A DNA stretch of 40,349 nucleotides from Deltaproteobacteria bacterium (lineage in GTDB: Bacteria; Desulfobacterota; DSM-4660; Desulfatiglandales; Desulfatiglandaceae): assembly GCA_019309145.1 (NCBI GenBank), contig JAFDGR010000006.1, positions 1-40,349 on the forward strand. The letters are read 5' to 3'. The position numbers and the translations under genes were made by a program. Below the pieces are notes generated by a model that was not told the origin of the DNA, ran no database searches, and saw only the letters and a program-made list of their open reading frames with translations. Of the stretch, positions 1 through 40,349 are shown piece after piece. Numbering within the stretch: the first letter of the stretch is position 1; every line of letters starts with the position of its first letter.

Positions 1-1278
1 CATCATGTCCCCCCATGCATAGGCAATGACGGTCTTGTACGCGGGAAGGCCGAGTTGATGACCGGCCGGCAGGACATAGGGCGCGGTCATTAACCATTCT
101 CCCCCTCCGGAAGGCACCAGGTAGTTCAAAATGCCTCCATACCAGTAGGTGAACATCAGGAAGGTGGAAGTGCTGCTGATGGCCACAAACCATCCGGTGA
201 AGGTCTGGGAAAGAAGGGTAAACTTGATCAGGCCGTAAATGCCCGCGTAGAAGGGGAACTGGATAACGATTCCCCACACCGCTTTGGCCGATTCCTCTGT
301 CGCCTTGAGGAATGACCACGGCCGCCAGTGGAAAAGGATCCCGAGCATCAGGAAAAAGAAAATCACGTTATTGAGGGTCAGCCAGTTTCCCGGTGGTTTC
401 CCTTTGAGGTAGGAATACAGGGCTATGGCCCCGCCGATCACGATGATGACGTTAAAGCCCGGCCACCAGTTCATCCAGTCCGAAGGTGATTTGGCTGCCT
501 CTTTTCTGGGTGGCTCATAGATTTTCAGCTGATCCATGAGTTCCGGCTTTACAACATACGTGTTCTCCGGTGTTGGATGCATTTTTGCCATCAACCAGGT
601 GACCACAATAATGATCACCGCTGCCAGGATAAGATTGAAGGGATGGAAAATGGTGCTCCCCGTGGAGATGGGGGCATTGATCAACCCTTCTTTGATGGCT
701 GATTTTACAAGAGCATTGCCCGGAGAGGCCATCATCAGGGTGGCGGAACCGGTGAGTCCCGAGTGCCAGGTGCACCCCAGGCCAAGGTACGCCGCGGCCA
801 CTAGGACCCGGTAGTCCACTTTTGGATTTCTTCGAACGATAAAGAGTGCCAGGACAGCACTCCCGATGATGGAAAGTCCCCATGAAACCCAGGCAGACAG
901 GGTGGAAAAAAGTGCCATCACCACAATGGCCTGGGCAGGTTTCTCTTTATTGGGCGCTCCCGCAAGACCGTCCAATAAACGGCGAACCGGCGGCGAGAGG
1001 GCCAGGATGTATCCGGTCATCATAATGAGGCACATCTGCATGGCGAATTTGAGGTACACCCAGAAGCCTTTCCCCCATGCCTGGATTCCTCCGTAAAGCC
1101 TGTCTGAGAACCCCACTTCCTTTCCAAATCCCCAGATAAGGGCAAGAATGTACGCGATCATGGTAAGGATCAGAACGATCACAAAAGAATCAGGAATCCA
1201 TTTTTCCGTCCAATTCGTCAAACCAGCGCCAACGTTCCTGAGAAACCCTTGTTCTCCTGTTTGGTTGCTGTCGGCCAT
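1..1278 (-). CDS. atoE: Short-chain fatty acid transporter, AtoE family (3' end cut by window)
   Basis: Reading the minus strand from the ATG at 1278 gives 426 uninterrupted codons up to the window edge, with no stop, so the C-terminus is missing. The protein is very hydrophobic, with many membrane segments, and carries the family-typical PSGGGEW motif near residue 390, which identifies the AtoE / short-chain fatty acid carrier family (known members are about 440 residues, so only a little is lost). The inferred role is inner-membrane movement of acetate, butyrate or similar acids, fitting a fermentative or syntrophic lifestyle. A good Shine-Dalgarno (AAGGAGGG) lies just upstream. A terminator-like hairpin separates it from mltG, so it probably has its own promoter. 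The substrate cannot be read from sequence. Confidence 0.88.
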   Translation of the reverse strand, partial: MADSNQTGEQGFLRNVGAGLTNWTEKWIPDSFVIVLILTMIAYILALIWGFGKEVGFSDRLYGGIQAWGKGFWVYLKFAMQMCLIMMTGYILALSPPVRRLLDGLAGAPNKEKPAQAIVVMALFSTLSAWVSWGLSIIGSAVLALFIVRRNPKVDYRVLVAAAYLGLGCTWHSGLTGSATLMMASPGNALVKSAIKEGLINAPISTGSTIFHPFNLILAAVIIIVVTWLMAKMHPTPENTYVVKPELMDQLKIYEPPRKEAAKSPSDWMNWWPGFNVIIVIGGAIALYSYLKGKPPGNWLTLNNVIFFFLMLGILFHWRPWSFLKATEESAKAVWGIVIQFPFYAGIYGLIKFTLLSQTFTGWFVAISSTSTFLMFTYWYGGILNYLVPSGGGEWLMTAPYVLPAGHQLGLPAYKTVIAYAWGDMM

Positions 1279-1598
1279 AATTCCCTCCTTTATTCTCATG
1301 GAAAGGTTATTGCCTGAAAGTTCATCACCTCCCTTATTGTGGTTTCGTTCCTGTTACAGTCCGTTCCTGGTTTCCTTGCAGCGGAAACCGGCTGTATGCC
1401 TCCGACAAAAAACCCCTGGTGCGGGGAAACCGCTTCAGGGGTTTTGTTTTATTCGGACGCGCACAGGCACACCTTTTAATTTAAGAAATATTCGTTAAAG
1501 GTATCTCTTAAATCATATATTGTGCTTTGCTCATAATAGATTTACCACACTTTGTCAAGATAAAAAAAATAATTCAATATCTTATCAGCATTTTCAAC
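1279..1598. other. Intergenic region upstream of atoE / downstream of mltG
   Basis: This 320-base gap holds the atoE leader with its Shine-Dalgarno, a possible nine-codon upstream ORF (1296-1325), a strong hairpin at 1407-1445, and an AT-rich stretch (about 1480-1598) directly after the mltG stop. I see no protein gene in it. The atoE promoter should lie between the hairpin and about 1330 on the minus strand, but I could not find convincing -35 and -10 boxes. Confidence 0.6.
1405..1448 (-). terminator. Rho-independent terminator after mltG
   Basis: The arms AAAACCCCTG and CAGGGGTTTT (1409-1418 and 1436-1445) pair perfectly. A GCGG/CCGC pairing inside extends the hairpin, and T-rich tracts flank both sides. 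On the minus strand the hairpin runs into TTTTTTG, so it would end the mltG transcript before atoE starts; it is nearly symmetrical and may work both ways. Confidence 0.75.
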
Positions 1599-2639
1599 TC
1601 ACCCCTGACGCTTTTGCTTTTCTCTGATATGTCTCCTCTTTTGGTATCGAGTAACGGCTCGATTGTGTTCTTCCAGGGTCCTCGAAAAATGGTGGGTTCC
1701 ATCGTTTTTTGAGACGAAATAGAGATAGCCGCTGCGAGCCGGGAAAAGCACCGCCTTGATTGCCTCGATCCCGGGACTTGCGATGGGGCCGGGAGGCAGC
1801 CCTCTGATGACATAGGTATTGTACCGTGTGGGACGCTCCAGGTCTTTTTTCGTCAAATTTCCCGAGAAAGATGCAAGGCCGTAAATGACGGTGGGATCAC
1901 TCTCAAGACGCATCTTTTTCCTGAGCCGGTTCAGAAACACGCTTGCGATCTTTGGCCGTTCCTCGGCTCTTCCCGTTTCCTTCTCAACAATGGATGCCAG
2001 GGTGACCACCTGTTCAAGAGAGAGATGACTTTTCTTGATAGTCTCTTTATACGGGGCAAGGACTTCCCAGAACCTTCTGACCATCACATCGATCACCTTT
2101 CCGGCCTCCATGTTGTGCCGAAACCGATAGGTATCGGGGTACAAATATCCTTCGAGACCCTGCCCGGAGAGACCGTATTCCCTCGCCACCTCCGCGTCGC
2201 CCGAAATGCGCAGGAAGGCATTCCCATCGGTGATCTCCTTCTCATCCAGAAGTCGGGCTATCTGTTTGCGGTTATATCCTTCCGGGATGGTAACGGGATG
2301 GGTAACGCCCACACCCCTCACGAGCACACCGAAAACCCTGAGCGGTGACATGGTCGGGCTCAGGAGATATTCCCCCGCTTTTATTGCACGGCCGTATCCC
2401 ATACACCTGCCCCATACCACAAAAAGAAAGCGGTTCTTGATGACGCCATTTTTTTCCAGGCTCCCGGCTACTTCCCGCAGCGTCGCCCCTTCGCGAATCT
2501 GCACAAGACGCTGATTTCCGGTTTTCCGGGCCGGGCTCATCAGGTAATAACCGAATCCCATCACCACAAAAACCGCCAGGAGAAAAATCAAGCCCACGCA
2601 AAAAAAGAAAAACCTCTTTTTATTCTCAATAAATGCCAT
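1599..2639 (-). CDS. mltG: Endolytic murein transglycosylase MltG (YceG-like)
   Basis: This 346-residue protein has a short cytoplasmic start, one membrane anchor (about residues 10-32) and a periplasmic YceG-like domain. The ASIVEKETG block near residue 219 carries the catalytic glutamate of the family, and LESDPTVIYGL and TRYNTYVIRGLPPGPI are typical MltG signatures. MltG cuts nascent peptidoglycan strands and is thought to terminate glycan polymerisation. It follows the prenyltransferase gene by 22 bases and probably shares its promoter. The upstream Shine-Dalgarno is weak (GAGAA). A hairpin terminator lies downstream at about 1407-1445. Confidence 0.93.
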   Translation of the reverse strand: MAFIENKKRFFFFCVGLIFLLAVFVVMGFGYYLMSPARKTGNQRLVQIREGATLREVAGSLEKNGVIKNRFLFVVWGRCMGYGRAIKAGEYLLSPTMSPLRVFGVLVRGVGVTHPVTIPEGYNRKQIARLLDEKEITDGNAFLRISGDAEVAREYGLSGQGLEGYLYPDTYRFRHNMEAGKVIDVMVRRFWEVLAPYKETIKKSHLSLEQVVTLASIVEKETGRAEERPKIASVFLNRLRKKMRLESDPTVIYGLASFSGNLTKKDLERPTRYNTYVIRGLPPGPIASPGIEAIKAVLFPARSGYLYFVSKNDGTHHFSRTLEEHNRAVTRYQKRRHIREKQKRQG

Positions 2640-2661
2640 GGCATGTTCTCAACAAGGGCTC

Positions 2662-3567
2662 TTACCTTCCCATATAACGGCTCAAGACCAGGCCCAGTGA
2701 TACCAGAAGGCCACTGGCAATCACCGTCTGGATGGTGAGGGCCTGGGCCGGGACAATCGCTTCGTGGGATTGGTACTGTGTCCAGAGCACTTTCACAGCC
2801 TTGAACGCCAGGGGAAGAGCGGCGAAACTCATCATAATGAGGTAGGGCATGCCCACAGCCCCCACCAGGAAGATGACTGACCCAAAAGCGCACAACATGA
2901 TCACACCGTACCCATAACGGCTTGCTTTCAGGCCGAGCTTTACCACGAGATTTCTCTTTCCCGCTTCCGCGTCTGCCTGAAAGTCCGGGAATTCATTTAT
3001 CCAGATGATGGCGGCAACCAGGAACCCCTGGGGAAAACCCACCGCGAACGCGGGCCAGCTCACCGAATTGGTCATGACATAGGAGGTTCCCAGCGTGATC
3101 AGGGGACCGAATGCGAGAAAGATCACCACTTCCCCCAATCCCTTTGACATCCACTGAAAAGGGGAAGCCGAATAGACCCAGCCCGAAAAAAGGCCCAATC
3201 CCCCAAAAAGCGCAACCCAGGGACGTTTCAGCACAATCAGCCAAATCCCCGACGCGATGCCGACCGCAAGAAAAAAGAGCGCCATGAGGAGCACCGCATA
3301 CGCGGATAGTTTTTCCTCCTGGATAACGCGGCTTCCACCGCTGAAGGGCGTGAGCCGCACGTTGATGGGATCACTCCCGCGCGCGTCGTAATAATCATTG
3401 AGCAGGTTGGCGCCAAGATGCAGAGAACCGACACCGAGCAGGGTTATGCCGAAAAGGGCGGGAGAAAACGCTCCCAGGGAGAAGGCATAAGCGGAACCCA
3501 CTACCACGGTGACCAGCGATCCTGCAAGAAACGGAGCCCTCAGGGCCTTCAGATACACACCAATCAT
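2662..3567 (-). CDS. UbiA/MenA-family prenyltransferase
   Basis: A 301-residue integral membrane protein with about eight or nine hydrophobic segments. It carries two aspartate-rich motifs of the UbiA superfamily: NDYYDARGSD (about residues 57-66) and NEFPDFQADAEAGKRN (about 191-206), which bind Mg-prenyl diphosphate. The layout and the NDYYD form resemble MenA (1,4-dihydroxy-2-naphthoate prenyltransferase), so menaquinone synthesis is the best guess, but other UbiA members cannot be excluded. I chose the ATG at 3567 over one 54 bases upstream because GGGAGAGG precedes it and the N-terminus then matches the family. A good promoter lies about 60 bases upstream. Confidence 0.82.
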   Translation of the reverse strand: MIGVYLKALRAPFLAGSLVTVVVGSAYAFSLGAFSPALFGITLLGVGSLHLGANLLNDYYDARGSDPINVRLTPFSGGSRVIQEEKLSAYAVLLMALFFLAVGIASGIWLIVLKRPWVALFGGLGLFSGWVYSASPFQWMSKGLGEVVIFLAFGPLITLGTSYVMTNSVSWPAFAVGFPQGFLVAAIIWINEFPDFQADAEAGKRNLVVKLGLKASRYGYGVIMLCAFGSVIFLVGAVGMPYLIMMSFAALPLAFKAVKVLWTQYQSHEAIVPAQALTIQTVIASGLLVSLGLVLSRYMGR

Positions 3568-3633
3568 AATACCTCTCCCAGAAACAGCTTCATTCCACGT
3601 GAAAATCCAGCGTGATCGCACAACTGTCGCCGG

Positions 3634-3662
3634 ATTTTAGTATTTCATTGAGGAGAAGTCAA
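3634..3662 (-). promoter_or_regulatory. Sigma-70-type promoter for the prenyltransferase-mltG pair
   Basis: On the minus strand TTGACT (3662-3657) and TAAAAT (3639-3634) are separated by exactly 17 bases. Transcription would begin near 3627, giving a leader of about 60 bases before the start at 3567. Confidence 0.6.
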
Positions 3663-3722
3663 TCTATGGGGAATTGCACCGGGTCAACAGATACAAAATG
3701 GAATGTTCCCCCAATCAACACT

Positions 3723-4634
3723 TCAATACTCCGAGGGCTGTACCGAAAGCACGGGGCACGGGGCATTTCGGATTGCCCGGGCGGTGGTGGATCCCACAAA
3801 CAGGGTTTCCATCAAACCGCGGCCCCGGAATCCGAGAACCATTAAATCCAGGCCGTTTACCAGGGCATACTTGGACAATTCTTCATGAGGCTGCCCCGCG
3901 AGGAGTACTGTTTTCGGGGTGCACCAGTGGAGCGCCTCTTCCGGAACCATCCGGGTCAGTTGTTCCTTGAGCCGCTCGCGCAAATCCTTCTCCCCTGCAG
4001 CCCCTTGTCGCCCCTCAGCCCTACCCAGTTCCTTGTAGACAGGGGGCTCGATAACATGGACGAGATGCAATTCAGATTGAAATTGCTGGGCAAGACTCAG
4101 GGCATATTGAAATCCAAGATCAGAGTCCGGAGAGAAATCACACCCGACCAGGATCTTCTGAAGCTTTATTCTCTTTTTCTCGGCCATTGCAGGCTCCTCT
4201 TCCGCGCTCCTGACCACGAACAGCGGGCAGGGAAGCCTCCTCATCAGGTGCTCTGTTACAGAGCCCAGAACGAGGCGCTTCAATCCTGAGCGCCCGTGGG
4301 TCGCCGCGATCACCAGGTCCGCACCCTTTTCAGAGGCCAGCCGTTCGATTTCATCAGGAGTGCGTCCTGCAACGGTCAGGGATTCCCATTCAATGGGATA
4401 ATCACTCATGAGTGCTGCAATTTGCTCGTCAGCCTCTTGCATCCCTCTTTTTTCGTCTTGCCTGGGATCTCTAATGGCCTCACCATACACCGACACCGGA
4501 GGCAGATCCACAACGTGACAGACATACAGCCTGGCTCCAAACTCTGTGGCCAACAGCGCCCCGTAAGGGACAGTGAATCTGGAGCACTCTGAAAAGTCTG
4601 TCGTACATAGAATACTTTTTAGTGGCACTCTCAT
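3723..4634 (-). CDS. Tandem universal stress protein (two UspA domains)
   Basis: At 303 residues this is two UspA domains in a row (about 1-147 and 158-300). Each keeps the nucleotide-binding signature G/A-x2-G-x9-G-S: THGRSGLKRLVLGS in the first and GFRGRGLMETLFVGS in the second, so both may bind ATP. The role is cytoplasmic stress tolerance; no specific target can be read. Its start overlaps the stop of the response regulator gene by four bases (ATGA), a sign of translational coupling, so the two are probably made together. Confidence 0.9.
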   Translation of the reverse strand: MRVPLKSILCTTDFSECSRFTVPYGALLATEFGARLYVCHVVDLPPVSVYGEAIRDPRQDEKRGMQEADEQIAALMSDYPIEWESLTVAGRTPDEIERLASEKGADLVIAATHGRSGLKRLVLGSVTEHLMRRLPCPLFVVRSAEEEPAMAEKKRIKLQKILVGCDFSPDSDLGFQYALSLAQQFQSELHLVHVIEPPVYKELGRAEGRQGAAGEKDLRERLKEQLTRMVPEEALHWCTPKTVLLAGQPHEELSKYALVNGLDLMVLGFRGRGLMETLFVGSTTARAIRNAPCPVLSVQPSEY

Positions 4635-5164
4635 GATCGGTCCCTCCTTTCTCCCTGTTCGACATTACTCTGGGTGCTCCAGCGGAGTTCCTCCAAAAAC
4701 GCTTTAAAAAACTGATCCCTCTCTTTCCAGTCTGGTCCCAACCTTCTGTCAAATACACCCCCTATCATGGAGAAGAACTTCTGCCAGAGAGGCTTTCCGC
4801 CGCCCAGCACCACTTCTTCCAGAAACGACGGGAGGGCATGCAGGTTTTCCTTTGGAAGGAAGAAAACAGCACCCAGTTTTATGGATTTTTTCAAGGCATC
4901 CGGCGTGAGCGCATGGGCTGTGAACATCACGGTCGGAAAGCCTCTCTTTACCGACGTTCTCAGAAGCGTGAAACCATCCACACCCATTATATCGAGAATA
5001 ACAATATCATATGTATAGGTGAGAAGTGACTGGTGGGCCGTATCATAATCTGTTGCCTTGTGAACCAGACACGTTGGGAGTATCTCTTCCACTGATTCAA
5101 CGATATCCTCTTCGTCATCCACTACGAGGATCACCTTGTCTTTTAAAAGAGTATCAGGGCACAT
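4631..5164 (-). CDS. Response regulator with receiver domain and short unknown tail
   Basis: Residues 1-125 form a CheY-like receiver: the acidic pocket (D16, D17), the phosphorylatable aspartate D58 in VILDIMG, T82 and K105 are all present. The last 50 residues (with a KPLWQKFF and WKERDQFFKAF stretch) match no output domain I recognise and show no DNA-binding helix-turn-helix, so this is probably a stand-alone signalling or protein-binding regulator. No histidine kinase is encoded nearby. It is coupled to the universal stress gene and begins 40 bases after livF, so it might also be reached by read-through from the liv operon. Confidence 0.87.
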   Translation of the reverse strand: MCPDTLLKDKVILVVDDEEDIVESVEEILPTCLVHKATDYDTAHQSLLTYTYDIVILDIMGVDGFTLLRTSVKRGFPTVMFTAHALTPDALKKSIKLGAVFFLPKENLHALPSFLEEVVLGGGKPLWQKFFSMIGGVFDRRLGPDWKERDQFFKAFLEELRWSTQSNVEQGERRDRS

Positions 5165-5203
5165 GATTGTCTCACTTTCCCCTCATGAAAAGATGTTTTT
5201 CCC

Positions 5204-5917
5204 TTACGCTCCCAGATAGGCCTTCTTTACTCTTGGGTTTTCGAGCAGTTCTGCGGCCGGACCGTCAAGCACGATCTTGCCCGTTTCAAGCACGCATGCA
5301 TGATGCGCAATATGCAGGGCGGCCCGGGCATTTTGTTCCACCAGGAGGATGGTGGTCCCCGAGCTGTTCAATGTTTTGATCACGTTGAATATATCTTTGA
5401 CAATGAGCGGTGCAAGGCCCATGGAAGGCTCGTCCATCATGAGAAGTTCAGGGTCTCCCATGAGGGCACGCGCTATTGCCAGCATTTGTTGTTCACCTCC
5501 CGAGAGGGTCCCTGCAATCTGCTTGGACCGTTTTTCCAGGATCCCGAACATGGTGTAAATTTCCCTTGTCCTTTTCCGGACTTCGGCGCGATCCCGTCGT
5601 CTGAAGGAAAGGTAGGCACCCAGATTGATATTATCCTGTACCGTGAGATCCCCAAATACCTGTCTCCCTTCAGGAACCTGGGAAATGCCCAGAGCAACAA
5701 TTCGATGAGCGGGAAAATTCGAAATATCCTGGCCTTTGTAAAGAATCCTTCCTGTCTTCTCCTCGATGAGACCTGATATACACTTGAGCAATGTGGACTT
5801 GCCGGCCCCGTTTGTCCCGATTATGGACACCACTTTACCTATGGGAACCCTGACAGTCACCCCCTTGAGGGCTGCTATGCTTCTATAGGAAGCGCTGAGT
5901 CTTTCAACCTTGAGCAT
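5204..5917 (-). CDS. livF: Branched-chain amino acid ABC transporter, ATP-binding protein LivF
   Basis: An ABC ATPase of about 237 residues with Walker A GTNGAGKST, signature LSGGEQQ, Walker B LLMMDEPS and the LivF-typical VPEGRQVFGDLTV and LVEQNA motifs. It energises the importer together with LivG. I prefer the ATG at 5917 because GGAGA sits six bases upstream; an ATG at 5923 is in frame but lacks spacing to that site. The 5' end overlaps livG, so the two are coupled. Confidence 0.93.
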   Translation of the reverse strand: MLKVERLSASYRSIAALKGVTVRVPIGKVVSIIGTNGAGKSTLLKCISGLIEEKTGRILYKGQDISNFPAHRIVALGISQVPEGRQVFGDLTVQDNINLGAYLSFRRRDRAEVRKRTREIYTMFGILEKRSKQIAGTLSGGEQQMLAIARALMGDPELLMMDEPSMGLAPLIVKDIFNVIKTLNSSGTTILLVEQNARAALHIAHHACVLETGKIVLDGPAAELLENPRVKKAYLGA

Positions 5918-6689
5918 TTCCATTCTCCGAACCGAGATAGGCTTCTATCACCTTCGGGTCGTCTCGTATTTCCTCGGAGACCCCTTCAGCTATCTTCTCC
6001 CCGTAATTGAGGACCATGATTTCATCCGACACATCCATAACCACCTTCATATCGTGCTCCACAAGAAGAATGGTAATGCCTTTGTCCTTGATTCGGTTGA
6101 TGAGACCGGATTGCACAAGGGTCTCCGTCTCATTGAGGCCTGCCGCAGGCTCATCCAGGCAAAGCAGTTCCGGTTCCGTTGCCAGTGCCCGGCCGATCTC
6201 CAGTATTTTTTGCTCCCCCAGCGGCAATTCGCCTGAGGTCTCGTTCCATGCATGCTTCAGACCGATGAATTCCAATATCTCCATACCTCGCTTCTGTATC
6301 TTCTTCTCACTTCGCCTCACTCCAGGCATGCGGAGACCAGATGCAATGAAGGAAGACTTTACCCTCGTGTGGCAACCCACCATCACGTTTTCCAAGACGG
6401 TCATATGACCGAACAATTCAACCGTTTGAAAGGTGCGTGAGATGCCCCTCCCCGCAATCTGGTGAGCCTTTAAATGGTCTATTCTGCGCCCTCTGAATCG
6501 CACTGTCCCCTCAGTGGGAGGGAAAAGTCCGGTAATCACATTGAAGAGGGTGGTCTTGCCGGCGCCATTGGGGCCTATGATGGCCTTGATAATCCCTTTT
6601 CTGACCCGGAAATTCTGGTCAATGAGGGCCATGAGTCCCCCGAATGACATGCTCACCCCTTCCACTTCGAGGAGATAATCCGCATCCAT
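5904..6689 (-). CDS. livG: Branched-chain amino acid ABC transporter, ATP-binding protein LivG
   Basis: This 261-residue ABC ATPase has Walker A GPNGAGKTT near residue 39, the LivG-type signature SGELPLGEQKILEIGRAL in place of LSGGQ, Walker B LLCLDEPAAGLN and the C-terminal IAEG...VIEAYLG typical of LivG. I set the start at the ATG at 6689 (MDADYLLEVEG) with GGAGATAG upstream, eight bases after the livM stop; the longer frame to 6740 would overlap livM. It pairs with LivF on the cytoplasmic side. Confidence 0.93.
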   Translation of the reverse strand: MDADYLLEVEGVSMSFGGLMALIDQNFRVRKGIIKAIIGPNGAGKTTLFNVITGLFPPTEGTVRFRGRRIDHLKAHQIAGRGISRTFQTVELFGHMTVLENVMVGCHTRVKSSFIASGLRMPGVRRSEKKIQKRGMEILEFIGLKHAWNETSGELPLGEQKILEIGRALATEPELLCLDEPAAGLNETETLVQSGLINRIKDKGITILLVEHDMKVVMDVSDEIMVLNYGEKIAEGVSEEIRDDPKVIEAYLGSENGNAQG

Positions 6690-6696
6690 TCGTTCT

Positions 6697-7650
6697 CTAT
6701 CTCCTGATCCAGCCTGAAACCAGGTTGGGCACCCCCACAAGACCTGCGGGGAGGAAAATGGTAATCAGCAACAGGATCGCCCCGTAAATGACGACTTCCA
6801 GATCTTCGAAATAATGGAGCCATTCATATCCCAGGAACGTGATGAGAAAAGCTCCTATGATCGCACCCCTGATGTCGTGCATACCTCCGAGGGCGATCAT
6901 GATAAGGAGTTTGATGGAAAAAAACAGGTCAAAGGTGGAGGGATTGATAAAATTCAGGTAATGGGCGTACAGGCTCCCTGCCAGGGCCGCCAGCACCGCG
7001 GAGTATACAAAAACCACCAGTTTATAGCCAGAGACATTGATCCCCGTGGAAGCCGCCGCAGTCTCACTGGCATGAATGGCCCTCAAGGCCCGGCCGTACC
7101 GGGATTCAATGATGTTGATGGTAAAAAGAAGTGCGGCAAAAACAAGAAACCACACCAAATAATAGTACTTTTCTATGGAGTTAAAATCAAGACGCAAGAT
7201 GCTCAGGCCAGGGATGCCGATCATGCCGTCCGGTCCCCCTGTCCATTCCGTTTCTTCATTGAACACAATATAGACGATAATCCCAAAAGCGAGTGTGGCC
7301 ATGGCGAGATAATGGCCTCGAAGTTTGAGAGAGGGTGCTCCAACCACCAGCGCCACTCCGGCCGCCATGAGCATTCCCAGAACCATGCAGGGCCAGGGAT
7401 TCCACCCAAAGCGAGTTGTCAGTATGGCGGACGTATAGGCACCGATTCCATAAAAAGCTGCGTGACCGAGCGATATCTGTCCCGCGTATCCCATGAGCAG
7501 GCTAAGGCCCATGGTAATCAGGCTGTAGATACCCACAAAGATCATCAGGTCCGTATAGTTACTGATGGCAGGGATTCCCCGCGCAATCCAAGGGAATGCG
7601 ATGACGGCAAGCGCAAAAACGAATAAGGGAAACTTCCGGAGGTGCAACAT
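6697..7650 (-). CDS. livM: Branched-chain amino acid ABC transporter, permease LivM
   Basis: A 317-residue polytopic membrane protein with the LivM motifs LLMGYAGQISLGHAAFYGIGAY near residues 52-73 and RYGRALRAIHASETAAASTGI, followed by the LAALAGSLYAH and GGMHDIRGAIIGA blocks. It forms the membrane channel with LivH. Its start lies only two bases after the livH stop, so the genes are coupled. The substrate may be a branched-chain amino acid, but family members also carry amides, urea or aromatic acids. Confidence 0.93.
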   Translation of the reverse strand: MLHLRKFPLFVFALAVIAFPWIARGIPAISNYTDLMIFVGIYSLITMGLSLLMGYAGQISLGHAAFYGIGAYTSAILTTRFGWNPWPCMVLGMLMAAGVALVVGAPSLKLRGHYLAMATLAFGIIVYIVFNEETEWTGGPDGMIGIPGLSILRLDFNSIEKYYYLVWFLVFAALLFTINIIESRYGRALRAIHASETAAASTGINVSGYKLVVFVYSAVLAALAGSLYAHYLNFINPSTFDLFFSIKLLIMIALGGMHDIRGAIIGAFLITFLGYEWLHYFEDLEVVIYGAILLLITIFLPAGLVGVPNLVSGWIRR

Positions 7651-7652
7651 TT

Positions 7653-8555
7653 CTAGAACCTCTTGATTTTGCCTACCTCCACATTGCCCATGAGCCCACT
7701 GGGTTTGAAAAATAACACGCCCAGAAGGACGATGAGGGCAAAGGCGTCCTTGTATGCTGAAGAGATCAGACCGGCCGCGAAAGACTCAATAACGCCCATA
7801 ATCAATCCCCCAAGAACGGCCCCGGAAAAACTGCCAAGACCTCCCAGGATAAGCGCCGCAAAGCCCTTCACCGCCAGCATAGCTCCCCGGTCATATTCCA
7901 TCAGGGAGATGGGCGTTATGGTGATCCCTGCCACCGCGCCAATAGCCGCTGAAAGGGAGAATGATAGAAGAACCATCCTTTTCACATTGATGCCGACCAG
8001 GCTCGCCGCCTCCGGATTCTCGGCGCACGCGCTCATGGCTTTGCCAAGGATTGTCTTGTCAAAGAAAAAGGTCATCACGACGACAATGATGATCAAGAAC
8101 CCGATGACCCACAGGTACTGGGGCTGAATAACCGCCCCCAGGAAAGCGATGGGTTCTCGTCCTGAAAAAGCGGGCAGATCAAGGGGGTCCTTGCCCCATA
8201 CGAACATGGCAGCCCCCTTGAGGAGGATAGATGCGGCTATGGTTGCGATAATCAAGGTAAGGACAGACGGTTTTCGTATCGGCCGGATGGCAAAACGGTC
8301 AAGGAACATGCCCACGAGGATCACAACCACCACCGTCAAGGGAAAAGCCACAATGACCGGGAGCCTGAGTGTTACTTCAAGGGTGACCATGACTAGGCCA
8401 CCCAGCATCACGAATTCACCTTGGGCAAAATTGATGATCTCGGTCACATTATAAATGATGCCGAAACCGGTGGCCACCATTGCGTAGATGCTGCCCACCG
8501 TCAGCCCGGTTATCAGGTACTGGAAAAGCTGGCTTGTGAAAGTGATCTTTTCCAT
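7653..8555 (-). CDS. livH: Branched-chain amino acid ABC transporter, permease LivH
   Basis: This 300-residue membrane protein opens with the LivH-type YLITGLTVGSIYAMVATGFG block and carries NFAQGEFVMLGG and the EAA-like ENPEAASLVGINVKRM loop, followed by FAALILGGLGSFSGAVLGG. It is the second permease of the importer. It is separated from livK by 150 bases that contain a strong palindrome, so its expression may differ from that of the binding protein. Confidence 0.93.
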   Translation of the reverse strand: MEKITFTSQLFQYLITGLTVGSIYAMVATGFGIIYNVTEIINFAQGEFVMLGGLVMVTLEVTLRLPVIVAFPLTVVVVILVGMFLDRFAIRPIRKPSVLTLIIATIAASILLKGAAMFVWGKDPLDLPAFSGREPIAFLGAVIQPQYLWVIGFLIIIVVVMTFFFDKTILGKAMSACAENPEAASLVGINVKRMVLLSFSLSAAIGAVAGITITPISLMEYDRGAMLAVKGFAALILGGLGSFSGAVLGGLIMGVIESFAAGLISSAYKDAFALIVLLGVLFFKPSGLMGNVEVGKIKRF

Positions 8556-8572
8556 TGCTTCCTGGACCGTAT

Positions 8573-8596
8573 GGCCGGGAGGATATCCTCCCGGCC
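8573..8596. promoter_or_regulatory. Perfect palindrome between livK and livH (intra-operon stem-loop)
   Basis: The 10-base arms GGCCGGGAGG and CCTCCCGGCC flank the four bases ATAT, making a perfect 24-base palindrome. There is no T-run after it on the minus strand, so it is more likely an mRNA-stabilising or processing hairpin, which in comparable importers keeps the binding-protein message more abundant, than a full terminator. Confidence 0.55.
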
Positions 8597-8705
8597 CTTT
8601 CCATTGGTGGTCTCATCTGCTCTTCCCAGCCTCCCGTCCCACGATTCCGGCTCTCCCGGAACCACGGAGCAAGGAGGATGGGGACTCATGGGATCGAGAG
8701 CCTGC

Positions 8706-9866
8706 TTACTCGGCTAACGCCCAATCCCCGTTCTTGACGACTACCATGTTAAACGCTTCCTTGGTGAGTCCGTTATGATCTGTCGGGGAAAAATTAAACG
8801 TGCCATGCTGACCCACAAAATTCCTGGTATTTTCCAGGTAGTCGCGAATTCCCGCCTTATCACAACCCACAGCTTCGAGGGCCATGGCCACCAGGTGCAG
8901 GGCATCCCATGCGTGCCCCCCAAAGGAGGAAAGTGGTTCGTGATACCTGGCCTGGTAATTCTTCAGGTACTGCATGGTAACATCTTTTTGGGTGGATGCC
9001 GGAAGCAATGTGGCTATGTTGCACCCACCAAGCGGGCAGTATACCCCCTCCGCGGCCCCAGCCGCCAGTTTGATGTTCTTTCGACTGCCAAAGCCATGAC
9101 TCTGGTAAAAGGGGATACCGGTCATGCCCAGGTCCCTCCAGTTGCGAAGGACAACTACCTGCGTCGGGCCAATGGACCAGTTGATAATGGCCTGCGGCCT
9201 CTTTCCCTTGATCTTGGTGAGCTGCGTCGTCATATCCGTGTCCTTTGGGCCATATTTTTCATCAGCCACTATCTTCATCCCGTACTTGGGAGCGAGCCTG
9301 AGGAGCTCCGCACGGCCGCTCGCGCCAAATCCGCTCGTTACACTCATGATGGCGATTTTCCTGATACCTCTCTTTCTTATGAAGCTGTATATCGCTTCCA
9401 CTGCCATGGTATCTGTCTGGGGAGTCTTGAAAACCCATTTATAGGGTTTTCCAGTCTTTGGATTGTGGACGATTTTGTAACTGGCCGCACAGGAAACCAG
9501 TGGTGTCCGAAATTTTTCCGCCACCGGGATCACCGCCAATGACAATCCGCTCAAGGAAGGGCCAATCACTGCGCATACCTTGTCCTGGGTAATCAGCTTC
9601 CTCACCGCCAAAACGCACTTGGTGGCATCACCCTCGTCATCATAGATCACCAGATCCAGGTGATGTCCGTTGATACCGCCTTCCGCGTTTATCTGGTCTG
9701 CGACCATTATGGCAGTCTTCTTCTCGGGATCTCCCAGGAATGAAGCCCTGCCCGTTATAGAAAAAACCGCACCGACCTTGTAATCCTGCGCGGAAACACG
9801 CGTGGCCGGTACCACGAAAAGACAGAGGACAAAGATCATAAGAGAAACAGTCAGATATTTTTTCAT
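8706..9866 (-). CDS. livK: Branched-chain amino acid type substrate-binding protein LivK
   Basis: This 386-residue protein starts with a clear Sec signal peptide (lysines, hydrophobic core, VSAQDYK cleavage region near residue 27) and continues as a type I periplasmic binding protein: YKVGAVFSITGRASFLG, GGINGHHLDLVIYDDEGD and VCAVIGPSLSGLSLAVIPVAE match the Peripla_BP_6 / LivK family. It captures the substrate for LivHMGF in the periplasm. First gene of the operon, with GGGAGGGAAG upstream of its ATG. The ligand is not readable; the family covers amino acids and also amides, urea and aromatic compounds. Confidence 0.92.
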   Translation of the reverse strand: MKKYLTVSLMIFVLCLFVVPATRVSAQDYKVGAVFSITGRASFLGDPEKKTAIMVADQINAEGGINGHHLDLVIYDDEGDATKCVLAVRKLITQDKVCAVIGPSLSGLSLAVIPVAEKFRTPLVSCAASYKIVHNPKTGKPYKWVFKTPQTDTMAVEAIYSFIRKRGIRKIAIMSVTSGFGASGRAELLRLAPKYGMKIVADEKYGPKDTDMTTQLTKIKGKRPQAIINWSIGPTQVVVLRNWRDLGMTGIPFYQSHGFGSRKNIKLAAGAAEGVYCPLGGCNIATLLPASTQKDVTMQYLKNYQARYHEPLSSFGGHAWDALHLVAMALEAVGCDKAGIRDYLENTRNFVGQHGTFNFSPTDHNGLTKEAFNMVVVKNGDWALAE

Positions 9867-10348
9867 TTTTCTTCCCTCCCTGCATAAAGTCTATTACCTG
9901 CTTTCCTGCACTTCTCTGAAAAACCAAAAGCACCTCCTTTCTCTGTGGCCGATTTATCCTATTGTGAAGGAGTTCAGCATGCTTCATACAGGAACTCATG
10001 AAATGAGAGGGAAAATTGCCAATCACCACTCATAGTGAGCAAGAACTTGCCAGCAGAGTGTTAAAATCACGGATCTACGGGAATATGTCTTTGAGATTCA
10101 GGACGAATAGGGAAAGGGCAAGAAACCTCGAGGAATGCAACAACAATATACCTATCTCAGCATGACCGCAACATGGATAGCCTTCCAGAAGAATTGTCAT
10201 GCATCACAAATAGGAATTATTACATATTAATTTTAATGAATAAACAGAAAGAGTGTCAAGCTTTTTCTCGGCCCATTCTCGCTCCTCTCCTTCTGTATTA
10301 TTTGAGAAGGTTGCCTTCTTGCCATGAAGGAATGGAAACAGAAGGAGA
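9867..10348 (-). other. Long leader / intergenic region upstream of livK
   Basis: About 480 bases between the RNase D stop and the livK start. It contains a strong minus-strand promoter at 10230-10259, which would give livK a leader of about 350 bases. Within the leader AAAGGAGGTG occurs around 9930-9940 without an ATG at useful spacing. I found no convincing gene, terminator or known riboswitch fold by eye, but such a long leader deserves a structure search. Confidence 0.5.
10230..10259 (-). promoter_or_regulatory. Sigma-70-type promoter for the liv operon
   Basis: On the minus strand TTGACA (10259-10254) and TAAAAT (10235-10230) are 18 bases apart. The sequence directly upstream, GAAAAAGC, joins the -35 box to form the same 12-base string, AAAAAGCTTGAC, that precedes the cold-shock gene. 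Transcription would start near 10223. Confidence 0.6.
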
Positions 10349-11494
10349 TCATCCGCCGCCCTGCAGCAGGGAGCAGATTTCGCTGCCAAAGAGCTTCTTT
10401 TGCCATGTCCGCAGACCGGCAATACCCGCCAGGTCTTCACGCCCCAGGGGCGAAATGAGCGCAATGGATTGTATTTGGGCGTTGGTGCAAACAAGAGAAG
10501 GATCGATCCCCATCTCTTTTGCGCGTCGTGTTCTCCACGATTTCAGTACTTTTACCCTTCTTGATACTGTTGGATCGGTCTGTCGCCGCTTGTTCTTCGG
10601 GTACATCGGGAGTTCTGCTTCCGGCAGTTGCATGGCTTGTTCTGTCCTTTTCAGGATTGAGGTACCGAACTTCTTTATTTGCCCGGTGCTGAGCCCCGGG
10701 AGAGTCTCAAGGTCAGCTTCGCTCCTTGGCTTCCTTTTGGCAATCTCCATGATCGGCGTATTTCCGAAAACCTTGAAGGGGGGGACATTCCTCTGCCTGG
10801 CCTTCTGATCCCTCCATTGGAGGATTGACTCCAGGATAGCAAGGCCCCTGTTGTCCAGCCTGCTTGCTCCCTTGAACCGCAGAAAAAGTGGCCCATTTCC
10901 GCGGGGGTCCTGACGAACCTTGCTCAAGAGCTCACACTCCTCCTTCACCCAGGAAAGGCGGTTCTTGGCGCGCAGTTCTTTTTCGAACATTCGACTCAGG
11001 CCGAGAAGGTAAAACGTGTCCTGGACTGCGTAGTCAAGCATTTGAGCGGGTAATGGCCTCTTTGACCAGTCCTTTTTCTGAAACTTCTTGTCGACAAGCA
11101 CTCCCAGCCTCTCTTTGAGCAGGCCGGCAAGGCCTGTTTCTCCGTTTCCCAGGAACCGTGCCGCGATCTGCGTGTCGAAAAGTGCATTCACTTCAATGCG
11201 AAAATCTCTGTAAAGCGCACGTATGTCATTGTCTGCCCCATGGAACACCTTTTGCACACGGGGATTCGCAAAGATCGGGGAAATCAATGAAAGATCCTTC
11301 AATACGAAGGGGTCTACAAGGAAATTCTGCGAAGGCGTTGAAATCTGCAGGAGGCACACCTGCTCCCGGTAATGAAACAGGGAATCCGCCTCCAGATCTA
11401 CTGCTATGGCCGGTTCCTTTTCCAGTTCATCCGCCATACGGCCAAGAGTCGATTCATCCTTCACCACGACATAAGGAATTCGATCAGTGTTCAT
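10349..11494 (-). CDS. rnd: Ribonuclease D (3'-5' exonuclease with HRDC domain)
   Basis: A 381-residue protein with the three exonuclease motifs of the DEDD family: AVDLEADSL (Exo I), HGADNDIRAL (Exo II) and YAVQDTFYLL (Exo III, with the catalytic tyrosine). An HRDC region follows (about residues 210-290, ILQWRDQKARQRNVPPFKVF), and a second C-terminal helical domain ends in a helix-hairpin-like ISPLGREDLAGIAGLRTWQK. RNase D trims tRNA 3' ends. I chose the ATG at 11494 because AGGAAG precedes it; an upstream in-frame ATG at 11536 has no such site. It stands alone between the liv operon and the cold-shock gene. Confidence 0.92.
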   Translation of the reverse strand: MNTDRIPYVVVKDESTLGRMADELEKEPAIAVDLEADSLFHYREQVCLLQISTPSQNFLVDPFVLKDLSLISPIFANPRVQKVFHGADNDIRALYRDFRIEVNALFDTQIAARFLGNGETGLAGLLKERLGVLVDKKFQKKDWSKRPLPAQMLDYAVQDTFYLLGLSRMFEKELRAKNRLSWVKEECELLSKVRQDPRGNGPLFLRFKGASRLDNRGLAILESILQWRDQKARQRNVPPFKVFGNTPIMEIAKRKPRSEADLETLPGLSTGQIKKFGTSILKRTEQAMQLPEAELPMYPKNKRRQTDPTVSRRVKVLKSWRTRRAKEMGIDPSLVCTNAQIQSIALISPLGREDLAGIAGLRTWQKKLFGSEICSLLQGGG

Positions 11495-11642
11495 TTTTCT
11501 TCCTGGTGCCATTGTGTTTCCGGGACATGGGATCAAAAATCCGGCTGTTCGAGATCCCTTGTTTCAGTTCGTGGGTAGACACGGTGCGTACCGCACGGGA
11601 GGTCACCGCTTGAGAAATGAAGCAACCAGAAGCGATGAGTTG

Positions 11643-11683
11643 AAAAGAAAGGGCATTTCATTGCGGTTGAATGAAATGCCCTT
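11643..11683 (-). terminator. Terminator after the cold-shock gene
   Basis: A perfect 14-base stem (AAGGGCATTTCATT, 11649-11662, with its complement at 11670-11683) closes a seven-base loop. On the minus strand it is followed by TCTTTTCA. It lies 22 bases beyond the csp stop codon. Confidence 0.8.
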
Positions 11684-11704
11684 CTTGTTTGTCAAAGCAG
11701 TATG

Positions 11705-11905
11705 TTATACTACGGTAACATTTGCTGCAGCCGGACCTTTTGTCCCTTGCTCGATATCAAAAGTAACCTGATCGCCTTCGTTCAGGGACCGAAAACCATT
11801 ACCATTGATCGCCGAGTGATGAACGAACACATCCGGTCCGTCTTGCTGCTCAATAAAGCCGAAACCTTTACTGTCATTAAACCACTTCACCGTTCCATTA
11901 GCCAT
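11705..11905 (-). CDS. Cold-shock protein, CspA family
   Basis: At 66 residues this is a single cold-shock domain with both nucleic-acid-binding motifs: KGFGFI (RNP1, about residues 13-18) and VFVHH (RNP2, about 26-30). It binds single-stranded RNA or DNA and acts as an RNA chaperone. AGGAGG lies eight bases upstream of the start. Its promoter lies about 125 bases upstream, so the message has a leader of about 115-120 bases, as is common for csp genes; whether the leader folds with temperature cannot be told by eye. Confidence 0.96.
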
Positions 11906-12028
11906 TGTGACACCCTCCTTTCAAGATTTTTACAGTTCGAAACTTAAGGTTGCCACTCCGGACAAATGAAACTTTTCCTCAGAACGAAAACTGCGTATCA
12001 AAAAGGACATATCCTTATTGATCTTTCT

Positions 12029-12056
12029 AAAATAGTTACTTCCTCAGAGAAGTCAA
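12029..12056 (-). promoter_or_regulatory. Promoter of the cold-shock gene
   Basis: On the minus strand TTGACT (12056-12051) and TATTTT (12034-12029) are separated by 16 bases; the -35 box is preceded by GAAAAAGC, as at the liv promoter. Confidence 0.5.
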
Positions 12057-12307
12057 GCTTTTTCTTTACATCCAGCAAGGATGAATGGCAGGGATACAGG
12101 CTTTCATAAATTCTTCGGCTTCAAAAAACGCAAACAGAAGAACCAGAAATAGATTGACAAAACATGCTTTTTCCTGCTATGGAAATCAGAAAAAGGGAAA
12201 TAGGAAATGAACTTCGCACACACTTTCAGGTTTTTTTATTTTTATTTTACCGGGGGGCCCGGAATGACCTAGTGTGTGACGACGCGACAGAAACCCCAAA
12301 AAAACCG

Positions 12308-12337
12308 AAAAGCGGAGCACATGCTCCGCTTTTTTTA
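12308..12337 (+). terminator. Terminator-like hairpin in front of the GNAT-like gene
   Basis: An 11-base stem (AAAAGCGGAGC at 12308-12318 and its complement at 12323-12333) with an ACAT loop, followed by a run of T residues: a textbook intrinsic terminator on the plus strand. No plus-strand gene precedes it, but a TTGACA box at 12154-12159 does. It could end a small transcript of about 150 bases or act as an attenuator for the gene that starts 24 bases later. Confidence 0.7.
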
Positions 12338-12360
12338 TCTCATTCTCATGGAAAATTTCT

Positions 12361-13959
12361 ATGGACAGCACACATCCTGCACATTCCCGAAATGACTGGA
12401 GAAAGGGCAAAAAACCGAAGGCGGAGATTGGCCTGCAAGACAGGCTCAGCCTTCTCAGCCTGATTGACGAAGGAATGCGCACCGGCGCAGCCCAATTTCC
12501 CATGGTGGCGGATCTCTTCAATAACCTCTGGGATCTGGTCAACAAGACCGCCCACGGGAGCAAAATCAACCCGCTAAAACCTGAAGATACCCGCAACGGC
12601 TTTCGTGTCTTTGAAATCAACGCGGAGACAGGGGAAAATCTCGGACGGCTCAACATGCTCTACCTGAAAAAATCCATCCCCTGTTACTATCTCGTCTATG
12701 TGGAGGTTGCTTCTCCCTTCAGAAGGAAAGGTCTTGGCCACCGGATCCTTGATTATTTCAGGGATTTCTTGATCAGGAAATCTGCAGTAGGAATATTAGA
12801 CAACATCATTCCCGAAAAAGATCCCACGTATACCATCTATTTCAAACACGCCTGGGAACCAATCGATGCCATCATCGGAGAAAGGCCTTCGAATGGGGAG
12901 GCGAACTACATGGTCTACATTCCTCCCAAATTCCAAGGCAAGGATCTGCGGGAGCCTTTCTTGAAGCTCCTTTACCATTTGGACAGGAAACGGGCGGCAA
13001 TCGATATGCGGGATAATGAAATGATGGTCCAGTCGACCATTGCCGAGTTCAGGGACATCTATGCGGCCCTGCTCAGCTACTTCCATGAAGATCTCGAAGA
13101 AGGCAAATCTACCCCGTTCATGAGATTCATGTTCACTCGTCTGGTGACCAAGTTTGTCGCTTTCAGACGCCGGATCGCTGATCTGGTGGGATATACGGGC
13201 GGGGACTCCCTTGAACAAATAGTCCTTGATCCGAAAATTTCCGATCTTCCTGCCCAATCCTATTCCCCGTCAACGCTCCAAGGGAGCGCCTCTTTTGTAA
13301 CGGGAGACATCCGGATGTGGGAAACAACGCCTCCGGAACTCAAGAAAAGTCCGGCCAGATTTATCCAGACCCTCCCTAACTACCGGAGGCCGAGCCTGCT
13401 GAAATGGTTGGAGGAAAAAGGGAAGCCTTATGATAACCCGCTCACCATCGGCGACCTTCTGGACATCGGGTTTGATCCCACCCGGCTCAAGGAAATTACC
13501 ATAGCGGACGAAGAATATATTTTTGAACGTATTCAGGTAAGACAGCTTTCCGACCTCTTCATGAAAAAAGAGGTGCTTGAACGACTGGACAAGGTGCTCT
13601 CTGGCATCAAGGCCAGGAATGCTCACTTGAAGGTTAATCCCCCTTTGTTGGTCATCAGAGATCGCGGAAACGCGTATGTTTTCCGGAAAAAAATTCCCGC
13701 GATCCACTGGGAAGAGGCAATGGAGCAAATCCAAGCGGTGGAGTCTCTCCGGCAAATGAACAGCTCCATGAATATCAAGAGTCTGCTTCTTTCAACAGTG
13801 CGTGAGAGCAGCAAGGCCCTGGAGACGCTTCTCCATGGAGATGAACGGGCCCTCCTGGACCGGATGACCTATTTTGTGTCCTGGGATATCCCGTCCAACC
13901 GGCCGGGTTTGGTCATTGATTTCACGAGCCTTTACCTGGAGGCTGTCTGGTTAGCTTAG
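12361..13959 (+). CDS. Large protein with N-terminal GNAT-like acetyltransferase fold, function unknown
   Basis: A 532-residue soluble protein with no signal peptide or membrane segment. Residues 95-135 resemble a GNAT acetyltransferase: YVEVASPFRRKGLGHRILDYF fits motif A, in which R-x-x-G-x-G binds the acetyl-CoA pyrophosphate. The remaining 350 residues are mostly charged helices that I cannot assign. The substrate is unknown. The Shine-Dalgarno is weak (TGGAA), and a terminator-like hairpin sits directly before the start, so expression may be conditional. The gene is monocistronic; immediately after its TAG begins an inverted-repeat element shared with the convergent endonuclease gene. Confidence 0.72.
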   Translation: MDSTHPAHSRNDWRKGKKPKAEIGLQDRLSLLSLIDEGMRTGAAQFPMVADLFNNLWDLVNKTAHGSKINPLKPEDTRNGFRVFEINAETGENLGRLNMLYLKKSIPCYYLVYVEVASPFRRKGLGHRILDYFRDFLIRKSAVGILDNIIPEKDPTYTIYFKHAWEPIDAIIGERPSNGEANYMVYIPPKFQGKDLREPFLKLLYHLDRKRAAIDMRDNEMMVQSTIAEFRDIYAALLSYFHEDLEEGKSTPFMRFMFTRLVTKFVAFRRRIADLVGYTGGDSLEQIVLDPKISDLPAQSYSPSTLQGSASFVTGDIRMWETTPPELKKSPARFIQTLPNYRRPSLLKWLEEKGKPYDNPLTIGDLLDIGFDPTRLKEITIADEEYIFERIQVRQLSDLFMKKEVLERLDKVLSGIKARNAHLKVNPPLLVIRDRGNAYVFRKKIPAIHWEEAMEQIQAVESLRQMNSSMNIKSLLLSTVRESSKALETLLHGDERALLDRMTYFVSWDIPSNRPGLVIDFTSLYLEAVWLA

Positions 13960-13964
13960 TGTTT

Positions 13965-14195
13965 CGATTCGTAAATACACCAATATACTGAACCCCTGCT
14001 ACAGGCAGGGGAACGGCATATTCCCTCTGCTACGTTCGCTTCGCCCTCCATGGCTACGCTCACTGCGGATGTCGTCCCTTCCGCTGTCCTGCTCCAGGGC
14101 CGACATGACGCCGCTCCGGGAACATCCCGTTCCTCTGCCTTCCCGGAAAGCAGTATTTTGGCAGCGCTAAAATACGTTAGCATATTTACGAATCG
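13965..14195. repeat. MITE-like element 1, 231 bases with 13-base terminal inverted repeats
   Basis: The ends CGATTCGTAAATA (13965-13977) and its exact complement (14183-14195) enclose a GC-rich core. The core has further hairpins: CCCCTGC/GCAGGGG (13993-14011) and GTATTTT/AAAATAC (about 14152-14175). The element exactly fills the space between two convergent stop codons. No transposase lies inside. It may serve as a bidirectional terminator. Its core CTGCTACGTTCGCTTCGCCC resembles the start of element 2. Confidence 0.55.
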
Positions 14196-14201
14196 ATGGA
14201 C

Positions 14202-14891
14202 TTAGTACTCCGGGAGGATGGGAGGTTGGTCCCAGTGGACCAGGGGGCAATCGGAGCAGAGGGGCTTCTTTTTGCAGTATTCCTTCCCGGTGCGTACGAT
14301 CAGTGCATGAAATTCATTGAAAAGGCGCACGTCTTCAGGCAGGTTATCCATAAACATTCCCTGTAACGCATGATAATCTACCTGCTCGTCCGCCATTCCG
14401 TGACGGAGGAGGATACGATGGGTGTAAGCGTCCACCACGAATACGGGGCGTCCGAGCGAATAGAGAAGAATACTGTCGGCTGTTTCAGGACCGATGCCGT
14501 TCACTGCCAGCAATTGTTCCCTCAAATTTCCTGTCTCTTCGCCGGCAAGTTCCGTCAGGGATCCTTCATATCGTTCAAAAAGAAATCGGATCAGGTTCTT
14601 CAATCGCTTTGCCTTGACATTGAAATAACCCGCCGGTCGGATTTCCTTTGCAAGTTCATCCGGTGAAAGGGCGTTCAGTGCCTCTACGGAGAGCAGCCCA
14701 TGTTCCTTGAGGTTGTGAATCGCCTTTTCCACGTTTGCCCAATTGGTATTCTGGGTAAGGACGGCCCCGATCATGATCTCGAGCGTGGTCTCCCACGGCC
14801 ACCAGGATTGCGTGCCGAAGTGATCCAGAAGGAGGCGGTACATCCCGAGGAGAGTACGGCCTGTTTGGCTTTGAACAAGCAGTTCCGACAA
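14202..14891 (-). CDS. Endonuclease III-like DNA glycosylase (HhH-GPD, MagIII-like)
   Basis: A 229-residue HhH-GPD protein: the hairpin LLAVNGIGPETADS (about 127-140) and catalytic aspartate D154 in FVVDAYTHRIL are clear. The lyase lysine of E. coli Nth (GVGRKTA) is replaced by glutamate (GIGPETA), so it should be a monofunctional glycosylase. The C-terminal iron-sulfur motif is degraded: only three cysteines (206, 212, 215) are seen, not the four of Nth. Both traits, and the VRTGKEYCKKKPLC block, resemble the 3-methyladenine glycosylase group (MagIII). It starts with TTG, six bases after AAAGGA. Expected role: base excision repair of alkylated DNA. Confidence 0.82.
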   Translation of the reverse strand: MSELLVQSQTGRTLLGMYRLLLDHFGTQSWWPWETTLEIMIGAVLTQNTNWANVEKAIHNLKEHGLLSVEALNALSPDELAKEIRPAGYFNVKAKRLKNLIRFLFERYEGSLTELAGEETGNLREQLLAVNGIGPETADSILLYSLGRPVFVVDAYTHRILLRHGMADEQVDYHALQGMFMDNLPEDVRLFNEFHALIVRTGKEYCKKKPLCSDCPLVHWDQPPILPEY

Positions 14892-14911
14892 AACACATCC
14901 TTTCTAATAAC

Positions 14912-14940
14912 TTGACAGGCCTGTCACAATACCTTAGATT
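14912..14940 (+). promoter_or_regulatory. Promoter-like pair with overlapping 14-base palindrome
   Basis: TTGACA (14912-14917) and TAGATT (14935-14940) lie 17 bases apart on the plus strand. The perfect palindrome TGACAGGCCTGTCA (14913-14926) overlaps the -35 box and sits 22 bases before the endonuclease start on the other strand, so a dimeric regulator could control either direction. Confidence 0.4.
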
Positions 14941-14962
14941 TGGCTTCCATGTCAAACACGCC

Positions 14963-15112
14963 CTGATCATCAGCAAGGTATCATCTGCTGCGTTGCCTTC
15001 GGTCGCTCCTTCTTGCGACGTATTGGTTATACGACTCAGTCGTCGCTCCTCCCGCACGCAACACGGGATCTACGATACGGCGCCTTGCATCTGACACCTT
15101 GCTGATGATCAG
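14963..15112. repeat. MITE-like element 2, 150 bases with 17-base perfect terminal inverted repeats
   Basis: The ends CTGATCATCAGCAAGGT (14963-14979) and its exact complement (15096-15112) enclose a GC-rich core with CTGCTGCGTTGCCTTCGG near the left end and ACGACTCAGTCGTCG near the middle. No ORF of note is inside. The structure is that of a non-autonomous mobile or palindromic intergenic repeat; copies elsewhere in the genome would be expected. Confidence 0.55.
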
Positions 15113-15166
15113 AAATTTCGCCAAGTCTACCCACAAGACGAACCATACGCAGTTTAGACGGTGGAT

Positions 15167-15194
15167 TTGGGATACGGCGCGTGTTTTGCATAAT
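15167..15194 (+). promoter_or_regulatory. Candidate promoter of the EF-G paralogue
   Basis: TTGGGA (15167-15172) and CATAAT (15189-15194) are 16 bases apart, giving a leader of about 70 bases. The -10 box is good and the -35 box moderate. Confidence 0.4.
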
Positions 15195-15268
15195 GAAGAT
15201 TAATCCGGGGATACCCGCTTCTTGGCCATTCACAGGGGACATCCGGAATTCCTTCTGAAAAATCGCGG

Positions 15269-17314
15269 ATGGATATGGTAACACCCTCAAAACAAAAACT
15301 GGCAAAAACCAGAAATATCGGTATCATAGCCCATATCGACGCCGGGAAAACCACGGTAACGGAACGGATTCTCTATTACACCGGTCGCGTCCATAAAATG
15401 GGTGAGGTCCATAACGGCGAAGCAACCATGGACTGGATGCTCGAGGAGAAGGAAAGAGGCATTACCATCACCTCCGCCGTTACCTCCTGCGAGTGGAAAG
15501 CCCATACGATCAATATCATCGATACACCCGGGCACGTGGATTTCACCATTGAAGTAGAACGTGCCCTGCGGGTCCTTGACGGCGCCATCGGCGTGTTTTG
15601 TGCCGTGGGCGGTGTGGAACCCCAGTCCGAGACCGTGTGGCACCAGGCGGATCGTTACCATGTCCCGAAAATTGCGTTTGTGAACAAGTTGGACCGTGTG
15701 GGCGCGGATTTTTTCAAGGTGATCGAAAACCTGCGGGAAAAACTGGGGGCTCTTCCCCTGGTTATGCAGATACCGTGGGGAACTGAGGATCAATTCCAGG
15801 GAGTGATTGACCTTATTCGTATGAAGGCCGTTGTCTGGGAGGATGAAACCCTTGGTGCCAGCTATGAGGAGGTCCCTATCCCTCATGATCTCCTGGAAAC
15901 CGCATCCGGGTACCGGGAAAAACTCCTTGAAACCCTGGCTGACAAGAATGATCTGATCATGGAAAAATATCTTGCAGAGGAAGAAATCGGGGACGCGGAG
16001 CTCAAGGCGGCCATTCGTGATGCCACGGTGAAGCTCGAACTCACCCCGGTCTTTTGTGGGAGTGCTCTCCGAAATAAGGGTATTCAACCTCTCCTGGATG
16101 CCATAACGGATTACTTGCCCGCACCTGTGGACATTCCCCCCATTATTGGCCATGTGCCGGACACCGGTGTGGAAGAAACGCGTCCTCCTGATCCCACCGG
16201 GCCGTTTTCGGCCCTGGCCTTCAAGGTCATGATGGATCAAGGAAGGAAAATGACCTATCTCAGGATATACTCCGGCACCATAGATGTGGGGAAACCGGTG
16301 TTCAATTCCGCCAAAGGAATCACGGAAAAACTGTCACGGCTCCTTCGCATGCATTCCAATAAGAGAGAGCGCATCAATAGTGCTTCTGCCGGCGATCTCG
16401 TGGCGGCCATGGGGCTGAAGCAGACCACAACCGGCGATACGCTGTGTGCTGAAGATTCCCCGATCCTGCTCGAGCCGATCCAGTTCAATGAGCCGGTCAT
16501 CACCATGGCAGTGGAACCAAAACGTGTCCAGGACCAGGACAAGCTTGTGGAGGTCTTGGAAAAGCTCTCGGACGAGGACCCCACCTTCAGGTACAAGATT
16601 GATGAGGAGACGGGCCAAACCGTCATCTCCGGGATGGGAGAACTGCACCTGGAGATCCTCGTGGGACGCATGAAGAGAGAGTTCTCCGTGGACACCAACC
16701 AGGGAAAACCCCAGGTGGTCTACCGGGAAACCATCAGCAAGACTGTTTCTCATGAAGAGGTTTTCCAGCGGGAGCTCGCCGGCCAGCAGCATTATGCCGG
16801 AGTGGTGATTGAAGTGGCGCCGCGGCCCCGGGGGAGTGGCAACCGATTCGTGGATCAATGCAAGAACCCGGACCTGACCGAAGAGTTCCTGGCCGCCGTC
16901 CGGGAAGGGGTCATTGAATCCGAGAACAGCGGGGTGGTGATGGGATATCCTGTGATCGACATCCAGACAACCCTTCTCGATGTCCGGATAAAGGAATCTC
17001 TTTCAGATGTCATGGCATTCAAGGTTGCGGCTGCAATGGCATTCAAAAAGGCTTGCAGTGAGGCGGCCCCGCTCCTTCTGGAGCCTATCATGGAAGCCGA
17101 AATCATTGTTCCCGAGGAATTCATGGGGGAGGTGATCGGGGATCTGAACGCCAGGAAAGGAAAGATCGAACAGATAGCGAGCAAAGGCCCGGTCCAGGTT
17201 ATCATGGCCAGTGTCCCCCTCTCGAAAATGTTCGGATATTCCACTGCGCTTCGCTCCGTATCCCAGGGCAGGGGCACCTTTACCATGCAGTTCAGTCACT
17301 ACGACCAGGCATAG
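15269..17314 (+). CDS. fusA: Elongation factor G paralogue (translational GTPase)
   Basis: A 681-residue EF-G: the G1 loop AHIDAGKTT (about residues 21-29), switch [10 protein letters not shown]3 DTPGHVDF and G4 NKLD are intact, followed by EF-G domains II to V ending in [18 protein letters not shown] moves tRNAs and mRNA through the ribosome and helps recycle it. It is slightly shorter than the standard 690-704 residues and stands alone rather than beside rpsL-rpsG-tuf, which suggests a second copy, perhaps specialised for translocation or recycling. The ATG at 15269 has no clear Shine-Dalgarno; an in-frame ATG at 15275 is an alternative with GGATGG upstream. Confidence 0.92.
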
Positions 17315-17345
17315 CAATAGGGAGTCAGATCTGCCCCCCGTTACA

Positions 17346-18128
17346 CTACCGGTTATAGAGCGGTTTTCTCTTTTCCAGGAAGGCAGCCACCCCTTCCCGC
17401 CCATTGGGATGGACCGCGCATTGGGACAGGGCCTGGCGCTCCTTTTCCAGGGTCACCTCAAAAGGGGTATCAAAAGATGCAGTCAGGAGTTCTTTCGAGG
17501 CGGCAAAGGAGCTCAGCGGCATTTTTCTCAATTCCTCCAGTAATGCAAGGGCGCGATCCAGGCTTTTCCCATCACCCACCACTTCGGTCACCAGGCCCCA
17601 GGAAAGGGCCTGATCTGCCGGAATGGCCCGGTCAAAGGCTGCAATTTCAAGCGCCCTTGCCAGGCCCACCAGCCTTGGCAGGGAATAGGTACCGCCTCCA
17701 TCAATGCTCAGCCCGTTGCTGGTATAGCCCTGTTTCAAAACGGCCGTCGCTTCCATGACTCTGAAATCGCATGCAAGGGCCAGGGAAAACCCTCCACCTG
17801 CGGCAAGCCCATTGATCGCGGCCACCACAGGCTTCGGCATTCTCTTTATTTCCAGAATGGCCTGGTGGTAGCGTGCCGCCAGTTCATGAAAAGCCGCATC
17901 CGGATCACCCTTATACACGGAAAGCCACCTCAAATCTCCTCCGGCACAAAAGGCCTTTCCCTCACCCGTGATCGCTATTCCCACTACGTCCGGGTCCAGA
18001 GCCATCCTGACCAGGTTTTCCGCCAGACCGCCGATCATCTCCAGGTCAAAGGAGTTAAAAGCATTCGGCCGAGCCAGGGTTATCACCGCAAGACCGGAAC
18101 CAGTTTTCACCTTTATTGCATCTGACAT
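17346..18128 (-). CDS. Crotonase-superfamily protein (enoyl-CoA hydratase/isomerase, PaaG-like)
   Basis: A 260-residue crotonase fold: the CoA oxyanion-hole segments GEGKAFCAGGDL (about 56-65) and NGLAAGGGFSLALACDF (about 107-122) are present. The two glutamates of true hydratases are absent, however: a serine (about 115) replaces the one after GGG and a tyrosine (about 135) the second. An aspartate at about 143 (SIDGGGT) sits where PaaG-type isomerases have theirs, so isomerase-like chemistry is more likely than hydration. Substrate unknown. I chose the ATG at 18128 (AAAGGGGG upstream) over longer frames that would enter moaA. It is convergent with the EF-G gene and divergent from moaA. Confidence 0.85.
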   Translation of the reverse strand: MSDAIKVKTGSGLAVITLARPNAFNSFDLEMIGGLAENLVRMALDPDVVGIAITGEGKAFCAGGDLRWLSVYKGDPDAAFHELAARYHQAILEIKRMPKPVVAAINGLAAGGGFSLALACDFRVMEATAVLKQGYTSNGLSIDGGGTYSLPRLVGLARALEIAAFDRAIPADQALSWGLVTEVVGDGKSLDRALALLEELRKMPLSSFAASKELLTASFDTPFEVTLEKERQALSQCAVHPNGREGVAAFLEKRKPLYNR

Positions 18129-18171
18129 TTTTCCCCCTTTCAACAACCGAATCTCGTGGGCAAGAATCCCA

Positions 18172-18200
18172 TTGACCATTGGTCCCGGTTTATATATAAT
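18172..18200 (+). promoter_or_regulatory. Strong sigma-70-type promoter of moaA
   Basis: TTGACC (18172-18177) and a perfect TATAAT (18195-18200) are 17 bases apart, 60 bases before the moaA start. The inverted repeat GACCATTGGTC (18174-18184) overlaps the -35 box and could be an operator. Confidence 0.65.
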
Positions 18201-18259
18201 TCTTTTCGCCGTTTCCAGTTCAAAATGGGTTCCCTGGTACACACAGCTCCGGAAGTGAA

Positions 18260-19261
18260 ATGAAAACAATAAAACCGCATCTTGTCGACACCTATAACCG
18301 TCACCTCAACTACCTCCGCGTATCCATCACGGACCGGTGCAATCTGGCCTGCATTTACTGCAAGCCGGACCGGTGCGTGCCCAAGCTTAAACATGAAGAT
18401 ATTCTGTCCTATGAGGAAATTCTGCGCCTGATGGATGTGGTCATCCCCTTAGGCATTACCAAAGTACGTCTGACCGGTGGCGAGCCTTTGGTGAGGAAAG
18501 GTGTCTGCGATTTCATCTCCAGGCTGACGGCCCTTCATGGGCTCCAGGACGTCTCCCTTACCACCAACGGGATATTTCTGAAAAAGAAGCTGGGGCGGAT
18601 CAAGGCTGCGGGAATCCGGAGGCTGAATGTGAGCCTGGACAGCCTTGACCGGAACAAATATCGGGAAATTACCGGATTTGACGGGTTTCAGGAGGTATGG
18701 GAAGGCCTTGACATGGCCCGAAAAATGGGATTCGATCCCATCAAGCTCAACGTAGTGGTCATGCGGGGCATCAACGACAATGAACTCCTGGATTTTGCCC
18801 GCCTCACCTTCAAGTATCCCTACCATGTCCGATTCATTGAATACATGCCCATTGGCGTAGGCGAATCGGATCACTTTTTCAAGTATGTTCCTACCTCTTT
18901 GATCCAGGACCGCATTAACTCATTCCAAAAGCTGATTCCTGTTCCGAGAGGTCCCAATGACGGTCCTTCGCAACGGTTCACCTTTGAAGGAAGCCTGGGG
19001 GAGATCGGCTTCATAAGCCCCATGAGCCACCATTTCTGCCGTACCTGCAACCGGCTGCGGCTCACCGCCAGTGGGCAGCTGCGGCCCTGCCTCCTGTCAA
19101 ACCAGGAAATAGATATCAGGGGACCGTTGCGCAGCGGGGCCTCTGACCAGGAGCTGGCGGACATTTTCCGAAATGCCGCCCTCAGCAAAGAAGCTGAACA
19201 TCATCTCACCCCTGAGCATCCCCTGGGAAAAGTAAGTCAAATGTCCTCCATCGGCGGCTGA
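18260..19261 (+). CDS. moaA: GTP 3',8-cyclase MoaA (molybdopterin synthesis, radical SAM)
   Basis: A 333-residue radical SAM enzyme: CNLACIYC (C27, C31, C34) binds the SAM-coordinating cluster, and C260, C263 and C277 in FCRTCNRLRLTASGQLRPC bind the second 4Fe-4S cluster that holds GTP. LTGGEPLVRK and the C-terminal GG are characteristic. It catalyses the first step of molybdopterin synthesis. It ends base-to-base against the stop of the stand-alone AOR gene on the other strand. The AORs and the formate dehydrogenase in this window all need this pterin, so the neighbourhood makes sense. Confidence 0.95.
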   Translation: MKTIKPHLVDTYNRHLNYLRVSITDRCNLACIYCKPDRCVPKLKHEDILSYEEILRLMDVVIPLGITKVRLTGGEPLVRKGVCDFISRLTALHGLQDVSLTTNGIFLKKKLGRIKAAGIRRLNVSLDSLDRNKYREITGFDGFQEVWEGLDMARKMGFDPIKLNVVVMRGINDNELLDFARLTFKYPYHVRFIEYMPIGVGESDHFFKYVPTSLIQDRINSFQKLIPVPRGPNDGPSQRFTFEGSLGEIGFISPMSHHFCRTCNRLRLTASGQLRPCLLSNQEIDIRGPLRSGASDQELADIFRNAALSKEAEHHLTPEHPLGKVSQMSSIGG

Positions 19262-21016
19262 TCAGGAAAGAGGAACGCCCTCCACGCTCCAGTTTCGCTG
19301 CCGGTAATACTCCTTCAGGGAATTCTCAAATACCGCCCGATCAAGAGTCTCCTTGTGTTCCCCAACCGGCTCCTTGAAAAACCGCTCCGGCAGGCAGTCA
19401 TCAGCCGCTGACAGCCCTTCCCGGAGGTTAAACATGCGTGTGGCATCCACCACCGATGACGTCATCTTCCTCAAGGCTTCCTGATCCAGGTCCAGGCCGG
19501 TAGTCACTGACACGATCCTGGAAAGCTCCTCCCAGGGATAGAGGTCGCGGTAGAACCTGCACACAATGAGCATGTCATGAAGGACAAGGCGGTCTTCGAA
19601 ATCCAGGAATATTTTCACCTGCTCCTCGATGCTCTTCCCGTCAAGCATGCCGGTCACCTCCGCCTTATAAAAGGTCGTCCGCAGATGACAGGCACCCCGG
19701 GGTGACGTGGCATAGGCAAGCCCCATACCTTTCAACCCTCTCGGATCATACCCGGCTGGTTCGAGCCCCTTCACGTGAATGGCGATATCCTCCATACCCC
19801 ATTCCCTGGCAGCGTGCCGGATGCCTTTACAAAGGACTGCACCCAGCCCCCGTGCGTTTGCAATGTCCTGTAACAACAATGCCACCACGTCAGGATCACC
19901 ATACGGGACCTTCTCAGAAATCTTTCCCATTTCCGATGCCTCCATGGCAAAGGCACACAGGTTTCCCGCGCTGATGGTATCCACACCCAAGCGATCGCAC
20001 ACATCATTCAGGTAGGCGATCTCTCGCAGGTCCCTGATGAGGCAAAGCCCCCCAAACGAGTAAATGGTTTCATATTCCGGGCCCTCAATCGTAAGCCCCG
20101 TGTGCCTGCCGTCCTGGACTTTCGAGAGTTTGCCGCACGCCATGAAGCACCTGGAACATGCCTTGGGACTGGGTTTCAACTGGTCCTGCATCCGCTCCGC
20201 ACTCAAGTGCTCCCAGCCTTCAAGCGTCCCCTCATGCCAGTACCTGGTCGGAAACGCGCCGAGGGAATTGGTCAGCCCCACCATCATGGGGGTCCCGAAG
20301 TTCCGGTACGCCTCAACACCCTTGTTCCCTTTGCCTGCCGCCATAACTTTTTTGACGAAGGCGTCAAGGCTGTCAGGACCAGCCATCTCCCTTTGCTGTT
20401 CCCCGTGAAAGGCCAGGGCCTTGACATTCTTGGCCCCCAGCACAGCTCCCACACCCGTCCTCCCGGCGGAACGCCAGTAATTGTTTTCCACCACCGCAAA
20501 GGTGACTTTGTTCTCCCCTGCCGGGCCAATGGAAAGAATGCCACATTTTGGTATTCCCAGTTCATCCTTGACCGTGTCTTCGGTTTCATACGTGTCCCTG
20601 CCCCAGAGGTGTTGCGCATCATGGAACGTCACTCCCTGGTCACTGATGTCAAGATATACCGGCTCATCAGAACGGCCATTCAGCACAAAGGCGTCATACC
20701 CGCACCTGCTCATGTGTTCGGACACATGGCCTCCTGAATAGGATTCGGAAAACAACCTTGTCTGGGGCGATTTGGTAAAAAGACCATAGCGGCTTGAACC
20801 AAAAATCCGGGTATCGCTGACGGGCCCGAGGGCGAGAATAACCAGGTTTTCAGGCGCAAGAGGGTCCACTCCTTCCGGGTTCCTTTCAAGAAGCAGCCGC
20901 GTGGCAAGACCCTTTCCTCCCAGGGTCTTTTGCAGGGTATCATCATCCATGTCTTCTGCGTGAAAGGTCCTCTCGGGAAGATCAATCCATAACACCTTAT
21001 TGAAAAAGCCCTTCAT
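19262..21016 (-). CDS. Aldehyde ferredoxin oxidoreductase (tungsten type), stand-alone
   Basis: A 584-residue AOR: the N-terminal pterin-binding domain has GGKGLATRLLLE and GPVSDTRIFGSSRYGLFTKSPQT. The 4Fe-4S ligands are C287, C290 and C294 (CSRCFMAC) plus probably C486, and DRLGVDT (341-347) is the family pterin-contact motif. AORs oxidise aldehydes to acids and reduce ferredoxin, using a bis-pterin tungsten cofactor. It is the last gene of the polyamine operon, four bases after the acyl-CoA synthetase. I infer succinate semialdehyde as a possible substrate from the neighbouring GABA-type aminotransferase; this is not shown by the sequence. No signal peptide; cytoplasmic. Confidence 0.9.
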   Translation of the reverse strand: MKGFFNKVLWIDLPERTFHAEDMDDDTLQKTLGGKGLATRLLLERNPEGVDPLAPENLVILALGPVSDTRIFGSSRYGLFTKSPQTRLFSESYSGGHVSEHMSRCGYDAFVLNGRSDEPVYLDISDQGVTFHDAQHLWGRDTYETEDTVKDELGIPKCGILSIGPAGENKVTFAVVENNYWRSAGRTGVGAVLGAKNVKALAFHGEQQREMAGPDSLDAFVKKVMAAGKGNKGVEAYRNFGTPMMVGLTNSLGAFPTRYWHEGTLEGWEHLSAERMQDQLKPSPKACSRCFMACGKLSKVQDGRHTGLTIEGPEYETIYSFGGLCLIRDLREIAYLNDVCDRLGVDTISAGNLCAFAMEASEMGKISEKVPYGDPDVVALLLQDIANARGLGAVLCKGIRHAAREWGMEDIAIHVKGLEPAGYDPRGLKGMGLAYATSPRGACHLRTTFYKAEVTGMLDGKSIEEQVKIFLDFEDRLVLHDMLIVCRFYRDLYPWEELSRIVSVTTGLDLDQEALRKMTSSVVDATRMFNLREGLSAADDCLPERFFKEPVGEHKETLDRAVFENSLKEYYRQRNWSVEGVPLS

Positions 21017-21020
21017 ATCC

Positions 21021-22580
21021 TTACTCCTCGTATCTCACATATTTGTCGCTCAGGCCTTTCTTGTAGATCTTGCCTGAACCCGTGCGGGGCAATGCCGGAA
21101 GGAATTCCACTGATTTCGGCGCCTTGTACCGCGCAAGGTCCTTTTTACAAAAATCAATGAGATCCTTTTCCGAGACATCCATCCCGTCCTTCAGGACCAC
21201 ACAGGCATGGACCGCCTCACCCCATTTCTCATCCGGAATGCCGATGACCGCCGCTTCCAGCACGGCCGGATGGCTGTAAAGGACATTTTCCACCTCGGTG
21301 GAATAGACATTTTCCCCACCGGTTACAATCATGTCCTTTTTTCGGTCCACGATGTTTACATATCCTTCGCTGTCTACCACAGCAAGGTCCCCGGTGTAAA
21401 GCCAACCGTTGCGGATGCCCTTTTCCGTTTCTTCCGGAAGGTGCCAGTACCCGGGCGTCACACTCTCACCTCTCACAACAATCTCTCCCACTTCTTTTCC
21501 ATCCCATGCCACTTCCCGGCCGTCCTCCTTTACCACCTTGAGGTCCACGAACAAAACGGGTCTCCCTGTTGCGGCCTTGAAGCGAAACCGCTCCTCCTCT
21601 GTGCGCGATTGCAGGGAGCCTTTCAGCAGGGACATGGTCAAATAGGGGCTCGTCTCGGTCATTCCGTAGGTCTGTACATAGTCGCACCCGAATGCATCCA
21701 TGATCTTTCGCACCACCTCAGGGGCGATGGGGGCCCCGCCGCTAAGCATGAGCCGGAGTGAAGGAAACGCGGCCTGTTGGATGGCAGGATCGTGTACCAT
21801 CAGGTTGAGCATGGTCGGGATCATGTTGGTGAGGGTGACCTTCTCCCGCTGCATGACCTCGATGACCGCCCCGGAACTGAACTCAGGGACCATCACATGG
21901 GTGCCGCCGACCCACGTGACCGCCCAGGTAGCCCAGGCATCGGCCAGGTGAAACATGGGCGCCGCGTGAAGCCAGACATCTTCATCCGTCATCTTGAGTT
22001 CCGCGATGGTTCCCAGGGAATGATACGCCACGTTCCGGTGGGTCAGGATAACTCCTTTCTGGCGCCCCGTGGTCCCGCTCGTGTAATAGAGCTGGGCCAC
22101 ATCATCCTCCTGAATCTCCGTCTCAGCCGGAGTATCTGCTCCCGACACAAGGAGGGTTTCAAGACTGGTTTCCCCGGCCGGAACAGTTTCTTTCTCAGTC
22201 CAGTAAGCCCTGACAGGGGTATCGAGGCGTTCAATGGCTTCCTTGATAATCGAGTAAAACTTCGGCTGTCCGATCAATGCAACAGCTCCTGTATCCTCCA
22301 GAATGAATGCGATTTCCCGCGGGGAGAGGCGGTAATTCAAGGGGCACAGGATCGCGCCCATGACCGCGGCGGCAAAATACGCTTCCAGGAAATAATGACA
22401 ATTCTGGTGGCATATGGCCACCCGGTCACCCTTTCCAATGCCTTCATGCTGCAGGCAGGCCGCAAGCCGGGATACCCTTCGCGCAAATTCCCGGTACGTA
22501 AATCGATGTTCACCACACACCACCCCAATCTTGTCCGGGTACAAACGATTCACCCGCTCAAGCAACGATCCCAGTTTCAT
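21021..22580 (-). CDS. AMP-forming acyl-CoA synthetase
   Basis: A 519-residue member of the ANL superfamily. It shows the P-loop-like YYTSGTTGRQKGV, the TYGMTETSP motif, YTGDLAVVDSEGY, DRKKDMIVTGGENVYSTEVE and the C-terminal PRTGSGKIYKKGL with the catalytic lysine. It activates a carboxylic acid with ATP to an acyl-AMP and then to a CoA thioester. The acid cannot be read from sequence; by general resemblance it is nearest the fatty acid CoA ligases. Its place between the aminotransferase and the AOR suggests the product of GABA breakdown (succinate or 4-hydroxybutyrate), which is inference. It lies four bases before aor and 15 after gabT, in one operon. Confidence 0.87.
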   Translation of the reverse strand: MKLGSLLERVNRLYPDKIGVVCGEHRFTYREFARRVSRLAACLQHEGIGKGDRVAICHQNCHYFLEAYFAAAVMGAILCPLNYRLSPREIAFILEDTGAVALIGQPKFYSIIKEAIERLDTPVRAYWTEKETVPAGETSLETLLVSGADTPAETEIQEDDVAQLYYTSGTTGRQKGVILTHRNVAYHSLGTIAELKMTDEDVWLHAAPMFHLADAWATWAVTWVGGTHVMVPEFSSGAVIEVMQREKVTLTNMIPTMLNLMVHDPAIQQAAFPSLRLMLSGGAPIAPEVVRKIMDAFGCDYVQTYGMTETSPYLTMSLLKGSLQSRTEEERFRFKAATGRPVLFVDLKVVKEDGREVAWDGKEVGEIVVRGESVTPGYWHLPEETEKGIRNGWLYTGDLAVVDSEGYVNIVDRKKDMIVTGGENVYSTEVENVLYSHPAVLEAAVIGIPDEKWGEAVHACVVLKDGMDVSEKDLIDFCKKDLARYKAPKSVEFLPALPRTGSGKIYKKGLSDKYVRYEE

Positions 22581-22595
22581 ACGTTCTTCCCTATT

Positions 22596-23897
22596 CTACC
22601 TGGACAACTTGCTCAGACCTTCGTCAAGGATGGCAAGGCCCTTTTCCAACTGGCCCTTTTCAATGGAAAGAGGCATGAGAGCCCTGATCACATTGCCGAA
22701 ATTCCCGCAGGAAAGGAGAATCAGCCCCCTCTCAAACGCGAGCTGTACGAGCTTTTTTGCCTCATCAGCGGCCGGTTCCTTTGTTTTTCGGTCCTTCACC
22801 AGTTCCAGGGCCAGCATGGGTCCCAGGCCCCGCACCTCACCGATAATGTCATATTTTTCCTTGAGCTGGTCAAAGGCAAGCAGCACTTCCTGTCCCAGTT
22901 TCCTCCCCTTTTCTACGAGGTTCTCTTCTTCAAGGGTCTCAAAAACTGCAAGAGCCGAGACGCAAGATAAGGGATTGCCCCCATAGGTCCCCCCCAATCC
23001 CCCAACATGCGGCGCATCCATGATCTCGGTCTTTCCCGTGACCGCGCTCAGGGGCATGCCGGCGGCCAGGGACTTGGCGGAAAGGATCATGTCCGGTTCA
23101 ACTTCAAAATAGTCCGAGGCGAACAAATATCCGGTCCTGCCCATGCCGGACTGGATTTCATCCATGATGAAAAGGATACCGTTCTCTTCGCAGATCTCCT
23201 TCACCCTCTTGAAGTAGTCCCTAGGGGGAATGATGAAGCCCCCTTCTCCCTGGACCGGCTCGGCGATCACCGCGGCAACCTGATCGCCTGAAACCTGGTT
23301 TACAAAAAAGTCGTTCAGGGCCTCGGCACAGCGAAGATCGCAGCTCGGATAGATCTTGCCATAGGGGCACCGATAGCAGTAGGCAAAGGGCATCCGATAC
23401 ACTTCCGGCGCGAAAGGACCGAATCCCCATTTGTACGGCTTCACCTTGCTGGTGAGAGTCATCCCGAGCAGGGTCCTCCCGTGAAAGGCATTTTCAAAAG
23501 CAATCACCGCGGGACGTTTTGTGTAATACCGCGCTATTTTTACCGCATTTTCCACGGCCTCGGCCCCGCTGTTGGCGAACATGGTCATCTTGGGAAAATC
23601 ACCCGGCGTCACCTCGTTGAGCTTCTTGGCGAGATCAATGTACGGCTCATACATGACCACGTGAAAGCAGGTGTGGATATACCTTTCCGCCTGTTCCCGT
23701 ATGGCATCCACCACTTTCCGGGCGCAGTGACCCACGTTTTCCACCCCGATTCCGCCGGCAAAGTCTATATATTCATTCCCCTCCACGTCCTTGATTACCG
23801 CCCCTTCGGCTTCCTTGACAAACAAAGGAAGAATATTAAACACCCCTTTCGGGACATGCTTTTCCCGCAACTTTGTCAGTTCTTCAGTACTTCTCAT
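22596..23897 (-). CDS. gabT: Class III aminotransferase, probable 4-aminobutyrate aminotransferase
   Basis: A 433-residue PLP enzyme: NSGAEAVENAVKIAR binds the phosphate, D246 (IMDEIQSGMGRTG) contacts the pyridine nitrogen, and K275 in SAKSLAAGMPLSAV is the Schiff-base lysine. The overall layout is that of the GabT group. It would pass the amino group of GABA to 2-oxoglutarate, giving succinate semialdehyde. A cysteine-rich insert (C174, C177, C186, C190; YCYRCP then CDLRC) is present; mammalian GABA transaminase has a C-x2-C iron-sulfur site, so a metal role is possible. GGGAGG precedes the start. Other omega-amino acids are possible substrates. Confidence 0.87.
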   Translation of the reverse strand: MRSTEELTKLREKHVPKGVFNILPLFVKEAEGAVIKDVEGNEYIDFAGGIGVENVGHCARKVVDAIREQAERYIHTCFHVVMYEPYIDLAKKLNEVTPGDFPKMTMFANSGAEAVENAVKIARYYTKRPAVIAFENAFHGRTLLGMTLTSKVKPYKWGFGPFAPEVYRMPFAYCYRCPYGKIYPSCDLRCAEALNDFFVNQVSGDQVAAVIAEPVQGEGGFIIPPRDYFKRVKEICEENGILFIMDEIQSGMGRTGYLFASDYFEVEPDMILSAKSLAAGMPLSAVTGKTEIMDAPHVGGLGGTYGGNPLSCVSALAVFETLEEENLVEKGRKLGQEVLLAFDQLKEKYDIIGEVRGLGPMLALELVKDRKTKEPAADEAKKLVQLAFERGLILLSCGNFGNVIRALMPLSIEKGQLEKGLAILDEGLSKLSR

Positions 23898-24006
23898 TTC
23901 TTCCTCCCAGAGGCGCCTTCATCCACATCCATCCTTGCGCAAGAGATCTCGCGCCTTACGAATCCTCTTTTAACGATGAATCAAGGGCCGGCGCCTCAGT
24001 AGACTT

Positions 24007-25059
24007 TTAATGCGACTTTACCATGGTCCATGCCTGGTCAACAATGCGAGTATCTTTGCCCAGGTCTTTGGTGAATTGCAAGGTTTTCATGATTTCCGGG
24101 GTTGGCCACACACCGGGGTTGGCCAAATCTTCCTTGTTCAGGAAGGGCATGGCAGCCTCATTGGGGGTGGCAAAATGGTTGTAGTTGGAAAGCCACGCCC
24201 CGATCTTGGGCTCAAGAATCCAGTTGATCCACTTGTGTGCCGCATCCGGGTTGGGCGCCTTGGCAGGGATGCACATACTGTCCAGCCAGATCTCGCTTCC
24301 CTCTTTCGGCACCACAAACCCCAGGTGTTTCGGATCTTCCGCCATGGCCTGGATCGCGTCCCCATTGTAAACGATGGCAGCCGCAGCCGCGTTGGCTACC
24401 ACATCATTTTTTCCGCCGACCCCCCCCTTGAAGCCCAGGCACGAAGTTCTTTTCTTTGTCCTGATCAGCAGATCGGATGCTGCCTTGAGCTCTTTCGGAT
24501 TGATGCTGTTGAAATCATACCCCAGGTAGCGGAGAGTAATGCCCATCATCTCCCGCACAGAATCAAGAAGGCAGAAAGGTCCCGGGTCCTTCTTGGGATC
24601 AAAAAGGATGGACCAGGATTTGGCGTCCGCGTCCGTGATCCTGTCTTTCCGGTACATGAGGCCGACCGTCCCCCACTGCCAGCCAACCGAGAACTTGTTT
24701 GTCGGATCAAAGCTCGGGCCCCTGAACTTGGCGCCCAGGTTTTTCAGGTTGGGGATCTTGGAATGATCCAGGGGCTTGAGCAGTCCCAGCTTGATCATGC
24801 TGGGCATGATATAATCGGAGGGCACGACGATATCATAGAGGCTGACCCCACCCGACTGCAGTTTGGCCAGCATTTCTTCATTTGATTCATACAGGTCAAG
24901 TTTCACCTTGATTCCTGTAGCCTTTTCAAAGGCCTTCGGCATGTTGACCTCGTCCATGTACTCGGACCAGATGAAAATCTTGAGTACCTTGTCCGCCGCA
25001 AAGGCTGTGCCCGCGAAAGCGATAAAAAATGCCACCAGTAATACCGTCAGTTTTTTCAT
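24007..25059 (-). CDS. potD: Polyamine-binding periplasmic protein PotD-like
   Basis: A 350-residue protein with a Sec signal peptide (MKKLTVLLVAFFIAFAGTAFA, cleaved near residue 21) and the PotD/PotF fold: KIFIWSEYMDEVNMPKAFEKATGIKV, YDIVVPSDYIMPSMIKLGLL and the C-terminal EAMPFL and LGKDTRIVDQAW blocks. It captures putrescine, spermidine or a related amine such as agmatine in the periplasm. It closes the potABCD block; its own Shine-Dalgarno AAAGGAG is strong, as usual for the most abundant component. Confidence 0.92.
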   Translation of the reverse strand: MKKLTVLLVAFFIAFAGTAFAADKVLKIFIWSEYMDEVNMPKAFEKATGIKVKLDLYESNEEMLAKLQSGGVSLYDIVVPSDYIMPSMIKLGLLKPLDHSKIPNLKNLGAKFRGPSFDPTNKFSVGWQWGTVGLMYRKDRITDADAKSWSILFDPKKDPGPFCLLDSVREMMGITLRYLGYDFNSINPKELKAASDLLIRTKKRTSCLGFKGGVGGKNDVVANAAAAAIVYNGDAIQAMAEDPKHLGFVVPKEGSEIWLDSMCIPAKAPNPDAAHKWINWILEPKIGAWLSNYNHFATPNEAAMPFLNKEDLANPGVWPTPEIMKTLQFTKDLGKDTRIVDQAWTMVKSH

Positions 25060-25083
25060 GTTTCTTCTCCTTTCCTCTTTGAA

Positions 25084-25203
25084 TTATTCCCTAAATACCC
25101 AACCGCCGAACTCCTTCAGCCTTGGAGCCAGCTCCTGAAAACGCAACAGTTCATCTTGAATATTGAATTGTTCCGTTGAAACTACTTCCAGTTCTCCTCT
25201 ATC
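25084..25203 (-). other. 40-codon open stretch in frame after the potC stop, no clear start
   Basis: Directly after the potC TAG the same frame stays open for 39 codons to a TAA at 25084-25086. The predicted peptide looks protein-like (amphipathic, with ...NIQDELLRFQELAPRLKEF...). No ATG, GTG or well-placed TTG follows the GAGGAG site at about 25194-25199. It could be a degraded C-terminal extension, a small ORF with a rare start, or chance. Confidence 0.2.
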
Positions 25204-25992
25204 CTATTTGCGCGTAAAACGTTCCATGCCGATAATCAGGATGACCGTGGCCAGCAGGACGAGGGTGGACAGGGCATGGATCTGGGGTGTTACCCCCCGT
25301 CGTACCGCCGCAAAGATAAAAAGCGGCAAGGTCACCGAATCAGGACCCGCGGTAAAAAAGCTGATCACGAAATCATCCAGGGACAGGGTGAACGCCAGCA
25401 TGGCCCCTGCCACGATCCCCGGGATGAGTAACGGCAGCATCACCCTCCTCAGGAGATACGGGGTAGTAGCAAAGAGATCACGAGCGGCTTCCTCCACGTC
25501 TCTCCCGATGCTCACGAGACGGCTCCGCACCACCAGGGCCACAAAAGAGACCTGAAAGGTAATGTGCCCGATGATCATATTCAGAAGCCCCGGTTCGAAA
25601 AGGGAAGACAGCATGCGCAGGAGCCCGAAGGCCACCACCAGGGCGGCAGCGAAGATAATGTCAGGGACCACCACCGGCAGGTGCAGGAGCAGGTCAAGGG
25701 TTGTACCCACCTTCTTTGTCCAGGGAAACCGGTCCATGCCGATGGCCAACGCGGTTCCCAGAATAGTCGCGATCACCGTGGAAACGACTGCCAGAACCAG
25801 GCTGTTCCATGCGGCGCTTAGAATAACTTCATTATGGAACAACTTGACATACCAATCCAGGGTAAATCCGCGCCAGGCCAGGCCGTAGCGCGTGGCATTC
25901 ACTGAAAAGACGGCCACCGCCAACAAAGGGATATAAAGGAATGCAAGGGTAACCATGGCAAGGCTGGTTACCGCCGGGTGAAGCTTTCTCAT
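25204..25992 (-). CDS. potC: Polyamine ABC transporter, permease PotC-like
   Basis: A 262-residue membrane protein with about six transmembrane segments and the EAA loop DVEEAARDLFATTPYLLRRVMLPLLIPGIVAG, placing it in the PotC/PotI group. TLSLDDFVISFFTAG is a further PotC hallmark. It forms the channel with PotB. Its start overlaps the potB stop by four bases (ATGA). Confidence 0.93.
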   Translation of the reverse strand: MRKLHPAVTSLAMVTLAFLYIPLLAVAVFSVNATRYGLAWRGFTLDWYVKLFHNEVILSAAWNSLVLAVVSTVIATILGTALAIGMDRFPWTKKVGTTLDLLLHLPVVVPDIIFAAALVVAFGLLRMLSSLFEPGLLNMIIGHITFQVSFVALVVRSRLVSIGRDVEEAARDLFATTPYLLRRVMLPLLIPGIVAGAMLAFTLSLDDFVISFFTAGPDSVTLPLFIFAAVRRGVTPQIHALSTLVLLATVILIIGMERFTRK

Positions 25993-26894
25993 ACGAACTG
26001 CATCTCCTTGTGCTTCCTCCGATACAGATAGAGGCTCACCATGGTGAGCAGCATCAGTCCCATGCTTACGGCAGCACCAAAAGGCCAGTCACGGCTGGCA
26101 CCGAACTGCTGTTCGATCAGGTTCCCCACCAGCATGTACTTGGCACCTCCCAAAAGGTCAGGGACCACAAACATCCCCATGGCGGGGACAAAGGTCAAAA
26201 TAATTCCCACGGAAAGGCCGGGCATGGTCTGCGGCAGGATGGCCTGCATGAAAACCCTCGTCTTTGACGCATAGAGGTCCTGGGCCGCTTCCACCAGGGA
26301 CCAGTCCAGCCGCTCCACACTCGAGTAGAGCGGCAGGGCGACAAAGGGGAGGAAAATGGTCACCATGCCGATATAGACTGCAAAGGCATTGGGGTAGAGC
26401 GGCGTGTTGGGCGGGATGAACCCCAGGAGATTCGCGATCCTGGCAGGAGGAAATTCCGGCGCAAGAATCAAGAACCAGGCATAGGTTCGGATAACCATAT
26501 TGGTCCAGAAAGGAATAATCACCAGCATGAGCCAGAGATACCGGGACCTCTCCGGGCGGCTGCAGATAAAAAAACATAAAGGGTAGGACAAGATAACGGC
26601 GACAATGCTGGTCACAAAGGCCACCCAGACGGACCGCCACAGGATCATGATATAGTCGGCGGTCCACCCAAACACGCTGAACCCCAGGAGCCGTTTGTAA
26701 TTTTCAATGGTGAACGACCACTCAAGCTGTCCATAGGAACCGCGGGTGGCGAAACTGACCACGACCAGGACCAGTCCCGGGAGGACAAGAAACAGCAGGA
26801 TCCAGAGCATCCCCACTCCAAGGAATTGAATCCCTCGTTTTGTGAGACGCCGCTGGGTCGTCAGTTCGCCGTACCAGATAATGAGCTTATTCAT
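25989..26894 (-). CDS. potB: Polyamine ABC transporter, permease PotB-like
   Basis: A 301-residue membrane protein with about six or seven transmembrane segments. The EAA loop LVEAAQDLYASKTRVFMQAILPQTMPGLSVG and the preceding PFWTNMVIRTYAWFLIL are typical PotB/PotH sequences. GAKYMLVGNLIEQQFGASRDWPFGAA completes the match. The longer N-terminal tail (about 25 residues before the first membrane segment) is unremarkable. It overlaps potA by eight bases and potC by four, so the block is translationally coupled. Confidence 0.93.
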   Translation of the reverse strand: MNKLIIWYGELTTQRRLTKRGIQFLGVGMLWILLFLVLPGLVLVVVSFATRGSYGQLEWSFTIENYKRLLGFSVFGWTADYIMILWRSVWVAFVTSIVAVILSYPLCFFICSRPERSRYLWLMLVIIPFWTNMVIRTYAWFLILAPEFPPARIANLLGFIPPNTPLYPNAFAVYIGMVTIFLPFVALPLYSSVERLDWSLVEAAQDLYASKTRVFMQAILPQTMPGLSVGIILTFVPAMGMFVVPDLLGGAKYMLVGNLIEQQFGASRDWPFGAAVSMGLMLLTMVSLYLYRRKHKEMQFV

Positions 26895-27927
26895 CCAATA
26901 TCACCAAAGCCTCTGGAGGAAACTCAAGCCAAACTTCGTCTCCGACCTCATAGTGGCGGTGAGCCGCGGTCCGGACCCGCAGGGGTCCGGGATCAAGCCA
27001 GAGATCAAGATCCGTGCCCCGGTAAATTGCTTCCCTGATCTGCGCCCTGGTGCCATTGACGGTAGCCGGACTTTCCGTGATACGCATTCGCTCAGGCCGA
27101 ATGGCCACGGTCCCCTCCTCCCATTCTGGTGCACGTTTCAGGACAAAAAAACCGAGATCGGTCTCAAGCCCTCCATTTTTCTTCCTTCCCTGGAGCAAAT
27201 TCGCCGCCCCGAGAAACTCGGCAACAAACCGGTTTTTGGGTTGTTCGTATACATCTTTCGGGGAACCGAACTGTATGATCCTCCCCTGGTTCATCACGGC
27301 AATACGATCCGAAACCACCATAGCCTCTGATTGATCATGGGTAACCAGGATAAAGGTCTGGCCGAGTTTTCGCTGGAGTCTCCGCAGTTCCACCTGGACC
27401 TGGGCGCGCAGTTTCGCATCCAGCGCGGACATGGGTTCATCCAGCAGCAGGACCTTGGGTTCATTGACCAAGGCGCGGGCCAGGGCTACCCGCTGCTGCT
27501 GCCCGCCTGAGAGCTGGTGAGGATGCCGGTCGGCCATGTCCTGGAGGCCCAGCATTTCAAGGCGTTTGCTGACACGGCTTTTCACTTCATTTTTTGGGAA
27601 TTTTCGGGACCTGAGACCAAAGGCGACATTTTCAAAGATGGTGAGGTGAGGAAAAAGGGCATAACTCTGGAAGACCGTATTGACCTGCCGCTTGGTAGCA
27701 GGAAGAGACGTGATATCCTGTCCACCCAGGATAACTTCCCCTGAATCAGGCAGCTCCAGGCCCGCGATGATGCGCAGGAGGGTCGTCTTGCCGCACCCGG
27801 AAGGACCAAGAAGGGTAAAAAATTCCCCTTCATGCACGTCCAGTGAAACCTCTTTCAGGGCCTCAACCGGGCCAAAGCTCTTGTCTATGCCCTTGACCGA
27901 AAGCCCGGTATTTCTTGTCGTCTCCAT
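26887..27927 (-). CDS. potA: Polyamine ABC transporter, ATP-binding protein PotA-like
   Basis: A 346-residue ATPase with Walker A GPSGCGKTT (41-49), signature LSGGQQQRVALARAL (about 139-153), Walker B VLLLDEPMSALD (about 159-170) and a C-terminal TOBE domain (from about 270). The Q-loop VFQSYALFPHLTIFENVAFGL is typical of PotA. It drives polyamine uptake through PotBC. First gene of the importer block, 27 bases after the agmatinase gene. Confidence 0.93.
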   Translation of the reverse strand: METTRNTGLSVKGIDKSFGPVEALKEVSLDVHEGEFFTLLGPSGCGKTTLLRIIAGLELPDSGEVILGGQDITSLPATKRQVNTVFQSYALFPHLTIFENVAFGLRSRKFPKNEVKSRVSKRLEMLGLQDMADRHPHQLSGGQQQRVALARALVNEPKVLLLDEPMSALDAKLRAQVQVELRRLQRKLGQTFILVTHDQSEAMVVSDRIAVMNQGRIIQFGSPKDVYEQPKNRFVAEFLGAANLLQGRKKNGGLETDLGFFVLKRAPEWEEGTVAIRPERMRITESPATVNGTRAQIREAIYRGTDLDLWLDPGPLRVRTAAHRHYEVGDEVWLEFPPEALVILDE

Positions 27928-27954
27928 AGGCAGTTCCCGATCGTTTCAATTTGT

Positions 27955-28896
27955 TCACCTTTTATCAAGCGCGCTGCTCATGAGTTCCAGAACACAACGT
28001 GCGGCAAGATGTGCTGTCACATTTCCCCGGTCGTCGAGAAAGGGGTTCATCTCTACCACATCGAAACCGATAATCTCTCCCCGCTCCGCGATGATCTGCA
28101 GTACATCTGAAAAATGCTCGAAAAAGAGCCCGCCCGGCTCGGGAGTTCCGGTCCCGGGAGCAAGGGACGGATCAAAAAAATCGATATCAACGCTGATATA
28201 GTATTCCCCCTCTTCAAAAAAAACCGGATCAGGCCTTGTGAGCCATGTTCTCAGCTCCCGTGCGGTCAACGTCTTCACGCCCTTTTCTTCTATCCACGAA
28301 ATGTCCTGCCCCGAATTCGTCAAGCCCCTTACCCCGATAATAGTGATGGACTCTGCGAGTTCCTGCTCCATGATCAGCAGGACGGGACTCCCGTGGGTGA
28401 AGGAGCTGTAACTGATCCTGTCACAATCCACATGGGTGTCAAAATGGACATAGTGAATCTTTCTCCCCTTCAATGCGCGCACCACGGGGAAGGTGATGGA
28501 GTGATCCCCGCCCACAATGGCAGGTACTGCTCCGGCCTCCAGGATCGATGTTACCGTGCGTGTTATGATGGTCCAGTTTTTTTCCAGGCACAGGGGCTCG
28601 ATCTGGACGTCTCCTGCATCCACTACCTTTTTCCCCGCAAGAATCCACTTCCGTCTGTCCGCGTCATAGAACCGGCCTTCCACTCCCTCGTAACTGTAAA
28701 ACATGGAGGCATCACGGATCGCCCGGGGGCCGAACCTGGTCCCCGGGCGGTAGGTGGTCCCTTCATCATAGGGGATGCCGAGGAATACAGCGTCAACGTC
28801 CCGGCCTTCCTCCCATAGGGGATACCCGGCGAACGTCGCGATCCCCGTGAAGGGGAGGTTTTCTTCCGGAGGTGAAAAGGGTGATGGTGGAAACAT
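27955..28896 (-). CDS. speB: Agmatinase / ureohydrolase of the arginase family
   Basis: A 313-residue ureohydrolase with all Mn ligands in place: H132 in GGDHSITFP, D153, H155 and D157 in HFDTHVDCD, and D237 and D239 in SVDIDFFDPSLAPGTG. The opening GIPYDEGTTYRPGTRFGPRAIR is agmatinase-like. It would split agmatine into putrescine and urea. A guanidinobutyrase (giving GABA and urea) is the main alternative, but the putrescine aminotransferase upstream favours agmatine. I chose the ATG at 28896 because AAAGGA lies eight bases before it; the frame also runs to 28977 but that would overlap the ferredoxin gene. Confidence 0.88.
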   Translation of the reverse strand: MFPPSPFSPPEENLPFTGIATFAGYPLWEEGRDVDAVFLGIPYDEGTTYRPGTRFGPRAIRDASMFYSYEGVEGRFYDADRRKWILAGKKVVDAGDVQIEPLCLEKNWTIITRTVTSILEAGAVPAIVGGDHSITFPVVRALKGRKIHYVHFDTHVDCDRISYSSFTHGSPVLLIMEQELAESITIIGVRGLTNSGQDISWIEEKGVKTLTARELRTWLTRPDPVFFEEGEYYISVDIDFFDPSLAPGTGTPEPGGLFFEHFSDVLQIIAERGEIIGFDVVEMNPFLDDRGNVTAHLAARCVLELMSSALDKR

Positions 28897-28927
28897 TTTG
28901 TATATCCTTTCTTTGCTATCAAATAAA

Positions 28928-29479
28928 TCAAAAATCTCCCATATAGGCTGCGGTCTTTGGCACCCGAACCGCTTCATCCAAGACCTTTTCGGCCAGGGCC
29001 AATCGTTTTTCCCCGGGTGATCCTTTTTTGATGCGATGTTTCATCTGCCCAGCCCGCAAAGCCACCGCGACCCTGTCCGGCTCCTTGAAAACAAGGGCAC
29101 CGAAGTGACACTCAGCAACGCAAGCTGGACTGCCTCCGCACAGGTCACACTTGTATGCCTTGCCCGATGTGTACTGTTCGATCATGCCGTAGGGACAGGC
29201 GGTCACGCATTCCCCGCACCCGGTGCATCGGCCGGCGTCCACGACCACAATACCTCGTTCGTTCCGGAAGATTGCCTTTTCAGGGCAGGCCTTCAGGCAC
29301 TCGGCATTGGGGCACTGAAAACAGATGTTGGGCACAGAATACCCCTCAAGGGGAAAATTGCTTACTTTTATGCGGGCCTTCGACGGCATGAACATCCCTT
29401 CCTTGACCGCCGAACAGGCATACACGCACCGGTTGCAGCCGGTACAGAGATTGGGTATTGCGAGCAGGTATTTTTCCAT
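28928..29479 (-). CDS. Four-cluster ferredoxin-type protein, probable electron acceptor of the AORs
   Basis: A 183-residue protein with 16 cysteines in four groups: C12-15-18-22, C53-56-61-65, C85-88-91-95 and C111-114-120-124, enough for four 4Fe-4S clusters. The pattern is that of the HycB / DmsB-type polyferredoxins and of the AorA partner known in some AOR complexes. No signal peptide, so cytoplasmic. It starts 17 bases after the fusion gene and likely takes its electrons. The final 50 residues are helical and carry no cysteine. GTGGAGG lies before the ATG. Confidence 0.88.
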   Translation of the reverse strand: MEKYLLAIPNLCTGCNRCVYACSAVKEGMFMPSKARIKVSNFPLEGYSVPNICFQCPNAECLKACPEKAIFRNERGIVVVDAGRCTGCGECVTACPYGMIEQYTSGKAYKCDLCGGSPACVAECHFGALVFKEPDRVAVALRAGQMKHRIKKGSPGEKRLALAEKVLDEAVRVPKTAAYMGDF

Positions 29480-29496
29480 TTATTCCTCCACGATTT

Positions 29497-32400
29497 CTAC
29501 AAATTTTCCAGACCCAGTTCCTGAAGCTTTTCCTCCCTGGGCCTGCCTTCTTCGTCCCAGCCCCGGAGATGGTAGTAGAGTGCTTTCATCTCCTCCAGAT
29601 CTTCCTGGCTCAGGACCCTGCCCGCATGGGGCCCTCCTCTCAGGGCCTTTTCAGTCAATTTTCTTGAGAGGGTATCATCGACAGCGGTGAACCCGGCCCG
29701 CAGATTAAAAACCCGGATCAGGTTCCAAATGCGTTCGCCCGCCGTGAGCAGGTCCTTTTCAGAGACCTGGCGTCCCAGCCCGGCACCAAGCAGTTCCGCC
29801 ATGATCCCCCGGTCCACAGATCCCCAGAAATCACAGAGGCACAGAGACCACTTGGCAGCGTTGGTGTTCTGGCCGTCGATGACATCCCGGGCCATTGCCT
29901 TCAGTTTGAAGGGATCTTCTGCAAAGATAGTAAATGCCCGCAGATGACACGCGCCGCGCTCGCTGGTGGCATAGGCAAGACCCATCCCATAGCTCCCCCT
30001 CGGGTCATAGGCGGGCATTTCAAGCCCCTTGGAGTGGGCCGCCGCGTCACCCTGGCCCAGCTTCTCCGCCAGCCTTGCCGCGCCCAGTGCAAGGTCCTTT
30101 CCCCGTGGCGTGGACAAGCGGGCAATTTCCTCAATAATTTTCAGATATCCTTCCGATTGACCGAATCCAAGGTTATAGTCATGCACACCCGATTCGGTCA
30201 TCTCCATGGCCAGGGCAATGGTCGCGCCGGCAGACATGGTGTCAAGGCCCAGATCATCACACAGCCGGTTAAACCGCATGACCTGTTCCAGGTCGTTTAT
30301 TTCGCAATTGGAGCCGCCCATGCACAGGGTCTCATATTCCGGGCCCTCTACCTGGACACCGTTTACCGAGGTGAAGTTACCGCAACCCAGGGGACACGAT
30401 GCGCAGGAACGATCGCCGATCTTTACCGCGTTTATGGCTTCGGAATCAAGGCGGTTTCGGCGGGGATTCACGCCTGCTGAATAATTCCTGGTCGGATGGA
30501 TTCCCATCTCATTGGTGACATCCATGAGGACGGGGGTGCCTTCATTCTTGGCCCACATATTGGCGTCGGTCAGGAGGTTGGACTCCTTGTATCGCGTTAC
30601 CTTGCCCCAGAACATCCCCATGTCCGCCACCTGCACGCCGCCGGTTCCTCTGACCGCAATGGCCTTCAGGTTCTTGGAGCCAAAAAGCGCCCCGGCTCCG
30701 GCCCGCCCCATCTGTCGATAGGCTTCAGAACCCACGCAGGCATATGAAACCATGTTTTCGCCCGCAGGACCGATCGACAGAGTCTTTATCCCGTGCCCCA
30801 TCTCCGTGGTCAGCCACCTTTCCGTCTCAAAAATACCTTTCCCGTGAACAGGACCGGCATTTTCCAGGCTTACCCTGTCATCCTCGATGCGAAGGTACAC
30901 GGGATGATCGGCTTTCCCGGTGACCACAATACCGTCGTAGCCCGCAAATTTAAGCTCCGGTCCAAACGCCCCTCCCACGTTGGACTCAAACATGGTTCCC
31001 GTGTGGGGTGACTTGGATACCAGACATGTCCGTGAAGAGGTGGGGACAAGGGTCCCGCACAAGGGCCCGGTCATGATCACCAGCCCATTTTCCGGAGACA
31101 GCGGCTCAATCTTCGGATCAACCAGGTCAAAGAAATACCGTACCGCCAGGCCCCACCCCCCGATGTATTCATTGAGCCATTCTTTATTGGTTTGCCTGCT
31201 CTCGATCTTCCCGGTGGTCAGGTCCACAAACAACACCCGGCCGGCATAGAGATGCATTGACTCCTTTTGCCTCGGCAACTCGATCGTCTTGAAAACGTCT
31301 TCCAGCCTGTTCAGGACCTCGTCGAGGATTTCCCGGGGGATATTGAGGGCCGGCTCAAACCGGATAGTCTTGGCATTGGTCAGGGTTCCCGCGGTAATAA
31401 CCCCTCTGGAAAACAGGCCTGACGCGACCTTGTAGCCGATACCGTCGGTCGGGAATTCCATCCCGATGAGCAGTCCAAGGCCTCTTGCCTGAGCCAGCAC
31501 CCCGGGATAGCGCTCCTGCAACTCGCGCAGGTGTTTCAATACATACTCGCCCTTACTCTTTGCCTGGCCTGCCAGGTCCTCTTCCAGGAGCACGGTGATG
31601 GCCGCCAGGGCCGACGCGCAGGCGAGCGGATTTCCACCGGTCGTGGTGGTGTGAATGAAGGGATTGGGCTCCATGCATTCCCATACTTTCGCGGTGGACA
31701 GAAAGGCTGACATGGGGACCACTCCCCCGCCAAGGGCCTTCCCCAGGCACAAAATATCCGGGGCCACACCCCAGTGATCAAGCCCGAAGATTCTGCCGGT
31801 CCTGCCCATGCCCGTCTGGACCTCATCCGCGATCAGCAGCACCCCATAATGGTTGCAGAGTTCACGCAGGCGCGGCCAGTACTCGTCAGGAGGAACCACG
31901 GCCCCCGCCTCTCCCTGGACCGGTTCCGCCACCACGGCTGCTATGCCGTCCCCCACAGCCTTTGCCGCGGCGAGCGCGCTCTCCACCGCATCCGCATCAC
32001 CGAACGGCACATGCCTGACTCCTTCCAGGAGGGGCAGGAGCGGCTCACGAAATATCTTTTTCCCCATGAGGGAGAGGGAACCCAGGGTCTTGCCGTGAAA
32101 TCCCTTGAGCATGGCGATGAATCCCTTCTTTCCGGTGAAGAGCTTCGCGAGCTTCATGGCCCCTTCCACCGCCTCGGTCCCCGAGTTCGCAAAGAAGCCG
32201 TATTGGATCTTTCCCGGGGTGATCAGGGCCAGCACCTTTGCCAGTTGGGCACGGAGGGGGTCGAGCATCTCCTGGCTATACTGGGGTGAGCGGTCAAGCT
32301 GTGCCTTGACCGCCGCGATAATCTTCGGGTGCCGGATCCCATAGGAATAAAGGCCGAAACCGCCGAGGAGATCCAGGAACTCCCGGTCCAGAGCGTCCAC

Positions 32401-32661
32401 CAGGATGGATCCGTGTCCGGTCCACTCGGTCACGGCGAAACTCGTGGCCTCAGTCACGGACTTGCGGTAGTCCAGGAACCCTTTGTTGATATGGTCCCGG
32501 AAATTGCGGACCGTTTTCAGGGCAATCTCTTTTCGGAGCTCCAGCGGGGTTTCATGGGGCGGGGTGAGGATGGTATCCACCATGAAACGAGCCTCTTTCA
32601 GGGCCGCGTCAATATCCCTGCCTTTGTAATCGCTCCTCAGATCTTCATCAAAATCACGCAT
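29497..32661 (-). CDS. Putrescine aminotransferase fused to aldehyde ferredoxin oxidoreductase
   Basis: One uninterrupted frame of 1054 residues joins two complete enzymes. Residues 1 to about 465 are a class III aminotransferase close to E. coli putrescine aminotransferase (YgjG/PatA): GFLDYRKSVT, LLGGFG, MLDPLRAQLAKVLALITPGK, NSGTEAVEGAMKLAK (from about 159), D279 (ADEVQTGMGRTG), lysine K308 (LGKALGGGV), AGTLTNAKTIR. From about M469 a full AOR begins (MHLYAGRVLFVDLTTGK) with cluster cysteines C753, C756 and C760 (CASCPLGC) and C941 or C943, and the motif DDLGLDT. It would turn putrescine plus 2-oxoglutarate into 4-aminobutanal and oxidise that to GABA with ferredoxin. The ATG at 32661 follows GGAGA by seven bases; two upstream ATGs (32676, 32667) are less well placed. 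The linker is almost nil. Confidence 0.88.
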   Translation of the reverse strand: MRDFDEDLRSDYKGRDIDAALKEARFMVDTILTPPHETPLELRKEIALKTVRNFRDHINKGFLDYRKSVTEATSFAVTEWTGHGSILVDALDREFLDLLGGFGLYSYGIRHPKIIAAVKAQLDRSPQYSQEMLDPLRAQLAKVLALITPGKIQYGFFANSGTEAVEGAMKLAKLFTGKKGFIAMLKGFHGKTLGSLSLMGKKIFREPLLPLLEGVRHVPFGDADAVESALAAAKAVGDGIAAVVAEPVQGEAGAVVPPDEYWPRLRELCNHYGVLLIADEVQTGMGRTGRIFGLDHWGVAPDILCLGKALGGGVVPMSAFLSTAKVWECMEPNPFIHTTTTGGNPLACASALAAITVLLEEDLAGQAKSKGEYVLKHLRELQERYPGVLAQARGLGLLIGMEFPTDGIGYKVASGLFSRGVITAGTLTNAKTIRFEPALNIPREILDEVLNRLEDVFKTIELPRQKESMHLYAGRVLFVDLTTGKIESRQTNKEWLNEYIGGWGLAVRYFFDLVDPKIEPLSPENGLVIMTGPLCGTLVPTSSRTCLVSKSPHTGTMFESNVGGAFGPELKFAGYDGIVVTGKADHPVYLRIEDDRVSLENAGPVHGKGIFETERWLTTEMGHGIKTLSIGPAGENMVSYACVGSEAYRQMGRAGAGALFGSKNLKAIAVRGTGGVQVADMGMFWGKVTRYKESNLLTDANMWAKNEGTPVLMDVTNEMGIHPTRNYSAGVNPRRNRLDSEAINAVKIGDRSCASCPLGCGNFTSVNGVQVEGPEYETLCMGGSNCEINDLEQVMRFNRLCDDLGLDTMSAGATIALAMEMTESGVHDYNLGFGQSEGYLKIIEEIARLSTPRGKDLALGAARLAEKLGQGDAAAHSKGLEMPAYDPRGSYGMGLAYATSERGACHLRAFTIFAEDPFKLKAMARDVIDGQNTNAAKWSLCLCDFWGSVDRGIMAELLGAGLGRQVSEKDLLTAGERIWNLIRVFNLRAGFTAVDDTLSRKLTEKALRGGPHAGRVLSQEDLEEMKALYYHLRGWDEEGRPREEKLQELGLENL
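31258..31268 (-). promoter_or_regulatory. Internal Shine-Dalgarno at the fusion joint
   Basis: AAAAGGAG (31268-31261) sits three bases before the in-frame ATG (31257-31255) that begins the AOR half. It encodes the last residues of the linker (Q-K-E-S). This is what remains, or still works, of a separate AOR ribosome binding site, so a free AOR may be made alongside the fusion. Spacing is a little short. Confidence 0.5.
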
Positions 32662-32672
32662 AAACATTCTCC

Positions 32673-32762
32673 TCATGTCAGGTTTAGACGCTTGGCTTTG
32701 TATGAACCCTCCATCTCTGGTGGAGGATCCGGATAGGTTTCACCAATCCGGGGAAGCTTCAT
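32673..32762 (-). CDS. Small protein of 29 residues between tetR and the fusion gene
   Basis: ATG at 32762 is preceded by GGGAG at good spacing; the frame runs 29 codons to a TGA that overlaps an ATG of the next frame (ATGA) and lies just before the Shine-Dalgarno of the fusion gene. The peptide begins MKLPRIGETYP, has a PDPPPEMEG stretch and ends in a basic KAKRLNLT. No membrane segment or cysteine. It may be a leader peptide for translational coupling or a small partner protein. A hairpin with arms CCGGAT/ATCCGG (32729-32751) lies inside it. I do not recognise a family. Confidence 0.45.
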   Translation of the reverse strand: MKLPRIGETYPDPPPEMEGSYKAKRLNLT

Positions 32763-32789
32763 GATATCTCCCACGTTGCGGCAGGAGAT

Positions 32790-33392
32790 TCACTCGGACC
32801 TTCCCGTCAGCAGAGTGACAGCGAGCTGTTTCGCGGTCTCTGCAAACTCTTGGAAGGGCCGGTCTTCTGAAAGAAAATGGGCATGAAATTCCAGCCCCTC
32901 AATGAGGGTCACGATCATGTCGGCAGCACCGCGCACATCGTCCACCTTGACGATCCCTGTTGCTCTGAAACGTTCCAGTTCACCCACCAGGTGGTCTCTC
33001 AACCGCTTGATCATTTCTTCAAAACGTTTCCGGACCGCCCGGTTCCTGAAGCTGAGATAATAGAACCCGAAGTGCACCCCGGGATCCACGGTCCTGGACC
33101 ATTCAAGAGAAAAGAGGGTATCCATCAATGCCCGGAAACGCTCCCGGGGGTCTTCGATGTGGTCAAATTGCAGGTATTCAGGCGCCTCATACCGGTCGAT
33201 GAGTGCCTTGACCAGTTCAAGGGTCATATTTTCTTTTGTCTGGAAATAATGGATAATCAGGCTGGGGTGGATACGCATGCGTTTGGCGATCTTTCCAATG
33301 GATGCCCCTTCAAACCCTTCTTCAATCAACACCTGGTAGTAGTTTTCAAGGATTTCAGGTTTCCGTACTTCCGCCTTCTGGTTCTTGCGCAT
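32790..33392 (-). CDS. TetR-family transcriptional regulator of the polyamine operon
   Basis: A 200-residue regulator. Residues 11-58 form a TetR helix-turn-helix (ILENYYQVLIEEGFEGASIGKIAKRMRI HPSLIIHYFQTKENM is the classical pattern), and the C-terminal helices resemble the BetI-type ligand domain. GGGAGAG lies six bases before the start. It is the first gene on the minus strand ahead of the small ORF and the fusion gene, with no terminator between, so it probably heads the operon and senses a polyamine or an intermediate. An operator-like palindrome overlaps its own promoter, suggesting autoregulation. Ligand unknown. Confidence 0.88.
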   Translation of the reverse strand: MRKNQKAEVRKPEILENYYQVLIEEGFEGASIGKIAKRMRIHPSLIIHYFQTKENMTLELVKALIDRYEAPEYLQFDHIEDPRERFRALMDTLFSLEWSRTVDPGVHFGFYYLSFRNRAVRKRFEEMIKRLRDHLVGELERFRATGIVKVDDVRGAADMIVTLIEGLEFHAHFLSEDRPFQEFAETAKQLAVTLLTGRSE

Positions 33393-33419
33393 GTTTTCTC
33401 TCCCATGGACAGGCGAGAA

Positions 33420-33464
33420 TTAACTGAATGTTCAATTAATAGCGAGGTCCATGGTCCCTGTCAA
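33420..33464 (-). promoter_or_regulatory. Promoter and operator of tetR and probably of the whole operon
   Basis: On the minus strand TTGACA (33464-33459) and TATTAA (33441-33436) are 17 bases apart. A 20-base imperfect palindrome, TTAACTGAATGTTCAATTAA on the plus strand (33420-33439), with TGAA/TTCA half-sites and 8 of 10 positions paired, overlaps the end of the -10 box and the start site. This is the usual place for a TetR autorepressor. Confidence 0.6.
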
Positions 33465-33813
33465 GAAAAAAAGAAAGGCGACCCTCTCAAATGAAGATTT
33501 TTCGTTATGTCAATATTGATATATCTAACTAGCTGATTTTTTGCTGAAAAAATCCTTGACAACCCTCATCAATAGTGTTTTTCTAACATGCATCCGACCA
33601 AGAATAGTGGCACCTTTTTGCATCACATCCAGTAAAACATATGCATCCTTCGAGGGAATGGAATGCACAAGCCATAAACGGCGGCCTTCTTGTTGAAGAG
33701 CGGCCAAAAAATTCACAAAAAAACGAATTCTTATCATTCATCAATCTTTGCCAGGTTTTGCTGTTTCAGGGTATTTTCATTTATCCATCAACGCATTGCA
33801 GAAAGGAGGATCT
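33465..33813. other. Upstream region of the formate dehydrogenase operon
   Basis: A dyad GATTTTTT-GCTG-AAAAAATC (33535-33554) lies just before a TTGACA box (33556-33561) whose -10 partner is poor. Downstream, AATAGTG occurs twice (33571, 33603), each followed by TGCATC (33589, 33619), and TGCATC occurs a third time at 33642. A palindrome TCAATATTGA is at 33510-33519. These could bind a regulator of fdhA. I see no gene here; a 70-codon minus-strand frame looks like noise. Confidence 0.4.
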
Positions 33814-36800
33814 ATGAAAGTCACGCGTCGAGGTTTTCTCAAAATCACGGGAGCTTCTGCTGTAGGCGCTGCGGCCCTGGGTCTGGGAGTGGATCTCAAA
33901 CCCTTTGAATCCCATGCGCAGACCCTGAAGATCCGATACGCCAAGGAGACGACGAGCATCTGCTGTTACTGTGCTGTCGGCTGTGGTGTTATCGTTCATA
34001 CGGGCAAGGCAGGAGCGGGAAAGGTTATTAACATCGAGGGCGACCCCGATCACCCCATCAACGAAGGGGCCCTTTGTTCCAAGGGCTCTGCATTGAGCCA
34101 ACTGGTTAACAATGAGAACCGGATCACCACACCCCTCTATCGCCGGCCGTACAGCACCCGTTGGGAACCCATTTCCTGGGAACAAGCCCTGTGGAAGATC
34201 GCGCTCCGGGTCAAAAAGAGCCGGGATGCGAGTTTCGCGGTCAAGAATGACAAAGGGCAGGTCGTCAACAGGACAAACGGTATCGCCAATGTGGGAAGTG
34301 CCGCCATAGACAATGAAGAGTGCTGGCTCATCCAGGCATTGATGCGGGCCCTTGGTCTCGTCTATATCGAACATCAGGCCCGTATCTGACACAGCGCCAC
34401 TGTTGCGGCTCTGGCAGAGTCGTTCGGACGCGGCGCAATGACCAACCACTGGATCGATATTCGAAACAGTGATTGCATCCTCATCATGGGTTCCAACGCG
34501 GCGGAAAACCACCCCATCTCCTTCAAGTGGGTCACAGAAGCAATGAAGCGGGGCGCCAAGCTCATCAGCGTTGATCCCCGGTTTACCCGCTCCTCTTCAA
34601 AGGCCGATTTCTATGCCCCGCTCCGGTCAGGCACTGACATCGCTTTCCTGGGCGGGATGATCAAGTACATCCTGGACAATGACAAATACTTCAAGGAGTA
34701 CGTGGCTGAATACACGAACGCTTCCTTCCTGGTTTCCGATACCTACAGCTTCCATGACGGCCTGTTTTCCGGGTATGATCCCGCTACGCACAAATACGAC
34801 AAGAGCAAATGGGCCTTTCAAAAGGATGCCAACGGTGTCCCCAAGAAGGACAAAACCCTGCAAAACCCCCGGTGCGTTTTTCAGCTCCTGAAAGAACATT
34901 ACAGCCGCTACGATCTGGACAAGGTGTCCGGCGTGACCGGAACGTCCAAGGAAGATCTCCTCAAGGTATACGAGATGTACTCGGCCACGGGCGAAAAGGG
35001 CAAGGCCGGGACCATCATGTACGCCATGGGCTGGACCCAGCACACGGTCGGGGTCCAGAACATCCGCTGCATGGCCATGATCCAGCTCCTGCTCGGAAAC
35101 ATCGGCGTGGCAGGCGGGGGAGTGAATGCGCTGCGCGGGGAATCCAATGTGCAGGGTTCCACCGATCACTGCATCCTCTTTCACATCCTGCCCGGCTACC
35201 TGAAAACCCCCAAGGCCTCCCAGGCCACCCTGGCTGCCTATAACAAGAAGTACACCCCGGTCACTCATGATCCGTTGAGTGCAAACTGGTGGGGCAACTA
35301 TCCCAAATATTCGGTGAGCCTCCTCAAGTCCTTTTTCGGGAAAAAGGCCACACCGGCGAACGATTTCGGCTATTCCTGGCTCCCGAAACTGGATGACGGA
35401 AAGACCTATTCCTGGATGGATCTCTTTGATGCCATGTACCGGGGAGAATTCACGGGCTTTTTTGCCTGGGGCCAGAACCCCGCCTGCTCCGGGGCAAACG
35501 CAAACAAGACCCGGCAGGCCCTGACCAAGCTGGACTGGATGGTCAATGTCAACATTTTTGAAAATGAGACCGGTTCCTTCTGGAAGGGGCCGGGCATGAA
35601 TCCAAGGAAGATAAAGACTGAAGTCTTTTTCCTGCCCTGCGCCGTGTCTGTGGAAAAGGAAGGTTCCATCACCAACAGCGGCCGCTGGATGCAATGGCGT
35701 TACCAGGCGGCAAAGCCACCAGGAGAAGCAAGATCTGACGGTGATATGCTGATCGATCTCTTCAGAAAAATCAGGTGGCTTTACAAGCGGGACGTCAAGA
35801 AAGGAAAAAAGGCGGTCTTTCCCGAACCCATCCTCAACCTGAAATGGGATTACACGACGAACGGGAAGTACGATCCCCACAAGGTCGCGAAGGAGATCAA
35901 CGGGTATTTCCTGAAGGACATGACCGTCAAGGGCAAAAACTTCAAAAAAGGCGATCTCGTCCCGAGCTTTGCCTATCTCCAGGCGGACGGCTCCACCAGC
36001 AGCGGCAACTGGCTCTATTGCAACTCTTACACCAACAAGGGGAACATGGCGGCCAGGAGAAAGAGGGAGAAATCGGGTATTGGCCTGAACCTTGAGTGGT
36101 CCTGGTGCTGGCCGGTCAACCGCCGGATTATCTATAACCGGGCATCAGTCGACCTTTATGGGAAACCCTGGGATACGGAACAACCCGTCATCCGGTGGGA
36201 TCCCAATGCCAAGGGCGGAAAAGGAGGCTGGGTCGGCGATGTGCCTGACGGCGGATGGCCTCCCATGCTGAAACCGGACGGCACCCCGAATCCCAAGACC
36301 AAGTACCCTTTCATCATGAAACCGGAAGGGCATGGCAGGATCTTCGGTTTGGGACGCGCGGACGGTCCTTTCCCGGAACACTACGAACCCCTGGAATGCC
36401 CGGTGGAGAAAAACGCGTTTTCCAGCCAACTGTCCAACCCAACGGCCCCCACCTACAGCACCGACCAGGATGTCTACCGGACCTGTGATCCCCGGTATCC
36501 CATTGTGTGCACCACGTACCGGGTATCCGAGCACTGGCAGACCGGTGTCATGACCAGGTGGCAGCCTTGGCTCCTGGAAACGCAACCCCAGCTCTTCGTG
36601 GAAATGAGCAAGGAGTTGGCCAAGATGAAAGGAATCAAAAACGGGGAAAAAGTGATTGTCGAATCCGCTCGCGGAAAGGTGAAGGCGGTTGCCATGGTCA
36701 CCCACCGTTTCCGTCCTTTCAACATCGAGGGCAACGTGATTCACCAGGTGGGGTTGCCCTGGCATTTCGGGTGGGTCCATCCCAAGGACGGAGGGGATTC

Positions 36801-36888
36801 GGCGAACCTGCTGACCCCTTCCACCGGCGACCCGAATACCAGGATTCCTGAAACCAAGGCCTTCATGGTCAATGTGAGAAAGATATAA
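33814..36888 (+). CDS. fdhA: Formate dehydrogenase alpha subunit, selenocysteine-containing, Tat-exported
   Basis: A single gene of 1025 codons, read through an in-frame TGA at 34387-34389 (codon 192). The flanking residues HQARI-U-HSATVAALAESFGRGAMTNHW match FdnG-type enzymes exactly where selenocysteine lies. The N-terminus has a Tat signal (RRGFLK at 5-10, hydrophobic core, AHAQ-like end), then the 4Fe-4S motif C50, C53, C57 ... C88, the molybdopterin domains and a C-terminal dinucleotide-binding domain. It oxidises formate in the periplasm with a Mo- or W-bis-pterin. AGGAGG precedes the ATG at 33814. An ORF caller without selenocysteine splits this gene in two. No sel genes are in the window. 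Confidence 0.95.
34387..34417 (+). promoter_or_regulatory. Selenocysteine UGA codon and candidate bacterial SECIS hairpin
   Basis: After the TGA at 34387-34389 an imperfect stem-loop can form from CTG (34400-34402) with CAG (34415-34417), an extra C-G pair and bulges inside, around a GGCTCT loop. Its distance from the UGA (about 10 bases) fits the E. coli fdhF element, which has a similar AGGUCU loop. The fold is a by-eye proposal; the UGA itself is well supported by the protein context. Confidence 0.6.
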
Positions 36889-36901
36889 AGGAGGTGATCT
36901 G

Positions 36902-37657
36902 ATGAACGGAAAGGCATTTTTTATCGACACGACACTGTGTACCGGCTGCCGGGGCTGTCAGATTGCCTGCAAACAATGGAACCAGTTGCCGGCCACCAAG
37001 ACGGAAAACTGGGGCAGTTACCAGAACCCGAAGGACCTGTCCTTTGAAACCTATAAACTCATCAGGTTCCAGGAGCATATGGGCCCTGACAACAAACCTG
37101 TCTGGTATTTCTTCCAGGATTCCTGCCGTCACTGCGTGGAACCGCCCTGCAAGGAGACCGCGGATGATGACGTGCCCGGCGGAATCATCATAGACAGCCA
37201 CACAGGCGCGGTGCTGTACACGGACAAGCTGAAAAAGGCCAACCATCAGGATATTATCGAGGCATGCCCCTTTAATATCCCGAGGGTGCAGAAGGGGACC
37301 GGGTACATGGCCAAGTGCACCATGTGTGTGGACCGGGTCAACAGTGGTCTGCTTCCGGCCTGCGTCAAGACCTGCCCGACCGGCGCCATGCAATTCGGTG
37401 ACCGGGATAAGATGGTGGACCTGGCAAACAAGCGGCTGGCGGAGGTGAAAGCCAAGTTCCCCAAGGCAGTAGTAACGGGGCTGGATGACCTGAGAGTCTT
37501 CCATCTCCTGGCTGATGCCCCGGAAAAATATTACCAGTACGCGAGTGTTGAACGGGCGCCAGCCCTCATGGACCGCCAGATGGCCTTGAAGAAGATAGGT
37601 CGTTCCCTGCGGGAATTGTCCAGGGAATGGAACATTCTTCATAAACTTGCCAGCTAG
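36902..37657 (+). CDS. fdhB: Formate dehydrogenase beta subunit (iron-sulfur protein)
   Basis: A 251-residue electron-transfer subunit with four cysteine groups: CTGCRGCQIAC (13-23), SCRHCVEPPC (about 77-86), CPFNIP and KCTMC...CVKTC, enough for four 4Fe-4S clusters. It passes electrons from FdhA to a cytochrome or other carrier. It starts 13 bases after fdhA behind a perfect AAAGGAGGTGATC ribosome site. There is no gamma (cytochrome b) gene, so the enzyme is probably the soluble periplasmic type seen in sulfate reducers; FdhB, which lacks its own signal, would be carried out by FdhA's Tat signal. Confidence 0.93.
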   Translation: MNGKAFFIDTTLCTGCRGCQIACKQWNQLPATKTENWGSYQNPKDLSFETYKLIRFQEHMGPDNKPVWYFFQDSCRHCVEPPCKETADDDVPGGIIIDSHTGAVLYTDKLKKANHQDIIEACPFNIPRVQKGTGYMAKCTMCVDRVNSGLLPACVKTCPTGAMQFGDRDKMVDLANKRLAEVKAKFPKAVVTGLDDLRVFHLLADAPEKYYQYASVERAPALMDRQMALKKIGRSLRELSREWNILHKLAS

Positions 37658-37679
37658 CCTGATACCTGCAAGAAAAGGG

Positions 37680-37716
37680 AAAAAGGGATACTCCGTGGGG
37701 TATCCCTTTTTCTTCC
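37680..37716 (+). terminator. Terminator-like hairpin after fdhB
   Basis: Twelve-base arms AAAAAGGGATAC (37680-37691) and its complement (37700-37711) enclose TCCGTGGG, followed by CTTCCC; the outer bases GCAAG/CTTGC extend the stem. It may partly end the fdhAB message, leaving lower transcription for the redox genes and fdhE behind it. Confidence 0.6.
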
Positions 37717-37735
37717 CTTGCAAGGAGAAAAGCAG

Positions 37736-38311
37736 ATGAAAAAAGCAATTGGCATTTCGCTATTTCTCGCGGTGACCTTTTTCGCTTTAGAGTGCCCCCT
37801 TTTGGCAAAATCCCTTGCCCCGCAGGAAAACAGCATCCTGCCGGATTTTCAATTACCCATTCCCACAAACAAAGCTCACCGCCAATACCTCGGCCTCCAC
37901 GGCAAAGGCCTTTTTCAGATCCAACAAATCAAGGCCAAGGCGGTCATCATTGAAATCTTCAGCATGTATTGTCCCTATTGCCAGCGGGAAGCCCCGAACA
38001 TCAACAGGCTCTACCAGCGAATGGAATCGGACCCGGGACTGAAGGGCAACGTAAAAATCATCGGCGTTGGAGCCGGCAACTCCCCTTTTGAGGTGAGTAT
38101 CTTCAAGAAGAAATACCAGGTGGTGTTTCCCCTCTTTCCGGACAATGACTTTGCAATCCACAAGCGCCTGGGTGAGACGAGGACCCCCTATTTTTTTGCT
38201 GTTACCACCGGCCCTGGAGGCGCTCAAAAGGTCATCTATTCCAAACTGGGAGGAATCAAGGACCTTGATTCTTTCCTCCAGGCCATTCGCCGTCGAGCCG
38301 GAATCAAATAG
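37736..38311 (+). CDS. Exported thioredoxin-like protein (TlpA/redoxin type)
   Basis: A 191-residue protein with a Sec signal peptide (MKKAIGISLFLAVTFFALEC..., ending near ALLAKS). A thioredoxin-like domain follows, with the CPYC active site in FSMYCPYCQREAPNINRLY. The pair could act as a disulfide reductase or carrier in the periplasm. The start at 37736 has AAGGAG eight bases upstream; a longer frame begins in the fdhB terminator and is unlikely. Its neighbours are fdhB and a peroxiredoxin-like gene. Confidence 0.84.
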   Translation: MKKAIGISLFLAVTFFALECPLLAKSLAPQENSILPDFQLPIPTNKAHRQYLGLHGKGLFQIQQIKAKAVIIEIFSMYCPYCQREAPNINRLYQRMESDPGLKGNVKIIGVGAGNSPFEVSIFKKKYQVVFPLFPDNDFAIHKRLGETRTPYFFAVTTGPGGAQKVIYSKLGGIKDLDSFLQAIRRRAGIK

Positions 38312-38324
38312 GGAGAGCAGAACC

Positions 38325-38921
38325 ATGAAAAAGCACCTTTTCTCTGTAGTGATCTTACTCATGTTCTCCTTTTCCCCGGCAGCGGCCCAGACCCATTCCA
38401 TTGCCTACAAAAAGAACATCTATAACACCGGGATCCTCAAACCTGTTGACAGCAAGCTCAAAGTAGAGGTGGGACAAAAAGCGCCCGATTTCACCCTCTC
38501 ATCCATTTCGGGAAAAAAGGTCTCGCTTCACCAATTCCTCGGGAAGAAAAACGTGGTTCTCTCTTTCGTACCGGCTGCGTGGACCCCTGTTTGTTCCGAC
38601 CAGTGGCCCGGGTACAATATCGTCAAAGACATCTTCGAGCAAAATGACACCATCCTGCTCGGTATCACCGTCGACAACCTCCCTACTCTCTTTGCGTGGA
38701 CCAATCAGATGGGGACCTTATGGTTTCCCGTGCTGTCCGATTTCTGGCCCCACGGAAAGGTTGCCGGCGAGTATGGGATCCTCCGCACTGACGGCATGGC
38801 CGAAAGAGCACTCTTCCTGATCGACAAAAAAGGGATTATCCGGTATATTGATGTCCACGATATCAACAAGAGACCCAGCCTGGAGACACTTGTGCGCGAA
38901 CTCCAGCAACTTCCGGAATAA
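38325..38921 (+). CDS. Exported peroxiredoxin-like protein (AhpC/TSA family)
   Basis: A 198-residue protein with a Sec signal peptide (MKKHLFSVVILLMFSFSPAAAQ) and an AhpC/TSA domain: VGQKAPDFTLSSISGKKVSL, then SFVPAAWTPVCSDQWPGY with the likely peroxidatic cysteine in a T-P-V-C context. No clear resolving cysteine is seen, so it may be of the one-cysteine type or rely on the TlpA-like neighbour 13 bases upstream. A periplasmic peroxidase would protect the oxygen-sensitive formate dehydrogenase. Start at 38325 follows GGGAGAG; the longer frame into the preceding gene is a shadow. Confidence 0.82.
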   Translation: MKKHLFSVVILLMFSFSPAAAQTHSIAYKKNIYNTGILKPVDSKLKVEVGQKAPDFTLSSISGKKVSLHQFLGKKNVVLSFVPAAWTPVCSDQWPGYNIVKDIFEQNDTILLGITVDNLPTLFAWTNQMGTLWFPVLSDFWPHGKVAGEYGILRTDGMAERALFLIDKKGIIRYIDVHDINKRPSLETLVRELQQLPE

Positions 38922-38932
38922 AGGGGGACCGT

Positions 38933-39760
38933 ATGGCCGACGAGCTTTTGAAAGAGACAGAACGTTTGATCAAAGAAAGACCTCTCGCCGGGGAGGTCTT
39001 GGGCGCTTTTAAGGACCTGGCAGCGCTCATGGCGGAGGAAGCGCCCGAAATCAATGAAACATCTGTGGATAAGCGGCTGCAGGATATCAAGCGAGAAGAA
39101 GGGTTTCCCCTTTTCTCCAGGGCGGATCTCCCGTTAGACCTGGACTCGGCGGCCGAGCTCCTCCAGAAATTCCTCACAATACTCCAGACCAGGGAACGGC
39201 CGGACAGGGAGGGGCTTCAAGCGGCGCTCCTGGCGTGCACCAAAGACGATGCCTGGAGCCGAAACCTTTTCAGCATGGTTCTCAGGAACGATGAGGATGC
39301 GCTCGTGCACATTGCCGATGGCCTCGATTTGGAAGCTCAATCGCTTCAATTCCTGGCCCAAATGGCCTTGACGCCGTCAATCCAAGCCCTGCGAGACTTT
39401 TATGCGCCGCAGATTGACACAGATACCTGGGACCATGGATACTGCCCTTTCTGTGGTTCCCTTCCCTCCATTTCCTTTTTTGATAAGGCGGGGAAGCGGT
39501 ATATGCACTGTGAACTCTGCGGCCTGGAATGGCGTTTTCCTCGCCTTAAATGCCCTTTCTGCAGCAATGACGACCATAAAAACTTAGGCTATTTTGACGT
39601 GGAAAACCAGGAGGGTTTCCGGGTAGATTTCTGCAGACAGTGCGGGCGCTATATCAAGGTCGTGGACAAACGGGTTTTTGAAAAAGCCGGGCCCATGGAA
39701 CTTGAAAATCTCGCCACGCTCCACCTCGATGTTTTGGCCGCCAAAGAAGGCTTCAAGTGA
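38933..39760 (+). CDS. fdhE: Formate dehydrogenase accessory protein FdhE
   Basis: A 275-residue cytoplasmic protein. The C-terminal half has four C-x2-C knuckles typical of FdhE: YCPFCG (about 164-167), HCELCG, KCPFCS and FCRQCGRY, which bind iron in the family. FdhE is needed to mature formate dehydrogenase. It ends the fdh operon, so the window holds the full set fdhA-fdhB-(two redox genes)-fdhE. AAAGGGGG lies nine bases before the ATG. Confidence 0.9.
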   Translation: MADELLKETERLIKERPLAGEVLGAFKDLAALMAEEAPEINETSVDKRLQDIKREEGFPLFSRADLPLDLDSAAELLQKFLTILQTRERPDREGLQAALLACTKDDAWSRNLFSMVLRNDEDALVHIADGLDLEAQSLQFLAQMALTPSIQALRDFYAPQIDTDTWDHGYCPFCGSLPSISFFDKAGKRYMHCELCGLEWRFPRLKCPFCSNDDHKNLGYFDVENQEGFRVDFCRQCGRYIKVVDKRVFEKAGPMELENLATLHLDVLAAKEGFK

Positions 39761-39761
39761 C

Positions 39762-39789
39762 TTGACAACAGCCGATCATGCATTATCTT
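39762..39789 (+). promoter_or_regulatory. Candidate promoter of hsp20
   Basis: TTGACA (39762-39767) and TATCTT (39784-39789) are 16 bases apart, starting just after the fdhE stop. The gap to the hsp20 start is about 40 bases. No heat-shock operator such as CIRCE is visible. Confidence 0.4.
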
Positions 39790-39830
39790 TATCACCAAAA
39801 AAAGAGGAATGTCTCTCAAGGAGGTGATGG

Positions 39831-40283
39831 ATGATGTTCGGATTGATACCATGGCGAGAATCCAAGGAAGTTGACCACTTCAGAAGCGAAATAGACAGAC
39901 TCTTTGACCGGTTTTTTGACTGGCGACCCACCCTTTTCGGGAGCGAAGAAACCCAGTGGATGCCTTCGGTGGATGTTTCCGAGACTCCCAAGGCGGTCAT
40001 TGTAAAAGCTGAAGTTCCCGGGATGGATCCGAAGGATATCCAGGTATCCATCAGTAACAATATCCTGACCATCCAGGGGGAAAAGAAGCAGGAAAAAGAA
40101 GAAAAGGATGAAAATGTCCACCGGATAGAGCGGAGTTATGGCTCCTTCTACCGTGCCATCCAGCTCCCGGCAGAGGTGGAGTCCGACAAAGCAGATGCCA
40201 AGTACAAAAACGGCATCCTGAAACTGAAACTCCCCAAAACCAAGGAAGAGTCTGTCAAAAAGATTGAAATTAAAACGGCCTAG
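39831..40283 (+). CDS. Small heat-shock protein, Hsp20 family
   Basis: A 150-residue protein with an alpha-crystallin domain (about 45-140): MPSVDVSETPKAVIVKAEVPGM, then the family signature YGSFYRAIQLP and the NGILKLKLPK beta-strand block. It holds unfolding proteins until refolding. The start has a perfect AAGGAGGTGAT site upstream. It is the last gene here, followed by a terminator. Confidence 0.94.
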   Translation: MMFGLIPWRESKEVDHFRSEIDRLFDRFFDWRPTLFGSEETQWMPSVDVSETPKAVIVKAEVPGMDPKDIQVSISNNILTIQGEKKQEKEEKDENVHRIERSYGSFYRAIQLPAEVESDKADAKYKNGILKLKLPKTKEESVKKIEIKTA

Positions 40284-40316
40284 CGGGACCGGTCTCTGAA
40301 GACCGTCGAACAGGGC

Positions 40317-40344
40317 AAAGCGGGCGAAAGGGCCCGCTTTTTTT
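40317..40344 (+). terminator. Rho-independent terminator after hsp20
   Basis: AAAGCGGGC (40317-40325) and its exact complement (40332-40340) close a GAAAGG loop and run into seven T residues. Confidence 0.85.
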
Positions 40345-40349
40345 GTGCC

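Follow-up and report, generated by a model that had tools for sequence, protein, structure and literature searches.

Gene order at the locus

The stretch of DNA that we analysed (40,349 nucleotides, hereafter the window) carries a gene on its minus strand in which a likely putrescine aminotransferase (AT) is joined in one frame to an AOR-family chain. It is accompanied by genes that we annotate as follows:

32790..33392, minus strand: TetR-family regulator, directly upstream of the fused gene
29497..32661, minus strand: fused gene, likely putrescine aminotransferase and AOR/WOR large subunit; the open reading frame opens at 32676, likely start ATG at 32661
31294..32421, minus strand: Aminotran_3 domain, residues 86-461, with PLP Lys313
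31252..31278, minus strand: linker LPRQKESMH, residues 467-475, which contains Met474 (former AOR start)
30643..31242, minus strand: AFOR_N domain, residues 479-678
29509..30558, minus strand: AFOR_C domain, residues 707-1056, with active site Thr714/Glu782/Tyr890/His911 and 4Fe-4S Cys758/761/765/948
28928..29479, minus strand: polyferredoxin, WorS/AorA-type small subunit, 16 Cys in four cluster motifs
27955..28977, minus strand: agmatinase-like ureohydrolase (TIGR01230, 170.9 bits, slightly under the agmatinase cut-off of 174.3)
26887..27927, minus strand: PotA-like ABC ATPase
25989..26894, minus strand: PotB-like permease
25204..25992, minus strand: PotC-like permease
24007..25059, minus strand: PotD/PotF-like polyamine-binding protein
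22596..23897, minus strand: GABA transaminase (TIGR00700, 568 bits, cut-off 507)
21021..22580, minus strand: acyl-CoA ligase
19262..21016, minus strand: AOR2, a second, separate AOR-family gene, by inference a candidate succinate-semialdehyde oxidoreductase

The open reading frame of the fused gene (29497..32676, minus strand) encodes 1059 residues, whose numbering is used throughout, with no internal stop, and Pfam identifies Aminotran_3, AFOR_N (PF02730, 255.5 bits) and AFOR_C (PF01314, 380.2 bits) in it, each almost complete. Translation likely starts at the ATG at 32661 rather than at the opening of the frame, since AGGAG lies 7 bases ahead of this codon and full-length relatives are mostly 1054-1058 residues long; on these grounds the start chosen in a preliminary description of the sequence holds. 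No FAD subunit was found among the 20 window proteins scanned. A scan for promoter-like sites in the window was uninformative (4 observed, 5.9 expected), and the same scan gave 22 terminator-like sites where 11.9 were expected. The AlphaFold model of the fused protein, which rests on an alignment of eight rows, has a mean pLDDT of 50.3 and a pTM of 0.43 and is too poor for any geometry to be read from it.

The two halves and their known relatives

The N-terminal half scores 633.4 bits with the NCBIfam model for putrescine aminotransferase (NF008570), above the curated cut-off of 612, and 490.1 bits with TIGR03372, a narrower model, below its curated cut-off of 658.65. Its best sequence match among solved structures is E. 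coli PatA (4uox and constructs; 471 bits). When the residues of the YgjG pocket and PLP site listed in PMC4244111 are transferred by eye on an alignment, all 16 are retained in the window protein, with the PLP lysine at Lys313, and seven of them (F91, Q119, T151, K183, F327, Y402 and L419) differ in all four GabT-type control rows. YgjG is a lone chain forming dimers, whereas the fused protein has a C-terminal AOR chain. We consider it likely that this half is a putrescine-type class III aminotransferase, its activity on putrescine and 2-oxoglutarate being inferred from sequence.

The closest solved relatives of the C-terminal half are the AORs 9mqx and 1aor (438 bits). It keeps Thr714, Glu782, Tyr890 and His911, the counterparts of Thr243, Glu313, Tyr427 and His448 in PfAOR (PMC13328260), along with the cluster cysteines Cys758, Cys761, Cys765 and Cys948. 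In the second pterin motif (DxxGLC) it has Trp943 instead of Asp. This Trp is common to the window, all 16 fused rows compared and 7 of the 8 unfused kin of the clade that have the column; Asp stands there in P. furiosus AOR and in all eight aligned AORs of other groups. The domains and residues show this half to be a full-length AOR/WOR catalytic chain, with bound metal and activity inferred. A tungsten-pyranopterin and one 4Fe-4S cluster are probable, but W cannot be told from Mo in the sequence. The preliminary description had called both halves complete, with their catalytic residues kept, and the second half tungsten-type; the former holds on Pfam coverage and the conserved PLP and AOR residues, while the metal remains an inference.

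Class II WORs (CbGOR, PfASOR) combine WorL with a four-cluster WorS and are ferredoxin-linked (PMC13328260). The window resembles them in its WorL-type chain with Thr/Glu/Tyr/His and four Cys and in the 16-Cys small subunit that adjoins it; no FAD subunit was seen among the 20 window proteins scanned, and ferredoxin as carrier is an inference. It differs in the N-terminal aminotransferase, in the Trp for Asp of the second pterin motif and in the expected substrate, inferred to be 4-aminobutanal. Aromatoleum AorABC (8c0z) is similar in its AorB catalytic chain (368 bits) and its AorA polyferredoxin (PMC12096430); however, no AorC/FAD subunit was found beside the fused gene, and AorB lacks a fused aminotransferase. 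A class III transaminase also lies N-terminal to a redox domain in the transaminase-thioester reductase PtTamH (PMC9594044), the two domains sharing an aldehyde intermediate, though PtTamH is reductive, NADH-dependent and biosynthetic, and its aldehyde flows into the transaminase. PutA, too, is a bifunctional catabolic enzyme, and the semialdehyde that it passes on equilibrates with a pyrroline, but it is built of unrelated domains, a flavin dehydrogenase and an NAD aldehyde dehydrogenase. We found no such AT-AOR architecture in the open-access literature searched, a search that was incomplete; the preliminary description likewise knew of none.

Recurrence of the fusion and its joint

A search for other proteins with a class III aminotransferase followed by an AOR, as had been proposed with the first reading of the sequence, was run on genomes and found the fusion without a stop in 17 of them, window included, four being single-contig. 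Over the joint, the remaining 16 share 75-91% identity with the window. The claim of an unbroken frame at the joint therefore held, and the recurrence of the joined gene in other anaerobes suggests a genuine enzyme whose function can be tested. G597 was counted as fused at the joint alone: N letters cut off its AOR half, and the AOR end and the missing polyferredoxin were left unjudged. Contig ends truncate G016 and G564, and in G511 the open reading frame is missing the beginning of the AT half.

Because the joint searches scored limited candidates per genome at strict cut-offs (1e-58 to 1e-65), distant fusions may have escaped. Additionally, the class-level and order-level searches took in an identical set of 85 genomes, and the scan of all GTDB used six exact peptide patterns that detect close kin only. 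It is possible that the fusion is restricted to its phylum, but this is not shown, other phyla having had no in-depth search. Divergent candidates in G171, G309 and G372 (35-39%) were rejected because a stop parts the AT gene from the adjoining AOR gene, and fusion-like matches in G627:C6, G644, G638, G720 and G512 were likewise separate genes.

In trees built by a quick method, which carry a long-branch warning and an unfixed root, the fused AOR rows, all 17 of them, group as a single clade (SH-aLRT 99). When three distant outgroup rows are included, the fused AT rows do not group in this way (2 changes); the AT halves of G635 and G702 branch beside unfused PatAs (SH-aLRT 95), and the unfused PatAs, 13 in number, cluster together as a clade (SH-aLRT 100). 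The fusion likely arose once, and it remains possible that a fused gene was later split.

The linker is nine residues long in 16 of the 17 genomes. The former AOR start Met is lost in eight and kept in nine, among them the window; seven have no ATG, GTG or TTG within -4 to +3 codons of the old start, and in 13 the 18 bases preceding it contain nothing SD-like. Rare starts remain possible at this position (CTG in G597 and G591, ATA in G186). Across seven pairs dN/dS is 0.03-0.09 for the AT half and 0.085-0.164 for the AOR half, values low enough to indicate purifying selection on both, while the 11-codon stretch at the linker is too short to reveal selection (dN/dS above 1 in one of seven pairs).

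These data bear on the possibility that the fusion is an assembly artefact, or a recent stop loss in one genome with the halves still made separately. In its favour, AAGGAG lies at 31261-31266, just 3 bases ahead of Met474 of the window, and G520 has a well-spaced AGGAGG 9 bases ahead of its retained Met; given this motif and the nine retained Met codons, some free AOR might be translated there. Against it stand the frame kept in every fused genome, single-contig ones included, the missing start codons and SD-like motifs, and the selection on both halves. An artefact or single-genome accident is all but excluded, and we reject it on the 17 genomes and the internal start lost in eight.

A predicted route from putrescine to GABA

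The gene context of the window and its relatives is one of putrescine supply and GABA use. The polyferredoxin comes next after the fused gene in 16 of 17 loci and keeps its 16 Cys in all 21 aligned rows. Agmatine deiminase (AguA) scores above cut-off near the fused genes of G635, G702 and G510, where it replaces the ureohydrolase, and the G510 locus also has N-carbamoylputrescine amidase (AguB). The fused loci of G613, G591, G564 and G520 count against this reading, as they run on from the polyferredoxin to Pot genes and lack an intervening enzyme that makes an amine. Unfused PatA has comparable company: G241 has a separate PatA and an orthologous AOR (63% identical) within one cluster, PatA adjoins another AOR subfamily in G512, G552, G715 and G720, and in G727 it lies beside, or one gene from, aminobutyraldehyde dehydrogenase (660 and 645 bits, cut-off 615). 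In these loci one partner of PatA takes the place of another, which speaks for the route proposed below. The unfused PatA of Pontiellaceae lies with an AguB that passes its cut-off and an AguA-like gene that falls short of it (374 against 382).

We think it likely that the fused protein is a natural enzyme with two functions in the anaerobic catabolism of putrescine. Fusion, recurrence, intact active-site residues and gene cluster are shown; the activities, the metal and ferredoxin as acceptor are inferred. The PLP domain would transfer an amino group of putrescine to 2-oxoglutarate, yielding 4-aminobutanal and glutamate, and the AOR/WOR domain would oxidise 4-aminobutanal to GABA, with electrons leaving through the adjoining four-cluster polyferredoxin to ferredoxin. 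Overall, putrescine and 2-oxoglutarate would give GABA and glutamate. GABA would pass to the GABA transaminase, whose gene lies farther downstream in the operon, and AOR2 may take up the succinate semialdehyde. The earlier suggestion that the product of the first half feeds the second is supported by NF008570, the PatA pocket and gene context, with activity still inferred.

Two other chemistries can be considered. The amine might be agmatine or another, giving 4-guanidinobutanal, then 4-guanidinobutyrate by the AOR and GABA by the ureohydrolase (the guanidinobutyrase route). The window ureohydrolase narrowly misses the agmatinase cut-off, and both ureohydrolases of the G241 locus are below it (147.5 and 160.3 bits against 174.3), but AguA and AguB near fused genes are enzymes leading to putrescine, unfused Pontiellaceae PatA keeps similar company and the AT pocket matches PatA, and we regard this route as unlikely. 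Alternatively, the AOR half could work backwards and reduce GABA, the resulting 4-aminobutanal going into putrescine synthesis. An AOR-family enzyme can reduce acids with low-potential donors (PMC9295118); however, the cluster is a catabolic set (polyamine uptake, amine-releasing enzymes, GABA transaminase), which leaves this very unlikely.

Least supported in our proposal is that the fusion serves to pass on a cyclising aldehyde: channelling is untested, and the initial idea that joining limits loss of 4-aminobutanal stays an inference. The halves might instead work independently, the fusion setting stoichiometry or co-regulation while 4-aminobutanal diffuses freely, which is compatible with the proposed reactions. 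Near relatives of both halves are indeed separate genes of one cluster in G241, and there is no evidence of a tunnel, the AlphaFold model being no help here. The near-constant linker length hints at a geometric constraint, without proof, and tips us slightly against independence.

A bolder reading, no more than possible, is that the fused protein is an energy-conserving, channelled putrescine-to-GABA machine, an AT dimer with two tungsten oxidase arms that would catch 4-aminobutanal before it cyclises and store its oxidation as reduced ferredoxin, maybe within conducting filaments like those of AorAB. If true, a WOR group would gain a defined physiological role and, as far as the literature searched shows, polyamine breakdown its first tungsten enzyme. 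A covalent link to an aldehyde-making enzyme in 17 genomes tells more firmly than gene order alone which substrate one WOR group uses, and the fusion provides a ready system for asking if an aldehyde that cyclises can be channelled to a metal site. It suggests that anaerobes can harvest a diamine through ferredoxin instead of NAD.

The fused gene and its recurrence

The fusion of a class III aminotransferase (AT) to an AOR catalytic chain in the window lies in a single frame that continues across the joint, as the preliminary description had held, and the start it gave, at 32661, also stands as the likely one: an ATG with an AGGAG ending 7 bases upstream. The joint reads ...EDVFKTIE-LPRQKESMH-LYAG....

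Features of the fused gene and its neighbour
29497..32676, minus strand: fused ORF of 1059 aa, without internal stops
residues 86-461 of the 1059-aa ORF, minus strand: Aminotran_3 (Pfam)
residues 479-678 of the 1059-aa ORF, minus strand: AFOR_N (Pfam)
residues 707-1056 of the 1059-aa ORF, minus strand: AFOR_C (Pfam)
28928-29479, minus strand: polyferredoxin gene next to the fusion, 16 Cys in four cluster motifs

The query was a 432-aa segment of the window's fused protein spanning the joint, run against overlapping sets of genomes (G handles, G000 being the window's own). Uninterrupted fusions were found in 3 of 85 genomes of the window's order (G000, G001, G016), 3 of 395 drawn from the phylum (G000, G186, G425), 13 of 291 drawn from the order of G186 and 1 of 6 from the order of G425, and in none of 55 from the class of G241. 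The proposed search for further proteins of this kind thus recovered 17 distinct genomes, the window's included: G000, G001, G016, G186, G425, G658, G613, G520, G564, G618, G597, G510, G591, G532, G511, G635 and G702. A scan of named genomes returned two matches, QMLQ01000242.1 (Deltaproteobacteria MAG B46_G9) and JALSRD010000109.1 (a Desulfobacterales MAG). That the fusion is an artefact can be rejected, as it is uninterrupted in 17 distinct genomes, four of them single-contig assemblies (G520, G618, G511 and G597, the last with N further down in its AOR half).

The linker is 9 residues long in 16 of the 17 genomes and 10 in G510. Nine still have the methionine from which a free AOR could begin, and eight have lost it. 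In seven, no ATG, GTG or TTG lies within the stretch from 4 codons ahead of the LYAG start to 3 codons past it; rare starts in the old AOR start region are CTG (G597 and G591) and ATA (G186). SD-like motifs lie within 18 bases before the old start in 4/17, so production of some free AOR remains possible in these four. Across seven pairs, dN/dS was 0.03-0.09 for the AT half and 0.085-0.164 for the AOR half; the 11 codons at the linker are too few for any verdict.

SD-like motifs and their distance from the old AOR start
Window: AAGGAG, 3 bases
G001: GAGG, 2 bases
G425: GAGG, 12 bases
G520: AGGAGG, 9 bases

Residues of the two halves and the polyferredoxin

The best solved matches of the AT half are E. 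coli putrescine aminotransferase (PatA, YgjG; 4uox and its constructs). It passes the putrescine aminotransferase family NF008570 (633 bits, cut-off 612) and fails the narrower TIGR03372 (490 against 659). The YgjG structure paper names F91, Q119, G150, T151, F180, K183, E243, D271, V273, Q274, K300, F327, T332, Y402, L419 and R426 (PMC4244111); transferred by eye on an alignment of the window protein with solved structures, all 16 are identical in the window. Exceptions in other fused rows are Y for F91 in five and P for T332 in G618, the first six positions not being covered in the G016 row. F91, Q119, T151, K183, F327, Y402 and L419 differ in four of four GabT-type control rows; a fifth control, AT627, differs at Q119, T151, K183, F327 and L419, has a gap at Y402 and, like some PatAs, has Y at F91.

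The AOR half matches 9mqx and P. furiosus AOR 1aor best (438 bits each), followed by 9g7j, Aromatoleum AorB 8c0z and FOR 1b25. Thr243, Glu313, Tyr427 and His448, named in the 2026 WOR classification (PMC13328260), correspond to Thr714, Glu782, Tyr890 and His911 of the fused protein; these and the cluster cysteines 758, 761, 765 and 948 are conserved in 16/16 fused rows examined, G597 being omitted because of its N. The claim that both halves keep their catalytic residues therefore held. Whereas AORs of other groups keep an Asp in the second pterin motif (8/8), all 16 fused rows have Trp (Trp943, 29848-29850), as do seven of eight unfused kin of the clade, the eighth having Phe and a ninth no letter.

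The polyferredoxin gene comes next after the fusion in 16 of 17 genomes, and its 16 cysteines are conserved in 21/21 aligned rows (16 fused loci, 5 unfused). WorS and WorL without a FAD subunit constitute the ferredoxin-linked Class II (PMC13328260), and the AorA subunit of Aromatoleum is described as polyferredoxin-like, with four clusters (PMC12096430).

The fusion combines two known enzymes and the known Class II WOR layout; what is new is the covalent join, with its clear metabolic reading. No enzyme of this architecture was known to the preliminary description, and we found none in titles and abstract starts of the open-access literature searched (subscription papers, supplements and preprints lay outside its scope). 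The words aminotransferase, transaminase and putrescine occur neither in the WOR classification, which uses 'fused' once, for ModBC (PMC13328260), nor in a 2025 tungsten enzyme review (PMC12096430); fusion, fused and aminotransferase are absent from a 2019 AOR paper (PMC6365974), and the new domain fusions tabulated in a survey of molybdoproteins involve DMSOR, SO and XO, not AOR (PMC6147048). The closest precedent we came across is TamH, in which a transaminase is joined to a thioester reductase (PMC9594044).

Elsewhere in the window, a formate dehydrogenase alpha gene (33748-36888, plus strand) is split by an in-frame TGA (34387-34389; ARI-U-HSATV), which is most likely a selenocysteine codon. 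The G000 genome holds 29 places matching the fused protein, some of them pieces of one gene, with many AOR-family and class III aminotransferase paralogues.

Gene neighbourhoods of fused and unfused loci

The minus strand of the window carries, in order, TetR, the fusion, polyferredoxin, a ureohydrolase (TIGR01230 170.9, cut-off 174.3), the polyamine transporter genes PotA, B, C and D, a GABA transaminase (TIGR00700 568, cut-off 507), an acyl-CoA ligase and a second AOR (AOR2). G186 has the same order up to its contig limit, with 78-92% protein identity gene by gene. A ureohydrolase is also present at the fused loci of G001, G186, G425 and G532. Its place is taken by agmatine deiminase in G635, G702 and G510 (TIGR03380 587, 588 and 544, cut-off 382), in G510 beyond PotA and PotB and followed by N-carbamoylputrescine amidase (AguB; 455, cut-off 410). 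The polyferredoxin is followed by Pot genes, with no amine-making enzyme between, in G613, G591, G564 and G520; neither ureohydrolase nor agmatine deiminase was seen at the loci of G016, G658, G618, G597 and G511, where some contigs end. Agmatine might be the amine of the AT half instead of putrescine, but this is unlikely: two unrelated routes ending in putrescine lie beside the same fused enzyme, which favours putrescine.

In the window a single gene separates the GABA transaminase (22596-23897) from AOR2 (19262-21016), and in six relatives (L068, L100, L101, L105, L109, L118) the two are immediate neighbours, a proximity that suggests, by inference, ferredoxin-linked oxidation of succinate semialdehyde. 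AT-AOR tandems appear to be a recurrent module.

The unfused state and its REPLACEMENTS

In G241, PatA (77%) and AOR (63% identical to the fused half) are separate genes in a single cluster with polyferredoxin, two ureohydrolases, both under the agmatinase cut-off, and a GABA transaminase. The same AOR, polyferredoxin, ureohydrolases and GABA transaminase recur in G755, where a PatA match (75%) lies some 1 kb ahead of the AOR match. In G512, G552, G715 and G720, PatA adjoins a separate AOR that belongs to another subfamily and shares 28-31% identity with the fused one, a parallel pairing.

Loci with PatA and a separate AOR of another subfamily
L105: 8757-11971
L102: 7933-11151
L107: 6723-10018
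L109: 8624-11744

Dehydrogenases passing the aminobutyraldehyde cut-off (NF010000, 615) accompany other PatAs. One (640) lies near the PatA (53% identical) and AOR of G720, and in G727 two (660 and 645) occur with two PatAs (72% each), one PatA adjoining a dehydrogenase and the other one gene away; the first also has AguB (457) and an agmatine deiminase (AguA)-like gene under cut-off (327 against 382). In a Pontiellaceae genome (Kiritimatiellota), a Pot cluster includes a PatA that shares 64% identity with the AT half, together with AguB (450) and an AguA-like gene (374 against 382). The cluster also holds a GabT-like enzyme, and its aldehyde dehydrogenase falls under the aminobutyraldehyde cut-off. 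G627 has TetR, PatA and AguB with no AOR alongside, and among five more distant PatAs (51-54%) an AOR directly adjoins only that of G720. As these unfused loci were selected for matching the query, they are examples, not frequencies. They suggest that PatA is followed by oxidation of the aldehyde, a role filled by at least three enzyme types, of which one came to be fused.

L070 (922-11413) carries an unfused member of the fused AORs' clade with its polyferredoxin. Nearby are Pot genes, an AguB-like hydrolase under cut-off (226 against 410) and a gene of 343 aa that looks by eye like an acetylpolyamine deacetylase but gave no NCBIfam match at 1e-40.

History and proposed function of the fusion

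The 17 fused rows form one clade in the AOR tree (SH-aLRT 99). The AT tree groups the 13 unfused PatAs in a clade of their own (100), separate from the fused rows; once a distant outgroup is included, the latter lose their monophyly, with G635 and G702 adjoining the unfused clade (95). A single origin of the fusion is likely, not proven. The window and G186 proteins are 89% identical across the joint, G186 lying outside the window's class, yet within the window's own family the fusion occurs in just 3 of 46 genomes, many of them incomplete; together these observations suggest horizontal transfer. Misbinning of MAG contigs is a possible alternative explanation.

Overall, the observation is confirmed and its interpretation supported, relatives strengthening both, with the activities inferred and no assay made. 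By analogy with the established chemistry of each family, the PLP half would convert putrescine and 2-oxoglutarate to 4-aminobutanal and glutamate; the AOR half, with the polyferredoxin, would convert 4-aminobutanal, H2O and 2 Fd(ox) to GABA and 2 Fd(red); and GabT would then turn GABA into succinate semialdehyde. A structure model had a pLDDT of 50, so no distance between the two sites can be taken from it. Two advantages are inferred: compared with NAD-linked oxidation the reaction would yield electrons of low potential, and the fusion itself may bring less loss to 1-pyrroline.
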